Source of the DNA: an uncultured Ruminiclostridium sp. | Lineage (GTDB): Bacteria > Bacillota > Clostridia > Oscillospirales > Ruminococcaceae | Direction: 5' to 3' | DNA: 49,232 nt | Assembly (NCBI GenBank): GCA_947629925.1 | Contig: CANRFO010000019.1 | Coordinates: 1-49,232, forward strand | Position numbers and translations under genes: made by a program | Shown here: one piece after another, positions 1 through 49,232 of the stretch | How the letters are laid out: every line of letters starts with the position of its first letter | Numbering within the stretch: the stretch's first letter is position 1 | The notes under the pieces: model-generated | What the model was told of the DNA's origin: nothing | Seen by the model: only the letters and a program-made list of their open reading frames with translations | The model's database searches: none

Positions 1-809
1 GTTTCCCGAATGGCGTTCGCCATAGCTTCCTTATGGTCGTCGTGCTTTGTCAGCTGTTCATTGTAGCTGTGCCAGAGAAAGATGGAATAATCCATAGTCA
101 CGGCAAGCTGTAAAACGGCAGAAAGCGCCTTTGTGATATAGGATATCTCCCCAAGAAAATAATTGCTCCCCAGATTGATGAGGATCATCATGCCGATACT
201 CAGAAGAAATACAAAGGGCGTCAGCCAGTTGTCCAGCAAAAGCAGCATAACGACCAGCGCCAACGCAACTGCGATTCCCACATAGATGGGTTCCTCCTGT
301 TCGCACAGGTCCTTCAAATCTACCACCATAGCCGTAAGCCCCGACAGGAAACATTGTTTTCCTGCAATTTGCCGAATTTCACGGACTGCGTCCATAGTGA
401 CGTCTGAGGAGGTGGAGCTGTCGAAAAATACGGCCATCATTGTGGCGTTTTCTGTATTGAATTCGTTATAGATTTTGTCGGGCAGCAGTTCCATAGGTAT
501 GGAAAGGTCGGCAAGAGAATCATACCAAAGGACGGTATCAACATGTTCTACCTGCTCTATATGCTCTTTCAGCGCCGCCACGTCCTTATTCGGCATATCC
601 TCCACAATGAGGAATGCGAAGGCGCCCTTGTCGAAGTCCTCCATCAGCTCGTTCTGACCGATGACGGTTTCCATATCCTCAGGCAGATATGTAAGCATAT
701 CATAGTTGATTCGCGTTCCCAGCATTCCCAAAACCGAGGGAATAAGCAGAACCAGGGTTACTATCAGGATCGGGATTCGGTATTTTACTACCGCTTTTGA
801 AAAACGCAC
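1..809 (-). CDS. MMPL/RND-family transporter, 5' part only (runs off the left edge)
   Basis: The reverse strand is open from a GTG at 809 to the window edge, about 269 codons. The start is set by an AGGAAAGG Shine-Dalgarno ending about 7 bases upstream. Residues ~10-30 form the first membrane segment. A large extracytoplasmic loop of ~150 residues follows (LTYLPEDM, then polar sequence), and then several membrane helices near ~175-265. The motif TMDYSIFLWHSYNE is the typical helix-4 signature of MMPL/RND exporters. Family knowledge: these proteins export lipids or drugs using the proton gradient. The C-terminal half lies outside the window. It is very probably co-transcribed with the DUF308 gene, which stops 5 bases upstream. 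The substrate cannot be told from sequence. Confidence 0.88.
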   Translation of the reverse strand, partial: MRFSKAVVKYRIPILIVTLVLLIPSVLGMLGTRINYDMLTYLPEDMETVIGQNELMEDFDKGAFAFLIVEDMPNKDVAALKEHIEQVEHVDTVLWYDSLADLSIPMELLPDKIYNEFNTENATMMAVFFDSSTSSDVTMDAVREIRQIAGKQCFLSGLTAMVVDLKDLCEQEEPIYVGIAVALALVVMLLLLDNWLTPFVFLLSIGMMILINLGSNYFLGEISYITKALSAVLQLAVTMDYSIFLWHSYNEQLTKHDDHKEAMANAIRE

Positions 810-814
810 GGTAT

Positions 815-1429
815 TCACCTTTCCTTTCTGTCGATTTCAAATGTATCAGCTTCAATTTCAATGACGTCAGGCGCTTGATTCTTGACTATCAGAACGGTGC
901 TGATCACCGTATATAGGTTCAAAATGCCCTCTGAAAGGAGCGTGAGCCCGAGCAAAACAGACATTATCTCGGAGCCTGTCGCTGAATCAAAAATCAGGAA
1001 AACTCCGATCACCCCTGTCACGATCGCCAGAGTCAAGATTAGCCACCAGCTTTTGATACCGAACTGCTTTGAATCCATAGCAATTCGGATTTTGAACAAT
1101 CCGTCCAGCAGAGTGGATATTCCCAGGGCAACGCAGATAAGTATCATCAGGTTCTTGGGATTAAAAAGGACGATAACGCCCAATATGATTATCAATATCC
1201 CAAATTCCAGATCAAACTGGAATGCCAATCGGTATAGATCTTTTGAAAAATATCCTATCAGCTTTACAATGCCGAAAATAATCATTGCGATACCGATACA
1301 AACACCGATAATTTCCGTTGAGATCTCGGGCATAGCAATAAAGAGAATGCCTGCGGCGCAAAACAGAACGGACATTACGATATATCCGATCTTCGCAATT
1401 CTCATTGGCGTTACAGAGCGCATCTTCAT
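815..1429 (-). CDS. DUF308/HdeD-like membrane protein
   Basis: 204 residues, almost wholly hydrophobic, with six predicted membrane segments arranged as three hairpin-like repeats (VLFCAAGILF, IGIAMIIFGIVKLIGYF, FGILIIILGVIVLF, ALGISTLLDGLF, WLILTLAIVTGVIGVFLIF, LLGLTLLSEGILNLY). The repeated G-I-x-x-L pattern is that of the DUF308/HdeD family. HdeD is an acid-resistance membrane protein in E. coli, but most Firmicutes members are uncharacterised. The charged C-terminus (EIDRKER) is cytoplasmic. The start at 1429 follows an AAAGGAGG Shine-Dalgarno at about 1435-1442. The gene is first in a two-gene unit with the MMPL transporter. Its biochemical role is unknown. Confidence 0.82.
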   Translation of the reverse strand: MKMRSVTPMRIAKIGYIVMSVLFCAAGILFIAMPEISTEIIGVCIGIAMIIFGIVKLIGYFSKDLYRLAFQFDLEFGILIIILGVIVLFNPKNLMILICVALGISTLLDGLFKIRIAMDSKQFGIKSWWLILTLAIVTGVIGVFLIFDSATGSEIMSVLLGLTLLSEGILNLYTVISTVLIVKNQAPDVIEIEADTFEIDRKER

Positions 1430-1499
1430 ACAAAAACCTCCTTTGTTCGTTTGTTTATATTATATCCGTCACGTTTTGATTTGCATACAGACACAAAAA

Positions 1500-1528
1500 G
1501 TCCCGTGTCTGATAATCAGACACGGGAC
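1500..1528 (-). terminator. intrinsic terminator, minus strand
   Basis: A nearly perfect palindrome gives a stem of about 13 bp (GTCCCGTGTCTGA paired with TCAGACACGGGAC). It is followed on the minus strand by a run of five T (plus-strand AAAAA at 1495-1499). It would end minus-strand transcription coming from the right, just before the DUF308/MMPL promoter region. No intact minus-strand gene now ends here, so it probably belonged to a gene lost with the MATE locus. Confidence 0.75.
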
Positions 1529-1703
1529 ATAAAAATGACCGATTTTCAGGCAAACAGTTCCGTTTGCCTGAACTTATTCTTTTACAAAGCACAAAATCAT
1601 TTCTTTGAATCTTCCTTTTTGATTTCTATTAAGCGTGAAAGCATACTTCGGATATCGTCGTACATATTGTACCGCTTACTGTTTCCAAAACCAAGACAAA
1701 ATC

Positions 1704-1749
1704 TTGACAAACTAACGGTGCTAATGTACAATAATGCTAACGCTGTTAG
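1704..1749 (+). promoter_or_regulatory. sigma-70 promoter with overlapping palindromic operator
   Basis: TTGACA (1704-1709), a 17-base spacer and TACAAT (1727-1732) form a near-consensus promoter. The inverted repeat CTAACGCTGTTAG (1737-1749) sits directly after the -10 box, and a related half site (CTAACGGTGCTAATG) lies in the spacer. This is the layout of a TetR/MarR-type repressor operator. A strong ribosome-binding site (AAGGAGG, 1756-1762) and an ATG at 1768 follow. The signal is well preserved although the gene it drove is broken. Confidence 0.7.
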
Positions 1750-1767
1750 TCTATCAAGGAGGTAACT

Positions 1768-2161
1768 ATGGCTCGACAAGGTATGGTGAGAAAATGAATT
1801 ATTGAATAACAAAGTAAAGACTGTGTTCACCTGCGCAAATCCACTTATACGGGCGTTCATCAATGACGCAGAAACGGTGCGGCATGGCAGTATGTTTCAG
1901 AGGATCATCTGCATTACGGAGCCGTTCACGGCGATCAAGACGGTCATTATTTCTATCTTTCAGTCTGTTGGACAAAAGGGAAAGCCTCTGGTGCTTTCCA
2001 TGCTGAGAAAAGGCGGGTTGGACGTGCCGTTTATGTTCCTTCTGGATTCCCTTGCCGGCGCTGACGCTATCGCGTGGGCAACTCCTATTGCGGACTGCGG
2101 CGCTATGCTGGTGGGCATTCTTCTGTTTATTCCGTTGTGGAGGAAGATGGGAAGAGAATAG
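1768..2161 (+). pseudogene. MATE-family efflux transporter relic (C-terminal part)
   Basis: The ATG at 1768 has a good ribosome-binding site but stops after nine codons. From about 1802 a second frame of 119 residues reads like the C-terminal third of a MATE multidrug exporter: VKTVFTCANPLIRAF, FQSVGQKGKPLVLSMLRKGG, then hydrophobic helices ending LFIPLWRKMGRE. MATE proteins are about 450 residues with twelve helices, so roughly two thirds is missing through internal deletion. A promoter and operator are intact upstream. Minus-strand codons at 1597-1863 do not resemble a complete regulator. Seen: truncation and early stop. Inferred: loss of an efflux locus. Confidence 0.7.
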
Positions 2162-2260
2162 AAAAAAAGATATCTTTCTAAATCAGATTCGATTTTCAGA
2201 AACTGTTTTTATAACATCACTTTTGTTCTGTTAGTTTGTAAATAATATCCTCGCATAGCA

Positions 2261-2690
2261 TAGATTTTTGGGTGGCGAATATAAAAAAACACGCTCCCGT
2301 GGTATGGGAGCGTGTTGGGTCCAGCGTCGCGCTGGTGTGATATTGTTACCAAAAAGATTTTTTGAGCGATGAATATAAAAATACTCCACCCTCCTTGGGA
2401 GCACGCCGCAATTTTTCGGTTTTGCGCAAGCAAAATGAATTTCCTTAAGGGAAATTCAAGAAAAATTGCGCATGGAAAAGAGCTGAGGACGAGCCGTCAG
2501 GCGACAGACGAAGCCTTTTCCCGTTTGCAAAAAATGCCCTCTTTGAGGGCATTTTTCCTAACGACGTGTGATATTGTTACCAAAAAGATTTTTTGGCGGT
2601 GAACGTAAAAATACGCTCCCGTGGTATGGGAGCGTATTGGGTCTAGCGTCACGCTGGTGTCTAACCTTTACAAAAAAGATTTTTATAAAA
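2261..2690. repeat. hairpin repeat cluster A (about three units)
   Basis: Units of roughly 85-95 bases share three blocks: a lead (GATATTGTTACCAAAAAGAT), a strong hairpin around CGCTCCCGTGG-TATGGGAGCG, and a smaller dyad (CCAGCGTCGCGCTGG in this cluster). Copies begin near 2261, 2337 and 2567. The second is diverged and is interrupted by the structured element at 2407-2556. The last partial lead reaches into the stop codon of the cyclase-like gene at 2683. The same family recurs at 5605-5905. There is no coding potential; short open frames here are shadows. Confidence 0.85.
2407..2556 (+). ncRNA. candidate structured RNA with its own terminator
   Basis: Within 150 bases four helices can be drawn. 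An 11-bp outer stem (CGCAATTTTTC 2407-2417 with GAAAAATTGCG 2460-2470) encloses two hairpins: TTTTGC-GCAA-GCAAAA (2420-2435, a GNRA tetraloop) and GAATTTCC-TTAA-GGGAAATTC (2437-2457). A second domain is closed by GGAAAAG (2474-2480) and CTTTTCC (2515-2521). A 12-bp terminator hairpin (2530-2556, AAAAATGCCCTC-TTT-GAGGGCATTTTT) ends it. No reading frame is supported. It interrupts one copy of the hairpin repeat, so it may be a small mobile or MITE-like RNA element. The family was not recognised. Confidence 0.55.
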
Positions 2691-3753
2691 GATTAACCGT
2701 AAGAAGCATAAATCTCGCATCACAATTTGCTATTGTTTCTATAAAATATTGCATTTTATTGTATTTGCAGCACATATCATTGTGATATTTCATAACCCAA
2801 ACGTACTTTTTCAAGACACGTTCTCTTTGTAATGCCTTTTCACGATCATCTAATTTTAAATCAACATAATTGCCGTACTTTTTGATTTGTTCTTCAACAA
2901 GCACTTTATGATTGCTTAACATATCGTCAATACCATTTAACATATTAGATAATGAACCATTCATAATTTCATATAACTTTGATGAAATATTTTTTAATTG
3001 GTTAAGTATCTCTGACAGAGTTGTAATATTTACATAATCCATTGGATTAAACTTATATAAATATGAAATACATATTTCCTCATCATAACACTTGCTTGTT
3101 AAATAATAGAATGCCCTGGTTAAAAATAATTCTGCATTAGCCAAACGTAACATGAAATTATAAAAATCTTCATCCTCGTGCATGGTTTTTTCTCTATTAT
3201 TAATTTTTGTTTCGATTATAATAGCCTTATCTCGTTCCTCGGAAGTATATGACATAATATTAGATAGTAATAAAAACATTGATTTTGAAAGTACAATACG
3301 AGGATAAACAGTTGTTTCTTCTAAGTTAACTGCTTCAATTAATCCATCACCGAATATATAATCTTCATTATAGGAAACATTGCCTAAAGTTATACCGCCT
3401 CTCAAGAACAAATTATGGTTAATAGTAAATTCTCTTTGAATTTCAGATATAATTTCAAGGAAGAAGATAGCCCTTGCCTTTTCAGTTCTAAGATCATCTC
3501 CTTTTTCAAGGCAAACAAATATATTATCAGAGAATATTTTAACCTTGAGTTCAATATTTATATAGTCTTTAAAATATCCTGAAATGCTGTTTGCTGTCAT
3601 GATATTTTTGGCGTTTGTAATGGCATTATGAATATTCGCCAACAGATTCTCAGCCTTCTTAGGTGAATCCATAAAGAACTGTCGATAACCCAAAATATCG
3701 AAATACGCTATGTAGTATTCTCTTATAGGATTAGGACTTGATTGATTTGACAT
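2683..3753 (-). CDS. class III nucleotidyl-cyclase-like protein (possible defence signalling enzyme)
   Basis: 356 residues. The N-terminal two thirds has the motif order of a class III cyclase homology domain: AYFDILGY with D19 where the first metal-binding aspartate sits, KIFSDNIFV with D76 at the second metal position, then RGGITLGNV (118-126), GDGLIEAVNLE (135-145) and YPRI (150-153). The last ~150 residues are helical with no recognised domain. Family knowledge: cyclases with this core make cyclic mononucleotides, and in Pycsar anti-phage systems they partner with a membrane effector. The gene upstream on the same strand encodes a two-TM protein 138 bases away. Start at 3753 (MSNQSS). AT-rich relative to flanks. 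Cyclase activity is inference; a GGDEF-like or inactive fold remains possible. Confidence 0.5.
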   Translation of the reverse strand: MSNQSSPNPIREYYIAYFDILGYRQFFMDSPKKAENLLANIHNAITNAKNIMTANSISGYFKDYINIELKVKIFSDNIFVCLEKGDDLRTEKARAIFFLEIISEIQREFTINHNLFLRGGITLGNVSYNEDYIFGDGLIEAVNLEETTVYPRIVLSKSMFLLLSNIMSYTSEERDKAIIIETKINNREKTMHEDEDFYNFMLRLANAELFLTRAFYYLTSKCYDEEICISYLYKFNPMDYVNITTLSEILNQLKNISSKLYEIMNGSLSNMLNGIDDMLSNHKVLVEEQIKKYGNYVDLKLDDREKALQRERVLKKYVWVMKYHNDMCCKYNKMQYFIETIANCDARFMLLTVNLL

Positions 3754-3891
3754 ATAAACCTCAATTTTAGCATTCAGCTAAATTTGAATTGATTAGACAT
3801 AGTTTTTAGTTACCGCGACACTACTAAAGAAGCCACAAATCATTTTAAGAACATTGACTACTATATTCATATGTATACAACTGTTATGTAA

Positions 3892-4527
3892 TCATAAAAA
3901 TTTATAATCATCACTGTAAGTTAATAATGTTTTCTTAACTATCTCTCTTTCATAAGGAATTATAAATGTCCTATTGTAAACTGAATAATCATATATATTT
4001 CTTATCAAAGCCGGTAAACCGAATGCAAATATAAGTATGATGGACATCAGCAAAATAAAAACTAATAAATAATATAACACATTTATTATAATATCAAGTA
4101 ATCCAATGCTTTCATTTATGTACATATGTGCTTCTTTTAAAGCATCATTACAAAACTCAAAATAATTTTCCCCAAGTTCAGATATCGGTATTTGCAAAAA
4201 TGCAATAAACAAAGATATAACAAGTGAAATCACAATAGAAGTTATAACTGAAAATGAAATATTATTTTCATAATTCAAATCACACAATCTGTTTATGAGT
4301 TTATTTGTATTTTCTCTAATTTTACCGGCATTTAATGTTTTGTTGTATTTTAGTTTGCTATAATGTTTATCTATATATGAAAATGTTTGCTGAATAGAGT
4401 AGTTTTTATCGCGATGAGTACGTCTCATATAATATTTGAAACATTTTTTGGATTTACAATTCTCTTTTTTATAGACCTTATCAAAAGATTTAATACTTTG
4501 ATAATCAAAATTCTTTATTCTCAACAT
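3892..4527 (-). CDS. two-TM membrane protein, putative effector partner of the cyclase-like protein
   Basis: 211 residues. A lysine-rich, soluble N-terminal region (~1-95, including KKENCKSKKCFKYYMRR) is followed by two long hydrophobic segments (~97-117, ISFSVITSIVISLVISLFIAF; ~145-173, LLDIIINVLYYLLVFILLM onward) and a short cytoplasmic tail. No enzymatic motif is visible. It lies directly upstream of the cyclase-like gene in the same direction. It starts at ATG 4527, preceded by an AT-rich region with only a weak ribosome-binding site. A small two-TM partner next to a cyclase is the Pycsar (PycC/PycTM) arrangement, but no similarity to PycTM can be shown by eye. Function is otherwise unknown. 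Confidence 0.5.
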   Translation of the reverse strand: MLRIKNFDYQSIKSFDKVYKKENCKSKKCFKYYMRRTHRDKNYSIQQTFSYIDKHYSKLKYNKTLNAGKIRENTNKLINRLCDLNYENNISFSVITSIVISLVISLFIAFLQIPISELGENYFEFCNDALKEAHMYINESIGLLDIIINVLYYLLVFILLMSIILIFAFGLPALIRNIYDYSVYNRTFIIPYEREIVKKTLLTYSDDYKFL

Positions 4528-4785
4528 TAATACACCACCGATTTTAACTTTACAATTGATGCTGAATAAACATATGAGTTTTCAACTCTTTATTAAACTT
4601 AAAATGTTTAATTAAAAAAATTATAAATATATCTTTCGATATCAATTTATGATTATATTATATTATATCACATTCAGCCGCGGATGTCAATATATATGAT
4701 AAAATTTTATCAGCACCACATCATATAGTGTTAGTTTCGAAATTCAAGTTCATAATATACGGAATAAATTTTATAATTAAAAAAG
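4528..4785. other. AT-rich spacer, upstream region of the two-gene cassette
   Basis: About 260 bases with very high A+T (runs such as TATATTATATTATATCAC near 4655-4675). It must hold the promoter of the minus-strand cassette, but the A+T content makes any single -10/-35 call unreliable. No open frame, dyad or repeat stands out. Confidence 0.4.
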
Positions 4786-5492
4786 TCATTTTGCTTTTCG
4801 TTCCTGAACCTTTTTAAAAACCTCCCTGCTAACGATTGCCTCGTGGTCATTCTCAATAAAATACATTGCCAGTTCACCCTCGTTTTTCTTACGTTTTCCC
4901 GTGAGAAAGTCCTCGGTAAAGCTTTTTTGCATTAGCACATCGCCGACATACTTTTCATTTGAGAGTATGCGGTCAATAGTTGAGGTACTCCAGACATTCT
5001 TGCCTGTTACAGTTTTGATACCGTTCTCCTCAAGATATTTCTTGATCTTACGAACACCCCAACCGTTAAGATACAGTTCAAATATTTTTCTGACTACAAC
5101 CGTCTTGGATTCTACAATCACCAATCTGCCGTTCTCATCTCCTTATCATAATTGTTCAGGTCTTCTTTCTCAAAATAGACTTTAACGCTTGAGTTGAAAA
5201 GCCCATACAGTGTTTTCAAAGTGTCCAGCGTATTTCTTCCGAAATGACTTATTGACTTTGCCAGGATCAGATCAATCTTTCCATGTTTACAATCCTTTGG
5301 CATTTTCATAAATTCAGGACGTTTCTTTAACTGAGTTCCCGAAGCACGCTCGGCATATATTTTCACTAATTGCCAGTTTTCATGTTCTGCAATAAGTTTC
5401 TCATAATAAGAAATCTGCGTTTTAAGACTCGATTTTTGTTCTTCATAATTTGTACTCACTCGGCAGTAGGCTGCCACTCGAAGTTTATTCAT
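4786..5492 (-). pseudogene. large serine recombinase relic with an internal deletion
   Basis: Two frames read as parts of one serine recombinase. From ATG 5492 (MNKLRVAAYCRVSTN, catalytic serine in CRVS) the resolvase domain runs to FEKEDLNNYDKEMRTADW and then stops near 5118. A second frame (5124-4786) continues with the recombinase domain (VVVRKIFELYLNGWGVRKIKKYL..., NEKYVGDVLMQKSF). The stretch that normally joins them, ~60-70 residues including the conserved E and the long helix, is missing, and the zinc-ribbon and C-terminal coiled coil are absent. The gene is therefore dead. It lies between the two-gene cassette and hairpin repeat cluster B, consistent with a decayed mobile element that brought in the cassette. 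Confidence 0.85.
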
Positions 5493-5604
5493 CGTTTTCC
5501 TCACAAAAGCAAAACCGCAGGAATGATTCAACCTGCGGTTAGTAAATATATAAAACAAAAAGCTACATTCTTTGTGTATCCTGCACTAAAAATGTAGCTT
5601 TCAA

Positions 5605-5905
5605 CTCGTGATAATGTGACCAAATAGATTTTTTCGGTGATGAACATAAAAAATACGCTCCCGTGGATTGGGAGCGTGCTGAAGCCGCTCAGCGGCTGTG
5701 ATGTTGTGACCAAATAGATTTTTGGGTGGTTAACATAAAAACACGCTCCCGTGGATTGGGAGCGTGTTGATGCGGCTCAGCCGCTGTAATATTGTTACCA
5801 AAAAGATTTTTGGGCGGTAAATATAAAAATACGCTCCCGTGGTATGGGAGCGTGTTGAAGCGGCTCAGCCGCTGTGATGTTGTGACCAAATAGATTTTTT
5901 TGTGA
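5605..5905. repeat. hairpin repeat cluster B (three full units and a partial)
   Basis: Three head-to-tail units of about 91 bases begin near 5607, 5698 and 5789, with a partial fourth lead at 5876-5903. Each has the lead GTGATGTTGTGACCAAATAG or its GTTACCAAAAAG variant, the hairpin CGCTCCCGTGG-ATTGGGAGCG, and a second palindrome GCGGCTCAGCCGC. It is the same family as cluster A, but the second dyad differs. Unit three resembles cluster A more closely (GTTACC, GTGGTATGGGAG), which suggests exchange between clusters. No coding. Confidence 0.88.
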
Positions 5906-5947
5906 GATTCATTTTCTAATTAAATTAGAACCCATTTTTAAAGTATT

Positions 5948-6147
5948 GTCAATGCTACTTATGCAGAAGTGCACAGTTGATTTACAAATTAACTGTTGAA
6001 TGTGACAAATTCAAATCGGGCATTTTTGATGCGAATCTCAGTGCCGCGATACTTTATAGGTATTTCAAATCGGCTAAGGGGGTTCAAATTCAGTCTTTTT
6101 TGTTTCTAATTTTGAGATGTTTTGATTTTGGTGTCCATTTTGAAAAC
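5948..6147. repeat. left copy of a diverged ~200-bp direct repeat
   Basis: This copy aligns with 8419-8622 in the same orientation. Shared blocks include CAATGCT, ACAGTT-ATTTACAA, GTATTTCAAATCGG, CAGTCTTTTTT versus CCGTCTTTTTT, and TAGATGTTTTGATTTT-like sequence near the end. The pair frames the DUF4209-like gene almost symmetrically. By eye identity is about 65-70%. No reading frame is conserved between copies. Confidence 0.7.
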
Positions 6148-6408
6148 CAAATTCGACTTCTATAAAACCGCATCATAACAAATCATCCGCCGTTGTCCGA
6201 ATTGGTAGAATTTAAATTGCAACAGACGATTCAATGAGCAACATTGAAATAATAAAAAAAATATGATACAATATGTTAAAATGCAATTATTAATAATAAC
6301 AAATCATTGTTATAAAGCATATCACAAATTAATGGCAATGATTATGCATAAAAATATTTGTATTATAAATTAACAAAATATACAATTTTTAAAATAGGAG
6401 TGGATGAA

Positions 6409-8091
6409 TTGAAAAGCATAATAGAAGAACTTGGTGAAAATGATGAATACTTTGATTTGAACAACAAACCCTTGAATCCACCGGAACTAACTACATTGTT
6501 AAACAATAAAGACTACTTTAATGAAAAAATTGCATCAATTAATTTACAGGAAATAAACTCTATATCTGACTTTTTAAACTATTTATTTTTTAAGAAGTTA
6601 GATTCAATTGCAAATATATATTCATTTTTTACAAAATTTACAAAAGACGAAGATAAGATTTACTTTGAACAAATATATAATTTAGTAAGTCAAAAAAATA
6701 AAAATATAAATAACAAGATGGTAGTAGCATATATAAACAAAAACTATAAAGATATTTTTACTGAAAAATATCACAAATATCAATTGCCTGAAGTCACTTT
6801 ATCATTAATAGCTCCAGTTCAAAGCGGCATTAACCGAGATGTATTTGCATTTTTAAGTAAAAGATATAACTATTTGTTACTTGAGCATTTTCAAGATTTT
6901 CAATGCAAATTTGAAAATGACCCTGAGCTTTTTGATATGCTTTTTAACAGAAAAGACTTAGAAGAGATACAAGAATTATCTCTTGATCATGTTCTTTCTA
7001 TATTTTACTCTATACATAATAAGAGCAAATCAAATCTAAAAGATATTGTAAAACAAATAATAGAACAAATAGTAATCGACATTGAATATAAATATCGCCA
7101 AAATTTAAATTTTATGGAAACACGAGAGTTGTTTATATTTCAAAAATCATGCAATCAAGTTTACGATTTTCTAAAAAAGATAAAACATTATAAAGCAAAT
7201 ACACTTTATGAAATAAATTTACAAATTGATAAAAAAGTAACTGAAGAAATTAAAACTCATGGACACAGATTTGAATATAAAATTCCGCTAGAAAGCATTA
7301 TTAATGAGTTAAAAGGGATTCAAGATTATCCTAGGAAAATGTTATCAATTACGCATGAGCATGAAGAATTTGGTATGAAAAGTATGTTAGCAATTGAATC
7401 TCAAGGGCCGCAAGGTTTACATTACCTTATTGGAAGCAATATACCTCATGACGAATATTTCACTTTTTCTCATCAACAAACAATACATTTAATTCTGTCA
7501 ATTGGTTCTAAAATAATCTCAACAATATGGCATGATGAAGAATTTTTTTCAAATTACATAGGATGGTACGCTTATACTTTAAATTTTATAAGTGATAAGA
7601 TTAATCTATCCAATAAATTGGGGGATGACATAGAATTATTGTACACTATGCTACAACCAGTCATTCTTTGCGATGATGAAAAGAACAAGGATCTTATTCC
7701 TTTTTGCTATGGAGCTGGAATGTATATATGCACGTTAATAGAAAATCTTTTACGTTCTGTATATATATGGTTGAAAAAAGACCAAATGTATATTGCAACT
7801 AACTCAGTAAAATTAAAAATGTTACTATCAGAAAATAATGATGAAATGGCAAACATTTTTGGAAAAGGTCATTTAAAGAATTTATCCTTTTTCTTGATAA
7901 CTATAGGAGAAAATAGAATAGGGTGGAATATACGAAATTCTTTAGCGCACTGGAGCGAAATTGACAAACATAATCTTAATAGTACAATGGTTGCTAAATT
8001 AATGTACTTATATACAGATATAGTCAACACATTATTTTTATATTTTTTAAATTTAAATGAAGATGATTCTCATAACAACACAAGCATATAA
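6409..8091 (+). CDS. DUF4209-like protein with a C-terminal HEPN-type RN-x3-H motif
   Basis: The frame opens at 6358, but the best start is TTG 6409: AGGAG (6396-6400) lies 8 bases before it, giving 560 residues. The protein is mostly helical. The C-terminal ~130 residues (IENLLRSVYIWLKKDQMYI, then GKGHLKNLSFFL, then GWNIRNSLAHW) match the layout of DUF4209, whose RNxxxH core resembles HEPN ribonuclease sites. The order R-N-S-L-A-H fits R-x4-H. Family knowledge: DUF4209 proteins are enriched near restriction and defence genes, but no activity is established. The gene is AT-rich, single, framed by direct repeats, and faces the SIR2 operon convergently. Inferred role: stand-alone defence RNase. 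Confidence 0.6.
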   Translation: MKSIIEELGENDEYFDLNNKPLNPPELTTLLNNKDYFNEKIASINLQEINSISDFLNYLFFKKLDSIANIYSFFTKFTKDEDKIYFEQIYNLVSQKNKNINNKMVVAYINKNYKDIFTEKYHKYQLPEVTLSLIAPVQSGINRDVFAFLSKRYNYLLLEHFQDFQCKFENDPELFDMLFNRKDLEEIQELSLDHVLSIFYSIHNKSKSNLKDIVKQIIEQIVIDIEYKYRQNLNFMETRELFIFQKSCNQVYDFLKKIKHYKANTLYEINLQIDKKVTEEIKTHGHRFEYKIPLESIINELKGIQDYPRKMLSITHEHEEFGMKSMLAIESQGPQGLHYLIGSNIPHDEYFTFSHQQTIHLILSIGSKIISTIWHDEEFFSNYIGWYAYTLNFISDKINLSNKLGDDIELLYTMLQPVILCDDEKNKDLIPFCYGAGMYICTLIENLLRSVYIWLKKDQMYIATNSVKLKMLLSENNDEMANIFGKGHLKNLSFFLITIGENRIGWNIRNSLAHWSEIDKHNLNSTMVAKLMYLYTDIVNTLFLYFLNLNEDDSHNNTSI

Positions 8092-8418
8092 AATATCAGA
8101 GTAGCAATAAAAGCCATATTTATGCAGAAACATCCATTTTTCTAATGGTGCTATTATGTACATTATAAGATTCACATTAAAATGCACCGAAACCAACGTT
8201 GCCTATTATAAGTCTATCAAATGTTGCTCAACATAATCTCTGCAGATTTTGACATTGTACAGCAATTGCTATCACTATCCAAATCTGTGCATATACTTTA
8301 ATATGCTTTACCATTATATTCTATGGAAATCTTACTTCCGTTAATTTTGTTATTATATCTTGAACAAAAAGATTTTTATCAATTCATTTTCCGATCAAAA
8401 TGATAATGCGTTTTAAGG

Positions 8419-8622
8419 GACAATGCTGTTTAAGAGTAAATGTACAGTTTATTTACAAGTCAATTGCTGAGTATGACACAACCAAAATAGTCATTTGACT
8501 GAAGAATCAGTGTCATGCAACTTTACAGGTATTTCAAATCGGACATAGGGGTACAAACTCCGTCTTTTTTCATTTTGGGTTTACAATGTTTAGATGTTTT
8601 GATTTTGATGTACATTTTAAAA
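8419..8622. repeat. right copy of the diverged ~200-bp direct repeat
   Basis: Partner of 5948-6147. The most similar part is 8527-8570 (AGGTATTTCAAATCGGACAT with CTCCGTCTTTTTT after it). The rest of the 8092-8704 gap holds no open frame worth calling; it contains this repeat and AT-rich sequence where the convergent DUF4209 and SIR2 transcripts must end. Confidence 0.7.
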
Positions 8623-8704
8623 TTTAAACGGAGAAGCTGTAAAGATATATAAACACCTACATTTATCATAACTGTGGGAATCCAGATTATGATATGTGTC
8701 CGAT

Positions 8705-10117
8705 TTATGGATCTATAAAACTTGTTAATAATTCAGGAATTTCCTTTGTCGTAACCCATATAGGAAAGATATTAAATCTTTTCCAGTACTCTTCTCTACA
8801 TTTTAGAATTTGTTGTGTCAATATAATTGCCTTCTCAGAAATTTCATTTAATGCATCCCTACCTATTTTTTTATCAGATTTAATTGACATGCGACACATA
8901 TCTTCATAAATATTTCCTAACCAACCATCAATAGACATAATCAAAAAATGCTTTTTTGTATTGTTAGAATTATATTTAGAGTTAGATTCAACTAATCTGG
9001 TTTGACGAAGGATTCTTCTGAAATTATAATCATCTGCTGAAAAACCCACAAATAAACAATTATACTTATTTAAAAAATACGATTGAATACTGCTAGACCA
9101 ATTGTACGCTTCATTATTTTCAACTTTATAATAACTGTCTTCAGATAATATAATATAATCAGATTCTGCAGGAAAAATATAAGAATTTTCACGTTCGATA
9201 TGTCGTTTTCCAGGCACAAACCCATGAACATGATAAATTTCGCGTAAACCATCCTCTGTATCCCATGCTTTTGTTCCAAATTTTCCGGGATGAGTCAAAA
9301 TTTTTTGGGGACTTAAGCCATATAAATCCAATAAATGTTCTTGAACCAAAGGCTCAAAATTATATGTCATTATTTGCCTTATGCCTTTTTCATTATACAT
9401 CAAATATGAAACAGCAAACATTGTATTAAGAGATGCTATTTTTGACCAATTATTTTGGTATTTTTCTCTTACACTTGCAATGAAATCTTTTTCATTATAT
9501 TCAGTTAACTCACTGGACAAATTAATACAAAGATTTCTATCTTTAAATTCTCTCATCAACAATTCAATCGGTCGAAAAGAGTGATCAATGATGTGACGAA
9601 TCATTGTTTTTATTGAAATATCCGGTAATTTGTCACGTTTACCATCAATAAAACTTTCATCATCAAGAAACTGGGCTATGTATTCAGCTGATTCCAATGG
9701 ATTTACTTTGCTTAATATCTTAAGATCCCCTTTTATCAATTGATTAGCTATATAATTTAGATTATCAAAAAAAGTATTTTTTTTAGTGATTAAATGTTTT
9801 TCCTTCATAAAATTATATTGAATAGCATAACCCATCATCTGAGAAATCAAATCATTCCATAGAGGCATCCCTGCCGGTTTACTGACACCCGCTCCCGTAA
9901 TTAACGCCAACATTTTTTCATTGATGCATTTTTTTATTATATCTATGTATTTTTGACGATCATTTTTTTGTTCATTAGTTAATATTATATTGACAGACAT
10001 TATGTCAATATCTGACAAGCATCCGCATGCATCTTTTTGATTCTGTGAACATATGTATAATCCATCATCTTGTCTTGACCACTTCGCGCATTTCAGATTC
10101 GTTTTTGTCTCCATCAT
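8705..10117 (-). CDS. SIR2-family NADase-like protein
   Basis: About 470 residues. From the ATG at 10117, GAGVS lies at 75-79 (LALITGAGVSKPAGMPLWNDLI, the NAD-binding loop), TYNFE at 251-255, HVHG at 296-299 with the catalytic histidine at ~298, and GFSADD at 358-363. This is the full SIR2-like order seen in defence SIR2 proteins (Thoeris ThsA, DSR, SIR2-HerA), which destroy NAD+ on infection. The start at 10117 is chosen because GAGG ends 9 bases before it; the ATG at 10126 has no room for a ribosome-binding site. It overlaps the end of the upstream 961-residue gene by 53 bases, implying translational coupling and a two-component unit. Confidence 0.85.
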   Translation of the reverse strand: MMETKTNLKCAKWSRQDDGLYICSQNQKDACGCLSDIDIMSVNIILTNEQKNDRQKYIDIIKKCINEKMLALITGAGVSKPAGMPLWNDLISQMMGYAIQYNFMKEKHLITKKNTFFDNLNYIANQLIKGDLKILSKVNPLESAEYIAQFLDDESFIDGKRDKLPDISIKTMIRHIIDHSFRPIELLMREFKDRNLCINLSSELTEYNEKDFIASVREKYQNNWSKIASLNTMFAVSYLMYNEKGIRQIMTYNFEPLVQEHLLDLYGLSPQKILTHPGKFGTKAWDTEDGLREIYHVHGFVPGKRHIERENSYIFPAESDYIILSEDSYYKVENNEAYNWSSSIQSYFLNKYNCLFVGFSADDYNFRRILRQTRLVESNSKYNSNNTKKHFLIMSIDGWLGNIYEDMCRMSIKSDKKIGRDALNEISEKAIILTQQILKCREEYWKRFNIFPIWVTTKEIPELLTSFIDP

Positions 10118-12950
10118 TGCCTTCATCCTCTTTACTCCATGTATTATTAATTAGCGCATAGTACATTTGAATAAGTTTCTCATTGGTATCGCTTTCATTT
10201 GGTATAACATTAAGCAATTTAATTTTATTAAAAGACTTGGAAAAACAGTTGAGTTCAGTAAATATATCTTTGCTTTTATATTGAACAATACAATATTCTA
10301 AATATTGCATCAAGGGTTCTCCAATTAATTTATTCTGGTTAAACAAATTTAATAAACAATTTACTCTACGGCAAAGTTCTTTATAATCTACCATAGCCGG
10401 CATGCCATGTGCTGTAAGTTTTAAAATTGCAGCGTTAATCTTTTGACACGCTTCTTCGCTTAACTTTGTTTTATTGAGCTGCTCCTTAAAACATGTATTT
10501 ATTACAGCTGAAATTCGATAAATTTTTGTTTCTTCAAGTGGCAGTGCTCTATCTAAATCCAATTCCTCATAAATATAAGCCAATAAATAATCTTCCAAAG
10601 TCGCATTTAATATTTTACAAGCCATAACATCTGAAAAGGTTTCTGAAAAAATGTCAGTTGCAATATCAAGCACATCTAAAATATTTTTTTGTGTCAAGCT
10701 ATAATACGGAAAACTATATTCCCAATCTTTGGAATATGAAATATCTGCATATATGGGTATGTCTATTAATAGGCGTGACAAAATCAACTGAATTTGATTC
10801 TTTATTAGAATATCCATTTCACATTCGTTTGTGTAATTTAAATATAATTTTATCTTATCCAACTCAAAAGAAAAAATCAAAGTATCAATATTGTTATCGG
10901 TAGCCAAAGCGATGTTTTTTTCAATTAATTTAATATATACTTTCTGAATCTCGTCATATATATCTGCAAAAAAATCATTCAGTTGTATACCTATTTGTTT
11001 ATCTTTTCCATCATCGAAAACGTAAACCGAAAAAGCTTTTAATAACGTATTATATATCCATCCCTTTACATTCTTTAACAAACAATTTTCATCCACGCTA
11101 ATAAATGTTTCTTTATCAAAACATTTCTCTAATACTTTTTGTATTGCTTCTGTTAGCCGTACTGAACAGTCATAACAAATCCTTTTTGCTTTATTAAGTA
11201 TCTCCTCCCTGTTATATGCATCTGGACAAAGTGTGGTATAAATTTCCTGAATATATTTGCTCATTTGTTCAGCTGGGAATATTACTTCTGACATATTCTG
11301 TGCTAACATCATTGTAACAAAACTTACCAGGTAATTTACCCTTTCTTTCCTATAACGTTCACCACAAAAATGCATACATTCATGAACAGCACGCAATATA
11401 GTACCAGAAAAATCAAATGGACTTATGTCTGACATTAAAATTATTAACGGTATTTCTTGTCTATCAATGTTATGATTTAAAAAATAAAACGGATTAAATG
11501 TAACCGTTTGATTTTGATTGCCACTTGTTACCAAAAATTTAAAATCAGATTTATTTTCTGGTTGTGTAGCGCTTTGAACTTTATTTGTAAAAGCATTAAG
11601 CCACTGATTGTACGCTATTAATAAACTTGTGATTGAACTTACTGAAGAGTGATTATATCGTTCTTTTTCAATAAAAAAACAATCAGATCGAGAAAGATCC
11701 AAAAGGAATTCATTTACAATACTACATAGTTCATGAATCTGTTCTTCTATTTCATCAAGATTATATTCAGGATTTTCATTTTTCAGATCATTTATGCAAA
11801 GACCAAGGCAAAAAGAAAGATTTTTAATAAAACCTCTTAAAATACAACAAACTGCTTCAGTATGATATTCTGCATAAATGTTTTCAATATTAGTCAATAA
11901 TTCATACAAATCATTAATTTGTTGGCGATTTTTTTTATTTTTTTCTAATATTTTATTATAATCCTCAATTAGTGTGCCAAGGTTACGCAAATCAATATCC
12001 TTAATTGGTGTATCTGATAAATAAATGTTTTTGCTTTTCGCATAAATGTCTGTTATAGGAAGCTGAAGTGTTGACTCCATATCAACTATAAAACCAGTTT
12101 TTGTATTTGTTTTTGAAGATATCAAAAATTTAAATAATTGCGCGATTTCGTCTCCTTTCGCCCTTAACAAGCAGTCAGTGCTACCAGATGTTCTGTAAAC
12201 CTCTACCTCTTTCGGAATATTTTCTTTTAACATATGCGCAGTGATACCAGGCTTTATATTAACCCTTACAGACATGCCAATATCACTAAAACAATTATCA
12301 TTAAACTCACAATTGCCATTGAAATGATAAACAGGTATCATATAATCTGTAGATATGACAGGCGTATTCTTCTCGTTGGTTAAGCCATGTAAAAACTCTA
12401 CTAATTTCATTGGCTGATCCCATTTTTCACTGCACATCAAAACGCAAAAATCAGAATAACCTATACTCGGTAATATAACAAAATAAACATTCTCTAATGA
12501 CGTTTGAATTTCTTTATAATTTGACACTATATCAAGAAAATTATCCAATAAATCGTTTTGAACACTTCTCTTATATTCATCTGTCAAATTAACTAACACT
12601 AGAGTCATGCATCTATTTTTCTTTAACAAATCTTCATACTTTTTCCATTCTTTGTAATGAAAAGATGGGTATTTTCTTATTATAGTGTCACTTGGAAACA
12701 ACAACCTTATTGGATAACATTTCACATAAAAGGAAGATGGATCTGTCAAATTTGTATTTTTCAAAGGGTGCACATTAGAATATTCCAACCACTTGGATAT
12801 TGGAGTAATTAATATACTATCATAATGTCCTAAAATGATATTTGGTTCGCCCTGTATTCCTCTGGTAGCTTTTCCTAAAATACATTTTTTCAGATGAATT
12901 GTCAATCCAAATACTGATTGCTCTTTATTATTTTCCTGCGTTTGATTCAC
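10065..12950 (-). CDS. large protein with gluzincin-type zinc protease motifs, partner of SIR2
   Basis: 961 residues from GTG 12950, set by GGAGG 11 bases upstream. A mixed alpha/beta N-terminal part (1-~300, with LGHYDSILITP at ~40 and VYFVILPSIGYSDFCVL at ~155) carries no recognised family. A helical middle follows, then AVHECMHFCGERYR with HECMH at 523-527, and SETFSDV with E770 and D774. HExxH plus a distal ExxxD on a helix is the zinc site of gluzincin metalloproteases, so the distal motif supports a real active site rather than chance. Not a family I can name. Its coupling to SIR2 suggests a sensor/protease that controls the NADase. Substrate and activation are unknown. Confidence 0.6.
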   Translation of the reverse strand: MNQTQENNKEQSVFGLTIHLKKCILGKATRGIQGEPNIILGHYDSILITPISKWLEYSNVHPLKNTNLTDPSSFYVKCYPIRLLFPSDTIIRKYPSFHYKEWKKYEDLLKKNRCMTLVLVNLTDEYKRSVQNDLLDNFLDIVSNYKEIQTSLENVYFVILPSIGYSDFCVLMCSEKWDQPMKLVEFLHGLTNEKNTPVISTDYMIPVYHFNGNCEFNDNCFSDIGMSVRVNIKPGITAHMLKENIPKEVEVYRTSGSTDCLLRAKGDEIAQLFKFLISSKTNTKTGFIVDMESTLQLPITDIYAKSKNIYLSDTPIKDIDLRNLGTLIEDYNKILEKNKKNRQQINDLYELLTNIENIYAEYHTEAVCCILRGFIKNLSFCLGLCINDLKNENPEYNLDEIEEQIHELCSIVNEFLLDLSRSDCFFIEKERYNHSSVSSITSLLIAYNQWLNAFTNKVQSATQPENKSDFKFLVTSGNQNQTVTFNPFYFLNHNIDRQEIPLIILMSDISPFDFSGTILRAVHECMHFCGERYRKERVNYLVSFVTMMLAQNMSEVIFPAEQMSKYIQEIYTTLCPDAYNREEILNKAKRICYDCSVRLTEAIQKVLEKCFDKETFISVDENCLLKNVKGWIYNTLLKAFSVYVFDDGKDKQIGIQLNDFFADIYDEIQKVYIKLIEKNIALATDNNIDTLIFSFELDKIKLYLNYTNECEMDILIKNQIQLILSRLLIDIPIYADISYSKDWEYSFPYYSLTQKNILDVLDIATDIFSETFSDVMACKILNATLEDYLLAYIYEELDLDRALPLEETKIYRISAVINTCFKEQLNKTKLSEEACQKINAAILKLTAHGMPAMVDYKELCRRVNCLLNLFNQNKLIGEPLMQYLEYCIVQYKSKDIFTELNCFSKSFNKIKLLNVIPNESDTNEKLIQMYYALINNTWSKEDEGNDGDKNESEMREVVKTR

Positions 12951-13104
12951 TTATCTTTATCCTCCGTTATAGAAACTTTTAAACATTAAAATAGGGCTAC
13001 TCGCAAAATAACGATTGCCCTCATTTTAATATCAATATATCCCCAAATAAGTCATTGTTAACATTTTAAATTATCACCGTCTTAATTTTACTGTGTGACT
13101 CTAA

Positions 13105-13290
13105 CTATTCAGTATCTAAATTTTTATTTTTTTTCACAATAACAGGATGACTGGCAGAAGCAGAATTCATAGGAGTATATTTCTCTGGAAAAATATTTTT
13201 TTTATTGTTTAAATATACATTATGAACTCTACCATGGTAGGAAGAATATGCATCGCCTATGATTTTTTTCCCTTTTATCTTGATTTTCAT
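13105..13290 (-). CDS. small basic protein of unknown function upstream of the metalloprotease-like gene
   Basis: 61 codons in the same direction as the metalloprotease-like gene and 154 bases before it. An AAAGG lies about 9 bases before ATG 13290. The N-terminus is lysine-rich (MKIKIKGKKIIGDAYSSYHG) and the C-terminus is hydrophilic, with no signal peptide or membrane segment. In this AT-rich area a 61-codon frame can occur by chance, so confidence is low. If real, its position suggests it is part of the same unit, for example a regulator or protease substrate. Confidence 0.35.
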   Translation of the reverse strand: MKIKIKGKKIIGDAYSSYHGRVHNVYLNNKKNIFPEKYTPMNSASASHPVIVKKNKNLDTE

Positions 13291-13606
13291 TTTACAATTA
13301 CCTTTTGAAAAATTCTTCCATTACAGACATCTCATATTGTTTAATCAATACACTTACACTTTTTAGCATTTTTCTTTTCGTATTAAATAAAATCAATTGA
13401 TATATTAATGGATTACAGAATTTATAACTTTTCCTTTCATACTTAATTTTGACAATAAAATAATAATGCACATAATATTATAAACAAATTTTGACAAATT
13501 GTCAACCCCAATTTATTTATTTTTAAAATTTTATTACTATTTAACAGTTATTTTGTTAATTTTTTATGCACTTTAAATAAGCATAAATTTATCTCCCAAC
13601 AATTTT
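13291..13606. other. AT-rich spacer before the recombination module
   Basis: About 315 bases of very AT-rich sequence with no supported frame. It separates the defence-type genes from the higher-GC recombination module, and the base composition changes sharply near 13600. No clear attachment-site repeat was found, although this is the expected position of one element end. Confidence 0.4.
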
Positions 13607-14053
13607 TCACATACTCATAGCCATTCCCATATCTTCCGCCTCCTCCTGCTCCTCAACTTCTTCTGAAGCGATATCTTCATCGCTCATTTCAGCTGTTTCC
13701 TCCGTTTCCTTAGTTTCCGCGAGCACTGCGCTCTCCGTTCGCCGCTGCGTCAGATCTCTTTCGATCTCGGTTTCTATCAGACCGATAACGAACTCTTTTT
13801 GCGTCATATTGTTGCGCTGAAGATAGTCTTTGATTTTTTGAAAAAGCTCTTCAGGCACCTGAAATGCCAGTGTTCTCATATTTCCCATGTTCTTTTCCTC
13901 CTGTAAATCGATTTTTGGGTGAAGCTCGTCCTGTGCTGCAAGTGTAATAAACTCCGCCATAGTCATTTCGTGTTCTTCAAGATACTGTCTGATTTCTGAG
14001 TGCAGCTCCGCGTCGATCCTGACTGTTATGCCTTTCTTTTCATCTGATAACAA
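13607..14053 (-). CDS. ribbon-helix-helix-type protein with two repeated domains
   Basis: 148 residues from TTG 14053; AGGAGG sits 8 bases upstream. Two tandem copies of the same pattern occur: GITVRIDAELHSEIRQYLEEHEMTMAEFITLAAQDEL (about 8-45, described here in pieces of family form) and RTLAFQVPEELFQKIKDYL with NMTQKEFVIGLIETEIE (about 59-95). Each is a beta strand and two helices, as in Arc/CopG DNA-binding proteins. The C-terminal ~50 residues are highly acidic (EETAEMSDEDIASEEVEEQE). It lies 16 bases downstream of a serine recombinase gene on the same strand and is probably an accessory or regulatory protein of the element. The tandem RHH could bind DNA as a monomer or pseudo-dimer. Confidence 0.7.
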   Translation of the reverse strand: MLSDEKKGITVRIDAELHSEIRQYLEEHEMTMAEFITLAAQDELHPKIDLQEEKNMGNMRTLAFQVPEELFQKIKDYLQRNNMTQKEFVIGLIETEIERDLTQRRTESAVLAETKETEETAEMSDEDIASEEVEEQEEAEDMGMAMSM

Positions 14054-14069
14054 ATTTTTGTCCTCCTTT

Positions 14070-15698
14070 TTATGTGTTCAGTTTCTTTCTGACCTCAAAT
14101 CCGCCTTTAAAGGCAACGGATATTGTATCCTTGTCTATTACTGTCACCTTTTCGATAAGCTGCCGCACCGCCACATCATCATATTCGGTCAAGATGAGAT
14201 CTTCATTTTCAAGTCGCAGAAGTATCAGGCTCGACTGCTCCGAATTATGTTTGGCTGCAGCAGTTTTAACTTTTTCATTTTCAATAAACTCCCTCAGCGC
14301 TTTCATTTCTTCGCTGAATTTTGCAATATCGGACATGGCGCTCTCTGCGTTTTCAGGAAGAACAGCCAGCCTTACCAGTTCGTCAATATTTCCTGCAAGC
14401 TCATCAACTCTTTGCTGCGCCGCCTGAACGCTGCCGTTCAAATTCGGGTCAAGCACCTCGGTCACGCTCTCACGAAGCGTCCTTGCCACATCGTTCTTTA
14501 CTTCACAAAACTCGTTTATTGCACTAACAAGCGCCTTATGAAGAGCCTGCTCATCTATTGTCGGTGATCTGCGGCACTTTTCCTTACCGTACTGCAGCCT
14601 GTCAGCGCACCGCCATTTTATCTCTTTAAAGCCTTTTGCAGTCCACGTCACACGGCGGTAGTGAGAGCCGCATTCGCCGCATATAAGAAGCTCGGACAAG
14701 GCGTATTTTGCACTGTATCTGCCCTGTTCGGTTTTGGTGAGTTTACCCGCTATCGCCCTCTTTGCACTGCGCCTTGCCATTTCCTCTCGAACACTGTTAA
14801 ACTCAGCTCGTGAAACTATTGGTTGGTGATGATCCTTTACAATATACATTGGCAGTTCGCCATTGTTTTTGCGGGTCTTTTTTGTAATACAGTCGATTAC
14901 ATATGTTTTTTGAAGAACGGCGTCGCCTGAATATTTTTCGTTGGTCAGGATCCGCCTTATTGTTTCCTTTGAGTAAGGCGAACCGCTGCCCTTAGTCGTG
15001 TTTCCTTTTGCATTCAGCTTTTCCGCTATCAGGTCAAGGCTCATTCCGTCAAGATAATCCCGATATATCTCTTTGACTATCTCCGCTTCATCGGGAACGA
15101 TTTCGGGCTGTCCGTCGGCACCTTTTCTGTAACCGAGAAGTCGCGCGTACTGCATTGGGACTTTTCCGTTCTTGAAACTCTGCCGAACGCCCCATGACAC
15201 ATTTTTGCTTATGGATTCGGATTCTGCCTGAGCAAAACAGGACATTATCGTCAGAATCATTTCTGTGTCAGTTTCAAGAGTGTTGAGATTTTCTTTTTCA
15301 AATATAACCGCAACACCGAGGGATTTAAGTTCCCGTATGTAATTCAGGCTGTCTACCGTGTTTCGAGCAAATCTGGACAATGATTTTGTTAGGATCAGAT
15401 CGATTTTCCTTTGTCTGCATTTTTGGATCATTTTCAGAAATTCGGGACGTTTTTTCGCCTGAGTCCCTGTTATTCCCTCATCTGCAAATATGCCCGCCAT
15501 CTGCCAATCGGAGTTATTTCTGATCTTATCGGTGTAGTAGGATATCTGTGCTTCATAGCTGCTTTCCTGCTCTTCCTGATCCGTGCTGACTCGGCAGTAT
15601 GCAGCCACTTTAAGCCGAGTTGTACTCCGTATCTCATCACGGGATCTCGGAGGTATCACAACTATACGCATATCCTTTTGCAAATCTGTTTCTATCAT
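14070..15698 (-). CDS. large serine recombinase (complete)
   Basis: 542 residues from ATG 15698, with AGAGG 7 bases upstream and a four-base ATGA overlap with the preceding gene. Resolvase domain ~30-180: AAYCRVSTD with catalytic S38, GITGTQAKKRPEF, LTKSLSRFARNT. The recombinase domain has NAKGNTTKGSGSPYSKETI and NEKYSGDAVLQKTY. The zinc ribbon carries the CGECGSHY and C-x-D cysteine pairs, and a C-terminal coiled coil lies ~400-510. These features match phage/ICE integrases of the large serine family, which cut and rejoin att sites without replication. It is last of three recombinase genes in one operon. Likely function: integration or excision of this element, alone or with its neighbours. 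Confidence 0.93.
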   Translation of the reverse strand: MIETDLQKDMRIVVIPPRSRDEIRSTTRLKVAAYCRVSTDQEEQESSYEAQISYYTDKIRNNSDWQMAGIFADEGITGTQAKKRPEFLKMIQKCRQRKIDLILTKSLSRFARNTVDSLNYIRELKSLGVAVIFEKENLNTLETDTEMILTIMSCFAQAESESISKNVSWGVRQSFKNGKVPMQYARLLGYRKGADGQPEIVPDEAEIVKEIYRDYLDGMSLDLIAEKLNAKGNTTKGSGSPYSKETIRRILTNEKYSGDAVLQKTYVIDCITKKTRKNNGELPMYIVKDHHQPIVSRAEFNSVREEMARRSAKRAIAGKLTKTEQGRYSAKYALSELLICGECGSHYRRVTWTAKGFKEIKWRCADRLQYGKEKCRRSPTIDEQALHKALVSAINEFCEVKNDVARTLRESVTEVLDPNLNGSVQAAQQRVDELAGNIDELVRLAVLPENAESAMSDIAKFSEEMKALREFIENEKVKTAAAKHNSEQSSLILLRLENEDLILTEYDDVAVRQLIEKVTVIDKDTISVAFKGGFEVRKKLNT

Positions 15699-16198
15699 AT
15701 TGTCGCCTCTTTGATGGAAGTATATTTCAGCTGAACGCATTCCGCTATCAACGCTTCCGTCTTTTCTGTATCCACATTTTCAGCAATGAGCATTTGATTT
15801 ATTTCGTTGGTCGTTCGCTGAATTTCATCGGTTAGCTCATAGATATATTCAATATTTTTATTTTCCTGCGGCACGGTTTGCCTTGCGGGTTTGCGGTATG
15901 TAGTCCGATCTGCCTTTTTCTGTGCTGCCTGCTCAAATTCCCAATCGGTAATTATTTTAGGATAACCACTCTCGCCGAGATATTTCTTGTTTTCCAACAC
16001 CCGACTGACCATATTTTTGTTCCAGACCGCCTTATCTGTATTGTAAGGCACATCCATTTCGGTAGCTATTTTTGTCAGTGAACCACCGCTTATGTAGCGG
16101 GTGAAAATTTTTCGCACCGCATCAGCTTCGGCAGCATTCAGCACATATTTTCCGTTTATCATACAGTAACCGAAAGGAATATTTCTGTTCTTCAACAT
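15695..16198 (-). CDS. recombinase-domain protein without the catalytic resolvase domain
   Basis: 167 residues. It starts directly in the recombinase (DNA-binding) domain: IPFGYCMINGKYVLNAAEADAVRKIFTRYISGG, KNMVSRVLENKKYLGESGYP, then a basic linker and a C-terminal helical segment. The N-terminal resolvase domain with the catalytic serine is absent, and a clean ATG with a ribosome-binding site (AAGAGG) 5 bases after the preceding stop shows this is the designed start, not a random break. Such short members occur in serine-recombinase trios of Clostridia elements. Inferred role: DNA-binding partner that shapes site choice or directionality for the two catalytic proteins. It overlaps the next gene by ATGA. 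Confidence 0.85.
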   Translation of the reverse strand: MLKNRNIPFGYCMINGKYVLNAAEADAVRKIFTRYISGGSLTKIATEMDVPYNTDKAVWNKNMVSRVLENKKYLGESGYPKIITDWEFEQAAQKKADRTTYRKPARQTVPQENKNIEYIYELTDEIQRTTNEINQMLIAENVDTEKTEALIAECVQLKYTSIKEATI

Positions 16199-16203
16199 TT
16201 TTG

Positions 16204-17727
16204 TTACCTCTTGATATGCTCTGTGAAATTGATTTTTCCAATCAAGCCGAACCGAATTTCTGTTTCTGACAACACGGTTATTTTATCAACGATCTGTCCG
16301 AATTTTATTTCGTCAAACTCGGTCATCGGCTCAGCCTTTTCAAGTATTCCCATCAGCTTTCTCAGCTCACCAAGTCTTTCGCTTTCTTTATCGTCAAGGC
16401 TTGCACAGAGTTGTTTTTGCGTTATCATCAGCTTTCGGTCAAACTCCTGTGAGCGCTCCTTGAAGTATGCCTCATCAAGCGTTCCCTGAGAGTTCAGCAT
16501 TGCCAGCAGGTGCATTTGCTGTTTTATCTCAGAAATTTCCCTGCGAAGCGACACAAGCTGTGCGTTGTCTGATTTTTCTCTTTTATATAACGTTTCAAGC
16601 TGACGGAGCATTGGTGAAATGATGGTTTTGTGATGTGCCTGAAGCTTGTTCCACATTCGAATAAAAGCAGTCTGAAACACCCATTCGCCGATCTGTCTTA
16701 TATGACAATCGCTGATGTTTCTGTGATCATGATTTCGGCAGATCCAATAGATTTTTCCACCATTCTTCTTGCGCCTGAAAGTTCCGCCGCATATGCAATT
16801 TATTTTTCGTCTGAACGCACTTTGTCGTGGAGTAAAATCGGTATTTGGTTTTCTTGAACTCAGCAGTTTTTGAACCTCGTCAAACACTGTGCGCTCAATG
16901 ATCGGCGGGTGAGTATTGCTTATATAATACTTGGGCCTTTCACCGACGTTTTTTACCTGGCGAAACGGCAACGTGTCTGTTGTGAATTGCTTTTGCCATA
17001 ATGTATCACCGATATATTTTTCATTGGTAAGTATAGAGTATACTGTGCCATGCCTCCACACTTCTTTTCTTACTCCCGACAAATTCAAACGGTCAGCAAT
17101 TTCAGAGGTTCCTATTCCGCTGATGTACCAATAGAATACCTGCTTTACGACCTCGGCTTTTTCAGGATCAATTTTCAGCTTTCCGTTAACATAATCGTAT
17201 CCGTATGGAACCGACGGATTTTTGTAAGTTCCATCCATCATGCGCTTATGGATACCCATTCGGCAGTTTTTGGATATGGACATAGATTCCTCCTGAGCAA
17301 ACTGGCTGTATATCGCAAGCAGCATTTCCGAACTTATTTCTCCTGTGTCTATGTTCTCTTTTTCAAAGTAAACGCTTATTCCAAGCGTTTTCAGTTCACG
17401 GATCGCCTCAAGGCTGTCCTTTGTGTTACGGGCAAATCTTGATATTGATTTTGTAAGTATCCTGTCTATTTTCCCTTTTCGGCAGTCGGTCATCAACCTT
17501 TGGAATTCGGTTCGCTTTTCAGCGGAAGTCCCACTTATCCCTTCGTCGGCGTACATATCCACGAATACTGTATTTATGCTGTTCTGAAGCATTTCTGTAT
17601 AATAGCGTATCTGTGCTGCGAATGAGTTAAGCTGATCCTCGCTGTCGCTTGATACTCTGGCATAAGCCGCTGTCCTGATTATTTCTTCAGCACGGCTTTT
17701 TGCGGGTATTATTGTTATTTCCGCCAT
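16204..17727 (-). CDS. large serine recombinase (complete), first of three
   Basis: 507 residues from ATG 17727, with GGAGCTGATGG upstream. Resolvase domain: AAYARVSSDSEDQ with S26 as nucleophile, DEGISGTSAEKRTEF, LTKSISRFARNTKDSL, and EMLLAIYSQFAQEESMSIS. The recombinase domain follows (VPYGYDYVNGKLKIDPEKAEVV, NEKYIGDTLWQKQF), then a zinc ribbon (CICGGTFRRKKNGGKIYWIC) and a coiled coil. All expected parts are intact. It heads the minus-strand recombinase operon and lies downstream of the SHOCT-like and mazF genes. Compared with the 542-residue paralogue, the sequence is clearly diverged, so the trio is an old arrangement rather than a recent duplication. Confidence 0.93.
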   Translation of the reverse strand: MAEITIIPAKSRAEEIIRTAAYARVSSDSEDQLNSFAAQIRYYTEMLQNSINTVFVDMYADEGISGTSAEKRTEFQRLMTDCRKGKIDRILTKSISRFARNTKDSLEAIRELKTLGISVYFEKENIDTGEISSEMLLAIYSQFAQEESMSISKNCRMGIHKRMMDGTYKNPSVPYGYDYVNGKLKIDPEKAEVVKQVFYWYISGIGTSEIADRLNLSGVRKEVWRHGTVYSILTNEKYIGDTLWQKQFTTDTLPFRQVKNVGERPKYYISNTHPPIIERTVFDEVQKLLSSRKPNTDFTPRQSAFRRKINCICGGTFRRKKNGGKIYWICRNHDHRNISDCHIRQIGEWVFQTAFIRMWNKLQAHHKTIISPMLRQLETLYKREKSDNAQLVSLRREISEIKQQMHLLAMLNSQGTLDEAYFKERSQEFDRKLMITQKQLCASLDDKESERLGELRKLMGILEKAEPMTEFDEIKFGQIVDKITVLSETEIRFGLIGKINFTEHIKR

Positions 17728-17842
17728 TCCATCAGCTCCTTTCGCAACACAGTATACCGAAATTTTTTTCCTTTATCTATCACCAGATCTGACGAAATAT
17801 CAATGGATTTTCATATCATAACCCACAAAAGCGGACAGAAGT

Positions 17843-17983
17843 TCAAACCCCTGTAAGCCTCTTTATTACTGTTTTTTCTATCTTTCTGCGCTGAGCTTCG
17901 GTGATCAGACTTTCACTTAACAGCTTGTCAAGAAATTTGCGGCACAAATAAAACTTGTATCTGATGATTGCTTCGTTATCCAT
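17843..17983 (-). CDS. small SHOCT-like protein
   Basis: 46 residues: MDNEAIIRYKFYLCRKF, then LDKLLSESLITEAQRRKIEK and a short basic tail ending GV. The pattern 'LL..GLIT..E...I' is that of the SHOCT short C-terminal domain, here as a stand-alone protein. Genes of this size and form commonly sit beside serine recombinases in Clostridia elements. It starts 8 bases after the mazF stop on the same strand, with GGTGG as ribosome-binding site, so it is in the same operon. Role unknown; oligomerisation is the property usually suggested for SHOCT. Confidence 0.75.
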   Translation of the reverse strand: MDNEAIIRYKFYLCRKFLDKLLSESLITEAQRRKIEKTVIKRLTGV

Positions 17984-17990
17984 ATCCACC

Positions 17991-18356
17991 TCAGTTATAT
18001 TTTGAATTTAATCCCACGCTTATTTTCAAGGCGCGGTCAATATCCTGCATTACAAAATCATTTACTTTGCCAATATATTCGGTAAGCCGAGATTTATCCA
18101 AAACCCGAATTTGTTCAAGCAGTACGCTTGAATTTTGCGGCAACCCGCTTGATTTCGCAAACGTGAAAATGTGTACGGGAAGCCTGTTCGAAATGCGCTT
18201 TGTAGTTATGGGCGCGGCGATTGTTGTGTCGCTGTGCCTGTTGCCTTTATTGTTCTGAATAATGAGAACGGGACGGATACCGTCCTGTTCGCTGCCGATG
18301 ATAGGCTCTAAATCGGCGAGATATATTTCGCCTCGCCTTATGTTTTTCTTGTTCAT
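17991..18356 (-). CDS. mazF: MazF/PemK-family toxin (endoribonuclease)
   Basis: 121 residues. The N-terminus RRGEIYLADLEPIIGSEQDGIRPVLIIQNN is the typical MazF/PemK start (R-G-E-I/D-x-x-x-D-x-x-P-x-x-G-x-E-x-x-x-x-R-P-x-x-x-x-Q-N). TTIAAPITTK and LPVHIF follow, then a region with VLLEQIRVLDKSRL. These are the RNA-binding and catalytic positions of the family, which cleaves mRNA at short sequences. No antitoxin of MazE type precedes it. The upstream 430 bases are noncoding, and the downstream gene is the SHOCT-like protein. Within this module MazF may act in element maintenance or as a regulator. ATG 18356 has GGAAAGG upstream. Confidence 0.9.
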   Translation of the reverse strand: MNKKNIRRGEIYLADLEPIIGSEQDGIRPVLIIQNNKGNRHSDTTIAAPITTKRISNRLPVHIFTFAKSSGLPQNSSVLLEQIRVLDKSRLTEYIGKVNDFVMQDIDRALKISVGLNSKYN

Positions 18357-18369
18357 TTTTGACCTTTCC

Positions 18370-18830
18370 TATGTAAAATCTCGGCTCTGCACATAATTGC
18401 ACAGAGCCGTGACTTCCTATTTTAAGCGGATAAATCCGCTTTTGCCTGTAAAAACTGTCGTATTTGCCCCGCAACCCCGACTATATGGGAATACTTCAGA
18501 CTGTAATCGGCATTACATCATGGGAATCTCACCCTTTTGTGGTTCTCACAAAACCGCCCTCACTACGTTGGATTATGACCAGACGGAAGTATCATTATCC
18601 CCTCGTGCAGATCATCGCGCACTTGTTGCCACACAAGTTTTGAGAGCCGCTCTTTATCGCTCGGTTCGGTATCATATTACGGAATTTAATTGAGCCGTAG
18701 CTCAGTCGGCTAAGTGCCGCGCTTGTCCGATTATTGATATTGCGAACATCATGGCGAGATGCTCCTGTCGCTTTCAACCACTATGGGCTGCACGAGGGAA
18801 AGTATCTGAAATACTGATATTTGATTGTCA
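18370..18830 (-). other. long noncoding leader upstream of mazF with hairpins
   Basis: About 460 bases without a credible gene; frames in it look random. A hairpin CGGCTCTG...CAGAGCCG (18382-18409) and a perfect one AAGCGGA-TAAA-TCCGCTT (18424-18441) lie closest to mazF. Further up is a GCCGTAGCTCAGTCGGC dyad (about 18693-18709) that resembles the 5' part of a tRNA but has no anticodon or T-arm after it. The length and the helices suggest an untranslated leader or replication/transfer signal. No known riboswitch class was matched. Confidence 0.4.
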
Positions 18831-18942
18831 AGAAACTGACTGAGATTTTCTATTCTCGTCGCAATATAATCGTAACACAAATTTTACTGAAAAATTTTTG
18901 AATTTCGGGAATTTGCATTTTGTATATCAAGAATTTTTATAT

Positions 18943-18972
18943 TTGTACTGTTTGGGAAAATTGTTATATAAT
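18943..18972 (+). promoter_or_regulatory. promoter of the tyrosine integrase, outside the inverted repeat
   Basis: TTGTAC (18943-18948), an 18-base spacer and TATAAT (18967-18972). The expected start of transcription (~18979) lies a few bases before the left 25-bp inverted repeat at 18984, so transcription enters the integrase segment from outside it. There is no competing promoter of this quality between the repeat and the gene. Confidence 0.65.
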
Positions 18973-18983
18973 ATTTGCGTGGC

Positions 18984-19008
18984 TTTCGTAAAATATCCTA
19001 TTTTATGA
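18984..19008. repeat. left arm of a perfect 25-bp inverted repeat around the integrase
   Basis: The left arm begins TTTCGTAAAATATCC and ends CTATTTTATGA. It is the exact reverse complement of 20345-20369. The segment between the arms (19009-20344) contains only the integrase gene and its leader. Perfect 25-bp inverted repeats around a site-specific recombinase gene fit crossover sites for inversion. A pair of att cores would be in direct orientation. Confidence 0.9.
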
Positions 19009-19170
19009 AACGGAAAATCGGCTTGATAGCGCAATTCTCAAAGCTAAAAACCAATAATTTTTATTGTAGCTATCAATTTGGGGCTGTAAAATCGCAGAAA
19101 ACAGAAAGGAAAAATCTCTGTTTTAAACTTATTTACCGTCAGAAATATTGTCAAAATAGGGGGTATAATA

Positions 19171-20271
19171 ATGGCAAGACGTGGCGAGAACATATATAAA
19201 AGAAAAGACGGGCGTTGGGAGGGAAGATATAGAAACGGGATTAAAGCAGACGGAACAACAAAATATTCCTCAATTTACGGGAAAACCTATGCTGAAGTTA
19301 AAACCAAACTGTCTGAAAAACGCGCTAAATCTTCTGTTTCAACCATTCCAAAAAATTTGACGTTAAATAATCTTTTTACAATGTGGTTTGCGGAAATTCG
19401 TATGAAAGTAAAGGAATCCACATATATGAATTATTGTCTGAAATTTGAAAAGCACATAAGCTCGTCTATCGGCAAAACACACTATGACAAATTGACGACT
19501 GAAAATCTTAACGCATTCATTCAGTGCAAGTTGTCAAGCGGTCTTTCGCCAAGGTATTCCGCTGATATTGCGGGAGTAATAAAGTCTGTATGCCGCTTTG
19601 CGAAAAGACGTTTCGGGTATGATGATAAATCGGAATTTATAACAATGCCAAAAGGCAAATCAAAAGAAAAAGAGCTGCTCAGCAAGGCGGAGCAGTCTAA
19701 GCTTAATCATTATTTAATTATTAATCCGACAGTTACCAATGTCGGTATTTTATTGTCATCGGCTACCGGCATCCGCATTGGGGAACTTTGTGCGCTGAAA
19801 TGGGAAAACATTGACCTTGAAAAAGGAGTTTTATCCGTCAGAAATACTGCCCAACGTATTAAAAATCTCAGCGGTGAAGCCTCAACAAAGTTGGTTGTCA
19901 CCTCACCCAAAAGTAACTCATCTGTTAGGGAAATACCTTTACCCGAATTTATTATACCTCTTTTAAACAAGTTGAAAGCAAGCAATGACTGCTACCTGCT
20001 TTCGGGAACAAGGGGTATTGTTGAACCGAGAGTGATGCAGTATCGTTTTAAGCGTATTCTCAATGAGTTGCAACTGTCAAATGTATCTTATCATTCACTG
20101 CGCCATTTGTTCGCCACTAATTGCATAGCTCTCGGTGTTGATGTAAAGACGCTTTCTGAGATTTTAGGCCATAGCAGTGTCGAAACCACTCTTAACCGTT
20201 ATATCCATTCATCAATGGAACGCAAAGCGGCATATATGAAAACCATTTCCACAATCTTTACAGTGGCATAA
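19171..20271 (+). CDS. int: Tn916-type tyrosine recombinase/integrase
   Basis: 366 residues. GGGGG sits 8 bases before ATG 19171. N-terminal AP2-like arm-binding domain (NIYKRKDGRWEGRYRNG, ~7-45), core-binding SAM-like domain (~60-160, TYMNYCLKFEKHI), and catalytic domain with R202 (TGIRIGELCALKW), K247, H308 and R311 (YHSLRHLFATN), H334 (ILGHSS) and nucleophile Y344 (LNRYIHS). All active-site residues are present, so it should be functional. The family integrates or excises elements of the Tn916/ICE type. Here no cargo other than the gene itself lies between the inverted repeats, so it may act as a local invertase or be a stranded integrase. No Xis-like gene is seen next to it. Confidence 0.93.
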   Translation: MARRGENIYKRKDGRWEGRYRNGIKADGTTKYSSIYGKTYAEVKTKLSEKRAKSSVSTIPKNLTLNNLFTMWFAEIRMKVKESTYMNYCLKFEKHISSSIGKTHYDKLTTENLNAFIQCKLSSGLSPRYSADIAGVIKSVCRFAKRRFGYDDKSEFITMPKGKSKEKELLSKAEQSKLNHYLIINPTVTNVGILLSSATGIRIGELCALKWENIDLEKGVLSVRNTAQRIKNLSGEASTKLVVTSPKSNSSVREIPLPEFIIPLLNKLKASNDCYLLSGTRGIVEPRVMQYRFKRILNELQLSNVSYHSLRHLFATNCIALGVDVKTLSEILGHSSVETTLNRYIHSSMERKAAYMKTISTIFTVA

Positions 20272-20344
20272 ATAATATTTCCCGTCAGATTTTTCGTCAG
20301 AAAAAAGAAAATCTCGCTTTACTAAGCTAGATTTGGCCTTAATA

Positions 20345-20369
20345 TCATAAAATAGGATATTTTACGAAA
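20345..20369. repeat. right arm of the 25-bp inverted repeat
   Basis: Begins TCATAAAATAGGATATTT and ends ACGAAA; exact reverse complement of 18984-19008. It lies 73 bases after the integrase stop. Between the stop and the arm, CGTCAG occurs twice (20283-20300) and also once in the leader before the gene (19138), a possible arm-type binding site for the integrase. Confidence 0.9.
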
Positions 20370-20418
20370 AGGTGCTGCAGAATAAATTATCCCCTGTTCG
20401 CAAGATATTATTCTATCA

Positions 20419-20754
20419 CTACTTTTTTATTTGGAAATCGTAACCACTCACCATACTGTCAATCAGCAATTTTGCATCGGGCGTAAGACTTCGATACATA
20501 TCCAGCAGTTTCTGTTCTGCGAGGTGAAGGCTCGATCCTAATCCACTTGTTTTGCAGTCGGAAATACAAAGTATGTAATCAATTGATACTCCGTAAAAAA
20601 CAGCAAAAGCCACTAAAATGTTACAAGGAATATTGTCACCATTTTCATAGGCGGATACTCTTGAAAGAGAAATATTAAGCTGATATGCTACCGCTGTTTG
20701 GGTAAGATTACGGCTTCTGCGCAATTCATAAAGCCTGTTAGCCCTCACTTTCAA
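20419..20754 (-). CDS. XRE-family transcriptional regulator
   Basis: 111 residues from TTG 20754 with GGGGG 7 bases upstream. Helix-turn-helix ~1-60: ANRLYELRRSRNLTQTAVAYQLNISLSRVSAYENGDNIPCNILVAFAVFYGVSIDYIL is the standard HTH_3 pattern (quoted in family terms, key parts LTQTAVA, SRVSAYENG, IDYIL). The C-terminal ~45 residues (LLDMYRSLTPDAKLLIDSMV) form a helical dimer region. The region before the start has CTGTTAAACCCTGTTATAG overlapping a TATAGT/TATAAT-type -10, suggesting self-repression. It converges on the integrase gene and probably belongs with it. Confidence 0.88.
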   Translation of the reverse strand: MKVRANRLYELRRSRNLTQTAVAYQLNISLSRVSAYENGDNIPCNILVAFAVFYGVSIDYILCISDCKTSGLGSSLHLAEQKLLDMYRSLTPDAKLLIDSMVSGYDFQIKK

Positions 20755-20900
20755 AATATCACCCCCTGATTATACTATAACAGGGTTTAACAGACTTTTT
20801 TCCCGAATTTCAAAAATATCATTTTCGTTTTTCGGGAAGTATTGTTAGTAAAAATTACGGCAGATATGAATTGCCGCACATTAAATCGTCGCTTAAACAT

Positions 20901-21006
20901 GCTGCCGAAATTGCGAAGTAATTTCCCAGTTCAGCGAGAGATTTAACCCCCTCGCTGAACTGAGAGATAGAACCCGCCGTTTTAAAGACGAGAGGATATC
21001 GGCAGC
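20901..21006. ncRNA. candidate structured RNA or complex dyad
   Basis: An 8-bp outer pairing (GCTGCCGA 20901-20908 with TCGGCAGC 20999-21006) encloses a perfect 12-bp hairpin (CAGTTCAGCGAG 20927-20938 with CTCGCTGAACTG 20951-20962, loop of 12). The interval 20755-21354 has no supported frame, and this is its only strong structure. It could be a short RNA, an att-like dyad or the end of a lost element. No T-run follows on either strand, so it is not a simple terminator. Confidence 0.4.
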
Positions 21007-21354
21007 GGTTATAGGTTATATTTATTTTTATAATTTAATAACTTATTTTATTGTAGAATAATTTATTGCATAATTACAAAGCAAGTTTACTCATAACCCA
21101 AAATATTGCTTTTTCTATCAAGAAAAAAGCAACACTGCACAATTACTGTCAAGCGATTGCATGGGCATTAATTGTACGGTGCTGCCATAATACTTTTCTC
21201 TGAAAAAAACTTTTCTCCAACAAAAAAGACTTTATCTTTTTCTTTATATATCACAAGCCCGCAAAGCAATTGGTGTTATGGCACCGATACAGCTTGACGG
21301 TTCCATTTATCCATGAATAAATGGTAAATACATAAAGAAAATCAGGTGTATAAG

Positions 21355-21486
21355 TTACTTTTTAAAGTCTTTAACGCTGTCAGGCACTTTGGGCTGATAA
21401 CTTAGGAAGTGACATGCAGTATTATTGGATTTTATAATACTCTTTTTTGCCATAGCTGCTACCGCTTTCAAAATTGTTTTTTTCAT
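21355..21486 (-). CDS. agrD: AgrD-type autoinducing peptide precursor
   Basis: 43 residues. AGGAGG lies 7 bases before ATG 21486. The amphipathic N-terminal leader begins MKKTILKAVAAMAKKS. The core region is NNTACHFLS, and the acidic-then-basic tail starts YQPKVPDS and ends KDFKK. Aligning with the known AgrD plan (for example TCPWII followed by HQPKVP in C. difficile) places the thiolactone cysteine in TACHFLS, five residues before the cut, with YQPKVP as the recognition tail. AgrB would cleave and cyclise it. It is on the same strand as agrB, agrC and agrA but is separated from agrB by 1.5 kb containing a decayed IS110, so co-transcription with agrB is now uncertain. Confidence 0.88.
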   Translation of the reverse strand: MKKTILKAVAAMAKKSIIKSNNTACHFLSYQPKVPDSVKDFKK

Positions 21487-21559
21487 GCTTAAACCTCCTC
21501 GTATAATATAAAGTAGTAGTTTTTAGAGTTCCTCTCCAAGAACTATGGTATAATTGTTT

Positions 21560-21700
21560 AGATGCCGTGGATTGGTTTTCACCTCCTACCACAAGAAGGT
21601 TTCATTAAGGCTCCGACCACAGTCTCTATGCAATTTGTTAATCAGTTAGATACCGCTAGAACGAGGTTACAAGTGAATTGAGCAACTGTGTATCTAAACA
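21560..21700 (+). ncRNA. candidate bridge RNA of the IS110 element
   Basis: An extended -10 promoter (TGGTATAAT, 21547-21554) precedes it. IS110 transposases use a structured RNA made from the noncoding left end, whose loops pair with target and donor DNA. Here a stem TTAGATAC (21646-21653) with GTATCTAA (21690-21697) encloses an internal loop, and CCGTGG...CCAC pairings lie at ~21566-21592. Position, promoter and stem-with-loop fit a bridge RNA. Which loop binds target or donor was not assigned. The transposase is dead, so the RNA would be a relic or could act with a related transposase elsewhere. Confidence 0.5.
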
Positions 21701-21730
21701 GCGTCAAAATATTTTATTGGAAGTATCTTG

Positions 21731-22835
21731 ATGTTTTTTGTCGGCATCGATGTGGCAAGGACAAGCATGACTGCTTTATTATCAATTTTGAGGGAATCGC
21801 TCTCTATTATGTTTTCACCATCGCTAACACCCTCGGCGGGCTCAACGAGCTGCTTTATAAAATTCAGTCCGTTTCTTCAGATTTGAGCAAAATTAAAGTA
21901 GAACTTGAGATCACAGAACATTAGCTTCAATCTACTCGGATTCTTGTTGAACAACGGTCTACCAACCTGCATTCTGAATCCGCTACACACTAATCTCTAT
22001 CAAAAAAGTCTGTCCCTCATAAAAACCAAAACAGATAAGACAGACGCGTGTGATTACTTCTATGCTAATGTCTTATGCGGAACTCAAACCCTACACAAGT
22101 ACATTTATATCACATAGAAAATCTAAAGTCACTAACCAGATACAGATTAGACAAAGTTTCTCAAAGAGCCAAGCTCAAATCTTTTGTCGCAAGACTTGTA
22201 AATATCCTTTTCCCAGAGCTTGAAAAACTTGTTCCTTCACTTCATATGAAATCTTTTTATGTCCTTCTCAGCGAGTTCCCTTTGGCCGTCTATGTTGCCG
22301 ATGCTCATTTTGCAAGACTTGCAAATCTAATCTGCAACGCCTCTAAAGGACATTACAGAAGAGACAAGGCTATTCAAATTCGTGAAGCCGCAAGGCATTC
22401 TGTCGGCTCTGTTATACTGGCAAAAACACTTGGGATAGAGTACACCATCAAGCTAATTGGAGAACTTACCGAGGAAATGGATGAAATACAAACTGAAATC
22501 AAAAAGATCGTTGATAAATCCAGAACAATACTTACGACTATTCCCAGACTTGGTTACAAAACTGTTGCTGTCATTCTTGCCGAAGTCGACGATTTCTCAA
22601 ACGTTAAAAACCCTTACAAACTGTTATGCTCAAATGGAGAAGCGAGGTTCAAAATATCTTCGCTTTGCTCTTTATAACGCTGCAAAATACGTTTCCAAAT
22701 AGGACAAGACCTTTTCTGGTTATCTCGCCAAGAAATGAGCCAAGAGCAAGCAATACAATGTCACTCTTTCCCACGTTGCCAAAAAACTGGTCAGAGTGTT
22801 ATTCGCCTTGAAAAGGTCACACTTGACTTACCAAC
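21731..22835 (+). pseudogene. IS110-family transposase, several frameshifts
   Basis: The ATG at 21731 starts MFFVGIDVAR, the RuvC-like opening of IS110 DEDD transposases, then shifts frame to GKDKHDCFIINFEG. Later pieces read NLLGFLLNNGLPT-ILNPLHTN and KTDKTDACD, then a long stretch from 22075 (ELEKLVPSLHMKSFYVLLSEFP, RREAARHSVGS-type sequence, TIPRLGYKTVAVILAEVDDFS), then MEKRGSKYLRFALYNAAKYV in another frame. At least four frame changes and stops break it. The conserved C-terminal serine region is only partly readable. Non-functional. Confidence 0.88.
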
Positions 22836-22873
22836 CGGCGATGTAACATATTTGACTCAGCATCCTTTTTTTC

Positions 22874-22895
22874 AGGCATCATTTGATGCCTTTTT
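22874..22895 (+). terminator. intrinsic terminator after the IS110 relic
   Basis: AGGCATC (22874-22880), loop ATTT, GATGCCT (22885-22891), then TTTT. It acts on the plus strand. On the minus strand no T-run follows, so agrB transcripts could still read through toward agrD. Confidence 0.75.
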
Positions 22896-22952
22896 GCCGT
22901 GTCCTTTTTCTCATCAATTATCATTAAATTTTTTTAACTTTCTTTATTTTGA

Positions 22953-23531
22953 CTATTGACTTTTAATAGTTAGTCTTAATGTTATTGATATAAAAACAGC
23001 ATCCGCTGATAATGACCAAGACACAGCATAAAAAACAGATTTAATTTCAAGTAAAAAAGAAGATGACATAACTATGATAGTTATTATAGTAATTAAAATT
23101 GAAAAAATATGATACTTCCTTTTTTCGTTTTGGTCAAGAGATTTGTTTTCGCTCTCCACCGGTGCAAAAACAAAAATTACAAATGAAGAAATAAGTGCTA
23201 CAATTCCAACAATAATATCAACCAACGGGTTGTTGAAATAATATAAAAAAATTAACGGGATGTAAGTCAGCACAGATACAATAAGACATTTCCCTGATGT
23301 TTTGCAGTGAAAGCCTCCCGTATATTGTCGCAACACCTTATATACAACTACAAAAATGAAACTCAACAAAATAGTTCTTGTTATTAAAGCAAGTATAAAA
23401 ATAATAAAGAAAAATACCACTTGTTGAAGAAATATTTCTAATCCATATATGTATGCATCTTGTTGATCTATCTGTACAATATTATTTGCAACAAGCAATG
23501 CCGAGATTTTTTTTGATAATTTTTTTAACAT
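22953..23531 (-). CDS. agrB: AgrB-type membrane peptidase for autoinducer processing
   Basis: 192 residues with about five to six membrane helices. The catalytic pair is visible: H75 in YTGGFHCK and C82 in GKCLIVS, seven residues apart as in staphylococcal AgrB (H77/C84). AgrB cuts the AgrD tail and forms the thiolactone ring at the membrane. ATG 23531 has GAGGAAA upstream. Its own promoter with response-regulator boxes lies at 23551-23620, separate from agrCA. The partner peptide gene is beyond the IS110 relic. Length is normal for the family, and nothing suggests loss of function. Confidence 0.92.
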   Translation of the reverse strand: MLKKLSKKISALLVANNIVQIDQQDAYIYGLEIFLQQVVFFFIIFILALITRTILLSFIFVVVYKVLRQYTGGFHCKTSGKCLIVSVLTYIPLIFLYYFNNPLVDIIVGIVALISSFVIFVFAPVESENKSLDQNEKRKYHIFSILITIITIIVMSSSFLLEIKSVFYAVSWSLSADAVFISITLRLTIKSQ

Positions 23532-23550
23532 TTTTATTTCCTCGGGTTAT

Positions 23551-23620
23551 ATTATGCATTTTTTAAGTTAAATTGTCAACACTTTTTCGGCTGAGCGGTC
23601 AAAAAAAGGGATTGAGCGGG
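23551..23620 (-). promoter_or_regulatory. agrB promoter with tandem AgrA/LytTR-type boxes
   Basis: On the minus strand: -35 TTGACA (23574-23579), 17-base spacer, -10 CATAAT (23551-23556). Upstream are two boxes, CCGCTCAGCCG (23588-23598) and CCCGCTCAATCCC (23608-23620), with the CCGCTC cores 21 bases apart, i.e. two helical turns. The proximal box ends 8 bases from the -35. The same boxes, spacing and gap occur at 26207-26275 on the other strand. LytTR regulators such as AgrA bind tandem direct repeats of about this size and spacing. Confidence 0.85.
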
Positions 23621-23626
23621 AAAATT

Positions 23627-24922
23627 TTATATTTTTAATAAAACGATCGTTTTAAAAATTTCCCCATCAGCTTCCCAAGTTACTTCTCCGTTGTATTTTA
23701 ATGCAATATCTTTAATGATCTGACTTCCGTATCCATGTTGGAATTTATCGGGTTTAGTTGAACTAAGCAGATGTAATGTCCGTTCAAGTACTATTCCGCT
23801 TGAATAGCTGTTTTCTGTATATACAGTCCAATATGCATTATATTTGAACATTTTAAATTTGACAAAAGCCTTTTCAGATTGTTCAGCAGCTTCAAAAGCG
23901 TTATCGATAACATTTGAAATCAGCGACGATAAATCCAATACATCCATTTCAACAGCTTCTAAAGGCTCTATGTAATAATCAAAAGCTATTTGCTTTCTTT
24001 CTGCTAAAGCAATCTTGGATGTGATTATCGCATCAACGATATCACTGCCGGACTCAATATCGATATGCGGTATTGATTTTTTCACCTTTCCTATTGCTTC
24101 ATCAAGCAGTTTGATTGCGCTTTCTTTTTTCCCCTGTTCAATTAATGTACAAGCATATGTTATGTGTTTATTCATATCATGATTTAATTTTTTTATTATC
24201 TCAGAAGTCCTATTCTGCAGTGCTATTCTATCTTGTAATGTTTCATACCCTGATTCTAAAACATACAGCTTCTTATCACGTTGAAACCCAAAACAAATTT
24301 CCGTAAAGAAATAGATCACAACCATACTCATAACAAAAAATGAAGATGAAATGATCAAAAATAATAAAGAGGTTTCTGCGTCTTGCTGCTTTTGTGAATA
24401 TATTACAATGAAAGCTGTGGTTATAATAAGGAAAACCAGCATAACCGAATTATATAAGACCCAGATTTTTGGGCGCATATCATATTGTATTTTTTTAAAA
24501 CCCTTATAAATCAATATAAATATCAATATATCAAAGGCTTTTATTATAAGGCATACAAATAGTCTTAACCAAAATGAAGAATAGAATACATTGAGAAAAG
24601 CTTCATTCAGAACCAATGAAATGAGGACCCCGAAAATAATATCGATTATTGACAGAACGTAAAGCGCCATAAGAGCATAACCCGATTTAATTATTAAACG
24701 TTCTTTATACAAAACCGAGCTTACAACAAATATATTCAAAAATCCGAAAAGAGTTTTTAAAACAATGTTGTAATTTGATAATATAAATGTAAAAAAGGAT
24801 AAAAAAATTACCCCTGCAATAAAGGGTAAAATTCCCTGAAACCTTCTTTTTAACAATTTATCAAAAAACAAAATAATTACAAAATCTTCAATTACACATA
24901 ATAAATAATCCAAAATCTGCAT
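23627..24922 (-). CDS. agrC: AgrC-type sensor histidine kinase (GHKL family)
   Basis: 431 residues. Residues ~1-205 carry six membrane helices (sensor). A coiled linker leads to the phospho-acceptor H248 in LNHDMNKHI. The N-box is ISNVIDNAFEAAE (~335-347) and the G-box is HGYGSQIIKDIA (~396-407). This is the HPK10/AgrC layout. It should detect the cyclic peptide outside the cell and phosphorylate AgrA. It lies 11 bases downstream of agrA (agrA then agrC) and upstream of agrB, an order different from the staphylococcal BDCA. Complete, with no missing motif. Confidence 0.93.
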   Translation of the reverse strand: MQILDYLLCVIEDFVIILFFDKLLKRRFQGILPFIAGVIFLSFFTFILSNYNIVLKTLFGFLNIFVVSSVLYKERLIIKSGYALMALYVLSIIDIIFGVLISLVLNEAFLNVFYSSFWLRLFVCLIIKAFDILIFILIYKGFKKIQYDMRPKIWVLYNSVMLVFLIITTAFIVIYSQKQQDAETSLLFLIISSSFFVMSMVVIYFFTEICFGFQRDKKLYVLESGYETLQDRIALQNRTSEIIKKLNHDMNKHITYACTLIEQGKKESAIKLLDEAIGKVKKSIPHIDIESGSDIVDAIITSKIALAERKQIAFDYYIEPLEAVEMDVLDLSSLISNVIDNAFEAAEQSEKAFVKFKMFKYNAYWTVYTENSYSSGIVLERTLHLLSSTKPDKFQHGYGSQIIKDIALKYNGEVTWEADGEIFKTIVLLKI

Positions 24923-24933
24923 ATCTGCCGCTC

Positions 24934-25668
24934 CTAAGCTTTATTTGAAATTACACCTGTTATTTCCTTAAATAAATCTTTTCTGCTGCGTTTGCTTAAA
25001 GGCAAATGCTCCTGATTGCTCATAACAATTTCTCTGTCAAGAATCTCAAAAATTTTATTTACGTTTATGATATAATTTCGGTGTGATCTGTAAAATCCGT
25101 TCGGTATACATTTTTGAGCAATTTTTTCAAAAGTTCTTTCAGTCAATATGTAAGTTTCTTTAAATGTATGAAGTATAATGTTTTCATTACAATAATGAAA
25201 ATAAAAAATATTGCTGAAAGGTATTCTTTTTGTCACACATATTCCGTCTGATATAACCTCCCAAAAAGTGTTTTCAGGCTGATTTTCAGAATAATCATTT
25301 AACAGTCTTGTCAACGCTTCAAGGCAGCTTTCAGTATTGAATTCTTTAGGTATAAACGCATTTATGCCGATAGGTATAGCTGAATACACCTCATCTTTGT
25401 ATGCAGTCATAAACGCGAGGCAAAATGTAGAATTGATGTTCCTTAATTTTTTAGCTAAGTCCTTGCCGTTAATTGACGGCATATCTATATCGAGAATAAC
25501 AATATCATAAATGTTGTCATTTTCAAACTCTCTCAAAAGTTCTTTTTCATCATTAAACATTACTAAGCTTGCATTTATTCCTGCTAATTTTATTGCCTTT
25601 GACATAAGAAGCTTCATAGTAGTGGTTAAGAACTCCGCATCATCATCGCAAACAGCAATTTTGATCAT
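24934..25668 (-). CDS. agrA: AgrA-type response regulator (REC + LytTR)
   Basis: 244 residues. Receiver domain 1-~125: acidic pocket CDDD (7-10), phosphorylation site D60 in VILDIDMP, T/K region MTAYKD and PKEF. The LytTR DNA-binding domain covers the last ~105 residues, with GFYRSHRNYIINVNKI and LPLSKRSRK, the beta-strand elements that contact tandem repeats. It should bind the CCGCTC boxes found before agrB and before the secreted-protein genes. Its ATG overlaps the stop of the XRE gene (ATGA), so the two are translationally coupled. Confidence 0.93.
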   Translation of the reverse strand: MIKIAVCDDDAEFLTTTMKLLMSKAIKLAGINASLVMFNDEKELLREFENDNIYDIVILDIDMPSINGKDLAKKLRNINSTFCLAFMTAYKDEVYSAIPIGINAFIPKEFNTESCLEALTRLLNDYSENQPENTFWEVISDGICVTKRIPFSNIFYFHYCNENIILHTFKETYILTERTFEKIAQKCIPNGFYRSHRNYIINVNKIFEILDREIVMSNQEHLPLSKRSRKDLFKEITGVISNKA

Positions 25669-25994
25669 TTGTTATCATCACCTTTATATAAATTGCTTGC
25701 ATAACGAACAATCTGCTCCATATCGAACACCTTGTCCTTCGGGCAGTCCTTGATAATATCATAAAAGCCGACAGTCGGATGCTGTTCGCCCGTAAGAAGA
25801 TATGTTGGATCAATACCCAGCTTTTCATGTGCAAGAATTATTTTTTCAATTGAAAGTCGGCATCTGCCGCGCTCAATGTCGCCATAAAAGTTCAATGACA
25901 TTTCAAGCAATAAAGCCGTTTCTGCCTGAGTCAAATGCTTTGATTTCCGCCACTCTTTTAAGCGAGCCCCTATATCGTGTAATATATCATTCAT
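25665..25994 (-). CDS. XRE-family regulator at the head of the agrAC operon
   Basis: 109 residues from ATG 25994 (MNDILHDIGARL), preferred over upstream ATG 26072 because GGAGGG lies 11 bases before it and the HTH follows at once: RLKEWRKSKHLTQAETALLLEM and DIERGRCRLSIEKII. After the HTH, LGIDPTYLLTGE and a C-terminal helical region (~65-109) resemble regulators that precede agr genes in Clostridia. It ends in an ATGA overlap with agrA. It probably sets agr operon level; the ligand, if any, is unknown. Confidence 0.85.
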   Translation of the reverse strand: MNDILHDIGARLKEWRKSKHLTQAETALLLEMSLNFYGDIERGRCRLSIEKIILAHEKLGIDPTYLLTGEQHPTVGFYDIIKDCPKDKVFDMEQIVRYASNLYKGDDNK

Positions 25995-26122
25995 ATCAGA
26001 AGCGTCCCTCCAAGGAAACATATATTCAGCACTAATATTATATATCGTTTTTAGAAAAAAATCTACCAGCAATATATTGGTATTTTATAAGTTTTTAACA
26101 ATTATTTATTGGTGATTATTCT

Positions 26123-26151
26123 TGACAATCTGGATTAAAAATGGTATATTT
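26123..26151 (+). promoter_or_regulatory. possible second plus-strand promoter
   Basis: TTGACA (26123-26128), 17-base spacer, TATATT (26146-26151), in the gap between the divergent XRE gene and the secreted-protein gene. It lies upstream of the box-controlled promoter and could give basal expression. In AT-rich sequence such a match may be chance. Confidence 0.4.
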
Positions 26152-26206
26152 AATTTGAAACAGACTATTCAGATTTATTTAGTTATTTTTTGCAGAATAT
26201 ATTTTT

Positions 26207-26275
26207 CCCGCTCAACCCCAAATTTTTCCCGCTCAGCCCAAAATGTGTTGACATTCGACTTTATTAGTGTAAAAT
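26207..26275 (+). promoter_or_regulatory. quorum-controlled promoter with tandem AgrA/LytTR-type boxes
   Basis: Boxes CCCGCTCAACCCC (26207-26219) and CCCGCTCAGCCC (26228-26239), cores 21 bases apart; then, after 8 bases, -35 TTGACA (26248-26253), 16-base spacer, -10 TAAAAT (26270-26275). The sequence GTGTTGACA and the geometry match the agrB promoter almost exactly. It reads toward the secreted protein at 26611. A ~330-base leader without an open frame follows, comparable in position to the P3 transcript of staphylococcal agr. Confidence 0.85.
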
Positions 26276-26353
26276 TTATATTAAAAGTTAACTTTGGAGA
26301 GCTCTAACCACACGTTGCAATTTTAGCAGGCTATAATAATTACATGTAAAAAT

Positions 26354-26370
26354 AAAGGGGGCATTGTCAA
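26354..26370 (+). promoter_or_regulatory. conserved 17-base leader element, copy 1
   Basis: AAAGGGGGCATTGTCAA is identical to 31128-31144, and the ~20 bases before it are also similar (ATAATTACATGT- versus ATAATTGTACAT-). Each copy precedes a gene for a small secreted protein. It lies inside the long leader from the quorum-controlled promoter. It could be a regulator site, a processing site or an untranslated-leader motif. Confidence 0.6.
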
Positions 26371-26610
26371 GAGTCGGGTCTTTTAACTGCAACTATTTTT
26401 TAAAATATGGTACACTAACGCGGATTCAACAGTTGTCAATTACACACAGTGGCAAATGATATACTTTTTTTACTTGAGCCATAAAAGATATTTTAAATAT
26501 TTATATCTAATAATTATTTTCTTATTTACATATTTGTATTTTCAAAAAGGGTATTAAATATGTTGAGTACAATACAATTAAAGTACTCACGAATATTATA
26601 GGAGGTAACC

Positions 26611-27150
26611 ATGAAAAATTTTAAAAAACCGTGCTTAAAGAGAGCATGCATTATTAGTATAATGAGTTTAATTACTATAAACATTTTAGGTATCGCCTGT
26701 TATTCAACTACATTAGTTGGTACAACATATGGTGCACAAGGTAGTCCGATTTCAGGATACGATGGAACGACTGCATATACTAAAGAATTTCAATATGTGT
26801 ATTCGTATACTGGATCCACTAATTTCAATTCCACTGGAAGTGTTTATGCAGCTGCTAATACTGATAGAGGGGGAACAGGTGGTGGTTCAATACATGTAAA
26901 CATTCAAGAATATAATCTTTTTACATGGCTAAACCATTCTACTCAGCCTGCGTATGGCAACACAGTCGTAATAGAAAACGTTCCCAGTGCTAGAACATAT
27001 AGTTATGGCACATCTCAAGATGGAAAATGTAGTTATACAAACGGTAAAACATATAGAGGTAAATTTGAAGTAGAATTATTATGCGCTCCAAGCGATGCAT
27101 CAAAAGTTACCGTTAGTCCATATACACGCATCGAAATGTACAAAGATTAA
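26611..27150 (+). CDS. secreted beta-rich protein, likely quorum-controlled
   Basis: 179 residues; AGGAGGTAACC precedes ATG 26611. Signal peptide ~1-35 (basic start, then IISIMSLITINILGIACYS). The mature part is rich in G, S, T, Y and aromatic residues with no lysine-rich helix, suggesting a beta fold. It contains a QPAYG motif (about residues 109-113) shared with the smaller secreted protein at 31240, where the same motif stands near the C-terminus. The form resembles DUF2712-type or bacteriocin-like secreted proteins found beside ABC transporters, but this is tentative. First gene after the quorum-controlled promoter. Function unknown; a toxin or surface peptide is plausible. Confidence 0.7.
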   Translation: MKNFKKPCLKRACIISIMSLITINILGIACYSTTLVGTTYGAQGSPISGYDGTTAYTKEFQYVYSYTGSTNFNSTGSVYAAANTDRGGTGGGSIHVNIQEYNLFTWLNHSTQPAYGNTVVIENVPSARTYSYGTSQDGKCSYTNGKTYRGKFEVELLCAPSDASKVTVSPYTRIEMYKD

Positions 27151-27165
27151 CAACAGCAGATTGAT

Positions 27166-27741
27166 ATGTATTTTGACTCTGGGATATTGACGCTAATAAT
27201 GGCATTGTTGGATATAAGTATTCTTTCAATACTTTTTAGATTCAAGGCGATAAGTGGAATCCAGTTTTCCATGGTTTTTGCAGGTAATTTTATTTTCTTT
27301 TGGATTTTTAACAATGTCTTTCCTGACATACCTATTAATAACCATATACCAATTATTAAAATGGAAACCTTTGAAAGTAGAGAAATAAGCGAATGGATAT
27401 GGTTAAGAGACTACTTCGATGCATTTAGAGATCAAACCATCTTGAAAAATTTTTTTCAAAATAATTTAATTCCAAGTTTATCTATATTATGTTCATCTTT
27501 TTTTTACACATTAGGTTTGAAATGGCATAGAAAAGTAAAATGGGCATTAATTTCTGGAATGATGCATTTTGCCGTTTTTATCGCGTTTCCTCTTATTGAG
27601 AATAGAATATTTGACGGTTTAGTTTACAAAGTTAATATGCCATTCCTCTATTTTGGATTATTTTTCTATTTTGTCGGATATGCTATTTGTAAATTCTTTT
27701 TGTATCTCAAGAAAAAATACTTTATTATAAATGATAAATGA
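27166..27741 (+). CDS. integral membrane protein, possible immunity partner
   Basis: 191 residues starting 15 bases after the secreted-protein gene. Four to five hydrophobic segments: ILTLIMALLDISILSILF (~8-25), FSMVFAGNFIFFWIF (~34-48), LSILCSSFFYTLGL (~102-117), ALISGMMHFAVFIAFPL (~126-142), LYFGLFFYFVGYAICKFFLYL (~162-182). No catalytic motif. Position directly after a secreted peptide gene, and before an ABC transporter, is typical for bacteriocin immunity or export helpers. That role is inference. The ribosome-binding site is weak, so it may depend on translation of the preceding gene. Confidence 0.65.
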   Translation: MYFDSGILTLIMALLDISILSILFRFKAISGIQFSMVFAGNFIFFWIFNNVFPDIPINNHIPIIKMETFESREISEWIWLRDYFDAFRDQTILKNFFQNNLIPSLSILCSSFFYTLGLKWHRKVKWALISGMMHFAVFIAFPLIENRIFDGLVYKVNMPFLYFGLFFYFVGYAICKFFLYLKKKYFIINDK

Positions 27742-27837
27742 TATCGAATGAGATATTATTGTATGAACAGTATGAATATAATTCGTTTTGAAATGTGAGC
27801 AGAAATTAAACCGTTAAACTTAAAAGGAGAGCCTCAC

Positions 27838-28506
27838 ATGCATCTGAAGCTTGAAAACATAGGCAAAATCTACAATCCCAAAACCGATTACGCCGTTACT
27901 GCCTTAGAGGACGTAAATCTTACAATTCCGCAAGGCTCATATATTGCTCTTATGGGAGTGTCAGGTTCAGGGAAATCCACCCTTCTTAATATTTTAGGTT
28001 GTCTTGACGAACCCACCTCCGGGCGTTACTCCATAGATGACGAGAGCGTATATCGGCTTGATGTATGCGATATAAGAAACCGTTTTATAGGCTTTGTTCT
28101 GCAAAGCATAGGGCTCCTTCCCGACAAGACAATACTTGAAAACGTTTCCTATCCTCTTCTGGTTAGCAGAGATATTCCCTACAAGGAAGTAAAACCAATG
28201 GCTATGAAAGCATTGGAACGTGTGGGAATGGCAGAGCTTTCTCACAGATTGGCAGGGCGTGTTTCAGGAGGTCAGCGTCAGCGTGCCGCTATCGCAAGAG
28301 CTATTGTGGGAAATCCCGAAGTTATATTGGCCGATGAGCCGACCGCCGCCCTTGACAGTAAAACGGCAGGGGAAATAATGGAGCTGTTTAAAAAGCTTAA
28401 CAGCGAGGGCAGAACAGTAGTTATCGTAACTCACGATATAAAAGTAGCCGAAAAGTGCAATAAGATAATCTATGTACACGACGGCAAGATTTCGGAGGAA
28501 GTATGA
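27838..28506 (+). CDS. MacB/LolD-type ABC transporter ATP-binding protein
   Basis: 222 residues with AAAGGAGAG before ATG 27838. Walker A GVSGSGKST (~40-48), Q-loop VLQSIGLLPD, signature VSGGQRQR (~141-148), Walker B VILADEPTAALD (~161-172), H-loop VTHD. The class (LolD/MacB/BceA-like) drives mechanotransmission permeases with large extracytoplasmic domains. The two following genes, each overlapping by ATGA, encode such permeases, so all three make one complex. The codon use and GC are higher than in the two genes before it, suggesting a different origin for this transporter block. Confidence 0.95.
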   Translation: MHLKLENIGKIYNPKTDYAVTALEDVNLTIPQGSYIALMGVSGSGKSTLLNILGCLDEPTSGRYSIDDESVYRLDVCDIRNRFIGFVLQSIGLLPDKTILENVSYPLLVSRDIPYKEVKPMAMKALERVGMAELSHRLAGRVSGGQRQRAAIARAIVGNPEVILADEPTAALDSKTAGEIMELFKKLNSEGRTVVIVTHDIKVAEKCNKIIYVHDGKISEEV

Positions 28507-29678
28507 AATATTTATTTTTACTTCTTTCGGTTTTTAAAAGTTGGTTTGTCAAAAACCGCAAATTTACAGTTTCGGTAATGCTGATGTTCACCCTTTCAGC
28601 GTTTGCCATGCTTTTCACCGCCACGGTAGTGGGAAATGAGTTTTTATGGTCGTCGGAGGAGGAAAATAAAGCTGCAGCCACCTTCTATTTTTATACAGAG
28701 CAAAATTCCGCAGATAAAGACAGACTTGTTCTGAGCGAGAATATTCTTGACGCGGTTTCCTCATCCGAAAGCAACGATATAGACCGAGTTGAGGTTGATA
28801 TTGAGGTAACAGCGGATAAAATATACGACAAAGAAAATATATCGCTTTATGTTATGCCTGTTTATAAAAACGATTATACAAACAAAATATGGGTGATAAT
28901 GGGCAATGGTTCTTCCAAGATCGCTGAGTTATATAACAGTGACCAGCATATCATATCCGGTACAGGCATATCCGCAGAAAATCTTGACGCGAAGGAAAAG
29001 GTAATAGTTCTTCCCGAAAAATACGGAGTTGAAACAGGGGACAGTGTTTTTATCTTCGGCGGGGAATTTCGAGTGGTGGGAATAACCTCGGACAAATACG
29101 CAAGGATCAGCTCTTACTTTATTGAACAGGACGCTGTTTCAGGCGGCGGCACTCTCTGCGCTGTAAATTCATTTGAATTTGACAGACCCATGACTGATGA
29201 GACATATAACCTGATAAGTGACGCCGTAAAACGTACATACGGCGAAGACAAAACGCTTTCTTTTCAGAAAATGGAGCTGTCAGATGAACCGAATACGATT
29301 TATATAGTTTTTATGTCCATAATCGGCGCTGTTGTCGCTATATTTACCATAAGCGGCATATATTATCCTGCCATTCAGCTTTGCAAAGAAACAACGCCAA
29401 TGCTCTCTGTGTTTAAATTGTGCGGCATGAGAACAGCTCCTGCCTTTGGACTATTGTTCATATCAATGTACTTCTGCCTTGCCATATCCTTTGGTATTGC
29501 TTCTCTTATGCTGATTTTCTCCCGGAAGATCTTGGCAGGAATAATATCCTCCTTTGATATACGCGGAATTTTCTTTATCCTTTCGGTCGCGATCTATATA
29601 TTGGTCACCTTTGCGGCAATGCTTCCTCCTATAATGAAGCTTGCAAAATCACAGCCCATTGAGGAGGTGGCGATATGA
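28503..29678 (+). CDS. MacB/FtsX-type ABC permease, first of two
   Basis: 391 residues. One N-terminal membrane helix (~21-43, FTVSVMLMFTLSAFAMLFTATVV), a ~220-residue extracytoplasmic domain, then three C-terminal helices (~258-282, ~300-330, ~345-375). This one-plus-three topology is that of FtsX/MacB-like permeases. It overlaps the ATPase gene by four bases. Probably heterodimerises with the next gene's product. Substrate not shown; peptide export or resistance is the usual role in such loci. Confidence 0.85.
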   Translation: MKYLFLLLSVFKSWFVKNRKFTVSVMLMFTLSAFAMLFTATVVGNEFLWSSEEENKAAATFYFYTEQNSADKDRLVLSENILDAVSSSESNDIDRVEVDIEVTADKIYDKENISLYVMPVYKNDYTNKIWVIMGNGSSKIAELYNSDQHIISGTGISAENLDAKEKVIVLPEKYGVETGDSVFIFGGEFRVVGITSDKYARISSYFIEQDAVSGGGTLCAVNSFEFDRPMTDETYNLISDAVKRTYGEDKTLSFQKMELSDEPNTIYIVFMSIIGAVVAIFTISGIYYPAIQLCKETTPMLSVFKLCGMRTAPAFGLLFISMYFCLAISFGIASLMLIFSRKILAGIISSFDIRGIFFILSVAIYILVTFAAMLPPIMKLAKSQPIEEVAI

Positions 29679-30727
29679 CCGATGTAAAGAAAACTTTCGC
29701 TTTATTGAAAAGTGAGCTTCAAGGCAGCCGAGGCGGAGAATCGGTGGTCGTGATAATGCTCACCGCCGTTATGATATTCGCCAACATTATGCTGGTATCC
29801 GTACTTGAATATATCGGCTCTGTCATTTACTTTACCAATCCCAACGCCCGTAACGCGGTAAAGGTGACAGCCCTCAGCGAAAACGCCGATTTTGATACGA
29901 TAAAAAACGACAGTGATGTGGAATTTTGCTTTAAGGTAACAGAATACAGCGAACGCTTCAGCACATTATACGCCGTATCTGAAGAATTTTTTGACAGCAG
30001 TCTGTCCTTCTTCAGCAAAGACGATATAAACGCTTTGAATCAGGTTACCGACGGCGTAACTCCCATTTTTGTCAGCAGCAGCCTGGAAATGCAGGCGGGA
30101 GATACAGGACAGCTTTCAGACGGCAGTCAATATCAAGTGGCGGGCGTGATACCTGATGATGTAAAATATATTCTCCTCACATTAGTTTCTTATGAGGATT
30201 TTGCCGTTGCTCCCGATAGCGGACAGTTTACCTATGCCGTTCCGACTACAAACCCTATGCTGTATGTACGATTAAAAAACAACGCTGACATTTCCGCTTT
30301 TCAGGAAAGATATAAGGACATCGACTGTCTGATGACCCCCTTTGACCCTGACAATATTATCTATTTAAACTTTTCCTCGTCAGTCACAATTTCCGTCATA
30401 GGAATATCTGTGTTTATTGTTTCATTTTTTGCGGTTATAATCAACTGTTACCTTGTTTTCTGCGGAAAGAGGCGGTATTATCAGACCCTTATAACAGTGG
30501 GCGGAAGAAAAAAGCTTTTCCTGCAAAACTCCCTTATTATAAAAGCAGTTCAGCTTATGATAAGCGCCGCTGTTTCTACACTTATACTGGTAATATTAAA
30601 CGTCACGCTGAAAGGCGAATTCATTACTGTTCAAAGCGGGCTTTTGTCTGCCGCCTTTGCTGCTCTTGTTATGGCTTTATCTCAGTTTATGCTTATAGGT
30701 TGGCTTAAAGGGATAAAGACGGTTTAA
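29675..30727 (+). CDS. MacB/FtsX-type ABC permease, second of two
   Basis: 350 residues with the same topology: helix ~23-47 (VVVIMLTAVMIFANIMLVSV), extracytoplasmic domain to ~235, then three helices (VTISVIGISVFIVSFFAVIINCYLVFC split around ~240-265, ~290-310, ~325-345). It overlaps the previous gene by ATGA. Sequence similarity to its partner is low, as in heterodimeric permeases. The 30728-31127 region after it has no clear terminator and no supported frame; I see only AT-rich sequence there before the leader element of the next secreted-protein gene. Confidence 0.83.
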   Translation: MTDVKKTFALLKSELQGSRGGESVVVIMLTAVMIFANIMLVSVLEYIGSVIYFTNPNARNAVKVTALSENADFDTIKNDSDVEFCFKVTEYSERFSTLYAVSEEFFDSSLSFFSKDDINALNQVTDGVTPIFVSSSLEMQAGDTGQLSDGSQYQVAGVIPDDVKYILLTLVSYEDFAVAPDSGQFTYAVPTTNPMLYVRLKNNADISAFQERYKDIDCLMTPFDPDNIIYLNFSSSVTISVIGISVFIVSFFAVIINCYLVFCGKRRYYQTLITVGGRKKLFLQNSLIIKAVQLMISAAVSTLILVILNVTLKGEFITVQSGLLSAAFAALVMALSQFMLIGWLKGIKTV

Positions 30728-31127
30728 TGAGAGCTTTCAAATATCAGCGGGCTTAAATGCGGCATATTTACTCACTACCATTGAAACAGACGATATACTC
30801 CTTGCTTACATATTGTGTCCAAAAGTTTCAAGTTTTAAAGTAATAATAAAACAAGCAGTATCGCTTTGCTCATCTGTCATGAAAAATCTCAAATTAAACA
30901 AATTTGAAAAGATTCACTGACATGCCTGGAATCTAAATTAAAAAGCGGTTCAAAATTAACCGATGGAAGCAACCACAACGACTGTAAATATGAACGGTCA
31001 GCATTATATATTCGAATACAAGTTTTTTGCGCGAGCTATATTTTACCCCAAAACTATTGAGGCATATCAGTTCTTCCTGTAATTTGCGTTTCTTTTTTTG
31101 ACTGATCCTCATAATTGTACATAAAAG

Positions 31128-31144
31128 AAAGGGGGCATTGTCAA
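31128..31144 (+). promoter_or_regulatory. conserved 17-base leader element, copy 2
   Basis: Identical to 26354-26370 (AAAGGGGGCATTGTCAA). It lies 95 bases before the small secreted-protein gene. Tandem CCGCTC boxes are not seen here, so this element may be the only signal shared by the two secreted-protein genes. Confidence 0.6.
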
Positions 31145-31239
31145 TAATTAGTTACAGTCTGCATTTTGTATAACATAATCAACTGAACAAAGCATTTAAG
31201 GTTTATGCAAGAAATCAAAAATTAAGAAGGAGCAATATT

Positions 31240-31638
31240 ATGATTAAGAAAAAATTTATCGCAGTATGTATATTTATAGTACTTACAGTTTGTATCATCA
31301 GCGTTGCTGTATATGCAGCAGAATCGGCTTTTAGTTTTCCCTTGCTCGATAAAGGTCAGTCTTCATTTTCTTCAGCAACACAAAAAAAAGACTATTATAA
31401 TTTTGCCACGGTTAATGTTGATAGTAATTCTTCAGTCTCCAGTACAGCTTATATGTATGTTTATATATTTAAATCCCAAAATGCAGGCAACGCAATATCT
31501 GATGGAGAAATGGTAACTTATGCTCCACAACATTTCAGGCTTTTATATAATGAACAACCAGCTTATGGTTCATACGTTTATTTAGGTGGACTGAGAAATT
31601 ATTATGGGTCCTCACTATATGGTACATGGGAGCCTTAA
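31240..31638 (+). CDS. small secreted protein, DUF2712-like in form
   Basis: 132 residues; AAGGAG sits 8 bases before ATG 31240. Signal peptide ~1-27 (IKKKFIAVCIFIVLTVCIIS, likely cut after YAA). The mature 105 residues are S/Y/N-rich, with NEQPAYGSYVYLGGLRNYYG and ending GTWEP. The final pattern (beta strand, aromatic, W-x-P end) is close to the C-terminus of DUF2712 proteins, small secreted proteins next to ABC transporters in Firmicutes; recognition is tentative. QPAYG is shared with the 179-residue protein. A strong terminator follows, so it is a single-gene transcript. Confidence 0.7.
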   Translation: MIKKKFIAVCIFIVLTVCIISVAVYAAESAFSFPLLDKGQSSFSSATQKKDYYNFATVNVDSNSSVSSTAYMYVYIFKSQNAGNAISDGEMVTYAPQHFRLLYNEQPAYGSYVYLGGLRNYYGSSLYGTWEP

Positions 31639-31667
31639 ATAATAATTTTTAAGGTTAAAAGCAAGAA

Positions 31668-31699
31668 CAGACACAGAAATTTCTCTGTGTCTGGTTTTT
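31668..31699 (+). terminator. intrinsic terminator after the small secreted protein
   Basis: CAGACACAGA (31668-31677), six-base loop, TCTGTGTCTG (31684-31693), then GTTTTTG. Perfect 10-bp stem. Confidence 0.88.
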
Positions 31700-31782
31700 G
31701 CTATTTCAAATTAGTTCAAATTTGCTATAATGTTTTAGTTGCTCGTATATGGCAGTTTAAAATTACAAAGGAGCGATCCTGT

Positions 31783-32913
31783 ATGAATGTTTTAAAAGCG
31801 ATTAAAGCAGCGTCAGCATTTCTTATATTTTCTTTATCTCTCACCTCCTGCTACCCCGACGGAAGTCGGGTCGTGGTGGATACTGATATGATCGAGCTGC
31901 GAAAGCAGGCGGATGGAATATATAATGTGTCGGTCAGCGAGGATATGACCCTGCCCGAAGCACCGCCTCAGGTAAATATCCTGAAAGTTCAAAGAAAGAG
32001 ATTTGACGACCTGAAGAGCATACAGGAAATTTTCCTTAAAGGGCGGATCATAGCCGACACGGTTACCATTGAGGATGAGCAGTATTCCGCAGGCGAAACG
32101 ATGAGTGTTTATCTGACCGAAGACAAATTCAACCTCATCGTGGGGAGAGGCGCACTGTCATTTTCATACGCCGGGGAAGATGAGCATATGGAGCACATCG
32201 AATATTATATCTCAGTGTGTAAGTCATATTGTGCTGAGGAGATACTGACAAAGGAGGAAATAGACGGCTTCCCTGCGGAAGATGCAAAAAGCTTGGCAGA
32301 GAAAGCGCTGACAGACGCAGGAATAACAAATTTCAGGCTGAAAAACACATATGCCTTTACCAAAGACGAGGGAAGAAGATTGAGTATCGCCATGCGGCGC
32401 GACCATAATATTTCAGAAGAAGACGAGTGCTATATTTTACAGTATGACTTTAACTATGAGGGGATAAACATGGTGGATGAAGGTATGAATATTCCCGACA
32501 GGGAGAACATCGGCACCTTTAACATATCACACTGCACCTCTGTGTTCATAGCTGTAAAGAAAGATGAGGGAATAGTATATTTTTCAGGACAAGATGTGAC
32601 AGACAGCGAATATGAGGTAATGGAAACCGACGAGATCAAATTTAACGCTGCGGCAGCGTTTAAGGTGCTGTTAGACAGTTACAGCTCGTCAAGCCGGCTT
32701 TACGCTTTGGAATATTACGATTGCGAGCTTGTTTATATTCCTGTTCAGATGCCCGATGAGTACAGCTTTATTCTTGAGCCTGCATGGAAGTTTACATACA
32801 GATACGATCCGAACGGCGATATTGTTGACGATGAGGAGCCCACTGAAACCTGCCGCGCCCGTTTATCCAAATATATAAACGCTCTGACAGGAAATCCGTT
32901 GGAAATGTACTAA
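31783..32913 (+). CDS. lipoprotein next to an ABC-2 transporter (DUF6034-like, tentative)
   Basis: 376 residues from ATG 31783; AAAGGAG lies about 8 bases upstream, and the frame before it lacks a signal. The N-terminus is a lipoprotein signal (AIKAASAFLIFSLSLTSCYPDG; lipobox LTSC). The mature protein is acidic and extracellular, with a C-terminal beta-rich part (LEPAWKFTYRYDPNGD). Similar lipoproteins occur with ABC transporters in Ruminococcus and have been grouped as DUF6034; I am not certain of that name. It is followed after 18 bases by the two permeases and ATPase, so it is likely a sensor or substrate-binding part of that system. Confidence 0.7.
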   Translation: MNVLKAIKAASAFLIFSLSLTSCYPDGSRVVVDTDMIELRKQADGIYNVSVSEDMTLPEAPPQVNILKVQRKRFDDLKSIQEIFLKGRIIADTVTIEDEQYSAGETMSVYLTEDKFNLIVGRGALSFSYAGEDEHMEHIEYYISVCKSYCAEEILTKEEIDGFPAEDAKSLAEKALTDAGITNFRLKNTYAFTKDEGRRLSIAMRRDHNISEEDECYILQYDFNYEGINMVDEGMNIPDRENIGTFNISHCTSVFIAVKKDEGIVYFSGQDVTDSEYEVMETDEIKFNAAAAFKVLLDSYSSSSRLYALEYYDCELVYIPVQMPDEYSFILEPAWKFTYRYDPNGDIVDDEEPTETCRARLSKYINALTGNPLEMY

Positions 32914-32931
32914 TGAGAAACGGAGGTAAAA

Positions 32932-33687
32932 ATGCTGAGAGCATATATGTATAAGCTGCTCCGCTCTCCCCTGATGTGGCTGGGAATTTTTGGCTCGGCG
33001 TCATTGATGGTTTTCGCAATGTGCTGTTCATCAGCGATGCCGGCGAAAGATGTGGAAATGCGGCTGGGTCTTTTTCTTGACGTTGATGTTTACAGAAAAA
33101 TAATCGCCGTTTTTGCGGCTTTGCCTTTCGCCGCAAATTTCGCCGATGAATGGAACAACGGAGTTACAAATCAGCTTATCACCCGCGTCGGTGTTAAGAA
33201 ATACGCTGTTACAAACGCGGCGATATGTTTTGTCACCTCATTTTTAGCGGTATTTGCAGGAATAATGATATTTCTTATCGGATATTCCTTTTTTTACCCT
33301 GTTTACAGCGAGGGTAACGAGCGCGCATGGCCTTACGCCGAACTGCTGTCTTCGGGGTTACCTTGGATTTATATTATTCTCCGTACTTTTTTCTTTTCCC
33401 TCAGCTGCGCTGTATGGTCGATGATGGGACTTATGCTGTCGGCGTTCTTTCCAAATAAATATGTGGCAATCTGCTCCCCGCTTATAGCTTGCTACGCAGT
33501 AGAAAGAATAACCATTCAATTTCCCGATATATTCAATCTGTGGTATCTTTCACTTTCTATAAATACGATAGGCAATTCAGTATTTACATTCATATATACA
33601 TTTTTCATCTTCGCCGCTTTATCTGCGGTATTCGCAGCGGTGTTTGTGATAACAGTGAAAAGGAGGACAGGAAATGAAATGGTTTAA
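32932..33687 (+). CDS. ABC-2-type permease, first of two
   Basis: 251 residues with CGGAGG 6 bases upstream of ATG 32932. Six membrane helices: ~16-33, ~57-74 (IIAVFAALPFAANF), ~98-123, ~145-170, ~178-195, ~215-240. The NFADEWNNGVTNQLITRVGVKKY stretch after helix 2 is typical of ABC-2/BcrB-like permeases. It overlaps the next gene by 14 bases. Family members export peptides or give bacteriocin resistance. Confidence 0.82.
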   Translation: MLRAYMYKLLRSPLMWLGIFGSASLMVFAMCCSSAMPAKDVEMRLGLFLDVDVYRKIIAVFAALPFAANFADEWNNGVTNQLITRVGVKKYAVTNAAICFVTSFLAVFAGIMIFLIGYSFFYPVYSEGNERAWPYAELLSSGLPWIYIILRTFFFSLSCAVWSMMGLMLSAFFPNKYVAICSPLIACYAVERITIQFPDIFNLWYLSLSINTIGNSVFTFIYTFFIFAALSAVFAAVFVITVKRRTGNEMV

Positions 33688-34537
33688 ATCCGCCTTTTGT
33701 ATCGGTATTCAGGATTTCAGAAAATGGCGGACAGATTACCGTATCTGGGCAATAGCTCTGCTGATGCTGATGATGGTTCTTATCTATATCGACGATATGA
33801 AAAAAATATCAGCGTATCTTGAAACGCCGCTGCCTGTATGGATCTTCCCGTTTCTCTACTGTCAGTTTCACACAAAGCTGATATATACTCTCCCTGTTGT
33901 AATGCTGTTTTGCAACGCTCCCTTCACCGACCGAAATCAGATATTTGTAATAATGCGCTCGGGAAGGAAAAAGTGGCTTGCTGGACAGATACTTTACATA
34001 ATCGCCGCAAGCGGTATTTACTATTTATTTCTCCTTATAGCGTCTGTTATCGGCTCTGTTTTAAACGGCGGGGAAATTTCCCTTGAATGGGGAGAAACGC
34101 TGACATCCATTCAGGGCAGCAGCGCACTTACAGCCCAACTTAACTGCAATTTTGTATGGATCCCGCCGATAATAATCACATACTTCACGCCGCTTTTGGC
34201 AGTGTGGTTCACATTTCTCAATTCATGGTTATGCGGAGTATTTATAGGGTTGATCATCTTCCTGCTCAATCTTGTTTCCCAAACCAAAGCGCTGGGATTG
34301 TTCACGGCGTCAGCGGTTGTAGTGCTGAGTGCCCTTGTTACCAACGGGTTGAGAGTCAATCTGGTAATGTATTCCCCTGTCTCGTGGAACACGCTGGATA
34401 TGATAGACGTAGGCGGAACCACCATCTACCCGTCATTCACCTACTGCATAACATTTTACATCATTTCACTTGTGATACTCACGGCGCTTATACTTATTTT
34501 AGGCAGGAAGAAAAGTCTTGATAATAAGGAGAACTGA
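33674..34537 (+). CDS. ABC-2-type permease, second of two
   Basis: 287 residues, six to seven membrane helices, starting in the overlap with the preceding gene; AAAAGGAGGACAGG precedes the ATG. TDRNQIFVIMRSGRKKWLAGQILYI after helix 2 again marks the ABC-2 topology. Overall length and topology parallel its neighbour, although sequence is diverged, as in heterodimeric transporters. It ends just before the ATPase gene. Confidence 0.82.
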   Translation: MKWFKSAFCIGIQDFRKWRTDYRIWAIALLMLMMVLIYIDDMKKISAYLETPLPVWIFPFLYCQFHTKLIYTLPVVMLFCNAPFTDRNQIFVIMRSGRKKWLAGQILYIIAASGIYYLFLLIASVIGSVLNGGEISLEWGETLTSIQGSSALTAQLNCNFVWIPPIIITYFTPLLAVWFTFLNSWLCGVFIGLIIFLLNLVSQTKALGLFTASAVVVLSALVTNGLRVNLVMYSPVSWNTLDMIDVGGTTIYPSFTYCITFYIISLVILTALILILGRKKSLDNKEN

Positions 34538-34538
34538 T

Positions 34539-35180
34539 ATGGAATACTCCATTGAGATAAAGGATTTAATCAAAAAATTCAAGGAAGCAACGGTGCTTGA
34601 TAACATCAACGTTTCATTTGAGAAAGGGAAAGTCCACGGGCTTATCGGCAGGAACGGCTCAGGCAAAACTATGCTGATGAAGTGTATCTGCGGCATAGTC
34701 CCGCCCACCTCGGGAGAAACGATTGTAAACGGTAAGGTTATCGGCAAAGACGTAGACATTCCCGAAGGCGTGGGCGTAATAATCGAAACACCGGGCTTTC
34801 TGCCGGGTTATTCGGGTTACAGCAATCTTAAATTTCTCGCGGCAATCAACAACAAAATCGGAAAGGAAGAGATAAGAAATGCAATAAAAAGCGTTGGGCT
34901 TGACCCTGATGATAAAAAGAAAGTAGGAAAATATTCCCTCGGTATGCGGCAGCGGCTTGGACTTGCACAAGCTGTTATGGAGGACCCTGAACTGCTTATC
35001 CTTGACGAGCCGATGAACGGCTTGGATAAGGACGGGGTGAAGGATATGAGAAGGTATCTTCTTGATTTGAAAACGCAAGGTAAAACGATTCTGATAGCTT
35101 CTCACAGCGCGGAGGATATTGAGGTGCTGTGTGATACGGTACACGAAATGGATAAAGGGTGCATGAGTAAGGTAAAGTAA
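34539..35180 (+). CDS. ABC-2-type transporter ATP-binding protein
   Basis: 213 residues from ATG 34539, chosen because AAGGAG lies 7 bases before it. Walker A GRNGSGKT (~37-44), signature YSLGMRQRLGLA (~137-148), Walker B LLILDEPMNGLD (~157-168), H-loop ASHS. BcrA/CcmA-like. With the lipoprotein and two permeases it completes a four-gene transporter, a common form of self-protection or peptide export. The family is distinct from the MacB-type ATPase at 27838. Confidence 0.95.
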   Translation: MEYSIEIKDLIKKFKEATVLDNINVSFEKGKVHGLIGRNGSGKTMLMKCICGIVPPTSGETIVNGKVIGKDVDIPEGVGVIIETPGFLPGYSGYSNLKFLAAINNKIGKEEIRNAIKSVGLDPDDKKKVGKYSLGMRQRLGLAQAVMEDPELLILDEPMNGLDKDGVKDMRRYLLDLKTQGKTILIASHSAEDIEVLCDTVHEMDKGCMSKVK

Positions 35181-35245
35181 CGGCGTTTGTCGCTGAAATA
35201 AATAGGTTTTTTGCCACTATATGATTTTTGAAAGGATGAATCAAT

Positions 35246-36293
35246 ATGGCAATCGTTTTACAAGCGCAGGGATTTGTTGACAGGGTAAAAGATATCGCAC
35301 AAAATTATACAGTCATGTACGGTTGGGGCGCTTTCGGTTTTCCGGTTTTCCAGTACAATATAGAACGATTAGTAAATCTGCACCCCCAATGAGTACAGCG
35401 ATGCCAAAATATCTGAACTTAAATCAATGGTAAACAATGGCGTAAAATGTTTTCCTTTTGAATGTGTAGGTTTAATCAAAGGTTTACTTTGGGGTTGGAA
35501 CGGCAATTTTGACAAGCTTAACGGTGGAGCAATATACTTAAACAATGTTCCTGATGTGGACTGCAATGTTATGATTAACAACTATTGCATTGACCAATCT
35601 TCATCATTTACGGAAAATGATGTCAACTGTATAGAGCCCAGTGAATTACTATGGAATCAAGGGCACATCGAAATTTAAGTCGGAAACAGTTTTGCGATAG
35701 AAGCTACAGCAAGTTGGGAAGACAAGGACATGATCACCGCAGTAAAGAATATAAAAGAAATTTCAGGATACCACTCCAAAGAATGACATAAACACGGAAA
35801 ATACGTTTTTATCGGTTACAATTCATCCGTTGATACAAGATATAATAATATATACCTTTCTGAAAGCGTTGCAGCAAAAAGAACAGATCCTTCACCGCAG
35901 TATGAAATCAATTCAAGATGTATAAGAGGCGGGTACTATCCTGCTTCCGATATCGTAACAAACGAGGGCAGCGCTTAAAAATGGTTTAAGCACGCCAGAA
36001 CTGACCTTTATTTGGCACTTACAAACATAGTTTTCAGCAACTTCAGACAACATCATATTAGAATTACAAATGCTCATGTAAATGTAAGAGCAGATGCAAG
36101 CTTGTCCGCTGAAAAATATGCCACTTTAGATTCAAAAACTACTGTGTATTTAACTGATAAGTCTCCAGTAATCGCTGACGGTTATACATGGGTCAAAGTA
36201 ATATATGATGCAAAATTATGTTGGTGCGTAAGCTTATGGATAGATCAAAATAATACAACTCAATCATCGCAAATTAAATATTACTCTTTTTAG
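35246..36293 (+). pseudogene. endolysin/NlpC-P60-like cell wall hydrolase with SH3 domain, decayed
   Basis: ATG 35246 has AAAGG upstream and opens VDRVKDIAQNYTVMYGWGAFG, stopping at 35392. The next frame continues with KCFPFECVGLIKGLLWGWNGN (catalytic-cysteine type motif FPFxCVGLIK) and ELLWNQGHIEI (histidine motif), then a stop. Then come VGNSFAIEATASWEDKDM, another stop where relatives have W (KE-stop-HKHGK), and more. The last 93 codons (36012-36293) form an SH3-type repeat (NAHVNVRADASLSAEKYATL). At least one frameshift and three stops. Originally a phage- or element-borne peptidoglycan hydrolase. Its end overlaps the coupling-protein gene by 20 bases. Confidence 0.8.
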
Positions 36294-38037
36294 TTCTCGG
36301 AATCTTTTTACTAATACTCGCCTTATCAATTTCTTCTGTAAGCGGAATGGGTATCCTAATCAGAGGAAATTTTCTCAATATCTCCATTTCTAACTCCTCC
36401 CTATCCGCATACAACACCTTACGTTCCGCCTGTTCCGTCACAGAATAAGCACTCTCAAAACTTATTCCCCACCTAAAGAACATTTTCAGCCGAGTTTTCA
36501 TCGGGCGGCAACCTGTTTTCATCACGATAAAGCTGCCTTTTGGCATTGATTTAAGCTCATCCACAGTCATCAGAGGTCGTTCTATCATTTGAAGGGTGCG
36601 GCTAGAACCGTCTTTCCCTGCGGCTTTGGAAACAGATCCACTGAGAACGGTCTGTTTACCTAGGCTTTGTGACATAACTTCGGCGGTTTTTGAGTTGGGT
36701 GCAAAACTTCCGAATAAGGTGCATTGGCAGTTGTCAACAATTATCTCAGACCCCTCTTTCCCATAGGTTTTCTCAAATTGGGCAAGGGACTGTATAATCG
36801 CAACAATAGATATTTTCCTTGAACGTGAAGCGGAAAACATCATCTCCAAGCCATCTATTTTAGGTAGAGTGCCTATCTCATCTGCGTATATCATCACCCG
36901 CTTGTCAAGCTGTCCGCCTTTTTCGTCCGCTACTGTAAGCATTTCTCTATATATCTGCTGTAAAATAAGCGACACCAAGAAATGCTTAGTCGCATCCTCC
37001 TCGGGCAATACAAGATATATAGCGGATTTACGGTTACAAAAGTCCTCCACGTCAATGGAGGTATCAAAACACAAAATCTGCTCTAATTCAGTGTCTAGAA
37101 AAGCATTAAGTCTTGACATCGCGGTTGTCATAACACTTGCCATCGCCTGCTCAGAAGAGTTTAGCGCCGCGCCCGCAAACCACCGCGCTTTGTGTTCGCT
37201 CGGCAATTTTTCGATAAGCTGTTTGAACCGAGAAATGCCCTTTACCTCAGAGGGTGCAAGAAGGTCTTGTATCAGCTTAAAAACGCTGATTATGTGCCGT
37301 TTTTCGGTAGGACAAAATTCAGCCACAAGCAGAATGACTGAGGTCAGCAATCCCTCAGCCGATTCATAAAAGAAAGCGTTTTGTCCCATGTTTGAAACAT
37401 TTCCATCTGCTGAAATTATAGTCTTAGCGGTTATTTTTGCGAATTTTTCAGCTTTCGCTTTGTATTCTAATTTGTTCTCTGCTTTATACATATCCATATA
37501 TTTATTGACGAGGTAAAGCATATTGTAGCCGCTGCTGCGAGTGGGATTGCGCAGGTCGATAACGGAAATTTTGTAGCCATAATATTTCTCGGCAATTGTA
37601 GCAGTGTTTCGATAGAGGTCTCCTTTGCTGTCGGTGGTGACAAACGACATTCCAGACGCACAGCAGTATTCTATATTCGGATACAAAAAGTTAGCGGTTT
37701 TCCCCACGCCTGAAGCGCCTATCATCAGCGTATGAATATCAGAATCGTCTATCAATGCAGTCATCTGTCCCATGCTCTCATTACATCCAACAATCAGCCC
37801 GTCCACTGTCGGAAGCCGCTCACCTTTTCTCCACAAATTTGGGGTATAAGGAATTTGTTTGTAGGTTTTGGCTACTTCTCCTTTGGTGGCAAACCTCGCT
37901 GTACCATGCTGACCGTTGCCCACAGGTTTGTTTTTAAATGATTTTAATGAGCCTCCATCTCCGATTGCAATGATCAAGGCTATGACCAAAAACAAACCGC
38001 CACAGCACACAAGTAATAAAAGTTGTGATGAGGTCAT
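36274..38037 (-). CDS. VirD4/TraG-type coupling protein of the conjugative element
   Basis: 587 residues. One or two N-terminal membrane helices (~5-27), then the soluble ATPase: Walker A GASGVGKT (107-114), TDSKGDLYRN (~135-144), Walker B VMIYADEIG (381-389), and RSRKISIVAIIQSLAQFEKTYG. These are the hallmarks of type IV coupling proteins, which bring the relaxase-DNA complex to the secretion channel. It is the last gene of the minus-strand transfer operon within the window. It starts 14 bases after the TOPRIM gene. Complete and apparently functional. Confidence 0.95.
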   Translation of the reverse strand: MTSSQLLLLVCCGGLFLVIALIIAIGDGGSLKSFKNKPVGNGQHGTARFATKGEVAKTYKQIPYTPNLWRKGERLPTVDGLIVGCNESMGQMTALIDDSDIHTLMIGASGVGKTANFLYPNIEYCCASGMSFVTTDSKGDLYRNTATIAEKYYGYKISVIDLRNPTRSSGYNMLYLVNKYMDMYKAENKLEYKAKAEKFAKITAKTIISADGNVSNMGQNAFFYESAEGLLTSVILLVAEFCPTEKRHIISVFKLIQDLLAPSEVKGISRFKQLIEKLPSEHKARWFAGAALNSSEQAMASVMTTAMSRLNAFLDTELEQILCFDTSIDVEDFCNRKSAIYLVLPEEDATKHFLVSLILQQIYREMLTVADEKGGQLDKRVMIYADEIGTLPKIDGLEMMFSASRSRKISIVAIIQSLAQFEKTYGKEGSEIIVDNCQCTLFGSFAPNSKTAEVMSQSLGKQTVLSGSVSKAAGKDGSSRTLQMIERPLMTVDELKSMPKGSFIVMKTGCRPMKTRLKMFFRWGISFESAYSVTEQAERKVLYADREELEMEILRKFPLIRIPIPLTEEIDKASISKKIPRTKKSNI

Positions 38038-38051
38038 ATTTTTCCTTCCTT

Positions 38052-39449
38052 TTATATCGACATTTTGATTTCAACAGCTTGTTGAGGTGTTTCACCCTGT
38101 TCCTGCTGATCTGACATCTTTTGCTCAGTACTGCATTTCAATGCACTGTCCGCCAAATCATACAGCGATTTGGCAATATCTTTCATCTGCTCTTTTGTAG
38201 CAGGATAATTTCTTAAATTTTTAACCGCTTCAAAATGAGATTTTTTTAAAGTATCCATTTTAGAGAACATTTTTCCTCGGTCAGTATAAGCTCTGTACCC
38301 TTTCCACAAACGCCTTTGCAGATTTTCAAACATGTCATCAGCAGACTTTTCATTAACCTTTGCGAGAATTTCTGCGGAAGCACTTAATGCAATGTTGGAA
38401 ATATCAGTATATCTGTTTCTGCTCAAAGCTACACTCAAGCTGTCTGCCGCCCTGCCAAGATTTATTGACGTAAACTCAAGTAGTGAAACATTTTCCAAAA
38501 ACAATTCTTTTCTCAAATGAGGGACGGCGGGAATCGGAGTTAATTCATGCAGTTCCTTTAAGTCCTCGTTAAAATCTTTATTTCTCGGTATTATGCGAAA
38601 TATATTCGCATACCCGTTTTCACGAAGAATATCCCTCAACCGATCTGCCGCATCAATCCCACCTACATCATTATCGGTACAAAGTACAACTTCATTAAGA
38701 TTTGAATGGCATTTTAACGCCTCTAAAACAGCATTTTCATACACTCCGTTCATGGCAATGTAGCTGTGAGTTTGCCAATTCTGATGATAAAGGGTTATAA
38801 AGCTCAGCATATCAATCGGGGCTTCAAAAACGAACAGCCTCCCGCTTTTTCCGAAGTGCGAGAAGCTGTATTTTGTATCCGAATTTGCTACTGTGATGCG
38901 GAACACATCACCGAAACTCAAGGTCGAGCGCACCGAGGCTTGTTTCGGTGTTCCATTCTCATCTGTTCCGACAAATACAACGTTGTGATATTTTTTATCC
39001 TCGTACATTTTGCGATGATGAGCAAAAAAGGATATCACGTCGGATGCAATAAATCTTTGTTTTGTAAGATATGCGAATACCCGCCGCATATCCGAATTGG
39101 CTTCAGGCAGTTCAAAAGGTTTCACAACAGGTTTAGGAGGCTCTTGTAAAGCGGAACGTATGGTCGGTGCGTCACAATGCCCACCAAGAAGCTCTGTCAC
39201 CGAATCCTGAAAAGAAAAGCCGAGAAACTCCTGCAAGAACTTAACAGCATACCCTCCGCGCTGATTCTTATGGTCATACCACTTGCCGCCGTATATCGTA
39301 ACACTGTCATGGGTTCCGCCGCCGTCCGTGTAAATGTACTGATATGTCGAGCCGACTTTTTTCACATGTTCGCCGCGGCTTTCCAGATAAGTCACCAGGT
39401 CAGCGGTGTTTGCACGGTATAAGTCATCTTCCGAAAAAGTAATGTACAT
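38052..39449 (-). CDS. DUF3991/TOPRIM-domain primase-like protein
   Basis: 465 residues from ATG 39449; GAAAGGA lies about 7 bases upstream, whereas 39467 would be a TTG without a signal. N-terminal region ITFSEDDLYRANTADLVTYLESRG, then a zinc-less DUF3991 part (YDHKNQRGGYAVKFLQEF), then TOPRIM: FVFEAPIDMLSF (E in the first strand), NEVVLCTDNDVGGIDAADRL (DxD of the second). The protein resembles ICE proteins that prime or process transferred DNA. C-terminal ~130 residues are helical. Its place between HTH and coupling-protein genes is typical for this ICE class. Confidence 0.88.
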   Translation of the reverse strand: MYITFSEDDLYRANTADLVTYLESRGEHVKKVGSTYQYIYTDGGGTHDSVTIYGGKWYDHKNQRGGYAVKFLQEFLGFSFQDSVTELLGGHCDAPTIRSALQEPPKPVVKPFELPEANSDMRRVFAYLTKQRFIASDVISFFAHHRKMYEDKKYHNVVFVGTDENGTPKQASVRSTLSFGDVFRITVANSDTKYSFSHFGKSGRLFVFEAPIDMLSFITLYHQNWQTHSYIAMNGVYENAVLEALKCHSNLNEVVLCTDNDVGGIDAADRLRDILRENGYANIFRIIPRNKDFNEDLKELHELTPIPAVPHLRKELFLENVSLLEFTSINLGRAADSLSVALSRNRYTDISNIALSASAEILAKVNEKSADDMFENLQRRLWKGYRAYTDRGKMFSKMDTLKKSHFEAVKNLRNYPATKEQMKDIAKSLYDLADSALKCSTEQKMSDQQEQGETPQQAVEIKMSI

Positions 39450-39500
39450 CAAATTTCCTTTCTTCAAAGTATAAAATATTTAATTGGATACTTAGCATTG

Positions 39501-39519
39501 TAGGTTCACTATGAACCTA
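39501..39519. promoter_or_regulatory. inverted repeat, operator-like
   Basis: TAGGTTCA (39501-39508), CTA, TGAACCTA (39512-39519). Perfect 8-bp dyad in the gap between the HTH gene and the TOPRIM gene. No T-run, so an operator, perhaps for the adjacent HTH protein, is likelier than a terminator. Confidence 0.5.
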
Positions 39520-39577
39520 TCCTGAGTTCACAAAAATATGCAGTTTTCCCTTGTCAGTGCATATAATTTTCAAAAAA

Positions 39578-39841
39578 TCAAGGCGGTCTTTCCACAAAAT
39601 AAAGGTTTGAGGAATTACCGCCTGATCGTCTGTATCTGCGTTCATGCCTGACACAGCCGTATTTTTCAAGGTCACTGACAGCACGTTTCACCGTGCTTTT
39701 AGACATTTTCAAATCCTGCGCTATCGTATTTATCGCAGGATAACAGGAGCCGTCCTTGTCAGCACGGTCGCACAGATACATATACACAACGATCGCACGA
39801 TGAGGCAGATTTACGGAATAAATCTCACGGTTGCTTAACAA
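39578..39841 (-). CDS. helix-turn-helix protein (HTH_36-like)
   Basis: 87 residues. LPHRAIVVYMYLCDRADKDGSCYPAINTIAQDLKMSKSTVKRAVSDLEKYGCVRHERR follows the winged-helix replication-initiator-like pattern (key parts GSCYPAINTIA, MSKSTVKRAVSDLE). It starts two bases downstream of the relaxase stop and is co-transcribed with it. Likely a regulator of transfer genes or an accessory replication protein. Complete. Confidence 0.85.
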   Translation of the reverse strand: MLSNREIYSVNLPHRAIVVYMYLCDRADKDGSCYPAINTIAQDLKMSKSTVKRAVSDLEKYGCVRHERRYRRSGGNSSNLYFVERPP

Positions 39842-39842
39842 A

Positions 39843-41000
39843 TCAATCCTCCTTTAATTGTTGACTTTCCAACTCATTTTCTTTTAATCCGAGCGCTTGT
39901 TTTTTACGGCGGATAGCAGCTTTCAGCTTATGCTCGGTGCGCATATTCTGCCCTCGCAGGCTGCGGTTATAATCATCAGAAATAATGTATGCAAATGATT
40001 TAATAATATCAAAAAGTGTGTTCTGAACGCTATTTTTTATCGGCTCTTTTTGAGAGTTCTCCATTTCCAACACAGCTCGAATAACAGTGTTTTTGATCGT
40101 CTTGAACACTTTGTTTTCTTCAAGGGGCGGGAATTTCTGCACAGCGCTTGTATAGATGTCATACTTCTGCTGTTCCAGCCTGCACCATTCCTCGTACATC
40201 TTTTTCAACACGGGATTTTTCGCAAGCTCCGCAACGAGTTGATCAACAGTTTTCTTGACATTGGGTTGTAAATATCCATACACCTTTTTGCCTTTTGAAT
40301 TGCGAAGCTGAGCTTGCAATTTTAAAATCAGCTGTTCAAGCTGCGAATCAATATCAGTATTCTTTGTCAATTCTGACAAAAGATTTTTCATCACATTGCC
40401 TGACTCAAAGCGCAGTTGATCACGCACTACCGTTTGCTGCTGATACAGATTTTGCAGTTCATCACGGTAAATATCATTGGCAAAAGCTCTTCGGATCTTT
40501 TCAATGCCCTCATTAGTGAGATAGCCCTCTTTCGAATCGGTTGAGTACACAACAATATGCACATGAGGATTTGTTTCCTTATTGTGAAAGGCGGCATACC
40601 AACGGATATTCTTATCGGCGATCTTATGTGCCGCCGCTATATCCGAGATATGCCGCCTGACCAGATCCCGCCAATGTTCAAGATCAATATATCCCATTCG
40701 TTCAGCGTCCTCACGCTTTAAGGAAACAATATGAGTCCATATTGCGCCATTGTGATTTGCAACTTCTTTCGCTGCTCTTTCAAGAACGATAGGACTGTCC
40801 GTTTCCGAAAACAGCCCGTGAGAGTTTGGACGGGAATCAAGATAATTCATAAAGATTTCTCGGTCAAGCTGACAATTGTTTCCCTGTTTTGGCACAGGCT
40901 TTTCAACACCTTCACGAGTGGCTATGTACTTGATATAGTTTCCGAAATTTTTGTGGGCATTTGGTTTGATGTATCGGCTGGTGACTATTATTTTGGGCAT
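39843..41000 (-). CDS. MobP-type relaxase (MobP3-like)
   Basis: 385 residues. N-terminus IIVTSRYIKPNAHKNFGNYIKYIATREGVEK is the typical MobP3 start; the metal-binding motif AAFHNKETNPHVHIVVYS has H139, H146 and H148. A candidate catalytic tyrosine lies in the N-terminal motif (TSRYIK, NYIKYIATREG). Relaxases nick oriT and lead the strand into the recipient. The C-terminal ~180 residues are coiled-coil-like. AAGGAG precedes ATG 41000. Immediately upstream is the cargo gene on the other strand, so its promoter must lie in the 108-base gap. Confidence 0.92.
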   Translation of the reverse strand: MPKIIVTSRYIKPNAHKNFGNYIKYIATREGVEKPVPKQGNNCQLDREIFMNYLDSRPNSHGLFSETDSPIVLERAAKEVANHNGAIWTHIVSLKREDAERMGYIDLEHWRDLVRRHISDIAAAHKIADKNIRWYAAFHNKETNPHVHIVVYSTDSKEGYLTNEGIEKIRRAFANDIYRDELQNLYQQQTVVRDQLRFESGNVMKNLLSELTKNTDIDSQLEQLILKLQAQLRNSKGKKVYGYLQPNVKKTVDQLVAELAKNPVLKKMYEEWCRLEQQKYDIYTSAVQKFPPLEENKVFKTIKNTVIRAVLEMENSQKEPIKNSVQNTLFDIIKSFAYIISDDYNRSLRGQNMRTEHKLKAAIRRKKQALGLKENELESQQLKED

Positions 41001-41024
41001 AGTTGCTCCTTTTCTTATTGAGAG

Positions 41025-41053
41025 TTGATTTATTAGAGAGGGGATGGTATAAT
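41025..41053 (+). promoter_or_regulatory. promoter of the plus-strand cargo gene
   Basis: TTGATT (41025-41030), 17-base spacer, extended -10 TGGTATAAT with TATAAT at 41048-41053. It reads toward 41109, opposite to the transfer operon. Confidence 0.75.
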
Positions 41054-41108
41054 TGTTTTACTGAACATACATGGTGATAAATCGAGATTTGCAGGGAGGA
41101 TACTTAGA

Positions 41109-42101
41109 ATGCCTATATTTGAAAATATTACAGTCGAATCGAAACAGAAATGGCAAGGAAAAGAAATTAAATTCGATGAGGATGCATCGCCTGCGGCATG
41201 GGAGCATTATAAGCAATGGTATAGCGAAACTTTTAACAATTATAATGTTTGCTCACCGAGTCTATTTTTATTTGATAGAGATAAGGAAGTTTATTTTCCA
41301 ACGATTGCCGATAAAAACAACCGTCTATACGCATTACCCACAAAGACAAAGCCATTAACAGATGAAGATGGAAATGAATACTTTCAAGCAGTTGAAAGAT
41401 TGAGTGGTGACACAGATTTTAATTTTAATGAAAAACACTATCCTTGCTTTGAATTACATTTGAATGACGAACCAAACGAAAATTTGCGTAGAGAATACTT
41501 ATCTAAATTGGACAAGTGCAAAAAAATGCATCATTCTCTGCTAAATTTTTCTTTGATGCAAACAATGGGTAATATGCAGGGGTTCAAAGGTAAAATATGT
41601 GATGACAGACTGGATCGCTTTATTTATTATCTTGGAAAATTTTATAATGAGACTGATAAATGTAAGAGACGCACAACAGATATTATTAGTTATAGCAGTG
41701 AGACTAATCGGGATATCTTAATGGATTATCTTAATCAATTTGCCAGTCTGTCGGATTATTTCAAAAAAATTTATTTCATAGATGATGCTGAATTTATTGA
41801 AAAACTAAGGCTGCACGGACAGGAAAATAAAAAATTGGATAATTCTGAAAAAGTCAGGACATATATTGACTTGGCGCACTGTTTCTGGGAAAAAAAGGAC
41901 TTCTATTTTTCAAAAAAGGAATACTTAACCATTGGTTCTTATTTTTCAGATGGTGGAGAAACATATACACATGAAGAATTAACTTATAAATTGACAAATG
42001 ATTTAGGAATTATAAATCAAAAGGAAATTAATATAATTATTGAGAAGTGTATAAATCGTGGTTTTATGATTCGATGTACAAATGATGCGTATACCCGATA
42101 A
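41109..42101 (+). CDS. uncharacterised cargo protein, inserted in the transfer operon
   Basis: 330 residues; GGGAGG 9 bases before ATG 41109. Soluble, acidic, no signal peptide. Notable segments: SPAAWEHYKQWYSETFNNYNV (N-terminal), a YPCFELHL-type middle, then NFSLMQTMGNMQGFKGKICDDRLDRFIYYLGKF and LAHCFWEKKDFYF. The pattern resembles uncharacterised proteins annotated DUF6994, but I am not sure. It is the only plus-strand gene in the transfer region, has its own promoter, and is more AT-rich than its neighbours. Inferred: a morphon-like cargo, perhaps for element defence or exclusion. Confidence 0.7.
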   Translation: MPIFENITVESKQKWQGKEIKFDEDASPAAWEHYKQWYSETFNNYNVCSPSLFLFDRDKEVYFPTIADKNNRLYALPTKTKPLTDEDGNEYFQAVERLSGDTDFNFNEKHYPCFELHLNDEPNENLRREYLSKLDKCKKMHHSLLNFSLMQTMGNMQGFKGKICDDRLDRFIYYLGKFYNETDKCKRRTTDIISYSSETNRDILMDYLNQFASLSDYFKKIYFIDDAEFIEKLRLHGQENKKLDNSEKVRTYIDLAHCFWEKKDFYFSKKEYLTIGSYFSDGGETYTHEELTYKLTNDLGIINQKEINIIIEKCINRGFMIRCTNDAYTR

Positions 42102-42170
42102 CTTTCGGCCAGCAATTATGATTGAATTCAAGCGGTGCGGACGTGTCTCATGGCAGTCCACACTTTAGTG

Positions 42171-42575
42171 TTACTCATTCTGAAATTTCACTGCACTCTC
42201 AAAATTTATCATCCCGTTGATATGCCTTACCTCATCAACGCACATTGCGTGGAGCTCCCGCATAGTATCCTCATCAACATCATTTACCGCAGCAACTGTG
42301 TGGGAAAGTTTTCCAAGTTCAACTGCAATCTTGAAAAGATTCCTGTTTATCCTCTGCTCAGCACCATGCACCACAGCGTCCACCGAAGAGGTGATCCTCG
42401 GAGATAAATAATTCACATTGTCCTCGGATTTTAAAAAGCCGATATAGAAATTCACAGCTTTTTCAATAAACTCACTTGGTGATTTGCAGTTATCCGATTC
42501 ATAAAAATTTTTTATTTCTTCCTCTGTTGAAGGATATATCCACAAAGGGATCCTTATCTTCGTTTCACGCTCCAT
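42171..42575 (-). CDS. RHH-like mobilisation accessory protein
   Basis: 134 residues from ATG 42575; AAAGGAG precedes it, and the upstream part of the frame is noncoding. TKIRIPLWIYPSTEEEIKNFYESDNCKSPSEFIEKAVNFYIGFL has the beta-strand/helix/helix form of ribbon-helix-helix DNA-binding proteins (key parts RIPLWIYP, SPSEFIEKAVNFYI). The C-terminal half is helical (INRNLFKIAVELGKLSHTVAAV). It resembles ICE accessory proteins that help the relaxase at oriT. It lies upstream of the relaxase, but the cargo gene now separates them. Confidence 0.8.
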   Translation of the reverse strand: MERETKIRIPLWIYPSTEEEIKNFYESDNCKSPSEFIEKAVNFYIGFLKSEDNVNYLSPRITSSVDAVVHGAEQRINRNLFKIAVELGKLSHTVAAVNDVDEDTMRELHAMCVDEVRHINGMINFESAVKFQNE

Positions 42576-42599
42576 AAAACTCCTTTCAGCCACCTGCAA

Positions 42600-42915
42600 T
42601 TTGGTCAAGCGGCTTGTCAAAAGGCTTTTTAGGTTCACCTGAAAGCATTGCGATCCTGCTTTACAGCCACCTGAAAGCCTTTCTTCAAGATCCAACAAAC
42701 CGCCCAACTGCGGCGGGCTTTGCCCGACGCTGTAATTGTCGGGTTCACCCGACTTTAACTTGCATCAAAATCATACTTCCCTACTGCTCACATATCTATA
42801 ACAGGCTTGTTCCGAAACCGCCCCGAAAGCTGCCTGATTTTGTTTGAGAACAGCAGGTAGGTAAAACTATCCTGCCTTTGCTCTAAAATTGCACACAACT
42901 CGATACAGCCGCCTC
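42600..42915. other. noncoding dyad-rich region, candidate oriT
   Basis: About 320 bases without a gene. Two hairpins: CGGGC-TTT-GCCCG (42714-42726) and GTCGGG-TTCA-CCCGAC (42738-42753). CACCTGAAAGC occurs twice (near 42637 and 42669), with a third related CACCTGCAAT near 42591. It lies just upstream of the RHH-like gene and close to the relaxase, the usual place of a transfer origin. A nick site cannot be named. Confidence 0.4.
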
Positions 42916-42923
42916 AAAATCGT

Positions 42924-43151
42924 TCACGGATCACGGGTGGGTTTTGGCAAAGAGGTTTTTGTTTTTTCCCCACAGCGCTGTTTTTCTGCCATATCAATAA
43001 ATTCCCGCACATTCTGCGGCACGACCCTGCTGTAAAGCTGCTCTGCACAGCGGGAAAGTTCCTCGTCAAGCGAGGAATTTTTCATGTTCAGGTACATTTT
43101 CAGCGCGGAGATTTTGGCTTCATCAAGTGCGATTGAAACAGTATTTTTCAT
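42924..43151 (-). CDS. DUF6103-like small ICE protein
   Basis: 75 residues: MKNTVSIALDEAKISALKMYL, then SLDEELSRCAEQLYSRVVPQNVREFIDM. The start and the REFIDM tail are typical of DUF6103 proteins in Clostridia conjugative elements. An RHH-like fold (beta, helix, helix) seems likely. GGGGAG precedes ATG 43151. Role unknown. Confidence 0.8.
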   Translation of the reverse strand: MKNTVSIALDEAKISALKMYLNMKNSSLDEELSRCAEQLYSRVVPQNVREFIDMAEKQRCGEKTKTSLPKPTRDP

Positions 43152-43164
43152 ATCATTTCTCCCC

Positions 43165-43521
43165 TCAAAGACCTATAAAAGTAATGCCCATATCCTGTCT
43201 TACTTCGCTTTGCTCAATACTTTCGGGAACAGGAAATTCACGGACATATTTTTCGCACTGTTCATCGGTAAGTGAGCAGAATTCCTCACCACTATCACCG
43301 CAGATGAAGAAAGTCCCCGCTACAATCCTGTCACCGAAACGGCGGTTTCCCTCCAAACCCATCAGCTTGGCTTCTTCGTTTCCCACCATCACAGCGTCAG
43401 GTTCATTGAGATAATATATCGGCTCTATCAAACCTCCGACGATCTCCTGCATTGATGTCAAATCGCTGCCTATTTCTGCGGTATAAGCAGGCTTATTAGG
43501 TTCTACCATTACAACTTTCAT
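43165..43521 (-). CDS. DUF3846-like protein
   Basis: 118 residues: KVVMVEPNKPAYTAEIGSDLTSMQEIVGG, then EPIYYLNEPDAVMVGNEEAKLMGLEGNRR and IVAGTFFICGDSGEEFCSLTDEQ. This is the standard DUF3846 order, found in ICEs and plasmids of Firmicutes. Sits 13 bases upstream of the DUF6103 gene. GGGAGG before the start. Function unknown. Confidence 0.85.
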   Translation of the reverse strand: MKVVMVEPNKPAYTAEIGSDLTSMQEIVGGLIEPIYYLNEPDAVMVGNEEAKLMGLEGNRRFGDRIVAGTFFICGDSGEEFCSLTDEQCEKYVREFPVPESIEQSEVRQDMGITFIGL

Positions 43522-43536
43522 AAGATATTTTCCTCC

Positions 43537-43902
43537 CTAAATTTTCATATCGTCGAGCGTACAGGACGAAAGATCCTGCTCTTGTTCATATTCTTCATCT
43601 GCGTCATGCGTATCGGTAAGGCGCCACAGTATGCCTGACAATTCCTCATAAAAACCGCAGTTTTCCTGCCCGTACTTCTCGATCCATAAATCACTCACCA
43701 GTTTAAGCGGATTTTTAAATCTGAGCAGATAATCCGCTTCTGCTTCGGAAGCGCAATTGGGAACATCGCCTGCCATTCGGGTGACGGCTTCCACCTCCGT
43801 GCAGTTGTCTATAAGTTCCGCGGGAGTCATTTCAAGCCATCTTTCCTTGTATTCGCGGTAGTTTGAAAGTATCTTTTCCCGCAGTATCTCCTGTTTTGTC
43901 AT
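43537..43902 (-). CDS. DUF3848-like protein
   Basis: 121 residues: LSNYREYKERWLEMTPAELIDNCTEVEAVTRM, ADYLLRFKNPLKLVSDLWI, CGFYEELSGILW, then an acidic tail. The ADYLLRFKNPLEVV-type motif is the core of DUF3848. Same operon as the DUF3846 gene. Function unknown; conserved in this ICE class. Confidence 0.82.
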   Translation of the reverse strand: MTKQEILREKILSNYREYKERWLEMTPAELIDNCTEVEAVTRMAGDVPNCASEAEADYLLRFKNPLKLVSDLWIEKYGQENCGFYEELSGILWRLTDTHDADEEYEQEQDLSSCTLDDMKI

Positions 43903-43931
43903 GCTGTTTCCTCCTGTGTTTCAGTTTTATA

Positions 43932-44591
43932 TCAGAATAATTTCAATTGAAAACTTTCCTGCGGCTTTTCTTCAGGCAAATCGATCTCCTCGTTCTCACA
44001 CTGCTCGTCCTCATATTCTTCCTCGACATCATCGTTTTCCACATCGCAGGCAGTCAGGCTTCCGTTTATCTTTTGGCAGCTTTCAGGCATTTGTATCTGC
44101 TTGGCGGCAGCTTCAAAGCTCTCAAGAAATCTTGTGGGGTCTTTGTACCGCCGCATTATCACAAGGTCATCTTCACGAATTGCCCGCCGCAAATTATCCG
44201 CATAATTTATCACCGCCGTGATATGCCACTGTTTTATTTGCTGTTCCGAAAGAGTCGGATATTGCTCATGAATAAAATGCAGATTTTCATCAGCGTTTAT
44301 TGTTTCCATAACATTTTGAGCGTTTTCCCGAATTTCATCAGGGCGGGCCATATAGTTGTAATCCACTTCGGGCGGCGTTTCACGATAATAAATATCGGGC
44401 AGACCGAACAGCGAATTTTCCTGTTTTTCAAGCTGCTGCTTGTAATAGATTATGTGACCCCGCACAAGATTAAGATCAGCACCGTCAGTCCAGAACGGAT
44501 CGGAGCCGCCTTTTGTGAACAGTTCCTCCCATCTTGCAAAGCTGTTTTCAAGCTCGGCGGCGTAGTCGGTTTCCTGTTTTCGCTTGCTCAT
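43932..44591 (-). CDS. conserved ICE protein of unknown function
   Basis: 219 residues, soluble. Charged N-terminus (SKRKQETDYAAELENSFARWEELF), middle with PDIYYRETPPEVDYNYMARP and HFIHEQYPTLSEQQIKQWH, and an acidic C-terminus ending FQLKLF. No domain recognised. Its start overlaps the end of the ArdA-like gene by four bases (ATGA-type), so they are coupled. The short C-terminal hydrophobic end may be a protein-protein motif. Confidence 0.7.
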   Translation of the reverse strand: MSKRKQETDYAAELENSFARWEELFTKGGSDPFWTDGADLNLVRGHIIYYKQQLEKQENSLFGLPDIYYRETPPEVDYNYMARPDEIRENAQNVMETINADENLHFIHEQYPTLSEQQIKQWHITAVINYADNLRRAIREDDLVIMRRYKDPTRFLESFEAAAKQIQMPESCQKINGSLTACDVENDDVEEEYEDEQCENEEIDLPEEKPQESFQLKLF

Positions 44592-45763
44592 AACGACAGC
44601 TCCTGATATTGTACCTCATCCTGTCGCGGAGTTTCTATCATCGAATACAAATGCTTGCCACGTTCTGATACAACGCCATATTCTGTGAATGAACAGTCGT
44701 TCTCCATCATCACATTGAATGAGAATTGGGTGGTGTTTATACTTTCCAGAAGTGTCCTGTCAAAATCAGGCGGAAGCTTTTTCGAAAGATATTTTATCCC
44801 AAACTCTGAAGGCTCAGCTATCGAACAGTCAAAATCATAACAGTGAAGGCTATTGAGAATATCTGCGGCTTGATTTAAACTTCGGCAGTTTTCACGCTCC
44901 ATCACCGCCTTGAATTTTGCCGCATCCTGACGGGACAGCTTTGAATATCCCCTTGCTATATCGTTCAGCGTATAAATTTCTTCCATACTGTCCAAAATAC
45001 CTTCCTTTATCTGCGGTATCGCAGAGCGAAAGTTAAAATAAATACAGTCACGAATATCCTTTTCTCCCAATGCCATGGCTAAATCATGCATATGTTCTTC
45101 GTCCGCGGGGAGCGTTAATATTTCTCCTTTTATTTCAGAAATGCCCTCCGGACGTTCCGGAACGCCTGTGACTTTGAGCTTGAAAATCCACTCCTCCTGC
45201 TGTTCGGGAAGTTCCTCGTCATATATAAGTACAGGCTCATAGGAATCCGTCACCACATAATATCCGTCTATAAACACTCCGCCCTCACGCTCTGCCATGA
45301 CACGCCCCACTTTTTCCGCATCAAGAAGCTCATAAACCTCATCCGGGACATCCTGAAGTTCTTCAAGGAATTCATTGTCCAGCACGATCTCGCCATACTC
45401 CGTCAAGTCGTTACAGGGATATACGGGAACGGTCTGCAGATCATATGTGCGGTTTATCGCTTCGTTCACTGTGTTCATGGGCTTTTGTAAAAGAACTCGG
45501 TAAGCAATGAGCTGCGTTTTGTCCTTGGAGATCTCTTCAATTCTCTGAGCCAGGAAATTCAGCTCATCAAGCGTGGGTCCTTTTTCAAATTCGTACCTAT
45601 TAAGCTCCGGGACTTTATCACACTTTTCGATCCGCAGAAATGTTTCCCCGAATATCTTATTCCTGTCCATAGCGTCTATTACCTCGTTTTTGTTTGCGGG
45701 GAGAAACACATACGCTGTTTTTTCGCTGCTTGTCCCAAGTTCATCGATCGCTGCCTCAAGCAT
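44588..45763 (-). CDS. ArdA/YodL-like element protein
   Basis: 391 residues. N-terminal ~100 residues (KTAYVFLPANKNEVIDAMDR, LNFLAQRIEEI) form the first of repeated ArdA-like modules; the middle holds a YodL-like part with GREGGVFIDGYYVV-type sequence, and the C-terminal ~190 residues carry DIRDCIYFNFRSAIP, LNDIARGYSKLSRQDAAKFKAVMERENCRSLNQAADIL. ArdA proteins mimic DNA and block type I restriction during entry; the acidic composition here fits this. Activity is inferred. It starts inside the stop of the small gene before it. Confidence 0.65.
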   Translation of the reverse strand: MLEAAIDELGTSSEKTAYVFLPANKNEVIDAMDRNKIFGETFLRIEKCDKVPELNRYEFEKGPTLDELNFLAQRIEEISKDKTQLIAYRVLLQKPMNTVNEAINRTYDLQTVPVYPCNDLTEYGEIVLDNEFLEELQDVPDEVYELLDAEKVGRVMAEREGGVFIDGYYVVTDSYEPVLIYDEELPEQQEEWIFKLKVTGVPERPEGISEIKGEILTLPADEEHMHDLAMALGEKDIRDCIYFNFRSAIPQIKEGILDSMEEIYTLNDIARGYSKLSRQDAAKFKAVMERENCRSLNQAADILNSLHCYDFDCSIAEPSEFGIKYLSKKLPPDFDRTLLESINTTQFSFNVMMENDCSFTEYGVVSERGKHLYSMIETPRQDEVQYQELSL

Positions 45764-45926
45764 TGTTTTTACGCTCCTTTCCGTCTGCTATCCAACGACC
45801 GGTATCATCAAAGACACGCCCGCCGCCGTCGATCGTCAGCTTCCTGCCTTCGGGCAGCGCAAGGTATATCATCTTACAGTCCTCTGCTGTCTTACCCACA
45901 AAGATCTTATTGTTATAATTTTTCAT
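45756..45926 (-). CDS. small conserved ICE protein
   Basis: 56 residues: MKNYNNKIFVGKTAEDCKMI, then YLALPEGRKLTIDGGGRVFD and GRWIADGKERKNNA. GGGGAGG lies 7 bases before ATG 45926. It overlaps the preceding membrane-protein gene by four bases and the following ArdA-like gene by eight, which argues strongly that it is translated. Function unknown; small proteins of this form accompany ArdA-like genes in related elements. Confidence 0.75.
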   Translation of the reverse strand: MKNYNNKIFVGKTAEDCKMIYLALPEGRKLTIDGGGRVFDDTGRWIADGKERKNNA

Positions 45927-46459
45927 ACTGCCTCCCCGTTCAGATATTTGTAAACTTTTTTAATGGAATAAATAAGGTTTTCCGTAACTTCATATTGCGG
46001 AAATTCTTTTGAGACCGCTTGCAGAACTGATCCAAGCTCTGTATATTCTGCATTTTCAAAGCATTTGCAGAATGTTTCATAATCAAATTTTTCATTAAGC
46101 TTACCGCCGAAATTCAGGCAATAAAAAACAGCCTTGATGAGATTTTCATCAAGGCTGCATCCTTCGTCTTTTTCTTTTTCGGCAATAACTTTTTCAAGCT
46201 CGCTCAGCCAATTTCGCATATCCTCTATTGCGCCGCGCTGTTCATCAGTAAATTCCGCAGGCGTTGATTCGCTCTTAAAGCTGTAATCGAACAGACTGTT
46301 ATTTGCGGTTTCAACACCTGAAAACAGCGCCGCGACCATGAGAATGAGCAGGATCACAGGCATAAAAATCGCCGCTGTAATTATCCCCGCGATTTTCCAA
46401 AAATGCTTGTTGGTCGAAGCTGCCATCGCGGCTTTCATTATGATAGGCGGGACTGCCAA
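45923..46459 (-). CDS. conjugative-element membrane protein (CD1107/CwlT-leader type)
   Basis: 178 residues from TTG 46459 (LAVPPIIMKAAMAASTNKHFWK), chosen because relatives begin at this point and AAGGAGG lies 4 bases before it; the spacing is short, so ATG twelve... residues later is an alternative. One membrane helix ~24-48 (IAGIITAAIFMPVILLILMVAALF), then an external helical domain. The N-terminus matches that of ICE lysozyme/NlpC proteins (channel-forming hydrolases), but the hydrolase domains are absent. Only the leader part remains, or it is a distinct short member. Follows a strong terminator, so it has its own promoter or depends on read-through. Confidence 0.65.
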   Translation of the reverse strand: MAVPPIIMKAAMAASTNKHFWKIAGIITAAIFMPVILLILMVAALFSGVETANNSLFDYSFKSESTPAEFTDEQRGAIEDMRNWLSELEKVIAEKEKDEGCSLDENLIKAVFYCLNFGGKLNEKFDYETFCKCFENAEYTELGSVLQAVSKEFPQYEVTENLIYSIKKVYKYLNGEAV

Positions 46460-46472
46460 CTTACCTCCTTCC

Positions 46473-46509
46473 AAAAAAGAATACCCGATATAATCGGGTA
46501 TTCTTTTTT
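46473..46509. terminator. bidirectional intrinsic terminator
   Basis: GAATACCCGAT (46479-46489), ATA, ATCGGGTATTC (46493-46503), with A6 before and T6 after. Perfect 11-bp stem working on both strands. It overlaps the stop codon of the AAA-family gene and ends its transcript inside the transfer operon. Confidence 0.92.
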
Positions 46510-48121
46510 ACATCATATTCATATTCATTCCGAAATTTTGTTCAGTGCTTTGAGAAAGCTCTTGGGCGATTTCAGGCAATTTCTTCAGATATTCGCCTGT
46601 GTTGATATATTTTACACCGTTATCTTCCTCTGTGTTGTCACCGTTGTACAAAACTGTTCTGTCCGTTATTTTCCCGAATCTTGCCTCAACGGGCCTGCAC
46701 TCTTCCTCGTCGACCAGATGTCGGTACTGCTCAGAGACAACTTGTTTGCTGTGTTTTACCTCGAATACGCGGCAATCATTTTTCTCAGGATCATATATTA
46801 CCATATCAAATTCCCCGCGCGCCGTCTGCAATTTGAAAACACGGAATTTCCTGCCAAGCTGCTTTGATGTTTCAAGCAGGACAATATCCTCGGTCATTCT
46901 CCCGCGCACCTCGTCAAGTATTCTGTCCGAAACAATTTTTTTCTCACGCTCGCTTGCCGAAGAAAAGACCTCATCCTTCATAAGCGAATGCACAAGCGCC
47001 TGTGCCTGACAGAATCTCATTCCCGGCTGAGTAAAAAGGGTTCGGTAAACAGGACGGGCATTGGGAATAGTCGTTTCGATCGGAATATCCACGATAAGGT
47101 CAAGGGCTTTCAGATACTCCTTTATTTCAGCCGTATGCTCATTCGTAATGCCCACGGAACGGTTTTCTTTATCCCGTATATCCAGTATTTCCATCAGACG
47201 CGATGTTACCGCAGCTATATCTATGTGGTCCAGTATATCGGTTCGCTGTTCGGGATCTTTTTCTTTTCGCAGATTTGCCGCAGATACTCCCAGATCATGA
47301 GATCGGAATTTCATGTTCAAAACCTCCGCAACAAAGCTGTGGTTCATATCTTCAATTATACGGTTTATAGCACTTGTAAGCTCTCCCGCGTTGTACAGCG
47401 AATACAGATGTCTGAAATGCGTTCCGTTTTCGTAAAACGCAAGACTGTTCTGAATGTTTCTGCAAATTGCCGTGTCGATATATCTGCGGGTGGACTCATC
47501 ATCACGAAAGCTCACTTCATCTGAAAAAAGTTCCTGATCATCAAAATCGGTTTCTCCGGCTCGTAAAGTTCCGCCGTAACGAATGTATTCATCAAGGTCG
47601 TTGGTTTTCAAAAGTCGGCTGTGTTCGTAAAACGGGATAAATGTTGTGTGTATCATTGCCGCGCGGTCGTAAAGCTCTTGGTTCAGCGTCATCCAGAAAC
47701 CGAGAGAATCAGTTCCCGACAATACGATTTTCATTCCCTGCGCCGCAAAAATATCCGAGAACAACGCTGCGGAGTCTATAAAATCCTCCAGCAAAGTTAC
47801 CTCATCAATAAATACATATTTGAACCCGTTTTTATGCAGCAGCTTTAAATCGCTGTTCATATCTGCCATGGTATCTGATACTTTTGCTTTCAGATAAACG
47901 CATTCATTTATCGGCAGTTCCCCGATAGCCTGCCGCAGCATAGTCGTTTTGCCCGTTCTGCGAAGACCGTATATTATGCAAATACGGTCGTTTGCCTCAC
48001 TTTTAAGATAGCTTAAAAGTTTACCGAAGCAATCGCGTTTTTCAAACTTTTTGACGCCTGCCGCAAATGCATTCAGCTCATCGCCGATCACAACGGATGT
48101 CTTGTATTCGGAATTTATCAC
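46508..48121 (-). CDS. AAA-family ATPase with DUF4143-type nuclease-like domain
   Basis: 537 residues. Walker A YGLRRTGKTTM (52-61 region), Walker B KYVFIDEV (~101-108), sensor VLSGTDSLGF, then the long helical region typical of AAA_14/DUF4143 proteins. Near the C-terminus GEFDMVIYDPEKNDCRVFEVKHS has the D...ExK of a PD-(D/E)xK fold. Such proteins are widespread in gut bacteria, with unknown role (often considered orphan defence or DNA-maintenance ATPases). It has its own terminator and sits between VirB4 and the membrane protein, so it is probably an inserted cargo. Complete. Confidence 0.88.
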   Translation of the reverse strand: MINSEYKTSVVIGDELNAFAAGVKKFEKRDCFGKLLSYLKSEANDRICIIYGLRRTGKTTMLRQAIGELPINECVYLKAKVSDTMADMNSDLKLLHKNGFKYVFIDEVTLLEDFIDSAALFSDIFAAQGMKIVLSGTDSLGFWMTLNQELYDRAAMIHTTFIPFYEHSRLLKTNDLDEYIRYGGTLRAGETDFDDQELFSDEVSFRDDESTRRYIDTAICRNIQNSLAFYENGTHFRHLYSLYNAGELTSAINRIIEDMNHSFVAEVLNMKFRSHDLGVSAANLRKEKDPEQRTDILDHIDIAAVTSRLMEILDIRDKENRSVGITNEHTAEIKEYLKALDLIVDIPIETTIPNARPVYRTLFTQPGMRFCQAQALVHSLMKDEVFSSASEREKKIVSDRILDEVRGRMTEDIVLLETSKQLGRKFRVFKLQTARGEFDMVIYDPEKNDCRVFEVKHSKQVVSEQYRHLVDEEECRPVEARFGKITDRTVLYNGDNTEEDNGVKYINTGEYLKKLPEIAQELSQSTEQNFGMNMNMM

Positions 48122-48177
48122 GATGATCCCACCTTTGTTTTAGTATACCATATTTTCACAAGCAGTGCAAGCAGAAT

Positions 48178-49232
48178 TTATCTTCCTCCTGCGCTTCCGA
48201 ACAACTCAGCCTTGTATTCCGGCGCTTTTACGCAAAGGCAGAACCTATCGTTCCCGCATTTGTAAAGACATACCCCTCGGCAGGGATACCGTATAAGGTC
48301 AAATTCCGACTGTTCCAGCTGCAAAGCGTCCATATAAAATCCCGCATCTATCGTTCCCGCATTGAAAAGAAACTGATGTGTAGGAATGGAAAATAACGGC
48401 TTTGTAAGCTCTCTGACATCTTCCGTCAGAAAATCCTCTATATTCTGACTTGCAAGGATCACCGCCGATTCCTTTTTACGAACGCGCTTCATAAAGTTGC
48501 GGATATATTCCACTGCGGTCAGATTTGTCAGAAATAAATAGAATTCGTCGATGCTCGCAACGGTATGTCCCTTTGTAAGGAGCTGCTCCGACATATATGA
48601 AAGCACATTGAACAGCAAAGCGTTCCTGATATTCCTGCTTGCCTGCAAAAGCCCTTTAACGCCGAAAGTAATGAATTTATCATCGGTAATGTTGGTGTGA
48701 CCGTTGAAAAATTTGCTCTCAGAACCTTTACAAAGTGAATGGAGACCGAGGCAGATATTCTGAAGGGTCTCAGCGGTATACAGGTCCTTCTGCTTTGGGG
48801 CATAGCCCTGATATTCAGCTTCAGCCAACCCGTAAAGATCCGAAAGAATGGGGTAATCTTGAGGCTTCATTTTACTCCAATCCGTGCTGTCGGAAATTCC
48901 GAACTTTTCGTACAGCTTTATCAACAGCAATTCTATCGTATCTGTTTCCCTGTCCGAAAAATCCTTGTAGCTCCTGAAAAAATCCCGAAGAAAACTGATA
49001 TGCTGAGAGAGCTTTGTTTTCGACTTAAAGGTGCGGGGAGCGTTCTCATCGGCACTGCTGCCATCGTCCCACGCTTTTGGTTCAAGAACGTTTATTATAT
49101 ATTCTCCCGACATCAGATCAACATAACAGCCGCCCAGATTATTTGTCAATTCAGCATATTCCGTTTCCGGGTCAAGGCAAATTATATTCTTCCCACTCTC
49201 ACGCAGATTTGTCAGTATCAGCTTGAGCAGAT
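48178..49232 (-). CDS. VirB4/TraE-type conjugation ATPase, 3' part (runs off the right edge)
   Basis: 351 codons up to the edge. The frame is open at 49232, so the true start is outside the window. Visible: NIICLDPETEYAELT (after Walker A, which lies beyond the edge), a helical lid domain, and the Walker B region TVASIDEFYLFLTN, VILASQNIEDFL, and a terminal part FDLIRYPCRGVCLYKCGNDRF. This is the C-terminal half of a VirB4-like ATPase that powers the mating channel. The rest of the channel genes are expected to the right. Confidence 0.9.
   Translation of the reverse strand, partial: LLKLILTNLRESGKNIICLDPETEYAELTNNLGGCYVDLMSGEYIINVLEPKAWDDGSSADENAPRTFKSKTKLSQHISFLRDFFRSYKDFSDRETDTIELLLIKLYEKFGISDSTDWSKMKPQDYPILSDLYGLAEAEYQGYAPKQKDLYTAETLQNICLGLHSLCKGSESKFFNGHTNITDDKFITFGVKGLLQASRNIRNALLFNVLSYMSEQLLTKGHTVASIDEFYLFLTNLTAVEYIRNFMKRVRKKESAVILASQNIEDFLTEDVRELTKPLFSIPTHQFLFNAGTIDAGFYMDALQLEQSEFDLIRYPCRGVCLYKCGNDRFCLCVKAPEYKAELFGSAGGR

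Follow-up and report, generated by a model that had tools for sequence, protein, structure and literature searches.

Two opposed promoters in the agr locus of an uncultured gut bacterium, Ruminiclostridium sp., carry the same pair of direct repeats. With a probability of roughly 0.86, we take these double boxes to be operators of the local AgrA, a LytTR-type response regulator, and the locus to hold a two-promoter regulon whose circuit is carried by an ICE-like mobile element. The AgrA of the window (the whole stretch of 49,232 nucleotides analysed) apparently switches on just two promoters, that of its own signal genes and that of an adjacent secreted-protein operon, because both carry the same paired predicted landing site. 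We infer AgrA binding, promoter activation, peptide sensing and the role of the target from sequence. AgrB would make a cyclic peptide from AgrD and AgrC would sense it; phosphorylated AgrA would occupy both repeats next to each other on one face of the helix and recruit RNA polymerase at the adjoining -35. Activation of the agrB promoter would yield more agrB (in relatives also agrD) and close a positive loop, and activation of the second promoter would turn on the divergent secreted-protein/ABC operon.

The arrangement CCGCTCA-N14-CCGCTCA-N12-TTGACA is present at both promoters (minus strand, 23619-23574; plus strand, 26208-26253; Table 1). The sequence-only reading had reported a common arrangement at the agrB and the opposed secreted-protein promoter, with a 21-base spacing of the boxes; both points were confirmed when the coordinates were rechecked, the repeat period being 21 bp in both copies, and the distance from box 2 to the -35 is also 21 bp. 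Its description of the boxes as identical holds for box 1, whereas box 2 is only near-identical, the two bases preceding CC being GA in the minus copy (GACC) and TC in the plus copy (TCCC). The spacing of exactly 8 bases had to be corrected, as CCGCTCAGCC and GTGTTGACA are 6 bases apart in both copies. The pattern CCGCTCA-N21..33-GTGTTGACA has 2 matches in the window vs. 0 in 100 dinucleotide shuffles. Two direct repeats of ~9 bp with a ~12-bp spacer and a 21-bp period, just upstream of the -35, are the architecture of LytTR operators, and the window promoters have this anatomy, with repeats 21 bp apart and the -35 another 20-21 bp on. The double box is general to LytTR regulators and no speciality of agr. 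An imperfect palindrome (~26065-26085) near the second promoter-like site is a candidate XRE operator.

Table 1. Coordinates of promoters, boxes and genes in the window.
Feature	Position	Strand	Remarks
agrB promoter with double box, predicted AgrA site	23551-23621	-	geometry also kept in relatives
agrB promoter, box 1	23621-23613	-	TCCCGCTCA
agrB promoter, box 2	23600-23592	-	GACCGCTCA
agrB promoter, -35 TTGACA and -10 CATAAT	23579-23574; 23556-23551	-	17-bp spacer
Divergent target promoter with double box, predicted AgrA site	26206-26275	+	
Target promoter, box 1	26206-26214	+	TCCCGCTCA
Target promoter, box 2	26227-26235	+	TCCCGCTCA
Target promoter, -35 TTGACA and -10 TAAAAT	26248-26253; 26270-26275	+	16-bp spacer
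Second promoter-like site, TTGACA-17-TATATT	26122-26150	+	just upstream of boxes; no AgrA part
agrD, signal precursor, 43 aa	21355-21486	-	TACHFLS-YQPKVP region; intact; apart from agrB
Degenerate IS110-like element	21500-22960	+	between agrB and agrD; ends approximate
agrB, AIP-processing membrane peptidase, 192 aa	22953-23531	-	Pfam AgrB PF04647, 128.5 bits (cut-off 23)
agrC, GHKL sensor kinase, 431 aa	23627-24922	-	Pfam HATPase_c_5, 62 bits (cut-off 22)
agrA, receiver + LytTR response regulator, 244 aa	24934-25668	-	Pfam Response_reg 53.1, LytTR 55.2 bits, both above cut-off
XRE-family regulator	25665-25994	-	Pfam HTH_3; start set at MNDIL by comparison with relatives
Target, secreted-looking protein, 179 aa	26611-27150	+	without family
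Target operon, membrane-protein-like gene, 191 aa	27166-27741	+	without family
Target operon, ABC ATPase, LolD/MacB type	27838-28506	+	Pfam ABC_tran, 111 bits; closest NCBIfam models below cut-off
Target operon, two permease-like genes	28503-30727	+	28503-29678 and 29675-30727
Second operon	31240-35180	+	small secreted protein ending GTWEP, lipoprotein-like, two membrane-protein-like, ABC ATPase

Profile matches identify an AgrB peptidase, an AgrD precursor, an AgrC GHKL kinase and an AgrA LytTR regulator in the window, and the XRE gene heads the agrA-agrC unit. The staphylococcal AgrC model of NCBIfam gave 20.5 bits on the window AgrC, far below its cut-off of 500. The core genes of an ICE are also present (Phage_integrase, T4SS-DNA_transf and MobL, i.e., integrase, coupling protein and relaxase), and their counterparts in the related locus L045 are 76% (integrase), 80% (TraG) and 67% (Mob) identical. 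The agr cassette looks like cargo of this ICE-like element.

The strict double box is found at only 2 places in the 2.37-Mb genome, both at the agr locus (control 0), and the double box plus -35 with up to 3 mismatches in 20 still returns only the same 2 places genome-wide (control 0). Allowing up to 2 mismatches in the double box alone yields largely noise, since 41 places are then hit genome-wide vs. 17 in the reversed control; 0 mismatches are seen only at the two known places and 1 mismatch at six others. Exact ACCRCTCA double boxes number 2 in the related genome G333 and 2 in the related genome G240, in each only at the agrB and divergent promoters. The sequence-only reading had named a double box that is common and has no relation to agr as the outcome counting against it; this outcome was not seen in the three genomes.

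In related clostridial loci the geometry is kept upstream of agrB or of the divergent operon, and the box letters vary with AgrA. We scanned 21 upstream regions from 13 related loci for a repeat (at least 7/10) followed by a promoter, a rule that was set after the boxes had been seen. Thirteen repeats fell at period 21 vs. 1.02 expected from shuffles; none of the other periods between 14 and 29 had more than 3. Twelve of the 13 were the boxes assigned by eye, and the L056 repeat differs from the assigned box. Eight of the 21 regions gave no repeat. Two of these belong to L060, whose boxes were placed by eye on the basis of a diverged box 1; the other six are upstream or divergent regions from L150, L151, L152, L153, L156, and L157. 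The second promoter, that of the target, is therefore visible in the closer loci only (window, L045, L046, L056, L059, L060, and L149). L154 and L155 (AgrA-like, ~27% identical, without an agrB match) were left out of the period scan and the box-letter pairing. L057 and L058 duplicate the contigs of L046 and L045, so each contig was counted once; L056 (shortened agrC, agrB not found) and L059 (agrC disrupted close to the start; the contig is possibly chimeric) entered the target-promoter count only. In L149, agrB is absent from the 4,972-base contig.

Boxes of the agrB and target promoters match within a locus: the summed mismatch over four loci was 5, the lowest of 24 pairings (one tie). Residue R227 of AgrA is presumably R233 of S. 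aureus, as mapped by hand onto the S. aureus sequence. At the position aligned with R233, the AgrAs of L059 and L150 have Gly and the boxes of both loci are TGCA-type; the nine other box-bearing loci have Arg there and NNCC boxes (GACC, TACC, TCCC, TGCC, and ATCC). Because the AgrAs of L059 and L150 are 45% identical to each other, their Gly-TGCA correspondence does not represent independent events. DNA binding by S. aureus R233A AgrA is reported as not detectable (PMC4227749).

The boxes could instead be operators of the neighbouring XRE regulator, whose gene adjoins one box and which is present in five of the six closest loci (window, L046, L056, L059, and L060; not L045). We consider this very unlikely, because the boxes change while XRE stays 71-86% identical: L046, L056, L059, and L060 differ in box 2 (GACCACTCA, GACCGTTCA, ATGCATTTC, GACCACTTA). 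L045 has both double boxes without a close XRE relative, only a distant 18-bit XRE-family match lying elsewhere in the locus, and L150 and L156 have the agrB box and gave no match to the XRE profiles. The more plausible XRE site is a distinct palindrome-like element, which is conserved close to the upstream promoter.

It is also very improbable that another LytTR regulator of the genome reads the boxes and AgrA acts elsewhere. The genome does hold five other LytTR matches (six LytTR genes in all), and LytTR boxes are similar in build, but the rest of the genome has no double box with this -35, and the box travels with the window-type AgrA across species. Two other LytTR loci have different 21-bp repeats (ATTCGTCCCC in L050 and the ACCTGTCCTCCG type in L052), which suggests separate LytTR specificities. 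The proposal that the local AgrA controls agrB and the secreted-protein/ABC locus is thus supported at the level of predicted sites, which occur only at agr and whose letters follow AgrA and not XRE.

The agrD gene, overlooked in the sequence-only reading, encodes a product with 65% identity to AgrD of L045/L046 (tblastn) and matches the cyclic-lactone precursor model TIGR04223 at 38.7 bits (cut-off 19); CHFLS is the candidate ring of the peptide. The gene lies 1,466 bp from agrB, whereas the distance to the end of agrB is -41 to +41 bp in six relatives. The IS110-like element in between has weak DEDD_Tnp_IS110/Transposase_20 matches on broken frames, all below the Pfam cut-offs, and a second copy was not found in the genome. 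Since this IS remnant cuts agrD off from agrB, the autoinduction loop of the window genome is uncertain, and it may be impaired through the displacement. Taken further, AgrA would bind its sites and the loop would be lost, with agrD uncoupled and a receiver-only or weakly signalling relic left behind. The widened gap and the opposite direction of the broken IS110-like frames speak for such a loss. However, the agrD frame is intact and preceded by an AGGAGG site, the family matches of agrB, agrC, and agrA span almost the entire profile, and an own promoter or read-through could serve agrD; we regard the loss as a real possibility, although somewhat improbable. It is compatible with the AgrA explanation of the boxes.

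The mechanism is of a known kind (AgrA, VirR, HdrR/BrsR). S. aureus agr shares with the window the AgrB, AgrD, AgrC, and AgrA homologues, a division into one promoter for signal production and another for effector output and two opposed promoters that are each preceded by paired direct repeats (PMC4227749). In the window, unlike in S. aureus, the box would drive agrB only, with agrD displaced; agrC-agrA-xre lies between the two promoters as a unit of its own; and the predicted output is the secreted-protein/ABC operon, the Rfam gathering search of the whole window giving one match (pemK RNA) and no RNAIII at the second promoter. The -35/-10 spacers are 17 and 16 bp, vs. 18 and 20 bp for S. aureus P2 and P3 (PMC4227749).

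C. perfringens VirR and C. difficile RgaR are likewise LytTR-type regulators, and their sites consist of two imperfect direct repeats immediately before the -35; helical phasing is critical at these sites, and RgaR sites lie upstream of agrB1D1 in C. difficile (PMC2838878, PMC10602386). The agr signal is said there not to feed back on agrBD, VirR being no activator and AgrD1 not acting via RgaS-RgaR (PMC10602386). The window differs in that agrA and agrC are linked to the boxed agrB promoter. Its anatomy equals that of published LytTR operators, with 9-12-9 repeats upstream of the -35, e.g., BrsR ACCACTTAT-12-ACCGCTTAT (PMC6193735). The same source gives the S. mutans HdrR and BrsR repeats (ACCTCTTAG/ACCACTTAA and ACCACTTAT/ACCGCTTAT) a 12-bp spacing and a distance of 8 bp from the -35, with autoregulation, bacteriocin targets, and a highly conserved geometry in which the repeat letters vary; unlike the window, these are membrane-inhibitor systems whose regulators are described as being without a receiver domain (PMC6193735). 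C. difficile phage phiCDHM1 resembles the window in having agr genes on a mobile element in Clostridia. The abstract of that work lists AgrD, AgrB, and AgrC (PMC3901668), whereas the window has a complete BDCA set, predicted operators, a target operon and an ICE-like element.

What is new is the proposed two-promoter regulon, its mobility and the predicted autoinduction of agrBD in Clostridia. An agr cassette on a gut-Clostridia ICE with mapped AgrA boxes was absent from the listed open-licence PMC titles and abstract openings, which is weak evidence of absence. A 2023 study suggests that clostridial Agr systems in general are not autoregulatory (PMC10602386); from window-type loci, autoregulation is predicted for a mobile family of agr cassettes. 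Speculatively, and with more doubt than belief, these elements might carry self-contained, mutually insulated quorum circuits, each having a ring peptide and an AgrA-box letter code of its own, a fixed 21+21 bp frame for the boxes and only two promoters; the mobile element would use them to fire a secreted effector when carriers are dense. If true, the circuits would together form a natural library of orthogonal regulator-operator pairs, in which AgrA R227 (presumed S. aureus R233) is one specificity switch. The natural series of AgrA-box pairs, set on an almost constant frame, opens LytTR DNA recognition to testing and could yield orthogonal parts for gut anaerobes.

In the target operon, the first permease-like gene is weakly MacB/FtsX-like (MacB_PCD and FtsX matches sub-threshold), and the second gave no useful profile match. 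A lactococcin-972-type bacteriocin locus was considered and rejected (curated ABC model TIGR03608, 193.7 bits vs. a cut-off of 254.85), and no bacteriocin model was among the matches listed for six secreted proteins. In L045 and L056, homologues of the last four genes of the second operon follow the boxed promoter; in the window these genes come after the first operon.

Rechecking of the window sequence bore out the arrangement that a sequence-only reading had proposed for two opposed promoters. The agrB promoter (minus strand) and the plus-strand operon promoter are alike, with box, 21 bp, box, 21 bp and −35 element, the boxes being predicted LytTR repeats for AgrA. The boxes had also been called identical and the gap exactly 8 bases; the gap is 6 bases in both copies, and box 2 differs, starting with GACC in one promoter and TCCC in the other. 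The pattern CCGCTCA-N21..33-GTGTTGACA gave 2 matches in the window and 0 in 100 shuffles. We searched the window's genome (2,373,662 bases, 44 contigs, 99.75% complete) for the double box with a −35 element at ≤3/20 mismatches, and it was found at only 2 places, the agrB and target promoters; there was none beyond these two sites in this genome, and the reversed control gave 0. Thus the regulon readable from sequence consists of two promoters. The bare double box (≤2 mismatches) was found at 41 genome places vs. 17 in the control, where the 2 known sites were exact and six others had 1 mismatch. The genome may contain a further, more degenerate third AgrA site.

The double box might have been common and unrelated to agr genes. 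In the related genomes G333 and G240, exact ACCRCTCA double boxes (2 in each) were present only at agrB and divergent promoters, and the one- or two-mismatch matches elsewhere in these genomes look like noise. The TGCAACTCGG double box at ≤3 mismatches was found once in genome G040, upstream of agrB, and not in genome G355.

Features of the window (the labels "secreted", "lipoprotein" and "membrane" were judged by eye from the sequence)
Feature	Position	Strand
PemK-like gene (presumed)	17991-18356	-
pemK RNA	18518-18598	-
integrase	19171-20271	
agrD	21355-21486	-
agrB	22953-23531	-
agrC	23627-24922	-
agrA	24934-25668	-
XRE regulator	25665-25994	-
region of imperfect palindrome and TTGACA-17-TATATT promoter	26060-26150	
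imperfect palindrome	26065-26083	
shared bases at predicted target transcript start	26280-26300	
secreted-looking 179-aa protein, membrane-protein-like gene, ABC transporter set	26611-30727	+
second operon: small secreted protein, lipoprotein-like gene, two membrane-protein-like genes, ABC ATPase	31240-35180	+
T4SS coupling protein	36274-38037	

AgrA relatives were searched in 396 family genomes (E ≤1e-40), 394 order genomes and 391 class genomes (both E ≤1e-45), sets that partly overlap; matches were present in 10, 2 and 2 genomes, respectively, the window's own included each time. The contig search confirmed 180 relatives, of which the best 80 were retained; among these 80, five were at 38–58% identity and the other 75 at ≤29%. 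The paired repeat with a period of 21 bp was read in 15 promoters of 11 loci: two each in the window and the related loci L045, L046 and L060, and one each in L056, L059, L149, L150, L153, L156 and L157. The distance from box 2 to the −35 element (GACC register) was 21 bp in 9/15 promoters and 20 bp in 6/15. A fixed rule (repeat at least 7/10, TTG 20–21 bp on, −10 at least 3/6), drawn up after the boxes had been seen, was applied to 21 regions of 13 loci, whose limits were gene ends or a length of about 250 nt. Thirteen regions matched at period 21 vs. 1.02 expected from shuffles, and 0 to 3 regions at each remaining period between 14 and 29. One of the 13 matches (L056) is a repeat other than the assigned box, and the two L060 promoters are missed owing to drift in box 1. 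In six further regions, upstream or divergent (L150, L151, L152, L153, L156, and L157), the rule found no period-21 repeat. An earlier scan of 150-nt regions set round the boxes gave 12/15 vs. 0.22 expected; the 21-region scan is the fairer of the two. The agrB promoter of the more distant locus L153 (3840-3930) carries three boxes in 21-bp steps.

The box letters vary across loci (CCGCTCA; CCACTCA; CCACTTA with a drifted partner; ATGCATTT; TGCAACTCGG; CCATTCGG). In the four loci with both promoters, agrB and target boxes match within each locus; the summed mismatch of this pairing is 5, and of the 24 possible pairings none scores lower and one scores the same, because the L045 and L046 agrB boxes are the same. 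The XRE regulator was rejected as the reason for the box changes. It is 71–86% identical in L046, L056, L059, and L060; L045 has no close relative (one distant XRE-family match of 18 bits lies elsewhere in the locus), and a profile scan gave no match in L150 and L156 and weak matches (16 to 31 bits) in L149, L153, and L157.

The LytTR motif of AgrA is HRN in the window, L045, L046, and L056, with boxes ending CTCA (L056: CTTA, TTCA). It is CRG in L059 and L150, where Gly replaces Arg227 and the boxes contain TGCA, starting 20 bp before the −35 element in both. Arg227 is retained in the nine other boxed loci, all with NNCC boxes. Gly for Arg227 accompanying TGCA boxes is suggestive, in a small sample of two related AgrA sequences (45% identical). 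By manual alignment, we take Arg227 of the window AgrA to be R233 of S. aureus AgrA. An alanine mutant of R233 showed no detectable DNA binding, according to PMC4227749.

The divergent operons differ between loci around a common theme: secreted protein and ABC genes in the window, L045, L056, and L060, an ABC exporter in L059, a secreted protein in L149, and a lipoprotein-like gene at the contig end in L046. A G-x-W-x-P C-terminal end is present in 4/6 secreted proteins; no family model fits them, and the sole usable structure model is an all-beta fold without specific match. Our guess is that the targets are a bacteriocin-like or contact effector plus transport or immunity genes. The imperfect palindrome (ACCAGCAATATATTGGTAT) is a candidate XRE operator, and the TTGACA-17-TATATT promoter, directed towards the AgrA boxes, may serve the target operon as an additional promoter independent of AgrA; L046, L056, L059, and L060 have equivalents of both next to their XRE gene. 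A possible leader element, A[AG]GTTA[AG]CTTTG, is common to the first bases of predicted target transcripts in the window (leader about 330 nt), L045, and L056; the L045 and L056 leaders also have TGTCTGATCAGCATAA in common.

The signal gene agrD was not found adjoining agrB in the window. It was located using AgrD of relatives as query (65% identity; TIGR04223 38.7 bits, cut-off 19), and the 1,466-bp gap to agrB holds a broken IS110-like transposase, with every Pfam match below cut-off and no second copy in the window's genome. In six relatives, −41 to +41 bp separate agrD from the end of agrB. All seven AgrD (window and six relatives) share C-x-x-x-[ST]-YQPK[VA]P and have distinct ring letters (CHFLS, CCFWS, CYFMS, CWGWS, CFGLS, CRCLT, and CMYWS); going by the AgrD family, the ring presumably has five residues.

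The agr cassette is flanked by the integrase and the coupling protein, the latter followed by a DUF3991/Toprim protein, MobL relaxase, and ArdA. The L045 cassette occupies the same interval in opposite orientation, judging from coordinates. Integrase, coupling protein, and relaxase of L045 are 76, 80, and 67% identical to those of the window, and AgrA, B, and C 36–44%; by these identities, the signalling genes diverge more than the backbone, where comparable. The L060 integrase is 78% identical to the window's. The other compared loci, several on short contigs, gave no backbone match except distant recombinase matches (23–24%) in L056. In L060 (9563-10337), agrB and agrD run in the opposite direction to agrC, converging on it, and the boxed promoter is kept. 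The Rfam pemK RNA (66.5 bits) lies upstream of a gene that we take to be PemK-like, with 81% identity in L045.

Published LytTR operators have the same anatomy as the window double boxes. The defining parts of agr systems are all present in the window system, which does not belong to the staphylococcal subtype. New here are a probably mobile two-promoter circuit in Clostridia, a natural series of AgrA-box pairs, and predicted autoinduction, contrary to the suggestion in PMC10602386 that autoregulation is generally absent from clostridial Agr systems. PMC3754575 reports the C. difficile R20291 agr locus as under-represented in an agrA mutant, so a clostridial loop has some precedent. The label "gut" is applied because some related records come from rabbit, deer, and other animals.

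The window's genome has 6 LytTR and 4 AgrB matches. Stretches round its other such loci (L049 to L053) were scanned for 21-bp repeats before promoter-like sites; there were none in L049, L051, and L053, whereas L050 and L052 have repeats that differ in sequence from those of the window, some matches being AT-rich and due to chance. These 21-bp direct repeats precede promoter-like sites in L050 (ATTCGTCCCC; 3250, minus) and L052 (ACCTGTCCTCCG type; 6444 and 8835, plus), the L050 repeat being upstream of an ABC transporter adjoining a kinase and regulator. L049 (G000:C4:145000-160000) carries two agrB copies (3204-3776 and 9649-10236) with identical first 60 residues, each directly 5′ of a gene whose secreted-looking product is about 1,000 residues long.
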